64,000 nt of DNA from Otis tarda (Eukaryota > Chordata > Aves > Otidiformes > Otididae): positions 19,074,871 through 19,138,870 of the forward strand of contig CM048557.1 in assembly GCA_026413225.1 (NCBI GenBank), given 5' to 3'. Position numbers and translations under genes: made by a program. The notes below the pieces were generated by a model, which made no database searches, had not been told where the DNA came from, and worked only from the letters and a program-made list of their open reading frames with translations. How positions within the stretch are numbered: position 1 is the first letter of the stretch; each line of letters starts with the position of its first letter. Positions 1 through 64,000 of this stretch are shown here, piece by piece.

Positions 1-124
1 GGCACACAGATGTTACCATGTTGAAATGGATTAAATTTATTCTTCAATGTGAATAGTCCTTTTTGGTGCTGCACATATCTGTTTAAATTGTGATTTTCAC
101 AATCAGTGATTTATTTTCTTCTAG

Positions 125-240
125 ATACCATGCTGGACACTTCAGCATCTCAGCTGCAGAATTGCGGGACCTTCACAGTTCTACCTGAAGTTACACTCTA
201 AACATGCACACTACCAAAATAAAGCTCAACACTTTGAAAA
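125..240 (+). other. Possible terminal exon and poly(A) site of an upstream plus-strand gene
   Basis: A pyrimidine-rich stretch ends in a good acceptor (TTTTCTTCTAG, last base 124). About 100 bases later there is a canonical AATAAA at 218-223. All three forward frames can close soon after the acceptor; two give short C-terminal tails, ending at the TGA near 186 or the TAA near 201. This is the layout of a last exon with a short 3' UTR. In the vertebrate 11p15-type mucin cluster MUC2 lies directly upstream of MUC5AC in the same orientation, so the MUC2 3' end is the natural candidate. The tail is too short to recognise by sequence, so the assignment is positional inference only. It could also be a chance acceptor plus AATAAA in AT-rich DNA. 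Confidence 0.3.
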
Positions 241-2055
241 ATCAATCCTAGAAATGTTAGACTGTTCACCCAAAATTCCTGTATACCCATAACTTTTCTA
301 TGCCTCATTTAGCAATATGTAAAATAAAGATAATAAACTCCAAGTATTTCCAAGCATTTGTTCAAAAACAATACATTACTATTGATGAACTTCTTAGGTA
401 CTCCAGTGATGGGCACCACAGAAAAGTAACTGAGGAAGTTGATGAGGCTATATTCAGAATAAGGTTTGAATAACGCACAGTAACATAGTATTAGGACACA
501 TAGTCTAAAAAAGCCAGAACTCTCTAAGAAACATAATATTTCACTCATGTAATCTAAAATTATCTCATGAAACTGCACTGACGGTCTTAACACCAATACC
601 TCCCAGTGTTTTGACCTTGTAAACTTAATAATATTTTATAAAAATTAATAGAAGCTTTGCATAAAATTTACTAAACTAAAAATGAAGCAGTGGATGAAGA
701 CAATGTCACTATAAAGCATCACACCAACAACCACATGTACTTATGGACCTGCTACTGATGGCGATCCTGCGATGCTTACAAACCTCACCAAAATTCCCAA
801 GTGAAATTAATTTGTGGCAAATTTGTACCTCCTTGTACATTGTCCAATATTTTCCATTACTTTAAGTCTTTCTGCAATATAATTATCTAAGTTTGCAAAC
901 TGGAATGCTAAATGTAGAAAAGGAACTTTAAAAAGTTATTTTACAATAGAGATTCAACACACACAGACACAGACATACCTCTTCATGCAATATGTTCTCT
1001 CCTCAAGAGGAGGATATAATAGAAACTTTACTTATTGAAATGAATGGCAATATTTAAATTGAAATACTAAAGAGGTCTCTGCTAACTTTTATACCACAGC
1101 TATAAATTAAATTTATTTCTCAGTCTTATATCATGCATGGAGTAAAGGATTTTGTTTCCTTCTCCATGTTTGTCTTCATTTATGTACATCCGATTATATC
1201 TTCTATGCACTTTTTGGATACAGAAAATTGGCTATGGATTTAAACTAAGGGTATATTTGCAAGGGTCCACTGGGGGAAGAGCTGTACAACTTCCACTGAT
1301 AACAACTCCTGACAAAACTCCCTAGCTGTAATGGTATAGATATATCCACTTCTTACACAGTCTGTTCTTTATATTATTACAAACGTATCTGAGCGTCATT
1401 CAGCACAATGATGCCCACCAGAGTACTCTAACATGTAGACTTTTTTGAGGACGTGCATCACTAATAGGTCCCTTTCAGGGTTTAGATATATTGCTCAGCT
1501 CAGCACTCCATTTCACCTATTTTTTTACTAGTTGTACCATTTGTTTCTCTGAGCCTGCAAACACCAATTGCTTCTAAAGACTGATTTTTTATTTTGGGGC
1601 ACTATGGCACTACATAACAGAGTCCAGCTTTCAGCTGGCTTTAGGCAGTGCTGCTATGACCATATGGCACAGTACATCCCTGGGTAGAGATATCAGCTCA
1701 GATCCCAAACACAATGTAGCAATGTCAGTGCCTCAGAGAAAGGCAAATTCTCTTAGCTGCAACTTCATATCAATGCAGTGACATATTTCCTATTATAGGT
1801 TTACCTTGACTGTTGTTAGCAGAGGGATCGCTGCAACATGCACCACTGCACAATGTAAATATGTCCTCAAGCATGTGTGTGTACATCAGTTTTTCAGTCT
1901 GTAATACCAATCTGTGCAAATATTAGTATGCACAGTTGCGGTGTCTGCGTTTACAAGCTATAAAGAGGCTTAAGTGTTTATCCCCTTTATCCACAGAGAT
2001 ATCCTGGACATGTTCAGACAACATGGAAACCTTGCTCTGGCCCCTATGTCCATAC
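241..2055. other. Intergenic DNA, no gene seen
   Basis: AT-rich sequence with only short open frames in all six frames. I see no splice-bounded coding block, no recognisable domain and no RNA gene. The 95-codon minus-strand open frame at 309-596 has no homology that I recognise and looks like chance. Confidence 0.6.
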
Positions 2056-3264
2056 TCCTCTGTCATAGTTCAGTCCCTATCGGGACCAGACTACGCAGTC
2101 TCTTTCTCACTCCCCCCACCCTCCGATAGAATAGGGAGAGATAATATAAGCAAAAAGTCTCACGGTTTGAGATAAGGACAGGGAGAGATCCTTAAAGTTA
2201 CTGTTATGAGCAAAACAGACTTGACTTGGGGAAAACTATTCACTTATTGCTGAAAACAAAGCAGGATCATGAGACAGAGAACAAGATAATCTCCCCCACC
2301 CCTCCCTCTTCCCGGGCTTAACATTATCTCTACCTCCTTCCTCGTCCCCAGCGGCACAAGGCAGGAAGAAGGAATGGGGGTTACGGTCAGTTCATCACAC
2401 GTTGTTTCACACCGTCATCGGGGGAAGAACTCCTCACATTCCTCCCCTGCTCTAGAGTGGGGTCCCACCCACAGGCCACAGTTCTTCTTGAAACTGCTCC
2501 AGTGTGGGTCATTTCTTCCACAGGGTGCAGTCCCTCAGGAACGGCTGGCCCAGCGCGGGCCCTCCATGGGCCACAGCTTCCTTCAGGCATCCACCTGCCC
2601 CAGCGTGGGTTCCTCCATGGGCTGCAGGTGGATCTCTGCTCCTCCATGGGCCTCCATGGGCTGCAGGGGGACAGCCTGCCTCACCATGGGCTGCACCATG
2701 GGCTGCACCATGGGCTGCACCATGGGCTGCACCATGGGCTGCACCATGGGCTGCACCATGGGCTGCAGGGGAATTCTGGCCAGGAGCAGCATTACTCCTC
2801 CCCCTCCTTCTTCACTGACCTTGGTGTCTGCAGCCGTTCCTCTTACCAGAAATTCTTCACAATCAGGCAGGCAGATGCCTCTCAGGTTCTCTTCACATCT
2901 CATCTCCTCTCCACTTCTTGCAGCCCGGCCAGGCTGAGTCAGACTCAGTCAGCCGCCCGGCAGGAGGCCAGAGGGTGAGGGCTGCAAGGCCCACAGGGCT
3001 TGCACCTCCCCCTCTCTGGCCCCACTCAGCTGCTTCACATGTTCTCCCTCTTTTTTCTTTTCCGTTTTTCCCCTTCTTAAATACATAGAGGTGCAGAGGC
3101 GTTATGACGGAACATTCTGCTACCTATTGGCTCAGCCTTAGCCAGCAGCGGGTCCACCCTAGGCCCGGCCGAGTCCACTGAACCAAGGGGAGCGACTTCT
3201 AGCAGTTTCCTACAGAAGCTACCACCTTAGGTCCCCCCTCACTAAATAAAACCAGAACATCCTC
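2056..3264 (+). mobile_element. Solo LTR of an avian endogenous retrovirus, with target-site duplication
   Basis: The element runs from TG at 2061 to CA at 3259 (1,199 bp) and is bracketed by a 5-bp direct repeat, TCCTC, at 2056-2060 and 3260-3264. Its interior matches my memory of a common bird LTR: a 5' part with a pyrimidine-rich CTCACTCCCCCCACCCTC stretch, a middle of repeated CCATGGGCTGCAGG-like blocks, and a GC-rich 3' part leading to an AT-rich end. No internal gag, pol or env region is present, so it is a solitary LTR left by LTR-LTR recombination. The 5-bp duplication fits an ERVL-like (class III) family better than ERVK (usually 6 bp), but the family name is uncertain. The intact flanking duplication suggests a moderately young insertion within birds. 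It lies about 4.5 kb upstream of the mucin promoter. Confidence 0.75.
2682..2765. repeat. 12-bp minisatellite, 7 copies, inside the LTR
   Basis: Seven perfect tandem copies of CACCATGGGCTG start at 2682, 2694, 2706, 2718, 2730, 2742 and 2754. Degenerate single copies of the same motif (CTCCATGGGCTG) lie just upstream at about 2612-2670, which suggests that the array grew from the LTR's own repeated blocks. It opens several frames by chance and is not evidence of coding. Confidence 0.9.
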
Positions 3265-6200
3265 ATGGCACATTATTTGTTCAGCAGAACTTTCTCTTAC
3301 TCAGAACATTGCAAGGATCTTTCTGGTAAAATTGTCTTTAAGATTTCCTGCTTTGTTTATTTGTTGTAGAACTTAAATTTGAAGTCAGTGAATGAGGGAA
3401 ATACTGAAAAGAGCAAGGACATATCATCAAGCTGCTTGAGTGCCACAAAGGTAGTTTGTGATATCAGTTAAATTATTTATATCAAATTATAATAGTGGGT
3501 TTTAACTGTACATTCTTCATTTTCTGGACAATCAGCTTGAACAACTGAGACTGAATATGCGGAAGTGCTGAGCATTCAGTTATTGCTGAAACCAGTGGGA
3601 GTCATACTCTCAATGTATAGTACCGTATGTAATGCCAAATGCTCTGGAAAAAAAACAACCAAACAGATCCCAAGTTGTCTTCAACTGGATATGTCAAGAA
3701 GAAGATAAAGGACATTGGAGGAAGAAGGGGAAAAGAAGAATGCAGAGCAGCACTGATTGCAGGTAGATCTGAAGCACAGACATAGTAATGACACAGATGG
3801 CAGAAGCAGCCAGTCATGAGAAGGATTGTTCTGTATGCAAAAATCCTGGGAATGACTGCTTGAAATTTGGCATCGGAGTTGCGGAAAATGTGTGAAGGAC
3901 GGCATGGGCTAAAACAATACTGTGCAACCTCTGAGTGTTTTATTACAAGGAAAACACTTCAGACCAGTGCAGGGTTACTCTGGGAACTTGTGGTAGTCTC
4001 ACATTATTGTGCTAATACTAATACTATTGTCCACTTCACCCAGTCTGCACCAGTCATGACATTTCAGATCTTTCCCAGGAAAAGGAATATGGTTAACATA
4101 AGAGCATGAGTGTATTTGACATGCATTACTTACTAAATGAGATCTCTTTACTAACTTTGCGTAAGTGGAATGTCTTAATACAGGACTCTAAGATGTTCTC
4201 TGACTGAATTTCTTCCCAAAGGAAAACTGTTAAATAAAATGAGAGATACTATACTCAATATATTTTACTTCCTAGTCATATTGGTGTAAACTAGCCTTTT
4301 ATATGGCAGCTAGACAACTTCCAATGCCTGATTGAATTTGTTATGCTTTGCTTGGGTTCTTCCAAATGACACTGCAACCTTAGAAATGAACAGATAATAG
4401 AAGCAGATCCTAATCATATTACATATTACCTCTTTTACAGTAAAGCATAGAGGCTGCAAAGGAGATCAAAGCAGTGTCCACTTAGCCCTCTACAACGTAC
4501 ACACAAAAAGACAGCAGGAGAACTACTTGTGTTAATGAAACAAGGTTTCAAATCTTAGGTATTAATGTGATTTGATTTTCAATCAATGTGTTTTATCTAA
4601 GTATTTGGAAGTAAAGGAATGGATCAATGGCACCATGTTTAACAAGATTTAGTAAAGGACATAAAAGGAGTTGTACCCCTATTTTATTCTTTAACTATAG
4701 CTTTATTTTGATAGACTGTATCATATCATACTATAAGATACCTACTGCAACAGTTTGCTATTTCACCTTCACATAATTAGAGAACACTTATAATGTTAAT
4801 GAACAGCTTTTGAGTAGAAACTGATCGGTTGCCTCACTTTTCACACAGAAGCTTTCACATAAAAATTGTGGGTTTGAATTTGCACAGATCAAAAACTAGA
4901 GACGATCAGAGTGGTACTTCAGCTGAATGCAAAGCCTAATGTCCCAGCACCAATTCTGGAGCTTAAACTTGGTCTCAGAAGTGGGCAAATGACCAGTCAG
5001 AGAAAAGTCCAGCAGACACATCCTTGTCAACTTGCATTTTAGTACTGGCACAGAGGAAGCAGCATAGTTTCTACCATTACAAATATTTTCATACTTCCCT
5101 CAAAATGAAGCTACTCCAATGTAGCACTAGGTGGACTAGACACCTTCCGCAAGTCTATATCAGTCCACCATTCTATGTCTTAAAAATATAAATGGAAAAA
5201 CTAATGTCAATCATTACTGCATCCAAAAGTTAAACAAATTTGCTATGACATTTTAGTTGCATTCTATAGAGAGGATGTATGAAAATAAGATATGATAGTC
5301 TCAATTTTTCTTATTAAGAACAAGATTCAGAAATCATGAGTAAGATGGCATGAATAACATTGTCACTGTGGAGCATTTGGTCATGTAATATTAAAAATAA
5401 TGGATCTGAAAATGCTAATAACTCTTTTAATGAAATGTTTCATTCAATTTAAAAGTAGGAATATGATCCCGTGAAAAAGAAAGAGAAGCTATAGAAAGAA
5501 TTGTCAGGGTTTTCAGATCAAATGCAATGTCAGAATCTCTTATCTTTTCAGTTTGGTTTTTTTTCTAAAACACATAGATACATTTTTCTAATATATTAAT
5601 ACTTCTGCTTAAGCAGTCAACTGTACACTGATTTGAAAATAAAAAGTTACACAAATCTGGACATGTTACTCCAAATCAATCTTAAAAAAATACTTTCCCG
5701 TGTCACCTGTGTAGGTCTATGGAGTGAACGGAAGTGAAATGCAGTTTGAAGAGGAATTATTTCTTTGAATAATTAGCAATACTACTAAATTAATTTATCA
5801 TAAATATTTGGAAATTATTTTTGCAGGTGTCATCTATTTTGACACATTTTGTAGTGATTTCTGAAAAGAATCAGCACAAGATAATGGAAGTTAACATGAC
5901 AAGAGGATTAATCAATGAAGTAACCATTTAGGAGTGTAAGAACAATGTGATCCATGACACATAAGAGATCTGCGACTTTCAGCCAAAAATGCTGATATAG
6001 AGAACCACTTTTGGTGGTAATTTAAAGCTCAGTAAAAGGGGTTAAATTTAACTGTAAACCAGTTTCAGCCTAATTTGTGATGGCCATGTGAAGGGAAATA
6101 TCAGTATTGACCAAACTGGCATCTCTGAGAGGTCATAGTACTTTCCTGAACATGCAGGAAATATTAACTTGTGTATATGATACCACAGCATAGCAGCTGT

Positions 6201-7700
6201 TGATATGAATTGATTATTCTGTGCCAACAATGTAATGATTCATAAAGCATATTTTTCTTTTCACTAACAGAATCACTTAATAAGCTTATGTGTGTTAACC
6301 AGCTGGGTTTACCATACTATTTTATAATTACTTTAATTACGCACCAGTCATATCCATTAAAATTTTTCTTTTTTAGATCTTCATCCTGGAACTTTGGTAA
6401 TAACTGTTAGAGGCGATAACATTTCCATTAAATTTTCAATGCATGTATTTTTATATATAAAAGTATCTTGCAATCGTCTTCTTTTCCTCATTTAAATAAT
6501 ACTAAGCAAAATTCTACAGACATAGACTCAATGAAGTTGCCAGAGGTATCACTCATGAAATCAACCAATTATTTTCCTCAACACTTGCAATTTTATTTAG
6601 TTATGTCACTTTTATTTAAATAGTAATAACCAGTTGTACTTTTTAAATGTTCAGGAAAGATATTATCTTTTCTTACTTCTGTTTACTGCTTAGGGGGAAA
6701 AAAAAGTATTTTATTTCTCTCTTAATGTTGAAGTTACTTCCTCAAATGTAACTCCTCCAACAGAGAGAATCCTTCTTTACAGGAACTGTTTGATCGCACG
6801 TGGGATTATGGCATCCATCCTCCCACTGAAAGACTGTGTTTCTCTACATCCTGGAGTAAAACACTATAAAAGGTTAATTCACCAAAGTAATGTAGCTGTA
6901 AATAAATATATTAACATATTCACAAAACATTGTTCACTCTCTCATCTCTCATTATTCCTAAGATAAGGAACATTCCGAAGGATATTCTTGCAAATCAGTC
7001 TTTTTGTGTCTCTACGAACAGCAATCACCAAGAATATCTTTATTTTTTTATTGTAGGTGGAATCAATCTAAGTTGTTATGGTGAAATCGTGTTTACTTAG
7101 AAGGGAAACAGCTGAAGTAGCACTAAAACTGCCTATGTGAGAAGAAGAATCCCTCAAGGAAAGGTCCATATTACTGACTCTCCAATGCTGATGGATTTTC
7201 ACTGTGTAGTTCTGTGTTGTGTCTGGCCTGTGGATAAATGCTGACCTTAGATGGCATTTGATTTCTTGGTTTTCACAGGCAAAGTAGCTACATAGACAGG
7301 TGCAAACTCATTTTAAAAAATCTGTGTCAGACTGAATTTCCTTGGATTTTCGGAGAAATTAATTTGCCACCATTTACCATAAGGAGGAAAATTTTTCAAA
7401 ATGAACTAATTCATTCCAAGCTCCTGCTCAAAAGTCACTTAGAAGTCCCTTAAATTGCATTTATCCCATAATATATAACAATTTAGAAAGACTAAGTCTG
7501 AGCAAAAATTCTTCCTGCTCACTTCTTGACATTTCATCAAAAAGACCTGTAGAAAGAAGACTCCTCCTAGAGTGCAAATACCTGAGGGAAAGTCAGAGCA
7601 TCCTCTATTTACCTGTGCACTTGCAAAGGAAAACTAAAATGTCTGAAGCCCCACCTTTTAAGAACCTTGTGAAACAATCTGGGAACTGAGCCAAAACCTA
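3265..7700. other. Intergenic region upstream of the mucin gene
   Basis: AT-rich DNA with only short scattered open frames. I found no exon-like block, RNA gene or recognisable mobile element. The last few hundred bases before 7700 presumably contain the proximal promoter, but I cannot name individual factor sites with confidence. Confidence 0.55.
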
Positions 7701-7709
7701 CTCTCTCAC

Positions 7710-7717
7710 TATATAAG
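7710..7717 (+). promoter_or_regulatory. MUC5AC: TATA box of the mucin gene
   Basis: TATATAAG lies 75 bases upstream of the initiator ATG at 7785. Transcription would be expected to start about 25-30 bases downstream, near 7740, which gives a short 5' UTR of about 45 bases and no intervening ATG. The start codon has a good context, with A at -3 and G at +4. A strong TATA promoter fits a secretory, inducible mucin. The site is inferred from sequence alone. Confidence 0.7.
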
Positions 7718-7784
7718 ACTTGGGAGCAGACAGGTGTTTCCTTAGAGGCAGGTTGTTCGGTAGTTTATACCGGACTTCCAGAAG

Positions 7785-10700
7785 ATGGGCACAGGTGGTG
7801 GGACGCGAATACCACTATGGATATCGATACTAGCACTTGCCCTCATACAGCTCAAAGGTAAGAAGATTCACTTGCTTGGCATTTTTACTGTTTTAAAGAA
7901 TTTATAACTTGCTTCAGAGTTTGAAATGTTTTGTTTTTTTTTTTTTCCTTGGCTTTGTGAAGCTAATAAACCTGTTACCTTTATGCAAGGTTTTCTTTTC
8001 TATTACAAATACTTTCTTTCCTAAGTAGAGAAAATTAACTATCTTGAAAATTTATATTGTAGTCCATGCTCTCATCCTATTTTCTCCAGTTGAAATCTGG
8101 AACAGCTCCACTGAATTCAGTGGAACTCACTTGCAACTCACATTTCTACCAAATTCGGTGGAACTCACTTGCAACTCACATTTCTACCAAAATGCCTCAA
8201 GATTTGCATTTAGCTTTTAAAGTTCACTTCGAGGTGGTACAGCATTTCTAAATGCACAAACCAAAAGGTTCAAAACCAGTTTTAGGACTGAACAAATCAG
8301 TGGAGCTTGTCTGCATGCATTATTATAGATTTTTGTTTTATCAGTTGATGATGCAGTGTTGAAAAAGGAGAGAGATTTTGTTGAAAACATTGTAAAACAG
8401 ATTTTAAAAGTTCCTCTATTCTTGCACATGAGATTGCACAAATGCTTAGAGTATAGGGTTGGTTTTTGATGGGGTAAAAGAAAATGGAGTTGCCTTAAAT
8501 AATCTAAGAGGGCACTTACTGCTCACAGATGAGTGGAAATCTTTTTTACATTAATTTCCCTTAAAGTTACAGCTATGTTACCTAAAGGTAACAACAACAT
8601 TAGTTTTTCATGCCTTTTGAACTCAGATGCAGGTCCTATTGTATTATTTTACTTTTTCCTACTTCCAGGTAATTCCACACTAACGTATGTTAAAAAGTGA
8701 TAGTGTGACAGATTAGCCCATCAACAGACAAGGTGTAGCAATGCACACAGCGTGAGGCAGAATGTTGGAGGCATACAGTGCATGGACAGAGGAGCAAAAA
8801 GCTGTCTGAGGCTAAGCAGTGGAGAAGAGGAGCCCAGAAGTGGTTCATAGCTTAAAAGCAAGCACAAAGCGTCCTTCCAATGCCAGCTGCAGACCCCGAG
8901 CTGGTGCAAAAAGGCAGGGTCTTAGGGAGCTCCCTGCAGCTCTGATGTCAGCACTAGCCCCTCTGGCGGTGCTGCCCACCGGCTGCCCTTGGGGTAGGAT
9001 GCAGCAGAGGGTGAGCCTGCTTTTTCGGTTTTCTCCGGCCAGCATAGCCTCCCCAACAACCTGCCCTCTGATGAACTCTCGCTAAGCCGTGCGTTAAAAG
9101 CCCCTCCGGCCTCTGCAGATTTTGTGCCTATTCCTACTCTGATGCTGCAGTGGAATGGAAATGAAAAATGTTTTTTTTTCTCTGGGAAAAAAAAGATTTG
9201 CTTTGGGGCAAAATCAACAGTCACAAATGTATCTATTGTAAAGATCTATTTCTTTCTGTGTGGCTTGTGCATTTATTTTCATTCTGCTTATTACAAAAAG
9301 TACTTGGAACTGTAAAATACAGAGTAACTTTGGCTTTCAGTAAGAGAAGACAGAGATTAGTCCTCTGACTCTGAAATGGATTCTTCCTGTACAGAAGCAA
9401 CCTATTTTTAAAGCCCTTTGGCCAAACAGTGGGTTTTGCTGATGCTTTAAGCACATGGTAATAGTAAAATTAAGAAAATTAAGTCCTTTATCTGAAAAGC
9501 TTATAAGGGCATCCAGGAGTATTGTGACAATAAGAGAATAAGGATCTGCTCAAATTATCACTGGGGTGTTTTTGATGGCCCCCGTGTAGTAATTCATTAG
9601 CAAAAAACTCAAAAAACCAAAACCTGAAGGAGTGGTATGTGGCCATCATGGTTGCGTGTAGCACAGGTCCTAATGCAAATCTGACCTCCTGTACATGAAC
9701 ATAGCCTTGCTGATTTTTCATATATGGAGTGTTGCATGTTTAAGCAGATATAATTGAGAAATTATGAAGAAACTCAAGAAAATTAGACATTAACATTTTC
9801 CTCCTCCACTCTTCTTGATGCAGTTCAAGCCCAGGATAATGAGCAACAAATAAAATCCAATGATTTTTCTCCATCGATCCTGCAGCGACAAAAACGTAAG
9901 TATTTAATGCTGATATATTTCTAGGATTTTGTCCCAAATGAAATTGATAAATAATAAGATTACTAGAATCTTATTATCCCTAGGTAGAACACACTTTCCT
10001 TTCCTGTTCTCTGCTCCCTACCCCCCCGAAAAAGAGGGGAGAAAAATCCTCTGTACAATATGTCCAATTCGCAGCCAATCTCTGAGTGCTCTAAACTGGC
10101 GAACTTCCTCTGAGATCTGGCCCAGTGGATCTGGTCTACTGATATGATACAGTTATCTAATCTTTAACTTCATGAAAGGTACATACCTTCTATCAAAAAG
10201 TGTGTTTTCAGAAGAGGTGTGTGTATACACACATATCAGCAAGATACTTGATAGTAAGTAATAAAAGATACATTTTTTTATGCTGTGTCAAGATGACTGC
10301 ACCACTCACAAAAGAATAAGAAATTTGTAATACCTTAGAATAATTAAGCACTACAAGATCATGCATGACACATAACTGTACAGAGCAAAACAAAGGTGGA
10401 AGGATACGACATTGACCAGTATATTAGTGATGACAAGCTGAAACAATTAGTCATTAAGCCTACCCTGCAATCTGCAATTTGTGAGGTCACTAGCTAGCAA
10501 CTGAAATAGTGATAAACCCAAACTGGAAGTGTACCACAAATTATTTAATAATAGTGAGTGCATTTACTGGAACAGATTGTCAAGGAAGGTAATATGTGTA
10601 CTTTCCCTTAAAATCCTTACATTAAGACTAAATTAGATTGTCTTTCTAAAACATGTAATTGTTTTAGTGATATTTTCTGGTCTAAATGAAGAAGTCAATG

Positions 10701-11539
10701 CTTGATATTTCACAATCTACAGTTTGGAAGTAATCATATTCTACGATTTTAGTAATTTCAAGGGAAAAACTGCATCAATTCCTCATGTTAAGAAAATCAC
10801 ATTGTAGGTTTTCTAAGTATTCTATCCCTTTCACTGGTGGATCCAAAGAGAAAACATTGTATTTGGACATGGAAAATTTAGAGTTGGATCCTACCAATAG
10901 AAGTATTTGCATGAAAAGCTCATTATTAAAGTTTCACAGAATTTAAACTGCTTTTTAAAAAAATCTGTTTAGAGTTGGTTGTGCAAAAGCACATGTCTCA
11001 GCACAAAGAAAGAGATGAGCCTCAGAAAAGAAACAGCTCCTGTTTCTCATCCTCAGCTTGTAATATTCTTCAGTAACTTTTTGCTTCTGAGTCTTCTGAG
11101 GCAAAGGTTCAGACATAGACATTAGCATTGCTTTTTCTGCATCGCCATTACAACACTGTGTTCTAAGGATCAGACTGCTGCCTTTAAGTTCAGAACATCA
11201 GGCCAGCATGAGATGGGAGTCTTGAACAAATAATGGAGGAGAGTACTACAGCCAAAGAGCATGGCCTTCAGGATTTGGCTGTTAGTGAAGTATACAGAAA
11301 GACAGAACACAAAGCACTGTGTAAAACTACCAATAAAACCTTGTGGAAACTTTCCACTAGAGTGCAACCAGTAGTAGGAAATGTTAATCACTAAAGAGAC
11401 TAGGCAACCTCTATCCATTTTTTAGGACTTCTAATAAGATTAAGCTTCATTGTTTTTCCCCCCTTAGGTTTTTCATCATCTTTGAAATCACGAGAAGTGA
11501 CAATCATTCCACCTTTCCAGAACACACTAAAAGTAAAAG
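7785..11539 (+). CDS. MUC5AC: MUC5AC exons 1-3: signal peptide and N-terminal extension
   Basis: Exons are 7785-7857, 9824-9895 and 11468-11539 (73, 72 and 72 nt), all ending in phase 1. Exon 1 encodes a typical signal peptide: a basic/polar start (MGTGGGTR), then a hydrophobic core [15 protein letters not shown]. This targets the protein to the endoplasmic reticulum. Exons 2-3 encode a low-complexity polar segment up to the start of D1, corresponding to the short variable N-terminal region of human MUC5AC. The exon 2/3 junction encodes RQKR (residues 46-49), a consensus proprotein-convertase site. No domain is recognisable here. The start is fixed by the TATA box, the Kozak context and the signal peptide. 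Confidence 0.85.
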
Positions 11540-14500
11540 GTAAGTTAAACAAATGTCGTGGCTCAGATGTCTGTGTTCTTTTTGATCAAAAAGGTAAAGC
11601 ATAGAGTAAATTATGAGATCAATAAATTGTGTAATCTCATTTAGCATCATAAAATTAAAAAATGAAAAAAAAAATAGTCAGTTGATCAAGTAACAACGAT
11701 ATGACCCCAGTACTCAGCCTGCATTTGGTTAATATGATGCAGCTGTAAAAAAAAAAAAAAAAAAAAAATCAAAAAACCAACTGGGATAAATCATGCACAG
11801 TATTTCCAGTAAAGAGAGGGAAATAATAATGTGTTCAAGACACAAGTGAGACATATTATCTAGGGTATAGGGTACAATTCTGACTATCCATGTTCAAGCA
11901 GAGTGAGTATAAATCTGAAAGACATGCAGAGTGGGACTGTGAGGATAATCAGGGAGATAGGAGAGCCTGCTTGTAAGGAAATTAAAACTGAAATTATATG
12001 ATTTCTGTAATGGGCAGTGAGGTGGAAGCCCTTCGAGGTGGAAGCCCTTCAAAGTGAAGTATAACACTGGCACAAAAGCAACCAGGCATACATGGGAAAG
12101 GGATATGTTTCAGAAGATGCTGGCCATCCAAAGGGTGCAGCTATGAGTGGAATTCCCTGGTAGGAGTATCAGGTAGTTTTAAACTAACTTTAAACTGGTT
12201 TAATGGTGAAATGTCAGAACATTCATACATTTAGGAAAGGATTTATAGAATATGGCTGTTAGAGCATTGGACATAGTTCTCTTCCAATCTCAGAACCTAT
12301 CTCCCTGTGCAAAACAGATTAAACACAAAAGATAACTGACTGAAATAAATAACAGATTGATAAACAAATAGCTTGACAAGAAAGAAAACAGAAGGTGGGG
12401 TTTTGAACAGAGCCTAGTGAAAAAAATAAAAGGAGAAAAGCAACTAAAGGGAGAGTATCTACAGTAAATTACAGAAAATTCTTACTGCTTGTTTTGAATC
12501 CACAGCTGGCAACCCCTCTCACAATGGCCGTGTGTGCAGCACATGGGGCAACTTCCACTTCAAGACCTTTGATGGGGACATCTTTTACTTCCCTGGGATC
12601 TGCAATTACATCTTTGCATCCAACTGCAAATCGCCCTATGAGGACTTCAACATCCAGATTAGGCGTACAATGGCGGAAAATGCTACCGTGATCACTCGCG
12701 TCATCATGAAGCTGGAAGGAGCAGTGATTGAATTGACCCGCGGCTCCATCCTGCTTGATGGCAAATCGTATGTTCATAACTTGAAACTATCATCACTGCT
12801 CTTGCTCCCAGAGGGCTCTTTGAGTGAGCATCCCTTTCCCTCATCTGATTTCACAATGCTCCCAAGCAGCTGGAGGGCTCAAGTCTTTCCTGAAGTATCA
12901 ACAAAAATAAGAGGGCCTGAGAGTGAGCTAAGTGCCACTTTGCAGATTATCCTTGTGCTCATTTTGTTTAGATGAGCTGTTATCCCAGACGCTGCCCTAC
13001 TGCTACAATTGTGTGTGTACATATGAAGTTGACCCAATAAGCTGTATTCTGTTAAAGTGTTAGGTTTTTACACCCTTTAAATTTCTACTTTCCATTAATT
13101 TTACTAGAATAGGATCCTTGAGAGGAACTTTTGATGGCTTTTGTCCTTGAACTGAACAGTATGCAGTTAAGCAGTGACTGTAGGTTGCACCTGCCCTTTT
13201 TTAAAATGGGCTAGTCTGGAAACTTGCTATCTGTGTGGCAATGGCAGCAGTGACTTTGGCACAGGGTGTGAAACCTGTCCAAAAGGCTGGGTAAATATTT
13301 GGGCAGCTATCCCACAGTAACTTGTGCATTATAGCAGGTATGTGCAGCAAGCTGGTCTAAAGGTTATCTTGGGTACACCTTTGTGAATGGCACTCATCAC
13401 AGAAAGCCTAAAGAATCTGTCCCTTTATTATCAAGGGCTTTAAGGAGTAAATAGCAATATCCTGAAGCATACTGCCTGCAAAACAGAACCTCCCAGCACT
13501 TTTTTGAACAATACAACCAAAGACATATGCCAACATTTTACCTAGCAAAACACCATTAACAGAGATAGCCAAAAGGAGCAACGGGGAAAGCAAGGCTGAT
13601 CCATTTGCACAATGAGAAGCAATTGCATTGGAAACAGGCAAAATGTTACAAACTTGTGTCATCTGTACTGAACTACTCCTCTGACTAATTTCCTCACTTA
13701 TACATGTTGAAGCTTCTCAAAGAGAATGAGAAAGGATATCAGTGGATATTCAGATATCACAAAGGATATTCAATGGATATTCTGTCCCTACCTCTGCTCA
13801 ATTATGTTGATTTTTCCCCAGGATTCAAATGCCCTACAGCCATATGGGAGTCTTGATAGAGAGAAGTAACAGCTATTTGAAAGTTTCTGCCAAGTTAGGA
13901 TTGATCTTCCTTTGGAACGAAGGGGATGCTCTCCTGGTAAGAGAATATCCAAAACATGTCAGAAAGTCTGTATTTTAAAAATAGTCTGTTTACATCTTTG
14001 CAGTCTTAATCAGCTGGGCAGGCATTAGTTACTCTTGGATTTGTGCATTATTCTTTCAGTGCATTATTCTATCTTCCAGTCTTCTCTCAATTTCCCTTTT
14101 TTTTCCCCAAGCTCAGCTCAGGATCAATAGGCTCTCAGTTATAACATCCCCACCTCACAGTGAAGTACTCCTCAGATTCCAGATCTGGCAATGCACTGAT
14201 GTTCACAGCCTCAGAGCTAGAATAAGACCAAGTTTTCCTTGGTAGTCACTGACTTTCCCAATGGTGCCTACCTTGTTACCACACGACACAGTCTGCACAG
14301 CATACATGTCAGATTTTAAGTACATAATCAATATTGATGTAGGCTGTGTTCCTAACCATCAAGGCTGATATTACTATGAACCTAAGCTCTCTTTCCTCCT
14401 CTCTTTTAGGTGGAACTAGATAAGAAATATGCCAATCAAACTTGTGGACTTTGTGGGGACTTCAATGGAATTCCAATTAGCAATGAATTTTTTTCAGAGA

Positions 14501-17500
14501 GTAAGTAGTAAAAAGTATTATTAAGTATTGGTGCTTTGTTTTTCTTTCTTTTAGCAGTACATTGTAACACAGGTTGTGGGTCATATTAACTGCAAAACTA
14601 GTGATACTTCTTTATGCATTTCTATGATGTCAGTTATGTATAGTCAGGGCTTTGAGATGTATTAGGCTACTTCCATCACTGTTAGATCTTTTAAAACCTG
14701 CCACATGCAAATTTCTATTTGTTTTCAACAGTTAGGATGCAGTTCTTTGTATATCTTCTTCATCTTCTTTTGCTTTTCATATTATAGTCGTATTATTTGG
14801 TAATCACAGTTCATGTCATAGGAGAAAAAGTCATGTCATGTCATGTCAAAAAAAGAAAATATCTTTATGCAAAAGCCAGTAAACCAGTAAATATTATTCT
14901 AATATTTTGACTACTTTTTACAGGGACAAAACTGACTCCCATACAGTTTGGGAACAGGCAGAAGATGGATGGACCCACAGAGCAGTGTGCTGATCCCATT
15001 CCTCCTGCTGTTCTGCTGAACTGCTCAGCTGAATTTGTAAGAACATCTCTCTCAACATTTATTTTCTCAGTGTAAAATACATTCTCCTTGTCTTTGGAGA
15101 AAAGTTATTAAAATTGGAAAAAAAAATATAGCATTAATATGACTCAATCGTAGGTTTGGAAAGAAAGTTTTTTTTTAAATTAAATTTTTTATTCTTTGCT
15201 AAAATTAATGCTGAAAAGTTGCATTCCACTTCCAAGAGAGGAATGGATATTTTAAGGAAAGAGGAATTCACTGAGGATGTCTTAATACAAAGAAACTGTA
15301 TAATGCTTGGGAAATCACCTGCGCTGAAAGTAACTCAAGATATGAGAAGATATGGAAGTTATTCAAAGAAGTTCCATTTGTATTTGCCCTATTGTTATAC
15401 CTTTCCCTAAACACCCGCTTATGGATACTGTTCGACAGGTTTCTGGACTAGTTGGACCTTTGGTTTTTTTCCACCACATGCCTTAAATAATTAGTTTTGT
15501 ATTTTCTAAACACTTCTTTTACCTTCTCTGTCTTCCCTCCTAGGCTTCTATCTGTGAGACAGTATTAACCAGCAACGCATTTACTAGCTGTAATGCACTT
15601 GTGAATGTTCAGGACTACATTGAAACTTGCATACAAGACCTGTGCCACTGTGATAGCTCTATGGCTGACTTCTGCATGTGCAACACCTTTGCTGAATACT
15701 CCCGGCAGTGTGCTCATGCAGGTGGACAGCCTCTGAACTGGAGAACCTCAGAACTGTGTCGTAAGTATCTCAGCAAGGGACTTTCACCTGTGCTTTCTAC
15801 CCATATCTAGTAAATGTCAAATATGTGATTTTTTTTTCCTGAAGACGACAGCCATTTAAAGGTACCTGTAATTTTAATTACATGAGTTTTAACATGACCA
15901 TACTCAAGACTTTGGGAATATGGAAGTTTAGAGGATTTTGCATTACTAAGAATTTTCAATATATATCAGAAAGTCTAAAATGTTGCAGCCTCCACTTGGA
16001 ACAGGATACTACATTATATCTTGACAGAAAACACTCTAAACTGCAAATATTGTTTTCTCAACATTTCAAAAGAAAAGTCAGCATTATAATACTCTTTCTA
16101 CTTTCAGCCAAATCATGTCCTTTCAACATGCAATACCAGGAGTGTGGCTCCCCCTGCTCTGACACGTGCAGCAACCCGGAACGATCTGCACTTTGTGAAG
16201 ATCATTGTACAGATGGCTGCACCTGTCCTCCAGGTAAGCTTTTTCCCTGCCCTTTTCTCATAGCCAAAATGGCTGGAACACGTATCTGTATACATTTAAC
16301 AACTTTCCTACTCGGGTATCATTCTTATCACATCATCATTACCATCAAATAACTAAGTTTCTTCCTTGATAGACATGCACCGTGTCTATTCAGATTACTA
16401 AAAATGCCCTTTTGAAAAACAAATGTGCCTAAGACAAGTACATAATGACTGAACAGAGAATAAGATACTTCACTCCTAACAATATGGGGAAGTCATCTAT
16501 TCTCAGCATCCATATTCAGTTCACAGAAAGTACGTAATATTTAATCAATTTTTTTTGCCCACAATGACAACTCCTGGTGTTAGTAATGATGTGGCTGATT
16601 CCCCAAACTACTAAACTTTTCCTGGCCAGTCTAAACACGTCTAAACAAGATGTAGCTGAGAGAGCACTGGGCAGTGTGTAAAATCCGGTGTTTTAGAGAA
16701 TTATGCATGACAACTGAGTATCAGTACAAGATAAACAATGCAAACGTTCTCTTTGTGCACACATACTTCTGGAGCTAAAAATTGTTGCTGTTGTGAGTGA
16801 CTGTGTGGTAGGATCTTCATCCCTTGCAGCTCTCTTGTCCATCCTCCATGATGCCTCACAGAATTCACCATCACTTGTTTGTATACTAGCATTGTCTTCT
16901 CTTAGATAATCCCCTGCCTTTAGGTATAAAACCATTTACTGTACAAATATGTCCCTGGGTAGTCTTACAAATGATTCATCTATTCCACCCATTATCTAGA
17001 AATTTTAATCTTAATTCCAACCTGACAAAGTCCATAAGAAAAAGGCATTTCCCTAGAGGTCTCTTTTGATCACCCAAAGATTTTAGATAGGCTTCAGTTG
17101 AATATGGCCCTTCGATCCCTATATAGCTGGCATCCTATTATTTTAAAGTTATTTCTATTATTTTTTTTTTCTGTGTAACAGAGAAGAAATGGAATATGCT
17201 TTCAGACATCTGCCAGATACGTGTACAAAAGCAGGTTCTGCAGTGCACAGAATGAATAATAGATAGTTTCTTTCCCCAGGAATGGTATTTGATGACATTA
17301 ATGGTGCTGGCTGCATTCCCCGTAAAGAGTGCCACTGTACCTATGAAGGTGAAACTTATGCTCCTGGTGCCTCCTTCTCATCTAAATGCAGATCATGGTA
17401 ACATACTCCCTTTGTCATATTTCTTTTTTTTAGGTGCATGGCCTGAACATTTTGAGGACAGGGAAAAATTACTAATTTCCCCTTAAAAAGAAATTAGGAA

Positions 17501-20500
17501 CTACTTATTAACTGAAATTCCTTATTATACATTTTTAGAGAATACTTACATGGCTGTTTTCTCCTCACACTTGGAAGCAAAAATTTGAGCTTTGATACAG
17601 GTTTTCCAATTTCAAGATCAATCAATTAAAGCAGACAATCAAATTAAAAAACCAGAGGTGTTTAAAAATATGAATTAGTGTGTTAAGTCCTTTGCAGCAC
17701 TACAGTGTAATATTAGGATGCTCATGTAAATATTATGGAGGATGTGATATTTAGGGACATGTTGCATTAGACAGAGTGAGAGATCCCATTTGAGAGGCAT
17801 GTTTGACAGACGTGATATGTATTTTTTCAATATTACTATAATTACTGAAGTACTATTGCATAAGTGTATGCCAATGTACCTATCTATCTATGAATACGGG
17901 AACCACGGACATGCGTGTTATTTTTCAAGAAGTACTTAACATGTTTGAAGCTTGAGCCATGCTAATGGAGATGAGGGGCAAACATGTAGCAGAATGGATG
18001 CCAGGTTCACTGGAGTGAATTCTGTCCAAAGACTGGAAATAAACAGCAATATATAAAAAAATATCACTAATATAAATGTGCCTGCCCCATACTTATTCTG
18101 AGATTTCAAAGCTATGTTGGTTTCTTTGACAGTATGATCAATGCTTCAAGAGGAAAATTAAGGCATCAACTGCCCTTATTGTCTCTTACCTAATTTACAC
18201 TTGCATTACCCAAGGTTACTGAATGCCTTTTTCATTTCAGTACCTGTGCTGGAGGTGAATGGTCTTGTGTCACCCAGTCATGCCCCGGGACTTGCAGTAT
18301 TGAAGGAGGCTCCCACATTTCTACATTTGATGAGAAATACTATTCCTTCTTTGGAGATTGTAGCTATGTCCTAACCAAGGTAAAAATGTGCCACAATCCT
18401 TGCTAAAGCAATATGCTAAAAGAAAATGTTTTTATTATATATTAATGTTGTTTAATTAAAACTACTGGCAATCACATCAACTTTCTGAAACTTAGAGGGT
18501 CAAGACGGAACCTTAAATGGATTTCAGGGGGCTTTCTGTTAGGGTTATACTAAATAAAAATATTGTAGTAGTTTTCTGTTCTTTAGTCATCGTTTAAGAA
18601 TTGCACTGAGTTTTTAGGTTCCATGAAAAAATCTCCATGCTTCCCATTAATTTTTAAATTAAATATTCCCTGTCTGGTGTTTTATAACTACTTGTTTCTG
18701 AGCAATGTGCGTATTATATCCATTGGCACTGTCCTTTTTGTCATAGTTAATATAGTTCAATGGCTTATTTGATTAACAGTATATGAAATGGAATTATTAT
18801 TTTACAGAATTCATGGGAGAGGAGTCATTTCATTAAGATGACCAGCCTTCCAAACAGTCTTTCTCAGTAGACATAGAAGACTCTAGAGTTTAAAAGCGAA
18901 AAATCTAAGAAGTCTTACATGTATTCTAAAACCTGAACTAGAAATCGATGATTTACAAAAATACCTAAGATTTACTGGAGTTTTCAGATTAGTAGGAACT
19001 GAATTCTGAGTAGATACATCTAAAATTATGACTACAGAACTGCAGATTTCAGAGGGCTAGGTATATTTATTGTTTATTTGTATTGGTTGAGTGATGTATA
19101 TAATTTTCATAAAGACTTCATATTAACTAAAATCTCTTCTCAAAACACTCAAACTGAATGTTACCAAGAAAGACAATCATAAAAACTTAGAAATTAGATA
19201 CAATGATGTAATTAAGAAATAGATTAGACTAAATCAATTAAGGGTTTTTTACAAGATTCCAAGCACTGGACTCAATCCACAATGGGAGCATAGGTCAGAT
19301 TTATATATTAAACTCCCTTTTTGGCACCAAAATTAGATTCTCAGAGGCTTTGGAGGTACAGAAAACCCCTAAACTTGGACACTGAAGATCAAAAAGCCCA
19401 TAATTTTGACATTAAATTTCCAGATGGCTGTAATTCTGTATCTCAGCTGTCCTCAATTTAATCTTCATTATGGCAAGAAAGTCATAAGACATGTTCAGAA
19501 TCACAGTCTTCTGCGTGTTTCCCTGTAACGTCTTGGCCATTCGGCACACTTTGAATACAGCTCACAGAACGCAGTCCAATGAAAACTAGAACCAAGAGAA
19601 AAATTGAATTTTGCCTTTATTCAGTAGCTTAGTGAATAGTGATTTTATTTTAATTTTCTCCTCTGAGAGGATATTTAAATGCATATTTCCTACCTGTTGA
19701 AAAAATGTCCAAATCACCAGACTCTTTCATAATCTATTCAGTGCAGAAGAGACTGGAAACAATTTCGCTCCTCTTCTAGGTAAACACCATAACCAATGGG
19801 GAAGAAAGGCACACTTCCTTCTTCTCTAGTGTATTAAACTAATGTTACCTAAATATTAGGACGTTTTTATGATCAGCTTAATATGTCTAACTTGGCCTTA
19901 AGTGTCAGAAGCAATGGATAGCTTCCACCATGCAAACTGCATGAATGCCAGCTTACTTGGTGACTGTATAGACATATGTAAGAACATATGAATAGGAAGA
20001 CAAGGAAACAGTATTTTAAAAGACTCACTTTACTAAGAATGCCATCTAAGTGTGAACCTTTTTTAATATAACAATATTTTACCATAACAATATTTTACCA
20101 TAACAAATCCTTTTAATGGTATTTTTTTTTTCCTTCTAGATCTGTGGCAGCAATGAATTCACTGTTCTGGGAGATATCCACAAATGTGGCCTGACTGACA
20201 CTGAGACATGTCTCAAGGGTATAACCATCAGCCTAAGTGGAGGACAAACTGTAAGTAGCAAGTGTAGACACCTAACATTCTGCAGGGATGCCTTCAAAAC
20301 TTCATAGACAAGTAGTCTGCAAACGAAACATAACAGCACAGACAGGGAATCTGCACGGATTTTTTAATCTAATTTGAACATTATTCAAAGAAAAATTAAG
20401 AATAAAGTATGTATATTGGAAGTCAAGATCCTAGTAGTTTTCTTTCATTTAGTTATCTTTGGGCTTTTCCTTTTTTTTTTTGTTTTCACAGTTAAGGAAC

Positions 20501-23500
20501 CACAGTAACAAAGCTTAAAGAAATAGTACAGGAATCAGAACATTGTCATAGTCTCTCTCCACTTTTTTTTTTCCTTTCTTCTGAACAACACTAGGTAGAA
20601 AACATTTGGAAAATGTTTGAACTTTCCTAAATATGCTTGATAATAATTGTGTTTTCTTGTGGACAGAATATTGTGATCCAGCCTTCTGGCAGTGTATTTG
20701 TGAATATGATCTACACACAGCTGCCATTCTCTGCAGGTAAGTTCCTTCAGAAGACTTCTGCAATGTTTCTCATTTTTTACTTTAAAATGTTATTACATTG
20801 GTTAATCTAAAGCAAAATTATACCATTGGTTACTCTTCAGCAAACCCAAGGTACTTTAATAGAGCATACAGGTAGCCTGGGAGGACTACAAAGAGGCTGT
20901 GCGAGTGGCCAGGGATCGGGTGAGGAAGGCTAAAGCCCTGACGGAATTGAATCTGGCCAGGGATATAAAAAGCAACAAGAAAAGCTTCTATAGGTATGCT
21001 GGGGACAAAAGAAAGTCCAAGGAGAATGTAGGCCCCCTCTGGAAGGAAACCGGTGTCCTGGTTACCCGGGACATAGAGAAGGCTGAGGTACTCAATGACT
21101 TTTTTGCCTCAGCCTTCACCAATAAGGGCTCTTGTCTCACCACCCAAGCTGTGGAAGGCACAAGCAGGAACTGCAAGGATGAAGAACCGCCCACTATACT
21201 TGAAGAGCACGTTCGGGAACATCTGAGGAGCTTGAAGGTGCACAAGTTCATGGGACCTGATGAGATCCATCTGTGGGTCCTGAGGTAACTGGCGGATGAA
21301 GTTGCCAAGCCACTGACCATTGTATTTGAGAAGTCGTGGCAGTCTGGTGAGGTCCCGTGATGACTGGAAGAGAGGGAACATAACCCCCATTTTTAAAAAG
21401 GGGAACAAGGAGGACCCAGGCAACTACAGGCCAGTCAGCCTCACCTTTGTGCCTGGCAAGGTCATGGAGCAGATTCTCCTGGAAACCGTGCTAAGGCACA
21501 TGGAGAGCAAGGAGGTGGTTGGTGACAGCCAACATGACTTCACCAAGGGCAGATCGTGCATGACCAATTTGGTGGCCTTCTATGACGGGGTGACAGCATT
21601 GGTGGACAAGGGATGAGCAACGGATATCATCTACCTGGACTTCTGCAAAGCTTTTGACACTGTCCTGCACGACATCCTTCTCTCTAAACTAGAGACATGG
21701 GTTTGATGGACAGACCACTCGGTGGATAAGGAGTTGTCTGGATGGCCATGCTCAGAGAGTGGTGGTCAATGGCTCGATGTCCAAGTGGAGACCGGTCATG
21801 AGTGGCATCCCTCAAGGGTCCGTGTTGGGCCCGGCCCTGTTCAACATCTTTGTCGGTGACATGGACAGTGGGATAGAGTGCACCCTCAGCAAGTTCGCCA
21901 ATGACACCAAGCTGTGTGGTGCCGTCACCACGCTGGAAGGGAGGGATTCCATCCAGAGGGACCTTGACAGGCTGGAGAGGTGGGCCCGTGCCAACCTCAT
22001 GAAGTTCAATCAGGCCAAGTGCAAGGTCCTGCACCTGGGTCGTGGCAATCCCAGGCACAAATCCCAGGCAGAGAATGGATCGAGAGCAGCCCTGAGGAGA
22101 AGGACTTGGGAGTGCTGGTGGAGAAGAAGCTCAACATGAGCCAGCAATGTGCCCTTGTGGCCCAGAAGGCCAACTGCATCCTGGGCTGCATCAAGAAGAG
22201 CGTGGCCAGCAGGTCAAGGGAGGTGAATCTCCCCCTCTACTCTGCCCTGGTGAGAATCCACCTGGAGTACTGTGTCCAGTTCTGGAGCCCCCAACATAAG
22301 AAGGACATGGACCAGTTAGAGCAGGTCCAGAGGAGAGCCACAAAGATGATGAGAGGGCTGGAGCACCTCTCTTATGAGGACAGGCTGAGAGAGTTGGGGC
22401 TGTTCAGCCTGAAGAGGAGGCTTCCAGGAGACCTTATAGCGGTCTTCCAGTATCTCAAGGGGGCCTACAAGAAAGATGGGGAGAGGCTGTTCAGTAGGGC
22501 CTGTTGTGATAGGACAAAGGGTAATGGTTTTAAAATAGTGGGGGGTAGATTTAGATTGGAAATTAGGAAAAAATTTTTTACAATGTGAGTTGTAGAACAC
22601 TGGAACAGGTTGCCCAGAGAGGTGGTGGATCCCCCATCCCTGGAAACATTCAAGGCCAGGCTGGATGAGGCTCTGAGCAACCTGATCTAGTCGGGGATGT
22701 CCCTGCTCCTTGCAGGGGGGTTGGACTAGATGACCTCTGAAGGTCCCTTCCAACCCTAACCATTCTATGATTCTATGATTTTTAAAGTAATAGGGTTTGC
22801 CTATTCAATTCTTATAATTTTAGCAGAATTATGGTCTAATTTTAGCAATATCTAATTAAATGGAGATTCAATTCAAGCAAATAGTAGCATTGCACACTTC
22901 CAGATCCAAACAATGCCATACGAGAAGAAAGAAAAACTCTGATATGCAACAGGGCTCCAACATCTCAAGTTGTTTAGTTCCCTCTGTCCCTTTGCTTGGT
23001 GCACATCCATCACTGGAGAGTTTCTCTCACAGCAGTTCTTCTCAGATACTACTGCACCTGAACAAACCATGCAAACCATGAAAGGGCAGAATAGGTCCAG
23101 GTTGGACTCTACCACTATATCATTTTCGTCAAGCAAAGGTGTTTTTTTAAATAGCAACAGAAGTGTGTGTTCTTCCCCTTATTTTAAAACACCTCACAGA
23201 GTGGAGAGGTTGTATACATTTATTGTTTAGGGTAAAGAGAGCCTGTTTTGGTGCTGTATTTGATATCCTATTTGGGTCATTTTTCCCCAATTCTTCAGAA
23301 ATTATGAAGACCATATGAAAAACAGCTGTAGAATTCCTCTGTGTAAGAAAGAGTTATTCCAACTGCTCATCTCAAATGAAATTATAACTCTAACATTCTT
23401 ATGTTCCTAGCAAATGTCACCATCTTCAGACCATCATCTTTCTTCATCATTCTGCAAACAACCTTTGGTCTTCAGCTACAGGTTCAGCTTGTGCCTCTCA

Positions 23501-26500
23501 TGCAACTTTTTATAGAGTTAGACCCATCACATAAAGGGCAGACCTGTGGTAAGTGATCTTATCCTAGCAACTGCCTTCATCATTACACTTCATTCTGTAG
23601 GACACTTTCTCAGCCCACCTGCATATCTGCTTCCTTTTAGGTCTCTGTGGAAACTTCAATGACATGCAGACAGATGATTTCAAAACCACCAGTGGTGTAA
23701 TAGAGGGTACTTCAGCTGCCTTTGGCAACACTTGGAAAACTCAGGCTGATTGTCCTGATGCCAAAAATACCTTTGAGAACCCCTGTACCATCAGCATACA
23801 AAATGGTAAGCTCAGCATATAGTAACCTCTTCTACTCTCATTTAAGATGAAAAGAAGGACTAAGCTGATAAACCATCAAGAATTTAGCCAAAATAACAGT
23901 GACCATTTGCACACACACTGTTTTCCTCAGTGGAAAAGTCTTTTTATTAATGGAAGTCTTCCATTAATAAATAATAATTAGGATAATATTTTGGATCTTC
24001 AAAAATACTCCTTCAGATAAAGAAAGCAAGTATGTTTGCCAGCTTACTTAAGGGAAACTGGAAGCATACAGAGTATCAGAGATCCATTCCTGGAAAGGAC
24101 TGATTGTCATATAGGAAAAAATCTGTGCTTAGCTCCACAGAAGGCTGGACTCAGTGTGGTCCTTCCACTGCTAAACTGAGAACCAGACTTACAATTCAGA
24201 GCATCATAGCTTTCGGGCTCAATTTTAGGCAATGAAATACATAATTTTTGAGCATTCACAAGCCACTCTTCTGTTTTCTGAGATGAACTAGCATATTTTA
24301 AATTCACAATGTAAACCGTCTTTTTCAAAATTCAGCTAAGGATGCCTCAGTTTATTCCATTACAACTGCCATGAATTAAGAACATTTATGAAGAGTTCAT
24401 ATTTCTGTGTAGAGGAAGTGGAAGACTGTGTTTCAGCAAATGCAGAGCTGAATTTTATTGCAAAGTTAAGCTTCTGCAATTTCCTGGCAGGAAGTATGGC
24501 TACATTGAGACAAGAGTTTAGACAATGAAGTGCAATAGAAATTCTTATTATGTTTTCAATTCACAGACCAGTATGCTCAGCACTGGTGTGGACTGCTCTC
24601 TGATATCATGGGACCTTTTGCTGAATGTCATTCAACAGTGAATCCTGAAGTTTATGAGAAGGTACTTTGCTCTTAACTTTTTCCCATTTAAAAGAAAGAC
24701 TCAGATTTCTGATACTAACACCTGAGAGAATAACTTGCTAACTGGGAGGAGATGCATTCATGATAGTTCTTTTCAAGCCAAGGGTTCATTTTTTGTCTAC
24801 ACATCATAATAATTACTCCTTCATAAAGGTACATTTCTTTCAGCTCCCAGGAGGATAAACTTACAGGTGCTTCCCATATTTTTAGGTACTAACCAAAATG
24901 CCTAAGCTAGGAGACTGGACTCTGTAGACTACTTATCAGGCCAAGGGACAGAAGCCATCCCCTCCTGAAATATAAAGAAAGCTTTAGTCAAAATCTTAAC
25001 TAGCACTTTGCTTAGTTGCTCTAAACTGCTCTCAGAAGCAGCAAAGAAATTTAGATAAGATGTTAACAAAAATGTTCCAGGAATTCAAGGTGATGAAGCT
25101 CTGGAATAGACTGCCTGGGGACTTTACAAAGCCTCCCTGCTGTTGGAAATCTGTAACATTATGTTCAACAAACATCTTCTGGAATGATAACATCATAGTG
25201 ACCTTGCCCGGCACAGCAATACATTAAAAGACTTCTTGTTTTCTTTGTTCCTCTGATGCAGAAAGACCAAGCTCCTAAGACTAAGTTCGAGCCCTAAAAG
25301 TTGGGTGACATCAAATGCCCTCTACTTGTTCTACGTGTATATGGCATAGTGGGTACAAACTGGCAGTTTGGGAAATGTATCAACACCTGAAAAAGTAAAA
25401 AAGAACAATAAAAAATTGTTTAAAATTGTGGACCTCTAATTACTCACACTCCTTACAAAGAATCTTTTTTGAAAGTGCTCAATGAAATCTTCAAATGAAA
25501 ACCAGGCATATGTTTACTTATGTGTGTGGATTACACTCTTAGCTCTATTGAACATTACACTTGAAAGAGCACAGAGTACCATGGCTTTGACATGACAATC
25601 TGATGATCATATGTCATCCTCTCTCCCTAGAACTGCATGTTTGACACATGTAACTGTGAGAAGAGTGAGGACTGCATGTGTGCTGCCCTTTCCAGCTACG
25701 TCAGGGCCTGTGCTGCTAAAGGAGTTCTCCTCACTGAGTGGAGGAGCAAAGCCTGCAGTAAGTTCTACAACCCTTTGCCTCTTGAAAATGATCATCCAGA
25801 AGGCCCCACACAGTGGCTCTCATGGATTCCCACAGCAGTTGTGTTAAACTGTGTTTTAAGTGTAGCCTTGACTTTCAAGAATTTGAGCAGGAGTGGAATA
25901 CCATAAAAGACAAGCAGTAAGCAGGAAGAAATATAAAAAGACGTTTTGTTAGATTACTTGCTCAGAAACTCAATTCCTTTGCAAAAGGAATAAAATAAGT
26001 AGAGTGTTTCTCAATTTACTCTGACAAAAAAAAATACAAAAATAGCAATAAAAACCCCCACACTATGTATTAATATACTTGAAATTTTCTTTTTTTAATT
26101 TGGACAAAACTTTTGTATTCATGATACATTTATAGGGGAAAACAAATTACCTAGGATATCAGGAAAACTACATGTACATACGTTGCCATGTTTATCATAT
26201 AGGCTTTACCTCAAATACTGCATTTATACCTACATTGATTCTTAAATGTAACTCACCTTTTTACTCTCAAGCAAAATACACCACCTTGTGTCCGAAATCC
26301 TTGAAGTACACTTACAATGTCGACTCCTGTCAACCCACCTGCCGGTCCCTGAGTGAGCCCGATGTCACATGCAGCATCAAGTTTGTCCCAGTTGATGGTT
26401 GCACCTGCATAAATGGAACCTACATGGATGAAAGTGGCAAATGTGTGCCTGCTTCTAGCTGTCCTTGTTACTACAAAGGAATGCCTCTGTCTTCTGGAGA

Positions 26501-29500
26501 AGTTGTTCATGATAACGGTGTTGTCTGGTAAGAGATTGGTGAAGAAAATAATGAGACTGGCTATGGGCAATCATGAATCAATATATACATTGTGCAATCT
26601 ATTCAAATAAAATGCATTTTCCTCCCTAATAATTTCTTAACAAAAAAAATCACAGATCCTTAAAAATTGTTAAGGCTGTCCATGTTTGGAAGATTGTACT
26701 TAGACTACTACAGGACTTCCACAAACCATACCATGGTGCATTAGCCTTGGCTAACAGCAAAACTCCTGCCCAGTCACTCCCTCCCCACCACACATACTTT
26801 TCTTACCCACGACTGTAAAAGACTTGTTCCATGGTGAAAGATGCTTGATAATCCCATTACAGATTATTCCCATTATGAATGGAATCTGAACTATTCTGAA
26901 GGACAGGCAAATGGACAGAGCAAGACTATCTTTATATAGAATATACTTGTACTTTGGTCTGCTATAATATAAAATATTTTTGACTAGTACAAACTATTCT
27001 GATTAAGGACACATTTTCTCTGTTTTATCATACAGAAATTTTTCATTATTTCAAATTCATTATGAAATAAACAGAAACTTAATGAGGAAAAGCAAAAACA
27101 TATCCATTATCTTTTTTTTTTAATAGCACTTGCACCTATGGAAAGTTGAGCTGCATTGGAGAGAAACCTGAACCAGGTAACACATCACTTAAGATTTTCT
27201 TGAATTCTCCCTTTCCTTCTTCACCCTTTTCACTTCTCTCTTTTTAATCATAATGGTGCGAATGCAAATTGTATGAGGCTGAAATCAAACAAGAAAATGA
27301 ACCAGTGACTTCTTTAATGTAGAGGATATTCCCAAAATATAAAGAAACACTGTCTTAACTTTCAGATTGCTGAAATAAGTTATAACCCTTTGGGTTACCC
27401 AGGGGAAAAGAATACTTGTCACCTCACTGAACATGAAGAGAAAACCATCCACATTTTAAATAAAATAGAAGTATTAAAAGCCTAAAAAAATACAAAGTAG
27501 ACCAGGATCTTTGTTTTCCTGTTCTGTTTTTGGTTTTGTTTTTGTTATTTTTTCCCTGAAAGGAAGTGCTTCACAAGCTAACTAAACATTAATTTCCATG
27601 AGTAGTCCAAGCATATGCACAAAAAAAACAGATGAGCATGACTTCAAAACAATAATAAGTTTCTCCTTCTGGTCAAGTGCATTATATTAAGCTACACATA
27701 TCTTACAAAGGAGATTTTTTTCCCCCCTTTGGTCTGCTTTAAGGAAACACAGATATAAATACATGGTTCATCTCACATTTCTGATGGCTTTTCGCTCTTT
27801 CAGTCTGCCTACCTCCCATGGTTTACATTGACTGTGGCAATGCCACTGCAGATGTGGTAGGAGCAGGATGTCAGAAGAGCTGTCAGACTCTAGATATGGA
27901 ATGCGTAAGTATAGACTCTTTATACATAGTTGAAAGCGTATTAAAAGAGATCTCCTTAACAATTACCAGTTGCAACTAGACTCTTCTGTGAGGGATATGT
28001 TTCAAGTCATGTTTTCTATATGGTCCTTACAGTACAGAACCCACTGTGTCTCTGGCTGTGTATGTCCTCATAACCAAGTGTTAGATGGCAAAGGTGGCTG
28101 TATAGCTCCAGAAGACTGTCCATGTGTTCACAATGGGAATTTCTACAGTCCAGGAGAAGTAATCAGAGTTGGCTGTAACAACTGGTAAGACCATACTGAA
28201 AAATATTATTTTCAAGCATCTGATTGGGAATAGTTTAAGCTGTAGGTGAATCACAGCATTCACTCTAGCAGTATCAAGATTTATAGGAAGGAATCCTACA
28301 GAAGATGATCCACTTAGTACCTGAAAAGCAAGATCTATCTGTTCTTTACAATGGCATAGAGTTTGCAAGTGGTCAGAAGAACAATACAGGTTGCATGTTG
28401 TCATCTTCATTCAAGCCAAGAAAACTTTTTTCCTTGCAGGCAATCCCTTTATTTTAATACATCCAACAAGATTTGGAGATGTGAAAGATTTAAAGTATTT
28501 TCTAACCCAGATTATTCATGATACCATGAAGTAACACAGTCTTTGGGCAAATCCCAAAGGCTCTTGAGCTGTGCTGCATTTACAAGAATAAGCAAACCTT
28601 ATTTTCTCATTATAGGCTTAACACGTTTAAAGTCAGATTGATGTACATGCAGGAATGTATATATACCTATATCGTGTGTATATCTGGTTTTTATATTTGG
28701 AGTGCTTTTCATCTTATGCAGTACATGTAGAGAGAGAAAATGGCACTGCTCCAAGGAACCTTGCCTGGAAACCTGTTCTGTTTATGGAGATGGGCATTAC
28801 ATGACCTTTGATGGCAAACGCTTTGATTTTGAAGGAGACTGTGAATATGTTCTGATTCAGGTAACAGAGTTCTTCACAGTTTTTTGCGCTATCTATGTAC
28901 CTTGCATTTTACATATGACCATGTAGCATAGTAAACACTGAATATCATTCCCCTGTTTCAGAATTACTGTGGTCGACAAGGTATGAATCAGGGAACCTTC
29001 AGAGTCATCACTGAAAACATTCCATGTGGCACTACAGGAACCACCTGCTCTAAGTCTATTAAAGTTTTCCTGGAGGTAAGTATTTTCTCTAATAAGTTGT
29101 ACTCTGAGCCTAATGTGCCAGGAGGTTGAAACAAGCTGTTCCAGACAGGCTTCATCATAGAAGTGTCCTCCAAGACAGTGAAAATACACTTCTTTGCTCA
29201 CGGCCAATGATTCTGCTCTCTGCTAGAGAAAGTAAAGGAGGGAATTCTAAAGAGAAATTGCATAACATGAGCTTGTTGAACAGAAACGCTTTCATGAAAA
29301 TAGAGTAATTATTTCATTAACAGTTACTGGCAATATGTAGAACTGTACCCAATAGATGAGTTTTTAAATTGGCCTCTGACTTTTTCTTTTCCTAGAACTA
29401 TGAGCTGGTACTCAGTGATGGAAACTCTGATGTCATCCAGAGGACACCTGGAGGAAAAATGCCGTTCCAAATCCGTTCCATGGGCATCTACCTGGTGGTT

Positions 29501-32500
29501 GACACTACTGTTGGCCTGATACTCATGTGGGACAAGAAAACAAGTATATTCATCAAACTTAGTCCCAGCTTTCAGGTACATTTAAAAATCTGAAACCTGG
29601 ATAAAATTATTTCTGAAACTTATGCATGTTAACTCTCAAAGAAAAAAATTGGCATTTAGGCTGTAACCAGAAAACTGAAAGAGCAGCGATTGCATATTAT
29701 TATCCTTGTAGTGATAGATTATGTACTACATATTTTCCTTAAATTGCATTATTCAGTAATGGCGTAACAGCAACTACATTGTAGCTGTCTTCATAAAAAG
29801 CCCTCACTGAAGAGGTATGTTCAGGATTAGAGAAAACTGATTAGCTCAATACTAAGAATAAAAACATGAGTCTGCTCCGCTTCCTATCCTTATCCTTCCT
29901 AACAACAAGTTAGAGATGTTGAAAGATATTTTATGAAAATGTCCGAGGCTGTTACTGAAGAGGCCTAGATAATCTTAAATAAGATTCATCCTGAGATCTG
30001 TTACTTGCAGATACTGAGAAACTGTACCGTACTGATCTTCGTAATTTTGTGTTTATCCTCATGCAGGGACATGTCTGTGGACTTTGTGGAAACTATGACG
30101 GCAATGGAAATAATGACTTCACTACTCGCAGTCAGTCTGTGGTAGGAAATGTGCTGGAGTTTGCCAATAGCTGGAAAGTATCTTCTAGTTGCCCAAATGC
30201 CAATCGTACCATGGATCCATGCACTGCTAACCCATACAGGAAAGCCTGGGCACAGAAGCAGTGCAGCATTATTACCAGTGAAGTGTTTGCGAAGTGTCAC
30301 TCCCAGGTACAACAAAAACTTCAGTCTTAAATTCTCTTGAGCCAGAGATTACATTAATTTTTATGTGAGATAGCTGAAAAATACACTAAAATACACTTTG
30401 TCATGCTTGACAAAGTGAAGTTAGACTAAGTTCCAGGGAGACTGTATAAAAAGTATTTTCACTTTCATTTTCTCAGCTTGTGCCTTGAACTAGTACACCA
30501 ATGAAATTGATAGTTGGGCTTTTTTAATAGAAGGGACAATCCCAGATAAATCTCAGGATATGTTTATTTTCTAATGGTGTCATTTTATACTAATGTAAAT
30601 ATCAGATATATATGACTGTGTGCTAGCTTGTAGTAATCTAACAGTATTCTTTCTGCAAATGTATCTCCAACATCAAATAGTTCTTAGTGTTATGACTTAC
30701 TAGTAATAGCTTTATTCTACATTTTCCTCTTGATTTTTCAAAGCATTTTCACAATTTCTTCCTTTCTTACCTTTCTTCATATGTACAGAGTTGTCAGTTT
30801 CAGATATTTTATTCAGCTTTTTTAGGACAGTGAATGCCTTTTCTAAGAGGACAAGTACATGAAAACTCAAATGTTTTCTCCAATAGATTGAACCAAATGA
30901 ATATTATCAAGCGTGTGTGGATGATGCTTGTGCCTGCGACACTGGAGGAGACTGTGAATGCTTTTGTACAGCAGTAGCCGCCTATGCTCAAGCGTGCAAT
31001 GAGCTGGACATCTGCATTTCATGGAGAACCCCATCCATCTGTCGTGAGTCTCACCCTACTACTTTTTGAAGGAGTCCAGAGGGAAATAAAACAGAAGAAA
31101 AAAAGAAAAACAATTAGAACAAAGAAAGAAGGAAGGATACAATTGTATTTGTAAAAGGCACTGCTGTATTGTAAAAACAGCAAAAAAACCCACAAAGCAA
31201 GTTGGGTAAATCACTGGAGGCCAATCTGTCTTCTTAAAATGAAACCACTGATAGTAACTTTACCAAGGTGTCATTAGCGTCTGATTTACTTGTTAGTCAT
31301 GATACACAACTGATGAACTATAATACTATATTACACTCCCACCTGTCTACATCACGCTCAATGTAAATAAATATTAGTGCATACTAGCTAAAATCAGTGA
31401 TTCAATTAATTGGTTTTTCATGCTTAATGTGTAACTATTCTATGCTTTATAACTTTATTGGTGTCAAAAGCTGGTACAAGTGTAATAATTGTATTAAATT
31501 AGAAATAAGACAATATACTGTTCACCACCTATGAGATTATACTGATCACATGGGATTTTTACCCAGCAAAACTGAAAGACTGTAGAGCAAAAAGATCAAA
31601 GGTCTTTTTCTGTAATTTATTTTTCCTCTAGCTCTGTTCTGTGATTACTACAATCCACAAGGGGAATGTGAGTGGCACTACAAGCCATGTGGAGCCCCTT
31701 GTATGAAGACCTGCAATAATCCAAGCGGGAACTGCCTTCATGAGTTGAGAGGTTTGGAAGGTAAACATAATTATGCATATCTCATTCTTCTTATAAAAAG
31801 CTAAAATGCTATATTACTAATAATATTTATATTACTCAGTATATGACATGCTTATATTGCAAATTATAAGATGAGATTTTCTAATTAGTATCTTACTCCC
31901 TAATAGATCATGAACTTTTTTGGAGTGCAGATGAGGACAAAATGCCCCAAAGTTTAATGTGCAATTCAAGGAATATCAGTAACAGAGTCTGAAATTCCAC
32001 TTACCATATGGGATAATTTGGGGAAAGTAGATATAAACAGAGTATAGAGTTGCTTCTAATTGTGGAAGGCCTAGTGTCAACATAACTCTGATTTTTTTTT
32101 ATTGCAGGCTGCTATCCACACTGTCCAAAGAATAAGCCTTATTTTGATGAAGAAACCATGACTTGTGTTTCTAATTGTGGTTGTTACGAAAATGGAAAAA
32201 ATTACAAACCAGGAATGCAGATGCCTTCAAACCAGAATTGTCAATCATGGTAGGATTAGTAAAGATCTTTAAACTTTGAGTTTAAAGTTGTGTAGCATAA
32301 TTCCTCATGCGTTAAGTTCTCTGTTTGCGAGTAGGAGCTAGGCCAGTCATAGGCTGCTAAATAATGTCTAATTTTCTTCCATTCCCAGATGACATGGTGA
32401 AACATTTTACCATATGATGATGTGGTGAAATATTTTACCATAGAGAGATTAATTGACTACTTATTCTGTATTCTTATTAAAGTACTTTTAAATTATTATT

Positions 32501-35500
32501 ATCATTATTAAATTAAGTAAAACTAAATTAAAATAATAATACTTATGGCAATAGTCTGAGAATTTTTATTAACATATCCTTAAAATCATTATGTTAAATT
32601 ATTTAGAAGTTACTAGGCAACTAATCTTCATTGTTTTGAGCTTGTTTCTCTTACTGTACTGGTACTTGTGTATTTGCAACAGTCAGCAAGTATTCCCACA
32701 CCTTCTGTCAGAACTGTTGACATACTGGGACAAGTGCTGCTAAGCCTTCTATCAAATAGCACAAAGTTAGCACAACCAGTTGTGAAGCAGTTAACACCTG
32801 TCCTAAGGTACCTTTAAAGTAGCTACACCTGAATACTGTAAGCAGTGCAGCCAAAATAGCAAAAAGGTTAGCACGAAGCCCATCTGAACTAACCCAACTT
32901 TCATGGTATGTTTCACAGTTCATAGACAGCTTTGCCTGCATCGTCTATATCATTAGCAGCACTAAACCTAACCTGTTAAAAGCATCTATATTTACTTAAG
33001 TTTATTCAGTGTACGGATATCCTTAGTCACTGAAAATAATTATATCAAGATTCAGTTCTTAACAGATAATATAAAAATTCCTGTAAAACCAGAATGCATT
33101 CTTACATCTTTTGGAAGTCTGATGGAAATTCTCTATGTAGATAACCTCAACATCCGTGATATAGTGATCCTTTCCCAAATGATAAATTTACTGCACTTTC
33201 CCTTCCAAAAAAATAAGTGTACCTATCAGGGAGAGAAAAACATTCCAAATCACTCTCCCCATATCTTTGTCCAGCCTCCAAAAGCACCAATAAGGATACT
33301 GCATGTTTAGTATGCTGGCATAGAAGAGTTACCTTTCTTGCCAGAAAACTGAGTGATCCTATCTAACCTGAATTTGTACTGCAGAATTGAATATCTAACT
33401 CAGAGAAGATAGGGTCTGTTTAAACACACAATGAATAGCAAAGGATCAATATAAAAAACTGGAACAATAAAATGATGTCTTGAATCAATATACTTACATT
33501 CATCATCTCCTTTTTTTTTTCTCTTTTCCAGTGAATGCACAAATCATGGCAAAACATGCAAATATGATAAATATGGTATGTTGACAAAGTTGTTTTTATT
33601 TGAATAGGATGCATTGAAGGTACTCTGCTCTGTATTTTGGGTACGAAGGAATAACACCCACTTTTGATTTACAGAATGTGTCTGCATTTATGAGGGCCAG
33701 AAATACAACTATAAAGATGTGATCTACAATACTACGGATGGCACAGGAGGATGTATTGTTGCAACCTGTGGTCCCAATGGAACACTTCAAAGGGTTGTCT
33801 ATGAATGTCCAATCTCAACTTCACCCACAACAGCAACAACGTTTCACTTCAGCACTATGCCACCTGTCACTACTTCCACAGGTACATCCCTTATAGCCCA
33901 TTCTGTGCATTAGCGAGTAAAATATAGCTACAAAACATGCCGACACACAAAATCTAAATGGATTAAGACTCAAAATAAATAACAGGAAGTCTCATTTGTT
34001 ACTAGCAGTTAGTTTCAGTTAGCATTTGGCAACCAATTTCATACAAGGAAATAAACATAGAAAATAAAACCACTTCCAAAGCATCAAAATGGAAACTACT
34101 GCACACTGATTTTATACTATTATTTTGCTTATCTTCATAATGAATGATAAAAAAACAGTATCAAATGTATTATCTGTAATCGTAACTATTTCTGTACCTG
34201 GAATAATCTTTAGTGAACAAATAATTAATTATTTTTCTATTAAATTTCATAATTATTACTTTCTGTAAAATTCTTGGTAGGGTTCATAGTATTTATAATT
34301 ACAGTACTAAGTGGATTGCTCAGATATTGGTGCTGAGATACTGAAATTTTCAATTCTAAAATTGTCATTCAGCATTCTTCAGGTTGGTAATCTTGAATTA
34401 CTGTGGGCACATGTTGTTTAATGAAATAAGTATTCAGTACAAAATTCAGAGCTACAAGTTTTGAAATCACGGAAACCATCATCACTGCTGGAATTCATTA
34501 GCCATTTTCCAGCCATTTCACAATGAGAATTCACGTGCAAAAGCTTACAGACTGCTCTCAAACCAATGAATGGTGATAAAAATGCTGCATTAGACACCTT
34601 TAACTTCAAATGGAGGAGCACAGACAATGCAGAGTATTACATGAGGAGTCAACTCATTTGGAAGAAAAAATTACCTATGAATCTTGATGCATAGACTAAA
34701 TGTTATTATTTCCACTGGATTTGAATCCAGGCTTTGACATTCGAGAGAGACTAATAAATACTGAAGCAAGATAGAAACCAAGTAATTATACTGAATCTAA
34801 CACAAAAAAAAGTATTTTTTTTTCCTCAATGTGTATAAATTATGACTGAGACTTGTTTCAGCACTTCGTAAAAAATAATTGGCATTCTCTTGGGAAGTGA
34901 CAGTTCCAAGCATGTCAGTACATTAAATTGCTAAGTGATGCATGGTCTTTTCTTTTTTCTCTTTCACAGTGTCACCAACTACATCAGTGTGTGTTCATGA
35001 AATCTGTGAGTGGTCAGAATGGTATGATGGGAGTCTGCAAACCCCTGGCTACGATGGTGGAGATTTTGAAACCTTTGATGATTTGAGAGCTAAAGGTTAT
35101 GAAGTCTGTAAAGCTCCACGGGCTGTTCAATGCAGAGCAGAGAAATTCCCTGATATACCACTGAAAAACCTTGGCCAAAAAGTAGAATGCAGTACAACAG
35201 CTGGGCTTCTATGTTACAACAAAGATCAAATTTCAACAATGTGCAACAACTACGAAATAAGAATCTTATGCTGTGTTTTTGTACCATGCTCTTCTACAAC
35301 ATATTCCAGCACATCATCAATGATCAAGAGTGTAGCTAAGAGCACAGAAACATCAAGTTCAACTGAAGAAATTACATCATTTTCAACCACAACTTCACCA
35401 TTTCCTACAACTTCTGAAAGTACAACATTCACAACTTCAACCACTACAGAAACAACTACAAGCACAACCGAAATGACAACACCTTTCACAACTACTCCTT

Positions 35501-38500
35501 CAACAATTTCTCCTTGCACTATAGAGGAATGTCACTGGTCAATGTGGTATGATGTCAGTTATCCAGGGTCTGGATATGATGATGGAGATTTTGATACAAT
35601 AAAAAACATCAGAAAAAAGGGATACGAAGTATGTGACAACAGAAAGGCTGTTGAATGTAGAGCAGTAAGGTTCCCAAATACACCATATCCTCTCCTGGAG
35701 CAACACATAACATGTAATACAGAAGAAGGATTAATATGCTACAACAAAGACCAGCTACCACCCATCTGCTATAATTATAAATTAAGATTTAAATGCTGTA
35801 CAAATATAACTGTACCGTGCCAGCCAATGATATCACCCACATCAACAACACCACAAATACAAACGAAACATAAGACAACAACAATATTAACGGCTCCACC
35901 ACAAACAGAATATATTCACACTAGAACAACATCACAAACAACAACACAAACACAATATGAAAAAAAGACTACAACAGTGCCAAGAACCACTACGCCAATC
36001 CCTACGACATTTTCCAGTATCATGACCTCCACCACCCAGTCCACCACCGCCTGTGAGCCCGAAGTGTGCTCCTGGAGCGAATGGTTCGACGTCGACTTCC
36101 CCTCCTCGGGGCCCGGCCAGGGAGACTTTGAAACCTACCAGCACATCCGGGCCGCCGGCAAGGAAGTCTGCCAGCATCCAAAGGAGATCGAGTGCCGGGC
36201 AGAGCGCTACCCCGAGGTTGCCATCCAGTACGTCGGACAGGTCGTGCAGTGCGACGTCCACTTTGGACTGGTGTGCAAGAACGAAGACCAGACCGGCACG
36301 CTTAAGATGTGCCTCAACTACAGGATCCGCGTGCTCTGCTGCAGCCCGAACTACAATTGCCCAACCAGCAGCCCCTTGCCCACCACCAGCCCCACCACCA
36401 TCACCACCAGCAGCTCAAGCAGCACCGCCCCAACCTCCACCTCGGTCACGACCTCCACCTCCACCTTCTACTCACCCACCACGCGGCCCACCTCCTCAGA
36501 AACCACATCGCAAACCTACACCACCACCACCACCAGCCCCACGCAAACACCTACCATCGTCTTCCCCACCGTGACCTCCACCACCCAGTCCACCACCGCC
36601 TGTGAGCCCGAAGTGTGCTCCTGGAGCGAATGGTTCGACGTCGACTTCCCCTCCTCGGGGCCCGGCCAGGGAGACTTTGAAACCTACCAGCACATCCGGG
36701 CCGCCGGCAAGGAAGTCTGCCAGCATCCAAAGGAGATCGAGTGCCGGGCAGAGCGCTACCCCGAGGTTGCCATCCAGTACGTCGGACAGGTCGTGCAGTG
36801 CGACGTCCACTTTGGACTGGTGTGCAAGAACGAAGACCAGACCGGCACGCTTAAGATGTGCCTCAACTACAGGATCCGCGTGCTCTGCTGCAGCCCGAAC
36901 TACAATTGCCCAACCAGCAGCCCCTTGCCCACCACCAGCCCCACCACCATCACCACCAGCAGCTCAAGCAGCACCGCCCCAACCTCCACCTCGGTCACGA
37001 CCTCCACCTCCACCTTCTACTCACCCACCACGTGGCCCACCTCCTCAGAAACCACATCGCAAACCTACACCACCACCAGCACCAGCCCCACGCAAACACC
37101 TACCATCGTCTTCCCCACCGTGACCTCCACCACCCAGTCCACCACCGCCTGTGAGCCCGAAGTGTGCTCCTGGAGCGAATGGTTCGACGTCGACTTCCCC
37201 TCCTCGGGGCCCGGCCAGGGAGACTTTGAAACCTACCAGCACATCCGGGCCGCCGGCAAGGAAGTCTGCCAGCATCCAAAGGAGATCGAGTGCCGGGCAG
37301 AGCGCTACCCCGAGGTTGCCATCCAGTACGTCGGACAGGTCGTGCAGTGCGACGTCCACTTTGGACTGGTGTGCAAGAACGAAGACCAGACCGGCACGCT
37401 TAAGATGTGCCTCAACTACAGGATCCGCGTGCTCTGCTGCAGCCTGAACTACAATTGCCCAACCAGCAGCCCCTTGCCCACCACCAGCCCCACCACCATC
37501 ACCACCAGCAGCTCAAGCAGCACCGCCCCAACCTCCACCTCGGTCACGACCTCCACCTCCACCTTCTACTCACCCACCACGCGGCCCACCTCCTCAGAAA
37601 CCACATCGCAAACCTACACCACCACCACCACCAGCCCCACGCAAACACCTACCATCGTCTTCCCCACCGTGACCTCCACCACCCAGTCCACCACCGCCTG
37701 TGAGCCCGAAGTGTGCTCCTGGAGCGAATGGTTCGACGTCGACTTCCCCTCCTCGGGGCCCGGCCAGGGAGACTTTGAAACCTACCAGCACATCCGGGCC
37801 GCCGGCAAGGAAGTCTGCCAGCATCCAAAGGAGATCGAGTGCCGGGCAGAGCGCTACCCCGAGGTTGCCATCCAGTACGTCGGACAGGTCGTGCAGTGCG
37901 ACGTCCACTTTGGACTGGTGTGCAAGAACGAAGACCAGACCGGCAAGCTTAAGATGTGCCTCAACTACAGGATCCGCGTGCTCTGCTGCAGCCCGAACTA
38001 CAATTGCCCAACCAGCAGCCCCTTGCCCACCACCAGCCCCACCACCATCACCACCAGCAGCTCAAGCAGCACCGCCCCAACCTCCACCTCGGTCACGACC
38101 TCCACCTCCACCTTCTACTCACCCACCACGTGGCCCACCTCCTCAGAAACCACATCGCAAACCTACACCACCACCACCACCAGCCCCACGCAAACACCTA
38201 CCATCGTCTTCCCCACCGTGACCTCCACCACCCAGTCCACCACCGCCTGTGAGCCCGAAGTGTGCTCCTGGAGCGAATGGTTCGACGTCGACTTCCCCTC
38301 CTCGGGGCCCGGCCAGGGAGACTTTGAAACCTACCAGCACATCCGGGCCGCCGGCAAGGAAGTCTGCCAGCATCCAAAGGAGATCGAGTGCCGGGCAGAG
38401 CGCTACCCCGAGGTTGCCATCCAGTACGTCGGACAGGTCGTGCAGTGCGACGTCCACTTTGGACTGGTGTGCAAGAACGAAGACCAGACCGGCACGCTTA

Positions 38501-41500
38501 AGATGTGCCTCAACTACAGGATCCGCGTGCTCTGCTGCAGCCCGAACTACAATTGCCCAACCAGCAGCCCCTTGCCCACCACCAGCCCCACCACCATCAC
38601 CACCAGCAGCTCAAGCAGCACCGCCCCAACCTCCACCTCGGTCACGACCTCCACCTCCACCTTCTACTCACCCACCACGTGGCCCACCTCCTCAGAAACC
38701 ACATCGCAAACCTACACCACCACCAGCACCAGCCCCACGCAAACACCTACCATCGTCTTCCCCACCGTGACCTCCACCACCCAGTCCACCACCGCCTGTG
38801 AGCCCGAAGTGTGCTCCTGGAGCGAATGGTTCGACGTCGACTTCCCCTCCTCGGGGCCCGGCCAGGGAGACTTTGAAACCTACCAGCACATCCGGGCCGC
38901 CGGCAAGGAAGTCTGCCAGCATCCAAAGGAGATCGAGTGCCGGGCAGAGCGCTACCCCGAGGTTGCCATCCAGTACGTCGGACAGGTCGTGCAGTGCGAC
39001 GTCCACTTTGGACTGGTGTGCAAGAACGAAGACCAGACCGGCACGCTTAAGATGTGCCTCAACTACAGGATCCGCGTGCTCTGCTGCAGCCCGAACTACA
39101 ATTGCCCAACCAGCAGCCCCTTGCCCACCACCAGCCCCACCACCATCACCACCAGCAGCTCAAGCAGCACCGCCCCAACCTCCACCTCGGTCACGACCTC
39201 CACCTCCACCTTCTACTCACCCACCACGCGGCCCACCTCCTCAGAAACCACATCGCAAACCTACACCACCACCAGCACCAGCCCCACGCAAACACCTACC
39301 ATCGTCTTCCCCACCGTGACCTCCACCACCCAGTCCACCACCGCCTGTGAGCCCGAAGTGTGCTCCTGGAGCGAATGGTTCGACGTCGACTTCCCCTCCT
39401 CGGGGCCCGGCCAGGGAGACTTTGAAACCTACCAGCACATCCGGGCCGCCGGCAAGGAAGTCTGCCAGCATCCAAAGGAGATCGAGTGCCGGGCAGAGCG
39501 CTACCCCGAGGTTGCCATCCAGTACGTCGGACAGGTCGTGCAGTGCGACGTCCACTTTGGACTGGTGTGCAAGAACGAAGACCAGACCGGCACGCTTAAG
39601 ATGTGCCTCAACTACAGGATCCGCGTGCTCTGCTGCAGCCCAAACTACAATTGCCCAACCAGCAGCCCCTTGCCCACCACCAGCCCCACCACCATCACCA
39701 CCAGCAGCTCAAGCAGCACCGCCCCAACCTCCACCTCGGTCACGACCTCCACCTCCACCTTCTACTCACCCACCACGCGGCCCACCTCCTCAGAAACCAC
39801 ATCGCAAACCTACACCACCACCAGCACCAGCCCCACGCAAACACCTACCATCGTCTTCCCCACCGTGACCTCCACCACCCAGTCCACCACCGCCTGTGAG
39901 CCCGAAGTGTGCTCCTGGAGCGAATGGTTCGACGTCGACTTCCCCTCCTCGGGGCCCGGCCAGGGAGACTTTGAAACCTACCAGCACATCCGGGCCGCCG
40001 GCAAGGAAGTCTGCCAGCATCCAAAGGAGATCGAGTGCCGGGCAGAGCGCTACCCCGAGGTTGCCATCCAGTACGTCGGACAGGTCGTGCAGTGCGACGT
40101 CCACTTTGGACTGGTGTGCAAGAACGAAGACCAGACCGGCACGCTTAAGATGTGCCTCAACTACAGGATCCGCGTGCTCTGCTGCAGCCCGAACTACAAT
40201 TGCCCAACCAGCAGCCCCTTGCCCACCACCAGCCCCACCACCATCACCACCAGCAGCTCAAGCAGCACCGCCCCAACCTCCACCTCGGTCACGACCTCCA
40301 CCTCCACCTTCTACTCACCCACCACGTGGCCCACCTCCTCAGAAACCACATCGCAAACCTACACCACCACCAGCACCAGCCCCACGCAAACACCTACCAT
40401 CGTCTTCCCCACCGTGACCTCCACCACCCAGTCCACCACCGCCTGTGAGCCCGAAGTGTGCTCCTGGAGCGAATGGTTCGACGTCGACTTCCCCTCCTCG
40501 GGGCCCGGCCAGGGAGACTTTGAAACCTACCAGCACATCCGGGCCGCCGGCAAGGAAGTCTGCCAGCATCCAAAGGAGATCGAGTGCCGGGCAGAGCGCT
40601 ACCCCGAGGTTGCCATCCAGTACGTCGGACAGGTCGTGCAGTGCGACGTCCACTTTGGACTGGTGTGCAAGAACGAAGACCAGACCGGCACGCTTAAGAT
40701 GTGCCTCAACTACAGGATCCGCGTGCTCTGCTGCAGCCCGAACTACAATTGCCCAACCAGCAGCCCCTTGCCCACCACCAGCCCCACCACCATCACCACC
40801 AGCAGCTCAAGCAGCACCGCCCCAACCTCCACCTCGGTCACGACCTCCACCTCCACCTTCTACTCACCCACCACGCGGCCCACCTCCTCAGAAACCACAT
40901 CGCAAACCTACACCACCACCAGCACCAGCCCCACGCAAACACCTACCATCGTCTTCCCCACCGTGACCTCCACCACCCAGTCCACCACCGCCTGTGAGCC
41001 CGAAGTGTGCTCCTGGAGCGAATGGTTCGACGTCGACTTCCCCTCCTCGGGGCCCGGCCAGGGAGACTTTGAAACCTACCAGCACATCCGGGCCGCCGGC
41101 AAGGAAGTCTGCCAGCATCCAAAGGAGATCGAGTGCCGGGCAGAGCGCTACCCCGAGGTTGCCATCCAGTACGTCGGACAGGTCGTGCAGTGCAACGTCC
41201 ACTTTGGACTGGTGTGCAAGAACGAAGACCAGACCGGCACGCTTAAGATGTGCCTCAACTACAGGATCCGCGTGCTCTGCTGCAGCCCGAACTACAATTG
41301 CCCAACCAGCAGCCCCTTGCCCACCACCAGCCCCACCACCATCACCACCAGCAGCTCAAGCAGCACCGCCCCAACCTCCACCTCGGTCACGACCTCCACC
41401 TCCACCTTCTACTCACCCACCACGTGGCCCACCTCCTCAGAAACCACATCGCAAACCTACACCACCACCAGCACCAGCCCCACGCAAACACCTACCATCG

Positions 41501-44500
41501 TCTTCCCCACCGTGACCTCCACCACCCAGTCCACCACCGCCTGTGAGCCCGAAGTGTGCTCCTGGAGCGAATGGTTCGACGTCGACTTCCCCTCCTCGGG
41601 GCCCGGCCAGGGAGACTTTGAAACCTACCAGCACATCCGGGCCGCCGGCAAGGAAGTCTGCCAGCATCCAAAGGAGATCGAGTGCCGGGCAGAGCGCTAC
41701 CCCGAGGTTGCCATCCAGTACGTCGGACAGGTCGTGCAGTGCGACGTCCACTTTGGACTGGTGTGCAAGAACGAAGACCAGACCGGCACGCTTAAGATGT
41801 GCCTCAACTACAGGATCCGCGTGCTCTGCTGCAGCCCGAACTACAATTGCCCAACCAGCAGCCCCTTGCCCACCACCAGCCCCACCACCATCACCACCAG
41901 CAGCTCAAGCAGCACCGCCCCAACCTCCACCTCGGTCACGACCTCCACCTCCACCTTCTACTCACCCACCACGTGGCCCACCTCCTCAGAAACCACATCG
42001 CAAACCTACACCACCACCAGCACCAGCCCCACGCAAACACCTACCATCGTCTTCCCCACCGTGACCTCCACCACCCAGTCCACCACCGCCTGTGAGCCCG
42101 AAGTGTGCTCCTGGAGCGAATGGTTCGACGTCGACTTCCCCTCCTCGGGGCCCGGCCAGGGAGACTTTGAAACCTACCAGCACATCCGGGCCGCCGGCAA
42201 GGAAGTCTGCCAGCATCCAAAGGAGATCGAGTGCCGGGCAGAGCGCTACCCCGAGGTTGCCATCCAGTACGTCGGACAGGTCGTGCAGTGCGACGTCCAC
42301 TTTGGACTGGTGTGCAAGAACGAAGACCAGACCGGCACGCTTAAGATGTGCCTCAACTACAGGATCCGCGTGCTCTGCTGCAGCCCGAACTACAATTGCC
42401 CAACCAGCAGCCCCTTGCCCACCACCAGCCCCACCACCATCACCACCAGCAGCTCAAGCAGCACCGCCCCAACCTCCACCTCGGTCACGACCTCCACCTC
42501 CACCTTCTACTCACCCACCACGCGGCCCACCTCCTCAGAAACCACATCGCAAACCTACACCACCACCACCACCAGCCCCACGCAAACACCTACCATCGTC
42601 TTCCCCACCGTGACCTCCACCACCCAGTCCACCACCGCCTGTGAGCCCGAAGTGTGCTCCTGGAGCGAATGGTTCGACGTCGACTTCCCCTCCTCGGGGC
42701 CCGGCCAGGGAGACTTTGAAACCTACCAGCACATCCGGGCCGCCGGCAAGGAAGTCTGCCAGCATCCAAAGGAGATCGAGTGCCGGGCAGAGCGCTACCC
42801 CGAGGTTGCCATCCAGTATGTCGGACAGGTCGTGCAGTGCGACGTCCACTTTGGACTGGTGTGCAAGAACGAAGACCAGACCGGCACGCTTAAGATGTGC
42901 CTCAACTACAGGATCCGCGTGCTCTGCTGCAGCCCGAACTACAATTGCCCAACCAGCAGCCCCTTGCCCACCACCAGCCCCACCACCATCACCACCAGCA
43001 GCTCAAGCAGCACCGCCCCAACCTCCACCTCGGTCACGACCTCCACCTCCACCTTCTACTCACCCACCACGCGGCCCACCTCCTCAGAAACCACATCGCA
43101 AACCTACACCACCACCAGCACCAGCCCCACGCAAACACCTACCATCGTCTTCCCCACCGTGACCTCCACCACCCAGTCCACCACCGCCTGTGAGCCCGAA
43201 GTGTGCTCCTGGAGCGAATGGTTCGACGTCGACTTCCCCTCCTCGGGGCCCGGCCAGGGAGACTTTGAAACCTACCAGCACATCCGGGCCGCCGGCAAGG
43301 AAGTCTGCCAGCATCCAAAGGAGATCGAGTGCCGGGCAGAGCGCTACCCCGAGGTTGCCATCCAGTACGTCGGACAGGTCGTGCAGTGCGACGTCCACTT
43401 TGGACTGGTGTGCAAGAACGAAGACCAGACCGGCAAGCTTAAGATGTGCCTCAACTACAGGATCCGCGTGCTCTGCTGCAGCCCGAACTACAATTGCCCC
43501 ACCAGCAGCCCCTTGCCCACCACCAGCCCCACCACCATCACCACCAGCAGCTCAAGCAGCACCGCCCCAACCTCCACCTCGGTCACGACCTCCACCTCCA
43601 CCTTCTACTCACCCACCACGTGGCCCACCTCCTCAGAAACCACATCGCAAACCTACACCACCACCACCACCAGCCCCACGCAAACACCTACCATCGTCTT
43701 CCCCACCGTGACCTCCACCACCCAGTCCACCACCGCCTGTGAGCCCGAAGTGTGCTCCTGGAGCGAATGGTTCGACGTCGACTTCCCCTCCTCGGGGCCC
43801 GGCCAGGGAGACTTTGAAACCTACCAGCACATCCGGGCCGCCGGCAAGGAAGTCTGCCAGCATCCAAAGGAGATCGAGTGCCGGGCAGAGCGCTACCCCG
43901 AGGTTGCCATCCAGTATGTCGGACAGGTCGTGCAGTGCGACGTCCACTTTGGACTGGTGTGCAAGAACGAAGACCAGACCGGCACGCTTAAGATGTGCCT
44001 CAACTACAGGATCCGCGTGCTCTGCTGCAGCCCGAACTACAATTGCCCAACCAGCAGCCCCTTGCCCACCACCAGCCCCACCACCATCACCACCAGCAGC
44101 TCAAGCAGCACCGCCCCAACCTCCACCTCGGTCACGACCTCCACCTCCACCTTCTACTCACCCACCACGCGGCCCACCTCCTCAGAAACCACATCGCAAA
44201 CCTACACCACCACCAGCACCAGCCCCACGCAAACACCTACCATCGTCTTCCCCACCGTGACCTCCACCACCCAGTCCACCACCGCCTGTGAGCCCGAAGT
44301 GTGCTCCTGGAGCGAATGGTTCGACGTCGACTTCCCCTCCTCGGGGCCCGGCCAGGGAGACTTTGAAACCTACCAGCACATCCGGGCCGCCGGCAAGGAA
44401 GTCTGCCAGCATCCAAAGGAGATCGAGTGCCGGGCAGAGCGCTACCCCGAGGTTGCCATCCAGTACGTCGGACAGGTCGTGCAGTGCGACGTCCACTTTG

Positions 44501-47500
44501 GACTGGTGTGCAAGAACGAAGACCAGACCGGCACGCTTAAGATGTGCCTCAACTACAGGATCCGCGTGCTCTGCTGCAGCCCGAACTACAATTGCCCAAC
44601 CAGCAGCCCCTTGCCCACCACCAGCCCCACCACCATCACCACCAGCAGCTCAAGCAGCACCGCCCCAACCTCCACCTCGGTCACGACCTCCACCTCCACC
44701 TTCTACTCACCCACCACGCGGCCCACCTCCTCAGAAACCACATCGCAAACCTACACCACCACCACCACCAGCCCCACGCAAACACCTACCATCGTCTTCC
44801 CCACCGTGACCTCCACCACCCAGTCCACCACCGCCTGTGAGCCCGAAGTGTGCTCCTGGAGCGAATGGTTCGACGTCGACTTCCCCTCCTCGGGGCCCGG
44901 CCAGGGAGACTTTGAAACCTACCAGCACATCCGGGCCGCCGGCAAGGAAGTCTGCCAGCATCCAAAGGAGATCGAGTGCCGGGCAGAGCGCTACCCCGAG
45001 GTTGCTATCCAGTACGTCGGACAGGTCGTGCAGTGCGACGTCCACTTTGGACTGGTGTGCAAGAACGAAGACCAGACCGGCACGCTTAAGATGTGCCTCA
45101 ACTACAGGATCCGCGTGCTCTGCTGCAGCCCGAACTACAATTGCCCAACCAGCAGCCCCTTGCCCACCACCAGCCCCACCACCATCACCACCAGCAGCTC
45201 AAGCAGCACCGCCCCAACCTCCACCTCGGTCACGACCTCCACCTCCACCTTCTACTCACCCACCACGCGGCCCACCTCCTCAGAAACCACATCGCAAACC
45301 TACACCACCACCACCACCAGCCCCACGCAAACACCTACCATCGTCTTCCCCACCGTGACCTCCACCACCCAGTCCACCACCGCCTGTGAGCCCGAAGTGT
45401 GCTCCTGGAGCGAATGGTTCGACGTCGACTTCCCCTCCTCGGGGCCCGGCCAGGGAGACTTTGAAACCTACCAGCACATCCGGGCCGCCGGCAAGGAAGT
45501 CTGCCAGCATCCAAAGGAGATCGAGTGCCGGGCAGAGCGCTACCCCGAGGTTGCCATCCAGTATGTCGGACAGGTCGTGCAGTGCGACGTCCACTTTGGA
45601 CTGGTGTGCAAGAACGAAGACCAGACCGGCACGCTTAAGATGTGCCTCAACTACAGGATCCGCGTGCTCTGCTGCAGCCCGAACTACAATTGCCCAACCA
45701 GCAGCCCCTTGCCCACCACCAGCCCCACCACCATCACCACCAGCAGCTCAAGCAGCACCGCCCCAACCTCCACCTCGGTCACGACCTCCACCTCCACCTT
45801 CTACTCACCCACCACGCGGCCCACCTCCTCAGAAACCACATCGCAAACCTACACCACCACCAGCACCAGCCCCACGCAAACACCTACCATCGTCTTCCCC
45901 ACCGTGACCTCCACCACCCAGTCCACCACCGCCTGTGAGCCCGAAGTGTGCTCCTGGAGCGAATGGTTCGACGTCGACTTCCCCTCCTCGGGGCCCGGCC
46001 AGGGAGACTTTGAAACCTACCAGCACATCCGGGCCGCCGGCAAGGAAGTCTGCCAGCATCCAAAGGAGATCGAGTGCCGGGCAGAGCGCTACCCCGAGGT
46101 TGCCATCCAGTACGTCGGACAGGTCGTGCAGTGCGACGTCCACTTTGGACTGGTGTGCAAGAACGAAGACCAGACCGGCACGCTTAAGATGTGCCTCAAC
46201 TACAGGATCCGCGTGCTCTGCTGCAGCCCGAACTACAATTGCCCAACCAGCAGCCCCTTGCCCACCACCAGCCCCACCACCATCACCACCAGCAGCTCAA
46301 GCAGCACCGCCCCAACCTCCACCTCGGTCACGACCTCCACCTCCACCTTCTACTCACCCACCACGCGGCCCACCTCCTCAGAAACCACATCGCAAACCTA
46401 CACCACCACCACCACCAGCCCCACGCAAACACCTACCATCGTCTTCCCCACCGTGACCTCCACCACCCAGTCCACCACCGCCTGTGAGCCCGAAGTGTGC
46501 TCCTGGAGCGAATGGTTCGACGTCGACTTCCCCTCCTCGGGGCCCGGCCAGGGAGACTTTGAAACCTACCAGCACATCCGGGCCGCCGGCAAGGAAGTCT
46601 GCCAGCATCCAAAGGAGATCGAGTGCCGGGCAGAGCGCTACCCCGAGATTGCCATCCAGTACGTCGGACAGGTCGTGCAGTGCGACGTCCACTTTGGACT
46701 GGTGTGCAAGAACGAAGACCAGACCGGCACGCTTAAGATGTGCCTCAACTACAGGATCCGCGTGCTCTGCTGCAGCCCGAACTACAATTGCCCAACCAGC
46801 AGCCCCTTGCCCACCACCAGCCCCACCACCATCACCACCAGCAGCTCAAGCAGCACCGCCCCAACCTCCACCTCGGTCACGACCTCCACCTCCACCTTCT
46901 ACTCACCCACCACGTGGCCCACCTCCTCAGAAACCACATCGCAAACCTACACCACCACCAGCACCAGCCCCACGCAAACACCTACCATCGTCTTCCCCAC
47001 CGTGACCTCCACCACCCAGTCCACCACCGCCTGTGAGCCCGAAGTGTGCTCCTGGAGCGAATGGTTCGACGTCGACTTCCCCTCCTCGGGGCCCGGCCAG
47101 GGAGACTTTGAAACCTACCAGCACATCCGGGCCGCCGGCAAGGAAGTCTGCCAGCATCCAAAGGAGATCGAGTGCCGGGCAGAGCGCTACCCCGAGGTTG
47201 CCATCCAGTATGTCGGACAGGTCGTGCAGTGCGACGTCCACTTTGGACTGGTGTGCAAGAACGAAGACCAGACCGGCACGCTTAAGATGTGCCTCAACTA
47301 CAGGATCCGCGTGCTCTGCTGCAGCCCGAACTACAATTGCCCAACCAGCAGCCCCTTGCCCACCACCAGCCCCACCACCATCACCACCAGCAGCTCAAGC
47401 AGCACCGCCCCAACCTCCACCTCGGTCACGACCTCCACCTCCACCTTCTACTCACCCACCACGTGGCCCACCTCCTCAGAAACCACATCGCAAACCTACA

Positions 47501-50500
47501 CCACCACCACCACCAGCCCCACGCAAACACCTACCATCGTCTTCCCCACCGTGACCTCCACCACCCAGTCCACCACCGCCTGTGAGCCCGAAGTGTGCTC
47601 CTGGAGCGAATGGTTCGACGTCGACTTCCCCTCCTCGGGGCCCGGCCAGGGAGACTTTGAAACCTACCAGCACATCCGGGCCGCCGGCAAGGAAGTCTGC
47701 CAGCATCCAAAGGAGATCGAGTGCCGGGCAGAGCGCTACCCCGAGGTTGCCATCCAGTACGTCGGACAGGTCGTGCAGTGCGACGTCCACTTTGGACTGG
47801 TGTGCAAGAACGAAGACCAGACCGGCACGCTTAAGATGTGCCTCAACTACAGGATCCGCGTGCTCTGCTGCAGCCCGAACTACAATTGCCCAACCAGCAG
47901 CCCCTTGCCCACCACCAGCCCCACCACCATCACCACCAGCAGCTCAAGCAGCACCGCCCCAACCTCCACCTCGGTCACGACCTCCACCTCCACCTTCTAC
48001 TCACCCACCACGCGGCCCACCTCCTCAGAAACCACATCGCAAACCTACACCACCACCACCACCAGCCCCACGCAAACACCTACCATCGTCTTCCCCACCG
48101 TGACCTCCACCACCCAGTCCACCACCGCCTGTGAGCCCGAAGTGTGCTCCTGGAGCGAATGGTTCGACGTCGACTTCCCCTCCTCGGGGCCCGGCCAGGG
48201 AGACTTTGAAACCTACCAGCACATCCGGGCCGCCGGCAAGGAAGTCTGCCAGCATCCAAAGGAGATCGAGTGCCGGGCAGAGCGCTACCCCGAGGTTGCC
48301 ATCCAGTACGTCGGACAGGTCGTGCAGTGCGACGTCCACTTTGGACTGGTGTGCAAGAACGAAGACCAGACCGGCACGCTTAAGATGTGCCTCAACTACA
48401 GGATCCGCGTGCTCTGCTGCAGCCCGAACTACAATTGCCCAACCAGCAGCCCCTTGCCCACCACCAGCCCCACCACCATCACCACCAGCAGCTCAAGCAG
48501 CACCGCCCCAACCTCCACCTCGGTCACGACCTCCACCTCCACCTTCTACTCACCCACCACGCGGCCCACCTCCTCAGAAACCACATCGCAAACCTACACC
48601 ACCACCACCACCAGCCCCACGCAAACACCTACCATCGTCTTCCCCACCGTGACCTCCACCACCCAGTCCACCACCGCCTGTGAGCCCGAAGTGTGCTCCT
48701 GGAGCGAATGGTTCGACGTCGACTTCCCCTCCTCGGGGCCCGGCCAGGGAGACTTTGAAACCTACCAGCACATCCGGGCCGCCGGCAAGGAAGTCTGCCA
48801 GCATCCAAAGGAGATCGAGTGCCGGGCAGAGCGCTACCCCGAGGTTGCCATCCAGTACGTCGGACAGGTCGTGCAGTGCGACGTCCACTTTGGACTGGTG
48901 TGCAAGAACGAAGACCAGACCGGCACGCTTAAGATGTGCCTCAACTACAGGATCCGCGTGCTCTGCTGCAGCCCGAACTACAATTGCCCAACCAGCAGCC
49001 CCTTGCCCACCACCAGCCCCACCACCATCACCACCAGCAGCTCAAGCAGCACCGCCCCAACCTCCACCTCGGTCACGACCTCCACCTCCACCTTCTACTC
49101 ACCGACCACGCGGCCCACCTCCTCAGAAACCACATCGCAAACCTACACCACCACCACCACCAGCCCCACGCAAACACCTACCATCGTCTTCCCCACCGTG
49201 ACCTCCACCACCCAGTCCACCACCGCCTGTGAGCCCGAAGTGTGCTCCTGGAGCGAATGGTTCGACGTCGACTTCCCCTCCTCGGGGCCCGGCCAGGGAG
49301 ACTTTGAAACCTACCAGCACATCCGGGCCGCCGGCAAGGAAGTCTGCCAGCATCCAAAGGAGATCGAGTGCCGGGCAGAGCGCTACCCCGAGGTTGCCAT
49401 CCAGTATGTCGGACAGGTCGTGCAGTGCGACGTCCACTTTGGACTGGTGTGCAAGAACGAAGACCAGACCGGCAAGCTTAAGATGTGCCTCAACTACAGG
49501 ATCCGCGTGCTCTGCTGCAGCCCGAACTACAATTGCCCAACCAGCAGCCCCTTGCCCACCACCAGCCCCACCACCATCACCACCAGCAGCTCAAGCAGCA
49601 CCGCCCCAACCTCCACCTCGGTCACGACCTCCACCTCCACCTTCTACTCACCCACCACGTGGCCCACCTCCTCAGAAACCACATCGCAAACCTACACCAC
49701 CACCACCACCAGCCCCACGCAAACACCTACCATCGTCTTCCCCACCGTGACCTCCACCACCCAGTCCACCACCGCCTGTGAGCCCGAAGTGTGCTCCTGG
49801 AGCGAATGGTTCGACGTCGACTTCCCCTCCTCGGGGCCCGGCCAGGGAGACTTTGAAACCTACCAGCACATCCGGGCCGCCGGCAAGGAAGTCTGCCAGC
49901 ATCCAAAGGAGATCGAGTGCCGGGCAGAGCGCTACCCCGAGGTTGCCATCCAGTACGTCGGACAGGTCGTGCAGTGCGACGTCCACTTTGGACTGGTGTG
50001 CAAGAACGAAGACCAGACCGGCACGCTTAAGATGTGCCTCAACTACAGGATCCGCGTGCTCTGCTGCAGCCCGAACTACAATTGCCCAACCAGCAGCCCC
50101 TTGCCCACCACCAGCCCCACCACCATCACCACCAGCAGCTCAAGCAGCACCGCCCCAACCTCCACCTCGGTCACGACCTCCACCTCCACCTTCTACTCAC
50201 CCACCACGTGGCCCACCTCCTCAGAAACCACATCGCAAACCTACACCACCACCACCACCAGCCCCACGCAAACACCTACCATCGTCTTCCCCACCGTGAC
50301 CTCCACCACCCAGTCCACCACCGCCTGTGAGCCCGAAGTGTGCTCCTGGAGCGAATGGTTCGACGTCGACTTCCCCTCCTCGGGGCCCGGCCAGGGAGAC
50401 TTTGAAACCTACCAGCACATCCGGGCCGCCGGCAAGGAAGTCTGCCAGCATCCAAAGGAGATCGAGTGCCGGGCAGAGCGCTACCCCGAGGTTGCCATCC

Positions 50501-53500
50501 AGTACGTCGGACAGGTCGTGCAGTGCGACGTCCACTTTGGACTGGTGTGCAAGAACGAAGACCAGACCGGCACGCTTAAGATGTGCCTCAACTACAGGAT
50601 CCGCGTGCTCTGCTGCAGCCCGAACTACAATTGCCCAACCAGCAGCCCCTTGCCCACCACCAGCCCCACCACCATCACCACCAGCAGCTCAAGCAGCACC
50701 GCCCCAACCTCCACCTCGGTCACGACCTCCACCTCCACCTTCTACTCACCCACCACGCGGCCCACCTCCTCAGAAACCACATCGCAAACCTACACCACCA
50801 CCACCACCAGCCCCACGCAAACACCTACCATCGTCTTCCCCACCGTGACCTCCACCACCCAGTCCACCACCGCCTGTGAGCCCGAAGTGTGCTCCTGGAG
50901 CGAATGGTTCGACGTCGACTTCCCCTCCTCGGGGCCCGGCCAGGGAGACTTTGAAACCTACCAGCACATCCGGGCCGCCGGCAAGGAAGTCTGCCAGCAT
51001 CCAAAGGAGATCGAGTGCCGGGCAGAGCGCTACCCCGAGGTTGCCATCCAGTACGTCGGACAGGTCGTGCAGTGCGACGTCCACTTTGGACTGGTGTGCA
51101 AGAACGAAGACCAGACCGGCACGCTTAAGATGTGCCTCAACTACAGGATCCGCGTGCTCTGCTGCAGCCCGAACTACAATTGCCCAACCAGCAGCCCCTT
51201 GCCCACCACCAGCCCCACCACCATCACCACCAGCAGCTCAAGCAGCACCGCCCCAACCTCCACCTCGGTCACGACCTCCACCTCCACCTTCTACTCACCC
51301 ACCACGCGGCCCACCTCCTCAGAAACCACATCGCAAACCTACACCACCACCACCACCAGCCCCACGCAAACACCTACCATCGTCTTCCCCACCGTGACCT
51401 CCACCACCCAGTCCACCACCGCCTGTGAGCCCGAAGTGTGCTCCTGGAGCGAATGGTTCGACGTCGACTTCCCCTCCTCGGGGCCCGGCCAGGGAGACTT
51501 TGAAACCTACCAGCACATCCGGGCCGCCGGCAAGGAAGTCTGCCAGCATCCAAAGGAGATCGAGTGCCGGGCAGAGCGCTACCCTGAGGTTGCCATCCAG
51601 TACGTCGGACAGGTCGTGCAGTGCAACGTCCACTTTGGACTGGTGTGCAAGAACGAAGACCAGACCGGCACGCTTAAGATGTGCCTCAACTACAGGATCC
51701 GCGTGCTCTGCTGCAGCCCGAACTACAATTGCCCAACCAGCAGCCCCTTGCCCACCACCAGCCCCACCACCATCACCACCAGCAGCTCAAGCAGCACCGC
51801 CCCAACCTCCACCTCGGTCACGACCTCCACCTCCACCTTCTACTCACCCACCACGCGGCCCACCTCCTCAGAAACCACATCGCAAACCTACACCACCACC
51901 ACCACCAGCCCCACGCAAACACCTACCATCGTCTTCCCCACCGTGACCTCCACCACCCAGTCCACCACCGCCTGTGAGCCCGAAGTGTGCTCCTGGAGCG
52001 AATGGTTCGACGTCGACTTCCCCTCCTCGGGGCCCGGCCAGGGAGACTTTGAAACCTACCAGCACATCCGGGCCGCCGGCAAGGAAGTCTGCCAGCATCC
52101 AAAGGAGATCGAGTGCCGGGCAGAGCGCTACCCCGAGGTTGCCATCCAGTATGTCGGACAGGTCGTGCAGTGCGACGTCCACTTTGGACTGGTGTGCAAG
52201 AACGAAGACCAGACCGGCAAGCTTAAGATGTGCCTCAACTACAGGATCCGCGTGCTCTGCTGCAGCCCGAACTACAATTGCCCAACCAGCAGCCCCTTGC
52301 CCACCACCAGCCCCACCACCATCACCACCAGCAGCTCAAGCAGCACCGCCCCAACCTCCACCTCGGTCACGACCTCCACCTCCACCTTCTACTCACCCAC
52401 CACGTGGCCCACCTCCTCAGAAACCACATCGCAAACCTACACCACCACCACCACCAGCCCCACGCAAACACCTACCATCGTCTTCCCCACCGTGACCTCC
52501 ACCACCCAGTCCACCACCGCCTGTGAGCCCGAAGTGTGCTCCTGGAGCGAATGGTTCGACGTCGACTTCCCCTCCTCGGGGCCTGGCCAGGGAGACTTTG
52601 AAACCTACCAGCACATCCGGGCCGCCGGCAAGGAAGTCTGCCAGCATCCAAAGGAGATCGAGTGCCGGGCAGAGCGCTACCCCGAGGTTGCCATCCAGTA
52701 TGTCGGACAGGTCGTGCAGTGCGACGTCCACTTTGGACTGGTGTGCAAGAACGAAGACCAGACCGGCACGCTTAAGATGTGCCTCAACTACAGGATCCGC
52801 GTGCTCTGCTGCAGCCCGAACTACAATTGCCCAACCAGCAGCCCCTTGCCCACCACCAGCCCCACCACCATCACCACCAGCAGCTCAAGCAGCACCGCCC
52901 CAACCTCCACCTCGGTCACGACCTCCACCTCCACCTTCTACTCACCCACCACGCGGCCCACCTCCTCAGAAACCACATCGCAAACCTACACCACCACCAC
53001 CACCAGCCCCACGCAAACACCTACCATCGTCTTCCCCACCGTGACCTCCACCACCCAGTCCACCACCGCCTGTGAGCCTGAAGTGTGCTCCTGGAGCGAA
53101 TGGTTCGACGTCGACTTCCCCTCCTCGGGGCCCGGCCAGGGAGACTTTGAAACCTACCAGCACATCCGGGCCGCCGGCAAGGAAGTCTGCCAGCATCCAA
53201 AGGAGATCGAGTGCCGGGCAGAGCGCTACCCCGAGGTTGCCATCCAGTATGTCGGACAGGTCGTGCAGTGCGACGTCCACTTTGGACTGGTGTGCAAGAA
53301 CGAAGACCAGACCGGCAAGCTTAAGATGTGCCTCAACTACAGGATCCGCGTGCTCTGCTGCAGCCCGAACTACAATTGCCCAACCAGCAGCCCCTTTCCC
53401 ACCACCAGCCCCACCACCATCACCACCAGCAGCTCAAGCAGCACTGCCCCAACCTCCACCTCGGTCACGACCTCCACCTCCACCTTCTACTCACCCACCA

Positions 53501-56500
53501 CGTGGCCCACCTCCTCAGAAACCACATCGCAAACCTACACCACCACCAGCACCAGCCCCACGCAAACACCTACCATCGTCTTCCCCACTGTGACCTCCAC
53601 CACCCAGTCCACCACCGCCTGTGAGCCCGAAGTGTGCTCCTGGAGCGAATGGTTCGACGTCGACTTCCCCTCCTCAGGGCCCGGCCAGGGAGACTTTGAA
53701 ACCTACCAGCACATCCGGGCCGCCGGCAAGGAAGTCTGCCAGCATCCAAAGGAGATCGAGTGCCGGGCAGAGCGCTACCCCGAGGTTGCCATCAAGTACG
53801 TCGGACAGGTCGTGCAGTGCGACGTCCACTTTGGACTGGTGTGCAAGAACGAAGACCAGACCGGCACGCTTAAGATGTGCCTCAACTACAGGATCCGCGT
53901 GCTCTGCTGCAGCCCGAACTACAATTGCCCAACCAGCAGCCCCTTGCCCACCACCAGCCCCACCACTAGTACTAGCAGCACTTCTTCTTTCCCTGTATCA
54001 AGACAGTGTTACTGTAAAGTTGGGGATGCCATTTTTTCACCTGGTTAGTTTTCCTCTTTTTCTTTGTTCATATGTAGCATATTTAATGTTTCTTGTTTAT
54101 TTTTCTTCACAGTTTTCCTTGCTTTCATTTTTTGCATATTCATAATTTTTTTTTTGAAATTTTTTAATTCCTTTTTTATCTTTTTCCTTTTTTTTATCTT
54201 TTTTTTTCTTTTTATCTTAATGTTTTTTCTTGATTTTCTTCAGGTGAATTGATTTATAACAGAATGGATAGTGATGGTTGTAGGTTTTATGCCATCTGCA
54301 GTCCAACATGTACAATCGAACGACACACTGTAGATTGTAACATTACTACTCCTCTAACCACAACTTCAAGCGAATGGTCTCCTGTAACATCAGTTCCTCT
54401 GCTTACCTCTTCTGGAAGAGTTCCTTTTCATGGTTGTGTTTCTGCCACTCACCCTCCCCTACAGGTATGTAGTTTCCCTATTTTGTCATGGTTGTTGAAG
54501 TAACAATGTTAGCTTGATACTAAAAGTGAACAGTTTGTATTCTTTAAAACTTATATTAGCAGACTGTCTGAATATGTGTTGCTAGTCATGAGTAACATAA
54601 ATTACATAAAGTTTTATGTGCCTTCTTTATCATTTTTTTTTTCATACTGGCAAAGCAAGCCTCAATAATATTTTCTAATTTCTTTAGTGCTAGTAAAACA
54701 CTTTCTGAGGCACTGCATTGTATAAAAAATATATCTTCTTACGGAAATAATTGAGGAAGTTTTCTTCTGCATTGTATCTGTTTCTATTCTCCTCTTACCT
54801 TTACCTCTGTATATGTTCTTTTTTTCTTTTTTTTTGACAGTGATGGTTTATGCTGATAGTTAAGTACAGTATACATAGCTAGTATAAAGGACACAAATTC
54901 TCTTAAAAGAAGATGTATCCCCTCAAATCTCAGAAAAGCTCCTCCTGCAGAAGATATAGCTGGAATTAAGGTTCCCACCTCTTTTCAGCACTAGTAAAAT
55001 TAGTTGTGTAGAGTATTGTCAACCTTGTACTATCAGTGAAGATCTTAATTTCAGTCTTTGCTTCAGATTTGCAAAACAAAACAGTTTCTGATCCTTCATA
55101 TCATGGTTAGAATATGAATCTCTCTAGTCAACATTACAAGTCATTAGTACCACAAATTGAAGAGAAGTAACACATACTAATTTCCTTTCCAACACCACCA
55201 TTACTGGAAACAATATAGCATTAAAGCTGAAATATGAGCAAATATATTTACAAACTCCTGTGACGGTATTTTTTGTTCATTTTGCAGCCTGAACAAAGAT
55301 ACAAGATATCCAACTGTACAGAACTCATCTGTAAGGGAGACAACAAGGTAGAAGTAATTCCAACGCACTGCCCACCTGTAAAGGAAATTACCTGTGCAAA
55401 CAAATATCCAGCAATACTGGTACCAGATGAAAATGGCTGCTGTTACAGATATGAGTGTCAATGTAAGCACCAGTAGATTAAGGAATAATGTTTTTTGAAA
55501 AAAGCAAAACTTTGCACACATTATAGAGGCATTTTGTTTCTTAGGGTTGCTCTATAAATTGTAGTGTATTCACGTCAGTTTCTAAATTACATCTTCTACG
55601 TTAAATTTAATATTAATCTTCTAAATATTTTCTGTCTACCAGGTGTGTGCAGTGGATGGGGAGATCCTCATTATATTACTTTTGATGGAACCTACTATAC
55701 TTTCCTTGAAAACTGTACTTACGTCCTAGTGAAACAGATCATACCTAAATATGATAACTTCCGTGTTTATATTGACAATTATTACTGTGATGCAGAAGAT
55801 GGACTGTCCTGCCCTAAATCCATTATTATTTTCTACAAATCTGCAGAAGTGGTGCTGACGCGTAAACTCATGAATGGTGTGATGACCAATGTGGTAAAAT
55901 ACACATTTTTTATTTCTATATATTTTGTAAAAAAAGAAAAAAGTTCCATAGGCCTTACTTATTCTCTTTTAAAATATAGTCTGTTAGGATATCATATCAT
56001 GGAGGTGATGAGGGCAGAGGGTATCATGGGGGGTTGGGGGGGAAGAGTTACACCAGTTTCTAAGAATAAAATGTCAGAAACAGCTTAGCACTATGCAGAT
56101 ATTAATATACTATGTGCATGTATGTATATACATAAATAATACTAGGAAACAGACTAATACAGCCAATAGAGAAGACAGAAAGAATGCTTATACTGGTGCT
56201 TGATTCACATTTCATGAAAACTTGTACGTTGTGCCATTCACTTACGTAAAAAAAAACACATTACGAAGAAACAGATGCAAATCACAAGCATGATTCTTCT
56301 CTAATGGTGAAGATGCATATATATGCCTTATCAGCTGGATAACTAGGGACCGCTTCCTCTGAAGGGGGAACTTCAGGCACCAGAATCATGACATAATTCC
56401 CTCTCCAATTCCCTGCTGGGAAGAGAGGTATAGATGAAGAAAAGGGGTGACTGGGGGTGTCACTTCACCTTCACAATCCTAAACTAGTGCTGGCGAGTCA

Positions 56501-59500
56501 GTGAAAACAGAAAGTCAGTCCCACTGTTACACTGGGGAATGCATTAGTTGATTGGAGAACACAAAGAGGTGGAAGGAAAAGTTTGTCTCAATATGCACTC
56601 TCCCCCTACAAAGCCATGCCAAGTTCTCCTTACCAACAGTTAGAAAGGCATGCTGAAACAATTAGTCCAGTGATTCCCTGTGAAAGAAAACAATAACTGA
56701 CAATTTTAACTCTTACTTTATCCCAATTCAATGAGAAGAAAGTTGCAGAATAATTCCTGACAAAATGTTATTAAGCAAATATGTTCATCTTCATTAGATC
56801 ATATAAGATACAGGCTGCAAACGGAACAGCTTAGATTAATGAACAAATAAGACCACTACATAAAGCTGGTGCCAGGGACATTTGACTTTATTTTGAATTC
56901 AGACAACTCTTCCAATGGCAAGCAACATATAGTGTAGTGACAGTGTGATTTTGCAGAAAGTTATCATATAACGGCAGAAATATTTCTGTAGTTAAAGAAA
57001 ACTACCATTTGTTTGCATACAAAAAATGTTTACAGTGAATAAAATGATAAGGGATAAAAAAAAATACTTGGATTTAGAATGCTGTGCATTAACACACAAT
57101 CTACACAAACACGATACATAGAGGACACTTTGGTTATTATCACATTGTAGCAATATAGCAATACAAGCTGAGACATTAATGCAAATATATGTTGTATTGT
57201 GATGGCAGTGGGCACTGGATGTGATGCACAACAATATGGAGTTATGCATGATTATGAAGATTAGAAAATACATTATTTAAAACAATCAGGCAGAAGCAGT
57301 GCTTATTCTGAAGTTGTGGGTTTTTTTAATCTTGCATTCAGATGTACTTCAACAAAAAGATTGTCAAACCAGGCTTCAAAAAAGATGGCATTTCTTTCTC
57401 CACACTTGGCATCAACATGATTGTTGAAATACCAGAGATTGGTGCAACCATCACCTTTAGTGGGCTGATTTTCTCCGTGAAACTCCCATACAGCAAATTT
57501 GGCAACAACACCGAAGGGCAGTGTGGTAAGACAGATGCACTAATTGGAGGTGGGACTCTTTCCCTACCCTATGTGGTTATTCTCACCCACTCTGGCTATG
57601 CAGTCTCATGATTGACAGACATTTTTAATTAGCAGTAAAATGGAAATGAAAACAGTTCTGCTTTTCCACTTCTGTAGGATCAAAAGCTCGATATTTCAGC
57701 AACCCTTTTTTTTTTTTTTCTTTCAGGCTGGGGATTTGGGTTTCTTGTTTTTCCCTAACCTAAATTAAAGTTCATATAACTTTAAAGAAAGCACTCCTTA
57801 TGAAGCAAGACACCTTATACACTTCATAAGCACACCACATGTAAACGTGATATCATGCACAATAGTGTATTGTGCATCTCTGATGTGGCTTTTGAAACTT
57901 ACATAGCTTGTCTCTTCCAGGAACATGTACAAATAATAAATCAGATGAATGCCGCTTACCAAGTGGTAAGATCATTTCTTCCTGTCCACAAATGGCTCAT
58001 CACTGGATCGTTGATAACAACAAGTCATGCCATGGAGTACCAATACCACCAGTTGTAACCACACCTCCACCAAAGCCTCACTGTGAAACTCCTCAGCTCT
58101 GCAAGCTTATCTGGAGCGAGTAAGAAAAAAACTGAATGAATTCACTCTTTTTAGACAAAACTGTCTCAGCATCTTACAAGAAGAGTAAGAACTATAGACC
58201 TAGCACCTGATAACAGCTGAAAATGTCAGCTTAATGACAGGATATATACAGTAAAAGGCTTTCGCAAAAGACACCACTCTTCTTGGATGGCTTGCATGCC
58301 AAAGATAATTAAGCAAGGAGAGGTGAAGTTAGAAAATCAGGGACGCAGCAAGCACGAAAATCCATACTCCCTGGGTTGCAACCACACAGATTTATGTTAC
58401 CTTTCTCCCTCCCTACCTTCCACAGTGTACTCACTCACTCTTAGTTACACTATTAAGTCAAGAGTAAATCCTAAATTTAAAGTGGGCCTTCAGTACAAAT
58501 CGTAAAGAATCTGGTTACCACCCAGGTTAACAAAGCAGATACAAACATCTTGGCCAAAAAGCGCCCTTCATTCTTTGTAGATTTTATGTAAAACAGGAAG
58601 CTCCAAAAGCACAGAGGCTTGTTTCCTGCAGTATTTCCTACACTTATGTGAGCTCTGACAAAAGCTTTTTTTCAGCTCAGTCACTTATAAAGGCCCTCTT
58701 ACACACATTTGCTGCAATGTCTAATAAATTATGAGCTATTGTATGTGCAATTTCACCATCCCTCAGCTACTTTTATCATCCCTTTTTCCTCAATCTAATG
58801 CAGTTGCCTTTTCCATTAAATTTCCAGTGTCAGACTGATGAAAAGTTGTGTATGCAGATAGAAACACTATGACCATTAGCCTCTCTAGAAAAAAAATAGA
58901 GCGTCAATTTTCCTAATCTTTGCTTTCTGAATCTACCTCATAGATTATTGGCCATTCTTAGGGTTTTGTTTCTTGTAATACATTCCTTCCTGAAGCAGAG
59001 AGTCACATGCCATTAACTGGGAAGTGCTGGATTTTATATAATGACTGGTTAACACAAAAGGGGTTTGGTTTCTTGTCTGTCTGCAGGATTTTTTCAGAAT
59101 GCCATGCCGTGATACCACCAGAACCATTTTTCAAAGGCTGTGTTTTTGATGGATGTCGCATAGCCAATGAATCCATGCAGTGTTCCAGTTTGGAGATATA
59201 TGCTACAGAGTGTGCTGCTAGAGGTGTCTGCATTGACTGGAGATGGAAGACCAACAATATATGCCGTAAGTATTGCAGAACTCAAAAATGTATGTGAGAA
59301 ATGGTAGTAATTAGTGTTTTATTTAGTAAAAACATTTTACACTTAACACTAGAAAAATATAGCAACATCCTTACAGAAATTGCAGATGAAGAAGGCAAAG
59401 CTGTAGTCACTTTTGCTGCAAAAATGCATCTACTGTCAATTTTTGAATCTTTTTTCTTCCTTTTCCATACAGCATACAGCTGTCCAGCAGGCATGGTATA

Positions 59501-62500
59501 CAAGCCATGTGGGCCCATTAATCCTGCTACCTGCAAACCAAGGTATGGGAAACAAAAAAAAAAAAAATCAAAAACCTACCCCAGAAACAACTGCTTGTAT
59601 TTTTCTTTTTTTTTTCTATTTTTACCTATATACTCACCTTAGAAAATTGAGTTACTTCATAATGAAATGTCTTATGGATTTTTATAATTTATTCAAGATT
59701 CATGAATATCAATCAGCTGTACGAATATACATTTCCTGTTGCACTTCAGAACATGTTAATTCTTTTTTCTTCCTTGTATCTGACATGGTGACCTTATACA
59801 TATGCTGCTCTTTCTCCTGCTTCTCTGCAAAAACATTGTACTCAAACATATACATTCCTCTCGCTCTAGCTTTGTTGAGTTTCCCGGCTATGGAGTAAGT
59901 GAAGGATGTTTCTGCCCTGAAGGAATGACACTGATGAGTACAGACAGCAACATCTGTGTCCCTGAATGCTGTAAGTAATCTGTAGCTAGTTTGGGAATAA
60001 ATAGAGATTAGGATTGATAGTTAGGAGGCCGGTGTTCTACTCCCATCTTCTACATGGTCAGATCATGGGTAAATCAGCCTCTTTAAGCTCCTTTATTTTC
60101 CACATCTAAAAATAGAATAATAATCAATATTACCTTTTTTTTTCAATTTTCCCTCCTTACATGAGACCTATTGAGATGGCAGAATGCTATGTTTCAGAAG
60201 AACTAGTCTGCATATTCATTTTCTTGTTAGTTTTATCTTCACAGTATTTCTGTTTGAAACTGCAAAATTTATTCCTTTACATCAGTTTTCAGTGGTGTAA
60301 ATCTTCATTAAGTGGTTTGTTTTTTTTGTTTGTTTGTTTCCAGCTTGCAGGGAGCCAAATGGAGTATCCAGACATGTGAGTATCACAAACAATGTGGTTT
60401 ATCAAGCACAGATAAGTTAAATAAGAGGATATTTAGTGTTTCACAAAAACAAATTTAGGTTAGACTGAGGGAGACTTTAGGGTTTTTCCAAGTGTTCTTT
60501 CCCCTTTAGTCTTAAAAATAATTATGAGTCCCAGAGCACTAAACACGTTACTCCCTAAGAAATTTAACAGTAAGTGATGGGATATTCTTTCAATAACCAT
60601 CACCTCACATACTGGGGTGAAAAAAAAAAAAAAAAGAGAGAAAAATAGCTAGATGGTAGTAGGGGAACTTTGGCATATGTGCTTCTTTTATTCCACAAAT
60701 TTGGCTCAGTAAAGTTACTATAGATGAATGGGTAGATGGATAATAAAGCTCACCTGTTGCTGATAATACTGATAGTCTGCGTTCTTAGTTCCTCAGCTGC
60801 ATACACATAGAAATTTCTCTCTGTAACCTAATGTGCAAATGACTGTGTCATATGGTCATTTCTTATTAAAAAATGCATGAAAAGCTCAATCACTTCTCCT
60901 TTATACCTCTTGTATCCCTCATACTAACACTACTGATACAGTGATAGCGATATGAACATGCTCAGAACTTTCAGTGGTCTCCAGTATCTTCCCCTAATTA
61001 GCTTCAGTTTGAGGGTTTCTTATAAAATCTAAAAATACTAGAAATATGAAAAGGTTGATGTAATCAGATATCACTGTATCCATGAGTAAGTCAACTAGAA
61101 ACAAATAGAAACATTTTTGTTTGAATTTATATATAATTTTTTCCTTCCTTTTTCTTCTTTTTTATATAGCCAGGAGAAATATGGACAGAAAATTGCCAGG
61201 AATGTGTCTGTGACAAAAATACTCTTAAAGTGCACTGTACAAAACACAAATGTCCTCTGACACAGCAAGTATTTTGTGATGAACCAGGTTATGTGCCTGT
61301 TAAGATACAGATACCAGAAGATCCATGCTGTACCAGGACTGAGTGCTGTAAGTATGGTCTTAGTTCTTTAACACGGGGAATATACTATATTTATTTTGGG
61401 TAACTGCAGCAATAATTTCTCATTTATTTAGTACTTTGCATTGATTTCATAATGTTTTTCTCCCTCATCTCACTTCTTAGGACCTTCTTGCACAGCATTT
61501 ACTAAATGCCTGAAGAAAATCAATTTAAAGATGAAAAGATTTTATATTATTAGGCATAGAAAAGTAGCTGGAAATCTCCTATACCTTAACATTTAAAATC
61601 TTTAATGCTGTCATCACTTGAAACAATATTAAAAAATTATTCAAAGCATTTTCTGTTTCAAAGAACAGTACCAAAAAATGATCTTAACTTAAAAAAAAAG
61701 TGTCTTGAACATTTAAAAATTGCTCAAGAAAGTTTCTGAACCCCTGAGAATATATCAGATTTCCCAATTGGTACAAATTCTCTTTGGAAGTGTCTCTTTC
61801 CAGCAATCACCACTCTGTTCTTCTCAGACAATGCTTTGTTTTACAAAGGTTATGGAAAAGCTCATTCACTTTAAAAATAGCTGAGCAAATAAACTGAATT
61901 AGTCATTAAACTAGCTTGTGTAAACAAGACCATATTTGCCCCATGGGAAAACTTCTGAAGTTCATGTAAAACAAAATTACTTTCATTTAAAAATTCTGAG
62001 TTCATTATTTTCTATATTCTCTCATATTAAACAGACTGCAACACTAGCCTCTGCCCTGAGTTGACACCCCAGTGCTTAGACGGACAGGAAGTAGTCACAA
62101 TAATGCAGCCTGGAAAATGTTGTCCTACCTTTGAATGCAGTAAGTACTATGTACCTTCTTCATGTGTTATTCACAACTATATTTTTCTAAGTCTATGAAT
62201 ACAAAAAAAAACCTTAAAAAAGAAAGATGCAAGTTATCTGTGTTATCATATTGGGCCAACAAAGCAGCAGTTTTATCACATTCTTCTGCTTCCTGAAACT
62301 CACACTTCTATGATACCATCCTTCTTCCTTCTTTACAGGGCATGGCTGTGTAGTCAATGAAACCTACTATGCGGTAAGTACACAGAGTAACTCACTATAA
62401 AAATACATCTTCACATAGGGTAACAATGCAATGTTTTTGAGACTCCTGTCATGGACCATACTTTGCAGAAAGGCCTGAGATAAAATATTATTAATATTTA

Positions 62501-63946
62501 ATTGAGGACAGCATATCAGCACCCTCTCTATAAGCAAAAGTATTTTCTGCTCTCCTTTCTGCATTAGGAGAATTTAATTCCAAAATGGATATTACCAACA
62601 GCAGAAACTCCGCTTAAAATAAAACAACCAAAGTCGTATTTAAGGATAGCTTAGCCCATACATAGTTCTGCTTGTATTGTCTGTGATGTACACACAACAA
62701 GTAACTTGCTTTTACTGGCTAATAATGACTTTTTTTTCTGACTTCCCCTAGCCTGGAACTGTCATTCCATCAGGCCCCTGTGAAGAATGCATGTGCTCTG
62801 AATCGCCGTACACAAGCCCTCACCACGCTACTGTCAAGTGCGAGCCTGTTATCTGTAATACGTACTGCCCAGTGGTGAGTGCTATTTTGCTGTCAGTAAT
62901 TCTACCCAACTCAGCTGAAACACCCATCAGTTAAGGTCAGCGTCCTGAATCAACGTCATGTCCTCTCTATTTCTTTCAAAACAGGGCTATAAGTATACAA
63001 AGAAACCTGGACAGTGCTGCGGCACATGCAAGGCAGCAGCTTGCGTAGTGACTGTGGGAGACAACATTACACGCGTGCTCCAGGTAACTATGCCTATTTT
63101 CATTCACTTTTGGTGAACTCTGCTGGTCTTTTCACTCTTTCCCCTCCTTGTCTTTGTTGCATTAATTTGCCGCATCTTTTCTTATGTTAGACAAATGCTA
63201 ATTCAGGCAGGGAATGGACTGTCTCATATAGTTTGAACAGTACCTTGAGCCATGAAACTCCAGTTCTAAGACTTTCAGAAGCAACTGTGACACTGAACAA
63301 TGGCTTTAAGAAATCAACATAGAAAAATACGTAGGTGAAAGCAATGGGGACTTATTTGCCTTCAGCTCTGAAAATATAGTGTTCATTTTGCTTGAACGAT
63401 AATTTTATCTGCAGAGGCAGTTTTCTGCACCAAACAGCCAATCTCAAGTTAGCTGAGAGCTTTAGGACAGGACAAGTCAGTGAAGCCAGTAGAAATTCTG
63501 CCATATATTTCAATGGACATACTTATAAATTCTGATGGCAAAACCACTGAAACATAGATTAATCTTTCCAAATGAGTCCACATACTTATCCTATTCACAC
63601 AAAAAGCACGTCCATATCCAGATAAAAATATAGCTTGGTTAATGAAAAAGACTTACAGCAGTATGATAATATGACAAGTAACTATCAGCTGAAGTTTGAG
63701 GAAATTATTCAGAATAATCAAAATGCAATAGGCAGCAATGGTAAGACGTGACAGGGAGGGGTAGGGGAGGATGTTTCATTCTTATGTGCAGATTTTAATG
63801 ACTTTAACTACTTTAAGGTTGGAGAATTCTGGAACCTACCTGGTGATAACTGTACAACCTACACATGTAAAAAATACAATGACCAGTTCATTCAAGTCAT
63901 CTTAGAGAAAAGCTGTCCTCCTTTTAACCCTGATGAGTGTAATCCA
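7785..63946 (+). CDS. MUC5AC: Gel-forming secreted mucin, MUC5AC-like (46 exons, 3' end outside window)
   Basis: This is a secreted, disulphide-multimerised, heavily O-glycosylated mucin with order signal peptide, D1, D2, D', D3, central CysD/PTS region, D4, VWC modules. I assigned 46 exons by GT..AG borders. Every junction keeps frame, giving 25,170 coding nt (8,390 codons) with no stop. All three N-terminal VWD domains keep the CGLC motif. The gene has 30 exons before the central exon, as in human MUC5AC and MUC5B. The end of D3 ([13 protein letters not shown], then [10 protein letters not shown]) looks closer to human MUC5AC ([22 protein letters not shown]) than to MUC5B, so I prefer MUC5AC; MUC5B is the alternative. 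About three further exons, including the cystine knot, should follow beyond 64,000. The partial protein already exceeds human MUC5AC (about 5,650 residues) because of the central array. Confidence 0.85.
7858..9823 (+). other. MUC5AC: Intron 1
   Basis: AT-rich except for a GC-richer island at about 8720-9110 that opens overlapping frames on both strands (for example 8819-9085). I recognise no domain, no exon-like borders consistent with the mucin frame and no known repeat there. A 38-bp direct duplication lies at 8116-8191. Confidence 0.6.
8116..8191. repeat. 38-bp tandem duplication in intron 1
   Basis: Two adjacent copies, 8116-8153 and 8154-8191, differ at one base (TTCAGTGG versus TTCGGTGG). 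This is a local duplication with no evident function. Confidence 0.9.
11747..11768. repeat. Poly(A) run of 22 bases
   Basis: An uninterrupted A run in intron 3. No coding or retrogene-like sequence precedes it, and I see no target-site duplication, so it is listed as a simple repeat only. Confidence 0.9.
12019..12050. repeat. 16-bp direct duplication in intron 3
   Basis: GAGGTGGAAGCCCTTC occurs twice in tandem, at 12019-12034 and 12035-12050, without mismatch. Confidence 0.9.
12506..17397 (+). CDS. MUC5AC: MUC5AC exons 4-10: D1 assembly (VWD1, C8-1, TIL1)
   Basis: Exons are 12506-12767, 13822-13936, 14410-14500, 14924-15036, 15544-15760, 16108-16233 and 17280-17397, covering residues about 73-420. 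Exon 4 opens VWD1 with [15 protein letters not shown]; exon 6 carries [10 protein letters not shown], the CGLC motif. Exon 8 is the C8 module ([20 protein letters not shown]). Exons 9-10 are the cysteine-rich TIL module ([18 protein letters not shown]). D1 and D2 of gel-forming mucins act in the Golgi to pack the protein and organise D3 multimerisation. The exon 4 donor is GTATGT at 12768; reading through it gives an extra open stretch with no homology, so I rejected read-through. Alignment with human MUC5AC is nearly gap-free. Introns 4-10 contain nothing else that I recognise. Confidence 0.88.
18241..27176 (+). CDS. MUC5AC: MUC5AC exons 11-19: D2 assembly (VWD2, C8-2, TIL2)
   Basis: Exons are 18241-18379, 20140-20250, 20667-20736, 23411-23548, 23641-23805, 24567-24661, 25631-25757, 26272-26527 and 27127-27176, covering residues about 420-804. 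VWD2 starts with [20 protein letters not shown] and includes [13 protein letters not shown] in exon 15, with the first Cys of CGLC in exon 14. Exons 16-17 are C8-2, with [20 protein letters not shown], which is nearly identical to human MUC5AC and MUC5B. Exons 18-19 are TIL2 ([16 protein letters not shown]). Intron 13 holds a CR1 LINE in the sense orientation, which does not disturb the flanking splice sites. Several N-glycosylation sequons are present, for example NVT at the start of exon 14. Confidence 0.88.
18380..20139 (+). other. MUC5AC: Intron 11
   Basis: AT-rich sequence of 1,760 bp without any recognisable exon, RNA gene or mobile element. A small 16-bp tandem repeat lies near its 3' end (20068-20106). 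Confidence 0.6.
20068..20106. repeat. 16-bp tandem repeat, about 2.4 copies
   Basis: ATAACAATATTTTACC occurs at 20068-20083 and 20084-20099, followed by a partial third copy, about 35 bases before exon 12. Confidence 0.9.
20877..22780 (+). mobile_element. CR1 LINE, 5'-truncated and decayed, in intron 13
   Basis: About 1.9 kb matches CR1 ORF2. It enters mid-protein ([20 protein letters not shown]), passes through reverse-transcriptase motifs ([41 protein letters not shown]) and ends with the C-terminal region ([20 protein letters not shown]). The 3' end has the CR1 hallmark, ATTCTATGATTCTATGAT at 22762-22779. The open frame is broken into at least four segments in shifting frames (20899-21288, 21320-21616, 21759-22139 and 21980-22588). 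The catalytic FADD box reads FAND at 21894-21905. It is therefore a dead copy. It lies in the same orientation as the host gene, between exons 13 and 14. CR1 with this tail is typical of birds and reptiles. Confidence 0.95.
22781..23410 (+). other. MUC5AC: Intron 13, part after the CR1 insertion
   Basis: AT-rich intron sequence with overlapping short open frames on both strands that show no domain. The intron as a whole (20737-23410) is mostly the CR1 copy. Confidence 0.6.
27804..28184 (+). CDS. MUC5AC: MUC5AC exons 20-21: D' (TIL') module
   Basis: Exons are 27804-27904 and 28033-28184, covering residues about 804-888. The encoded segment is a TIL-type cysteine-rich fold: [12 protein letters not shown], then [20 protein letters not shown], then [16 protein letters not shown]. 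In von Willebrand factor and the gel-forming mucins, D' precedes D3 and helps to position it for multimerisation. Both introns are short and carry standard borders. There is no VWD fold between TIL2 and D3, as expected for this family. Confidence 0.87.
28722..33881 (+). CDS. MUC5AC: MUC5AC exons 22-30: D3 assembly (VWD3, C8-3, TIL3, E3/VWC-like)
   Basis: Exons are 28722-28860, 28962-29075, 29396-29575, 30067-30306, 30887-31043, 31632-31760, 32108-32249, 33532-33575 and 33675-33881, covering residues about 888-1338. VWD3 starts [20 protein letters not shown]; exon 25 has [12 protein letters not shown]3 makes the inter-chain disulphides that link mucin dimers into polymers. Exon 26 is C8-3 ([19 protein letters not shown]), exons 27-28 are TIL3 ([18 protein letters not shown]), and exons 29-30 are the short C-rich module ending [13 protein letters not shown]. 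Exon 30 then becomes Ser/Thr-rich ([18 protein letters not shown]) and leads into the central exon. Conservation with human MUC5AC is high throughout. Confidence 0.9.
32250..33531 (+). other. MUC5AC: Intron 28
   Basis: 1,282 bp, AT-rich. An imperfect repeat of TGGTGAAACATTTTACCATA-like sequence lies near 32395-32443. Nothing else is supported. Confidence 0.6.
33882..34969 (+). other. MUC5AC: Intron 30, before the giant exon
   Basis: 1,088 bp, AT-rich, with a strong pyrimidine tract (TTTTCTTTTTTCTCTTTCACAG) immediately before exon 31. I see no further coding block. Confidence 0.65.
34970..54043 (+). CDS. MUC5AC: MUC5AC exon 31: 19,074-nt central exon with 35 CysD domains
   Basis: This is one uninterrupted exon of 6,358 codons, entered at the acceptor CTTTCACAG (ends 34969) and left at the donor GTTAGT (starts 54044). 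Both borders are phase 1, so the exon is symmetric. In order it has: a short VSPTTS linker; CysD1 (34990-35289); an AT-rich Thr/Ser linker; CysD2 (35515-35820); a third AT-rich linker; 33 near-identical CysD-plus-linker units with a 549-bp period; and a short tail that turns into [14 protein letters not shown], the start of the D4 N-terminal module. Central exons of gel-forming mucins carry the O-glycosylated PTS region, and CysD domains interrupt it. Here CysD makes up more than half of the exon and no classical short-unit PTS array is present. CysD domains are thought to form non-covalent cross-links between mucin chains. Confidence 0.9.
34990..35289 (+). CDS. MUC5AC: CysD domain 1 (divergent, AT-rich)
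   Basis: The domain starts [14 protein letters not shown], with the WxxW motif (WSEW) that is a C-mannosylation signal in this family. It continues with [18 protein letters not shown] and ends with the CC pair (CCVFVPC). The ten-cysteine CysD pattern is complete. The codons are AT-rich like the flanking gene and unlike the array downstream. The sequence is clearly diverged from the 33 array copies and resembles the first CysD of mammalian MUC5AC/MUC5B. Confidence 0.9.
35515..35820 (+). CDS. MUC5AC: CysD domain 2 (divergent, AT-rich)
   Basis: The domain starts [20 protein letters not shown], with WSMW as its WxxW motif, and ends with [10 protein letters not shown]. The full cysteine framework is present, plus an N-glycosylation sequon (NIT) near the end that the array copies lack. 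Codon use is strongly AT-rich: the stretch 35581-35640 has 19 G/C of 60, while the matching stretch of array unit 1 (36121-36180) has 36 of 60. It is therefore not part of the homogenised array. The linkers on either side are Thr-rich and also AT-rich. Confidence 0.9.
36023..53966 (+). repeat. MUC5AC: Coding tandem array: 33 CysD copies with a 549-bp period
   Basis: CysD copies begin at 36052 and then every 549 bp to 53620, giving 33 copies with no insertion or deletion over 32 steps. Each 183-codon unit is a 97-residue CysD ([16 protein letters not shown] at its start, RIRVLCC at its end) plus an 86-residue linker. The linker carries the tenth cysteine (NYNC) and is more than half Ser/Thr. 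The units are nearly identical. Recurrent differences are Thr/Lys in DQTG(T/K)LKMC, Arg/Trp in SPTT(R/W)PTSS, Thr/Ser in the TTTTTSPT stretch, Asp/Asn in QC(D/N)VHF, and a silent TAC/TAT before the GQVVQ segment. Homology starts at about 36023, with a diverged AT-rich counterpart just before it, and stops at 53966. The last copy keeps the CysD but only the first part of the linker. Confidence 0.97.
54044..54243 (+). other. MUC5AC: Intron 31: short and extremely T-rich
   Basis: This 200-bp intron follows the giant exon. From about 54105 to the acceptor TTTTCTTCAG it is almost all pyrimidine, mostly T runs. The donor is GTTAGT, a weaker form than the GTAAGT used by most introns of this gene. 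An open frame across the intron gives only a Phe/Ile-rich string with no domain and is not coding. Confidence 0.85.
54244..57525 (+). CDS. MUC5AC: MUC5AC exons 32-35: D4 N-terminal module and VWD4
   Basis: Exons are 54244-54464, 55288-55462, 55643-55893 and 57342-57525, covering residues about 7697-7973. Exon 32 completes the small cysteine module begun in exon 31 ([12 protein letters not shown]) and ends in a short Thr/Ser-rich linker. Exon 33 carries [17 protein letters not shown], matching the human segment before VWD4. Exons 34-35 form VWD4, from [19 protein letters not shown] to [12 protein letters not shown]. Similarity to human MUC5AC is high ([20 protein letters not shown]). In exon 34 the GDPH autocleavage motif is intact. 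The Asp-Pro bond of this motif is cleaved in MUC2 and MUC5AC. Confidence 0.88.
55660..55671 (+). other. MUC5AC: GDPH autoproteolysis motif in VWD4
   Basis: The codons GGA GAT CCT CAT encode Gly-Asp-Pro-His near the start of VWD4 ([12 protein letters not shown]). In human MUC2 and MUC5AC the Asp-Pro bond of this motif breaks at low pH, leaving a reactive C-terminal anhydride on the new end. The motif is complete here, so cleavage is possible, but that is inferred from the family. Confidence 0.85.
55894..57341 (+). other. MUC5AC: Intron 34
   Basis: The longest intron in the 3' half, at 1,448 bp. It is AT-rich, and its short open frames on both strands have no recognisable product. Confidence 0.6.
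57921..59970 (+). CDS. MUC5AC: MUC5AC exons 36-39: end of VWD4, C8-4 and TIL4
   Basis: Exons are 57921-58119, 59087-59265, 59473-59542 and 59870-59970, covering residues about 7973-8156. Exon 36 carries [20 protein letters not shown], matching the human CTNDRKDECRTPRG segment, and then a short Pro-rich hinge (VVTTPPPKP). Exon 37 is the C8 module ([19 protein letters not shown] to [12 protein letters not shown]). Exons 38-39 are a TIL module ([12 protein letters not shown], then [10 protein letters not shown]). Exon 38 has two nearby AG acceptors; only the upstream one (ending 59472) keeps the frame and gives PYSCPAG. Confidence 0.86.
58120..59086 (+). other. MUC5AC: Intron 36
   Basis: 967 bp between exons 36 and 37. 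No exon, repeat family or RNA gene recognised. Confidence 0.6.
60344..63946 (+). CDS. MUC5AC: MUC5AC exons 40-46: VWC modules (C-terminal part, incomplete)
   Basis: Exons are 60344-60375, 61170-61347, 62035-62139, 62339-62373, 62752-62874, 62985-63083 and 63818-63946, covering residues about 8156-8390. They encode the cysteine-rich VWC-like modules between D4 and the cystine knot: [16 protein letters not shown], then [10 protein letters not shown], then [10 protein letters not shown], then [15 protein letters not shown], then [11 protein letters not shown]. The 32-nt exon 40 and 35-nt exon 43 are microexons that keep frame with their neighbours. The last exon ends in phase 0 at GTAAGT (63947). 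In the human gene the sequence continues into the cystine knot that forms C-terminal dimers, so about three more exons should lie to the right. Confidence 0.84.
63084..63817 (+). other. MUC5AC: Intron 45
   Basis: 734 bp, no recognisable content. The sequence after exon 46 (63947-64000) is the start of intron 46. Confidence 0.6.
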
Positions 63947-64000
63947 GTAAGTACCCTTCTACCAGTTCTCATATATGAAAAGGTTGCAATGGTAGTGATA

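What the first reader, a model, noticed from the sequence alone, without database searches (positions are those of the whole stretch)
36023..53966. A 33-copy CysD tandem array inside one mucin exon
Thirty-three near-identical 183-residue units, each a CysD domain plus a mucin-like linker, follow two divergent CysDs, for a total of 35. From memory, human MUC5AC has about 9 CysD domains and MUC5B about 7. If CysD domains cross-link mucin chains non-covalently, as proposed for MUC2 and MUC5B, this protein would have a very high cross-link density. It could make an unusually stiff or adhesive mucus, for example in saliva, oviduct or crop. I do not know of this expansion being described, but I cannot search.
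Basis: partly seen in the sequence, partly recalled or inferred. Interest (0 to 1): 0.92.

Follow-up and report, generated by a model that had tools for sequence, protein, structure and literature searches.

The report
Bird MUC5AC with 35 CysD domains
This is a bird's mucus gene (MUC5AC) whose central exon carries 35 copies of a small domain thought to link mucus chains; it looks real, and many birds carry 20 or more such copies where humans have about nine, so it is an extreme case of a bird pattern and not a one-off.

Summary
One 19.1-kb open frame holds two divergent CysDs and 33 near-identical ones in 549-bp units. All 35 keep ten cysteines and a WxxW. The exon lies in a MUC5AC gene with VWD and C8 domains on both sides. 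The assembly is contiguous (116 contigs, 1.2 Gb). Units stay in register without indels, and no block of more than two units recurs. A looped assembly is therefore unlikely, but no reads were examined.

It is not unique. MUC5AC-type proteins of 64 bird species have a median of 23 CysDs, maximum 32. Of 68 bird proteins, 53 begin CysD1, CysD2, array. In 18 birds the array copies cluster by species while CysD1 and CysD2 cluster by position: concerted evolution. The window's 35 exceeds all 131 proteins counted. Ten searches of an open-access library listed no paper on this.

GC jumps at both array edges, while within-array variants run 16:1 from GC to AT, which fits GC-biased conversion. Extra non-covalent cross-linking is inference, supported by a published artificial CYSx12 protein.

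The parts
7785..7862 (+). first MUC5AC coding exon match (hydrophobic N-terminus, signal-peptide-like)
   Evidence: tblastn of Balearica regulorum MUC5AC (P0011) residues 1-26, 81% identity; only the match extent, not the exact exon ends
9823..33880 (+). N-terminal MUC5AC exons (28 further matches): three VWD, three C8 and three TIL stretches
   Evidence: collinear tblastn matches of P0011; Pfam VWD 2.1e-82, C8 2.9e-50, TIL 1.7e-17 on the joined matches
34970..54043 (+). giant central exon (about 19.07 kb) inside the 6369-codon open frame
   Evidence: open frame; acceptor AG before 34970 and donor GT after 54043 read by eye (inferred, no transcript)
34990..35295 (+). CysD1 (divergent, AT-rich)
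   Evidence: HMM residues 18-119, 140.2 bits; clade C1 in the tree
35515..35826 (+). CysD2 (divergent, AT-rich)
   Evidence: HMM residues 193-296, 132.0 bits; clade C2 in the tree
36023..53966 (+). homogenised array: 32 full 549-nt units plus a 33rd truncated in its linker; each CysD of about 105 residues plus a Ser/Thr/Pro-rich linker of about 78
   Evidence: GC 0.62 against 0.38 in 79 outside windows
36052..36366 (+). first array CysD (example of the 33)
   Evidence: phmmer to human MUC5AC CysD 8ov0, 6e-38; MUC5B CysD 8oer, 6.2e-24; MUC2 CysD 6tm6, 2.1e-23; Pfam PF13330 finds 4 stretches in 34939-36897
53620..53934 (+). last (35th) CysD
   Evidence: HMM residues 6228-6332, 157.5 bits
54244..63946 (+). 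C-terminal MUC5AC exons (VWD, C8 and Cys-rich segments); the gene runs on past the window end
   Evidence: tblastn of P0011; Pfam VWD 1.4e-28, C8 8.3e-17; last ortholog match at L012:2517-2741, outside the window

Best explanation
The locus is the MUC5AC gene of a neoavian bird. Its central exon keeps two old CysDs (positions 1 and 2) and a tandem array of one CysD-plus-linker unit that grows, shrinks and is homogenised by unequal exchange and gene conversion (shown as concerted evolution), probably with GC-biased conversion (inferred). The product is a gel-forming mucin of about 8.5 thousand residues (estimate) that should polymerise by its N- and C-terminal domains as other gel-forming mucins do (family knowledge). 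Its 35 evenly spaced compact CysDs, separated by 78-residue O-glycan linkers, would act as many weak non-covalent contact points between chains, giving a tighter gel than a 9-CysD mucin (inferred; not shown).
For: Gene identity: collinear exon matches to bird MUC5AC, mean identity over up to 21 exons 92.8% to crane and 83.0% to ostrich; VWD, C8, TIL and WxxW by Pfam; best solved relative of the unit is a human MUC5AC CysD. Reality of the array: no N, unit register kept, 18 distinct sequences among 32 units, no recurring block over two units; contiguous assembly; 20-32 copies in 50 of 64 other bird species. Concerted evolution: within-species mean array identity 0.90-1.00 (window 0.995) against 0.77-0.92 between the window and the 11 species printed; array copies of each of 18 birds group together; differences grow with separation (r 0.20, p 0.005; without the last unit r 0.13, p 0.036). 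GC-biased conversion: GC3 0.84 in the array against 0.27 in the neighbouring CysD1-CysD2 stretch and mean 0.43, maximum 0.67, in 34 other exon segments, with sharp edges, although variants run 16 GC>AT to 1 AT>GC. Function: all 35 domains keep 10 Cys and WxxW; a recombinant protein of 12 CYS domains tightened mucus mesh and slowed bacteria and sperm (PMC6861317, abstract and introduction).
Against: No expression, protein or gel data for any bird. Human MUC5AC CysD1 was not seen in the N-terminal filament, so MUC5AC CysDs need not bind the way MUC2 CysD1 does (PMC11912381 passages). Amino acid variants among copies are not significantly depleted (8 seen, 10.8 expected, p 0.12), so constraint on individual copies is not shown. 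The amino-acid proxy for GC bias in other birds is uninformative (array above both CysD1 and CysD2 in 35 of 60). Copy number varies widely (9-32 between species; 28, 20 and 12 in three zebra finch models), which may be drift or annotation.
Confidence: 0.72

Rival explanations
1. The array is real, but its length is selectively neutral within broad limits: unequal crossing-over makes copy number wander, and extra CysDs add little to gel properties.
For: Copy number varies between close species and between models of one species; no significant depletion of amino acid changes among copies; mucin repeat length is highly variable in humans (PMC13345508 passages).
Against: The frame, ten cysteines and WxxW survive in 35 of 35 domains; 50 of 64 bird species keep 20 or more; bird proteins have more CysDs than the 52 non-bird proteins of the same list (median 23 against 12.5, a list chosen by similarity to a bird, so biased).
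Confidence: 0.35
2. Extra CysDs serve assembly inside the cell (folding, C-mannosylation of WxxW, granule packing) or protease and glycan spacing more than cross-linking after secretion.
For: The authors of PMC6861317 suggest a role of CYS C-mannosylation in mucin trafficking (introduction); MUC2 CysD1 packs into the N-terminal bead filament (PMC11912381 passages).
Against: The CYSx12 protein altered mucus after secretion (abstract); one packing role does not explain dozens of copies.
Confidence: 0.25
3. The copy number is an assembly error (looped or wrongly phased repeat); the true array is much shorter.
For: Units are nearly identical and the 18-kb array is as long as many long reads; no reads were examined here. 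The neighbouring MUC5B-like repeat in the same assembly has apparent frame breaks.
Against: No recurring block over two units and no indel in 18 kb; contiguous 71-Mb contig without N in the stretches read; similar arrays in independent assemblies of dozens of birds; no PF13330 array hit on another contig.
Confidence: 0.07

Closest known systems
MUC5AC predicted proteins of other birds (e.g. Columba guinea P0001, Strigops habroptila P0002, Balearica regulorum P0011)
   Same: Same gene, same plan of CysD1, CysD2 and a homogenised array with units of about 164-191 residues; 53 of 68 bird proteins begin this way.
   Different: The window has 35 CysDs; the highest of the 68 bird proteins is 32. Its own linker and array sequence (best array match Balearica 92%).
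Human MUC5AC
   Same: CysDs alternating with PTS in one large exon; VWD-C8-TIL N-terminus; several near-identical CysDs (PMC9712336 passages).
   Different: About nine CysDs (PMC11912381), with long short-repeat PTS tracts between them, instead of 35 at one fixed spacing.
rCYSx12, an artificial protein of 12 CYS domains
   Same: Many copies of one CysD in one chain (PMC6861317).
   Different: Artificial, consecutive CYS domains, not part of a polymerising mucin.
CysD-rich proteins elsewhere: Oikosin1 (13 CYS), fish 'Mucin-5AC' (little skate 27)
   Same: Large CysD numbers in secreted gels (PMC6861317 introduction; PMC11765562 passages).
   Different: The fish protein lacks the VWD regions of human MUC5AC according to that paper; neither is a bird MUC5AC.

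Membership tests
MUC5AC (gel-forming mucin) | N-terminal VWD-C8-TIL assemblies (D1-D2-D'-D3) | tested here: met
   Pfam: 3 stretches each of VWD, C8 and TIL on the joined tblastn matches
MUC5AC (gel-forming mucin) | Central large exon with CysD domains in Ser/Thr/Pro-rich sequence | tested here: met
   35 CysDs; linker 78% S/T/P
MUC5AC (gel-forming mucin) | C-terminal VWD4/C8 | tested here: met
   Pfam VWD 1.4e-28 and C8 8.3e-17
MUC5AC (gel-forming mucin) | C-terminal cystine knot | tested here: inconclusive
   the last part of bird MUC5AC (residues 792-866 of the P0002 C-terminal piece) matches L012:2517-2741 at 85%; no Pfam test was made, and naming it the cystine knot is recall
MUC5AC (gel-forming mucin) | Orthology to MUC5AC and not to MUC5B or MUC2 | tested here: met
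   matches to bird proteins named mucin-5AC, 83-93% over up to 21 exons; separate CysD exons lie on the same contig at 18.92 Mb and 19.20 Mb. Names are those of the sources (one, Colius P0028, is called mucin-5B); no tree of VWD domains was made
CysD (PF13330, Mucin2_WxxW) | about 100 residues, ten cysteines, WxxW | tested here: met
   35 of 35 domains; Pfam 6.5e-115 on the first 653 residues; solved human CysDs match
CysD (PF13330, Mucin2_WxxW) | Fold confirmed by model | tested here: inconclusive
   single-sequence model poor, mean pLDDT 49.7; no fold search was run on it
Concerted-evolution tandem array | Copies within a species closer to each other than to copies of other species | tested here: met
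   the tree has few columns, unsettled bootstrap and a long-branch warning, but each of the 18 species' array copies group together
Non-covalent cross-linker of mucin chains | Self-association of the domain after secretion | not testable with these tools
   needs purified protein

The most novel reading that the evidence does not exclude
Birds have turned MUC5AC into a natural poly-CysD polymer: an exon in which one CysD-linker unit is kept near-identical by GC-biased exchange at 20-35 copies, so that the density of weak cross-links, and with it mucus mesh size, is set by a rapidly tunable copy number.
Probability: 0.3. Interest if true: 0.65.

Novelty: new variant of a known kind. Interest (0 to 1): 0.45.

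Why it matters
How CysD number affects mucus has been tested mainly with an artificial protein. Birds offer natural orthologues with from about ten to 35 CysDs at a nearly fixed spacing, so the link between CysD number and gel mesh could be tested across species. The exon is also a clear case of concerted evolution with a sharp GC step at the array edges. It is a reminder that predicted lengths of such genes depend on long-read assembly.

Tried and rejected
Uniqueness of the expansion: rejected. Assembly loop: tested by looking for recurring runs of unit types; the longest is two units. Purifying selection among copies: tested, not significant (8 nonsynonymous variants of 19, 10.8 expected, p 0.12). 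GC bias in other birds by amino acid composition: uninformative (array above both in 35 of 60; mean ratio 0.83 against 0.81 for CysD1). Structure model of one unit without an alignment: poor, so no fold search was run. Tissue: papers for bird MUC5AC expression; a cited quail immunostaining paper (Liman et al. 2010, seen only in a reference list) is not held. Rfam and tRNA scans of the window: nothing. Species: no exact match; closest by coding exons a crane (92.8%), closest by linker Columba (0.73). Rows dropped: species counts use only domains matching more than 85 HMM positions with over 20 bits; four extra models of species already counted were merged (two zebra finch, one Agelaius, one Pithys). 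Only the 120 listed of 367 hits and the 11 new ones of the 120 listed of 274 were counted.
Full report
OBSERVATION. The window holds a single + strand frame without stops from 34939 to 54048 (6369 codons). From 36023 it consists of 549-nt units in exact register: 32 full units and a 33rd that has a whole CysD and leaves the repeat at about 53966. Full units differ from unit 5 at 0-7 of 549 positions. There are 18 distinct sequences among the 32 and, with the 33rd, 19 variant sites. Before the array come two divergent CysDs (34990-35295 and 35515-35826). An HMM built from these three types and then from 452 domains of relatives finds 35 CysDs. Every one has ten cysteines and a WxxW. The unit is a CysD of about 105 residues plus a linker of about 78 that is 78% Ser, Thr or Pro.

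THE GENE. tblastn with bird MUC5AC proteins lays collinear exon matches on both sides: from 7785 to 33880 upstream and from about 53935 to the window end downstream. Pfam finds three VWD, three C8 and three TIL stretches upstream and one VWD and one C8 downstream. The last ortholog match lies in the next 10 kb (L012:2517-2741). Splice sites of the giant exon were read by eye as 34970-54043. With the crane's N- and C-terminal lengths the protein would be about 8.5 thousand residues (estimate). The best solved relative of the unit is a human MUC5AC CysD (8ov0, 6e-38), ahead of MUC5B and MUC2 CysDs. The bird is neoavian by similarity: 92.8% to Balearica, 91.9% to Phalacrocorax, down to 83.0% for ostrich, over up to 21 exon segments. 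No exact species was found.

IS IT REAL? The genome has 1.198 Gb in 116 contigs; the window is C6:19074871-19138870 on a 71-Mb contig. PF13330 hits elsewhere are four CysDs at C6:19.195-19.200 Mb, two at 18.922-18.925 Mb, one on C29 and one weak on C11; no other array was listed. In the array there are no indels, and the longest recurring run of unit types is two, which argues against an assembly loop. Independent bird assemblies show similar arrays. Reads were not available, so the exact number remains to be confirmed.

HOW COMMON? Two protein searches listed 131 different proteins (120 of 367 hits; 11 new among the 120 listed of 274 hits), all counted with the HMM. Sixty-eight are from birds, 64 species: median 23 CysDs, quartiles 20 and 25, maximum 32 (Columba guinea); 50 of 64 have 20 or more and 4 have 30 or more. 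Low counts (down to 9) may be incomplete models; three zebra finch models have 28, 20 and 12. The 52 non-bird proteins of the first list have a median of 12.5 and a maximum of 29, the MUC5B of the bat Pteronotus mesoamericanus. Of the 11 added, the highest is 26 (Rhynchocyon petersi MUC5B) and alligator MUC5B has 24.

ARCHITECTURE AND EVOLUTION. Of 68 bird proteins, 53 begin CysD1-CysD2-array; six (chicken, duck, Cyrtonyx, Mergus, ostrich, Tympanuchus) have a further CysD between 1 and 2; nine differ or lack the start. A tree of 108 CysDs from 18 birds puts CysD1 (support 92/82), CysD2 (100/99), the extra type (98/86) and array copies (90/92) each on one side of a branch, and the array copies of each of the 18 birds group by species. 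The program warns of few columns, an unsettled bootstrap and long branches between CysD1/2 and the array, so deep joins are not trusted. Mean identity within arrays is 0.90-1.00, window 0.995, against 0.77-0.92 between the window's array consensus and those of the 11 species printed. Sequence differences grow with distance along the array (r 0.198, p 0.005; 0.131 and 0.036 without the last unit), and the last full unit is the most divergent (7 of 549). This is the expected pattern for unequal exchange and conversion. Human MUC5AC too has six nearly identical CysDs (PMC9712336, passages), and weaker homogenisation at array ends is reported for human mucins (PMC13345508, passages).

GC STEP. GC rises from 0.39 to 0.66 in adjacent 90-bp bins at 36023 and falls from 0.62 to 0.41 at 53966. 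GC3 is 0.84 in the array and 0.27 in the CysD1-CysD2 stretch of the same exon; 34 other exon segments average 0.43 with a maximum of 0.67. The neighbouring MUC5B-like CysDs in this genome have GC3 0.33-0.55. Yet among the 19 variant sites 16 go from GC to AT and one from AT to GC, taking the majority base as ancestral; 12 are at CpG. Mutation therefore pushes the array towards AT, and something holds it at high GC. GC-biased gene conversion during homogenisation is my best explanation. It is inferred from one genome and few variants, and the amino-acid proxy in 60 birds was uninformative (35 of 60).

FUNCTION. Gel-forming mucins polymerise through their ends; CysDs are proposed to make weak contacts along the chain. 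A secreted 12-CYS protein lowered mucus permeability and mesh size and slowed bacteria and sperm (PMC6861317, abstract and introduction). The authors of the chicken MUC2 paper suggested that more CysDs could mean smaller pores (PMC3549977, passages). A 35-CysD MUC5AC would be a natural test. Against a simple reading, human MUC5AC CysD1 was not seen bound in the N-terminal filament (PMC11912381, passages), and amino acid changes among copies are not significantly depleted. Neutral copy-number drift is therefore a serious rival.

IN PRINT? The ten paper searches listed no paper on CysD expansion in bird MUC5AC. The chicken inventory of 2006 states that the Muc5ac sequence had a large gap (PMC1552070, passages). 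The library holds open-licence papers only, so absence is not proven. Predicted proteins with such arrays are already in public databases under the name mucin-5AC.

VERDICT. A real and extreme member of a bird-wide MUC5AC architecture that I could not find described. It is a new variant of a known kind and of moderate interest.

Noticed in passing
L009:859-7560 and onward into L013 (genome C6, about 19.195-19.206 Mb): Neighbouring mucin exon (MUC5B by position, inferred): 2234-residue frame with four CysDs and a 312-nt PTS repeat; the repeat continues in other frames after the first frame ends, i.e. apparent frame breaks.
   Followed up: partly
P0063, P0121, P0122: Large CysD numbers in MUC5B of a bat (Pteronotus mesoamericanus, 29), an elephant shrew (Rhynchocyon petersi, 26) and alligator (24): expansion seems to have happened more than once and in another mucin.
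   Followed up: no
P0023, P0037, P0045, P0051, P0064, P0074: A further CysD type between CysD1 and CysD2 in fowl, ducks and ostrich, absent from the CysD1-CysD2-array proteins; it formed one group in the four species placed in the tree, so probably lost in Neoaves.
   Followed up: partly
window 21693-22585: Open frames resembling a CR1-type retroelement reverse transcriptase (recognised by eye, from recall); the part 21968-22585 has no Pfam match at 0.001.
   Followed up: no
window 2682-2767: Perfect 12-bp tandem repeat, 7.2 copies of CACCATGGGCTG, in an open frame without Pfam match.
   Followed up: no
G000:C29:110183-110434 and C11:14005472-14005648: Lone PF13330 hits outside the mucin locus; CILP-type genes are my guess from recall.
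   Followed up: no
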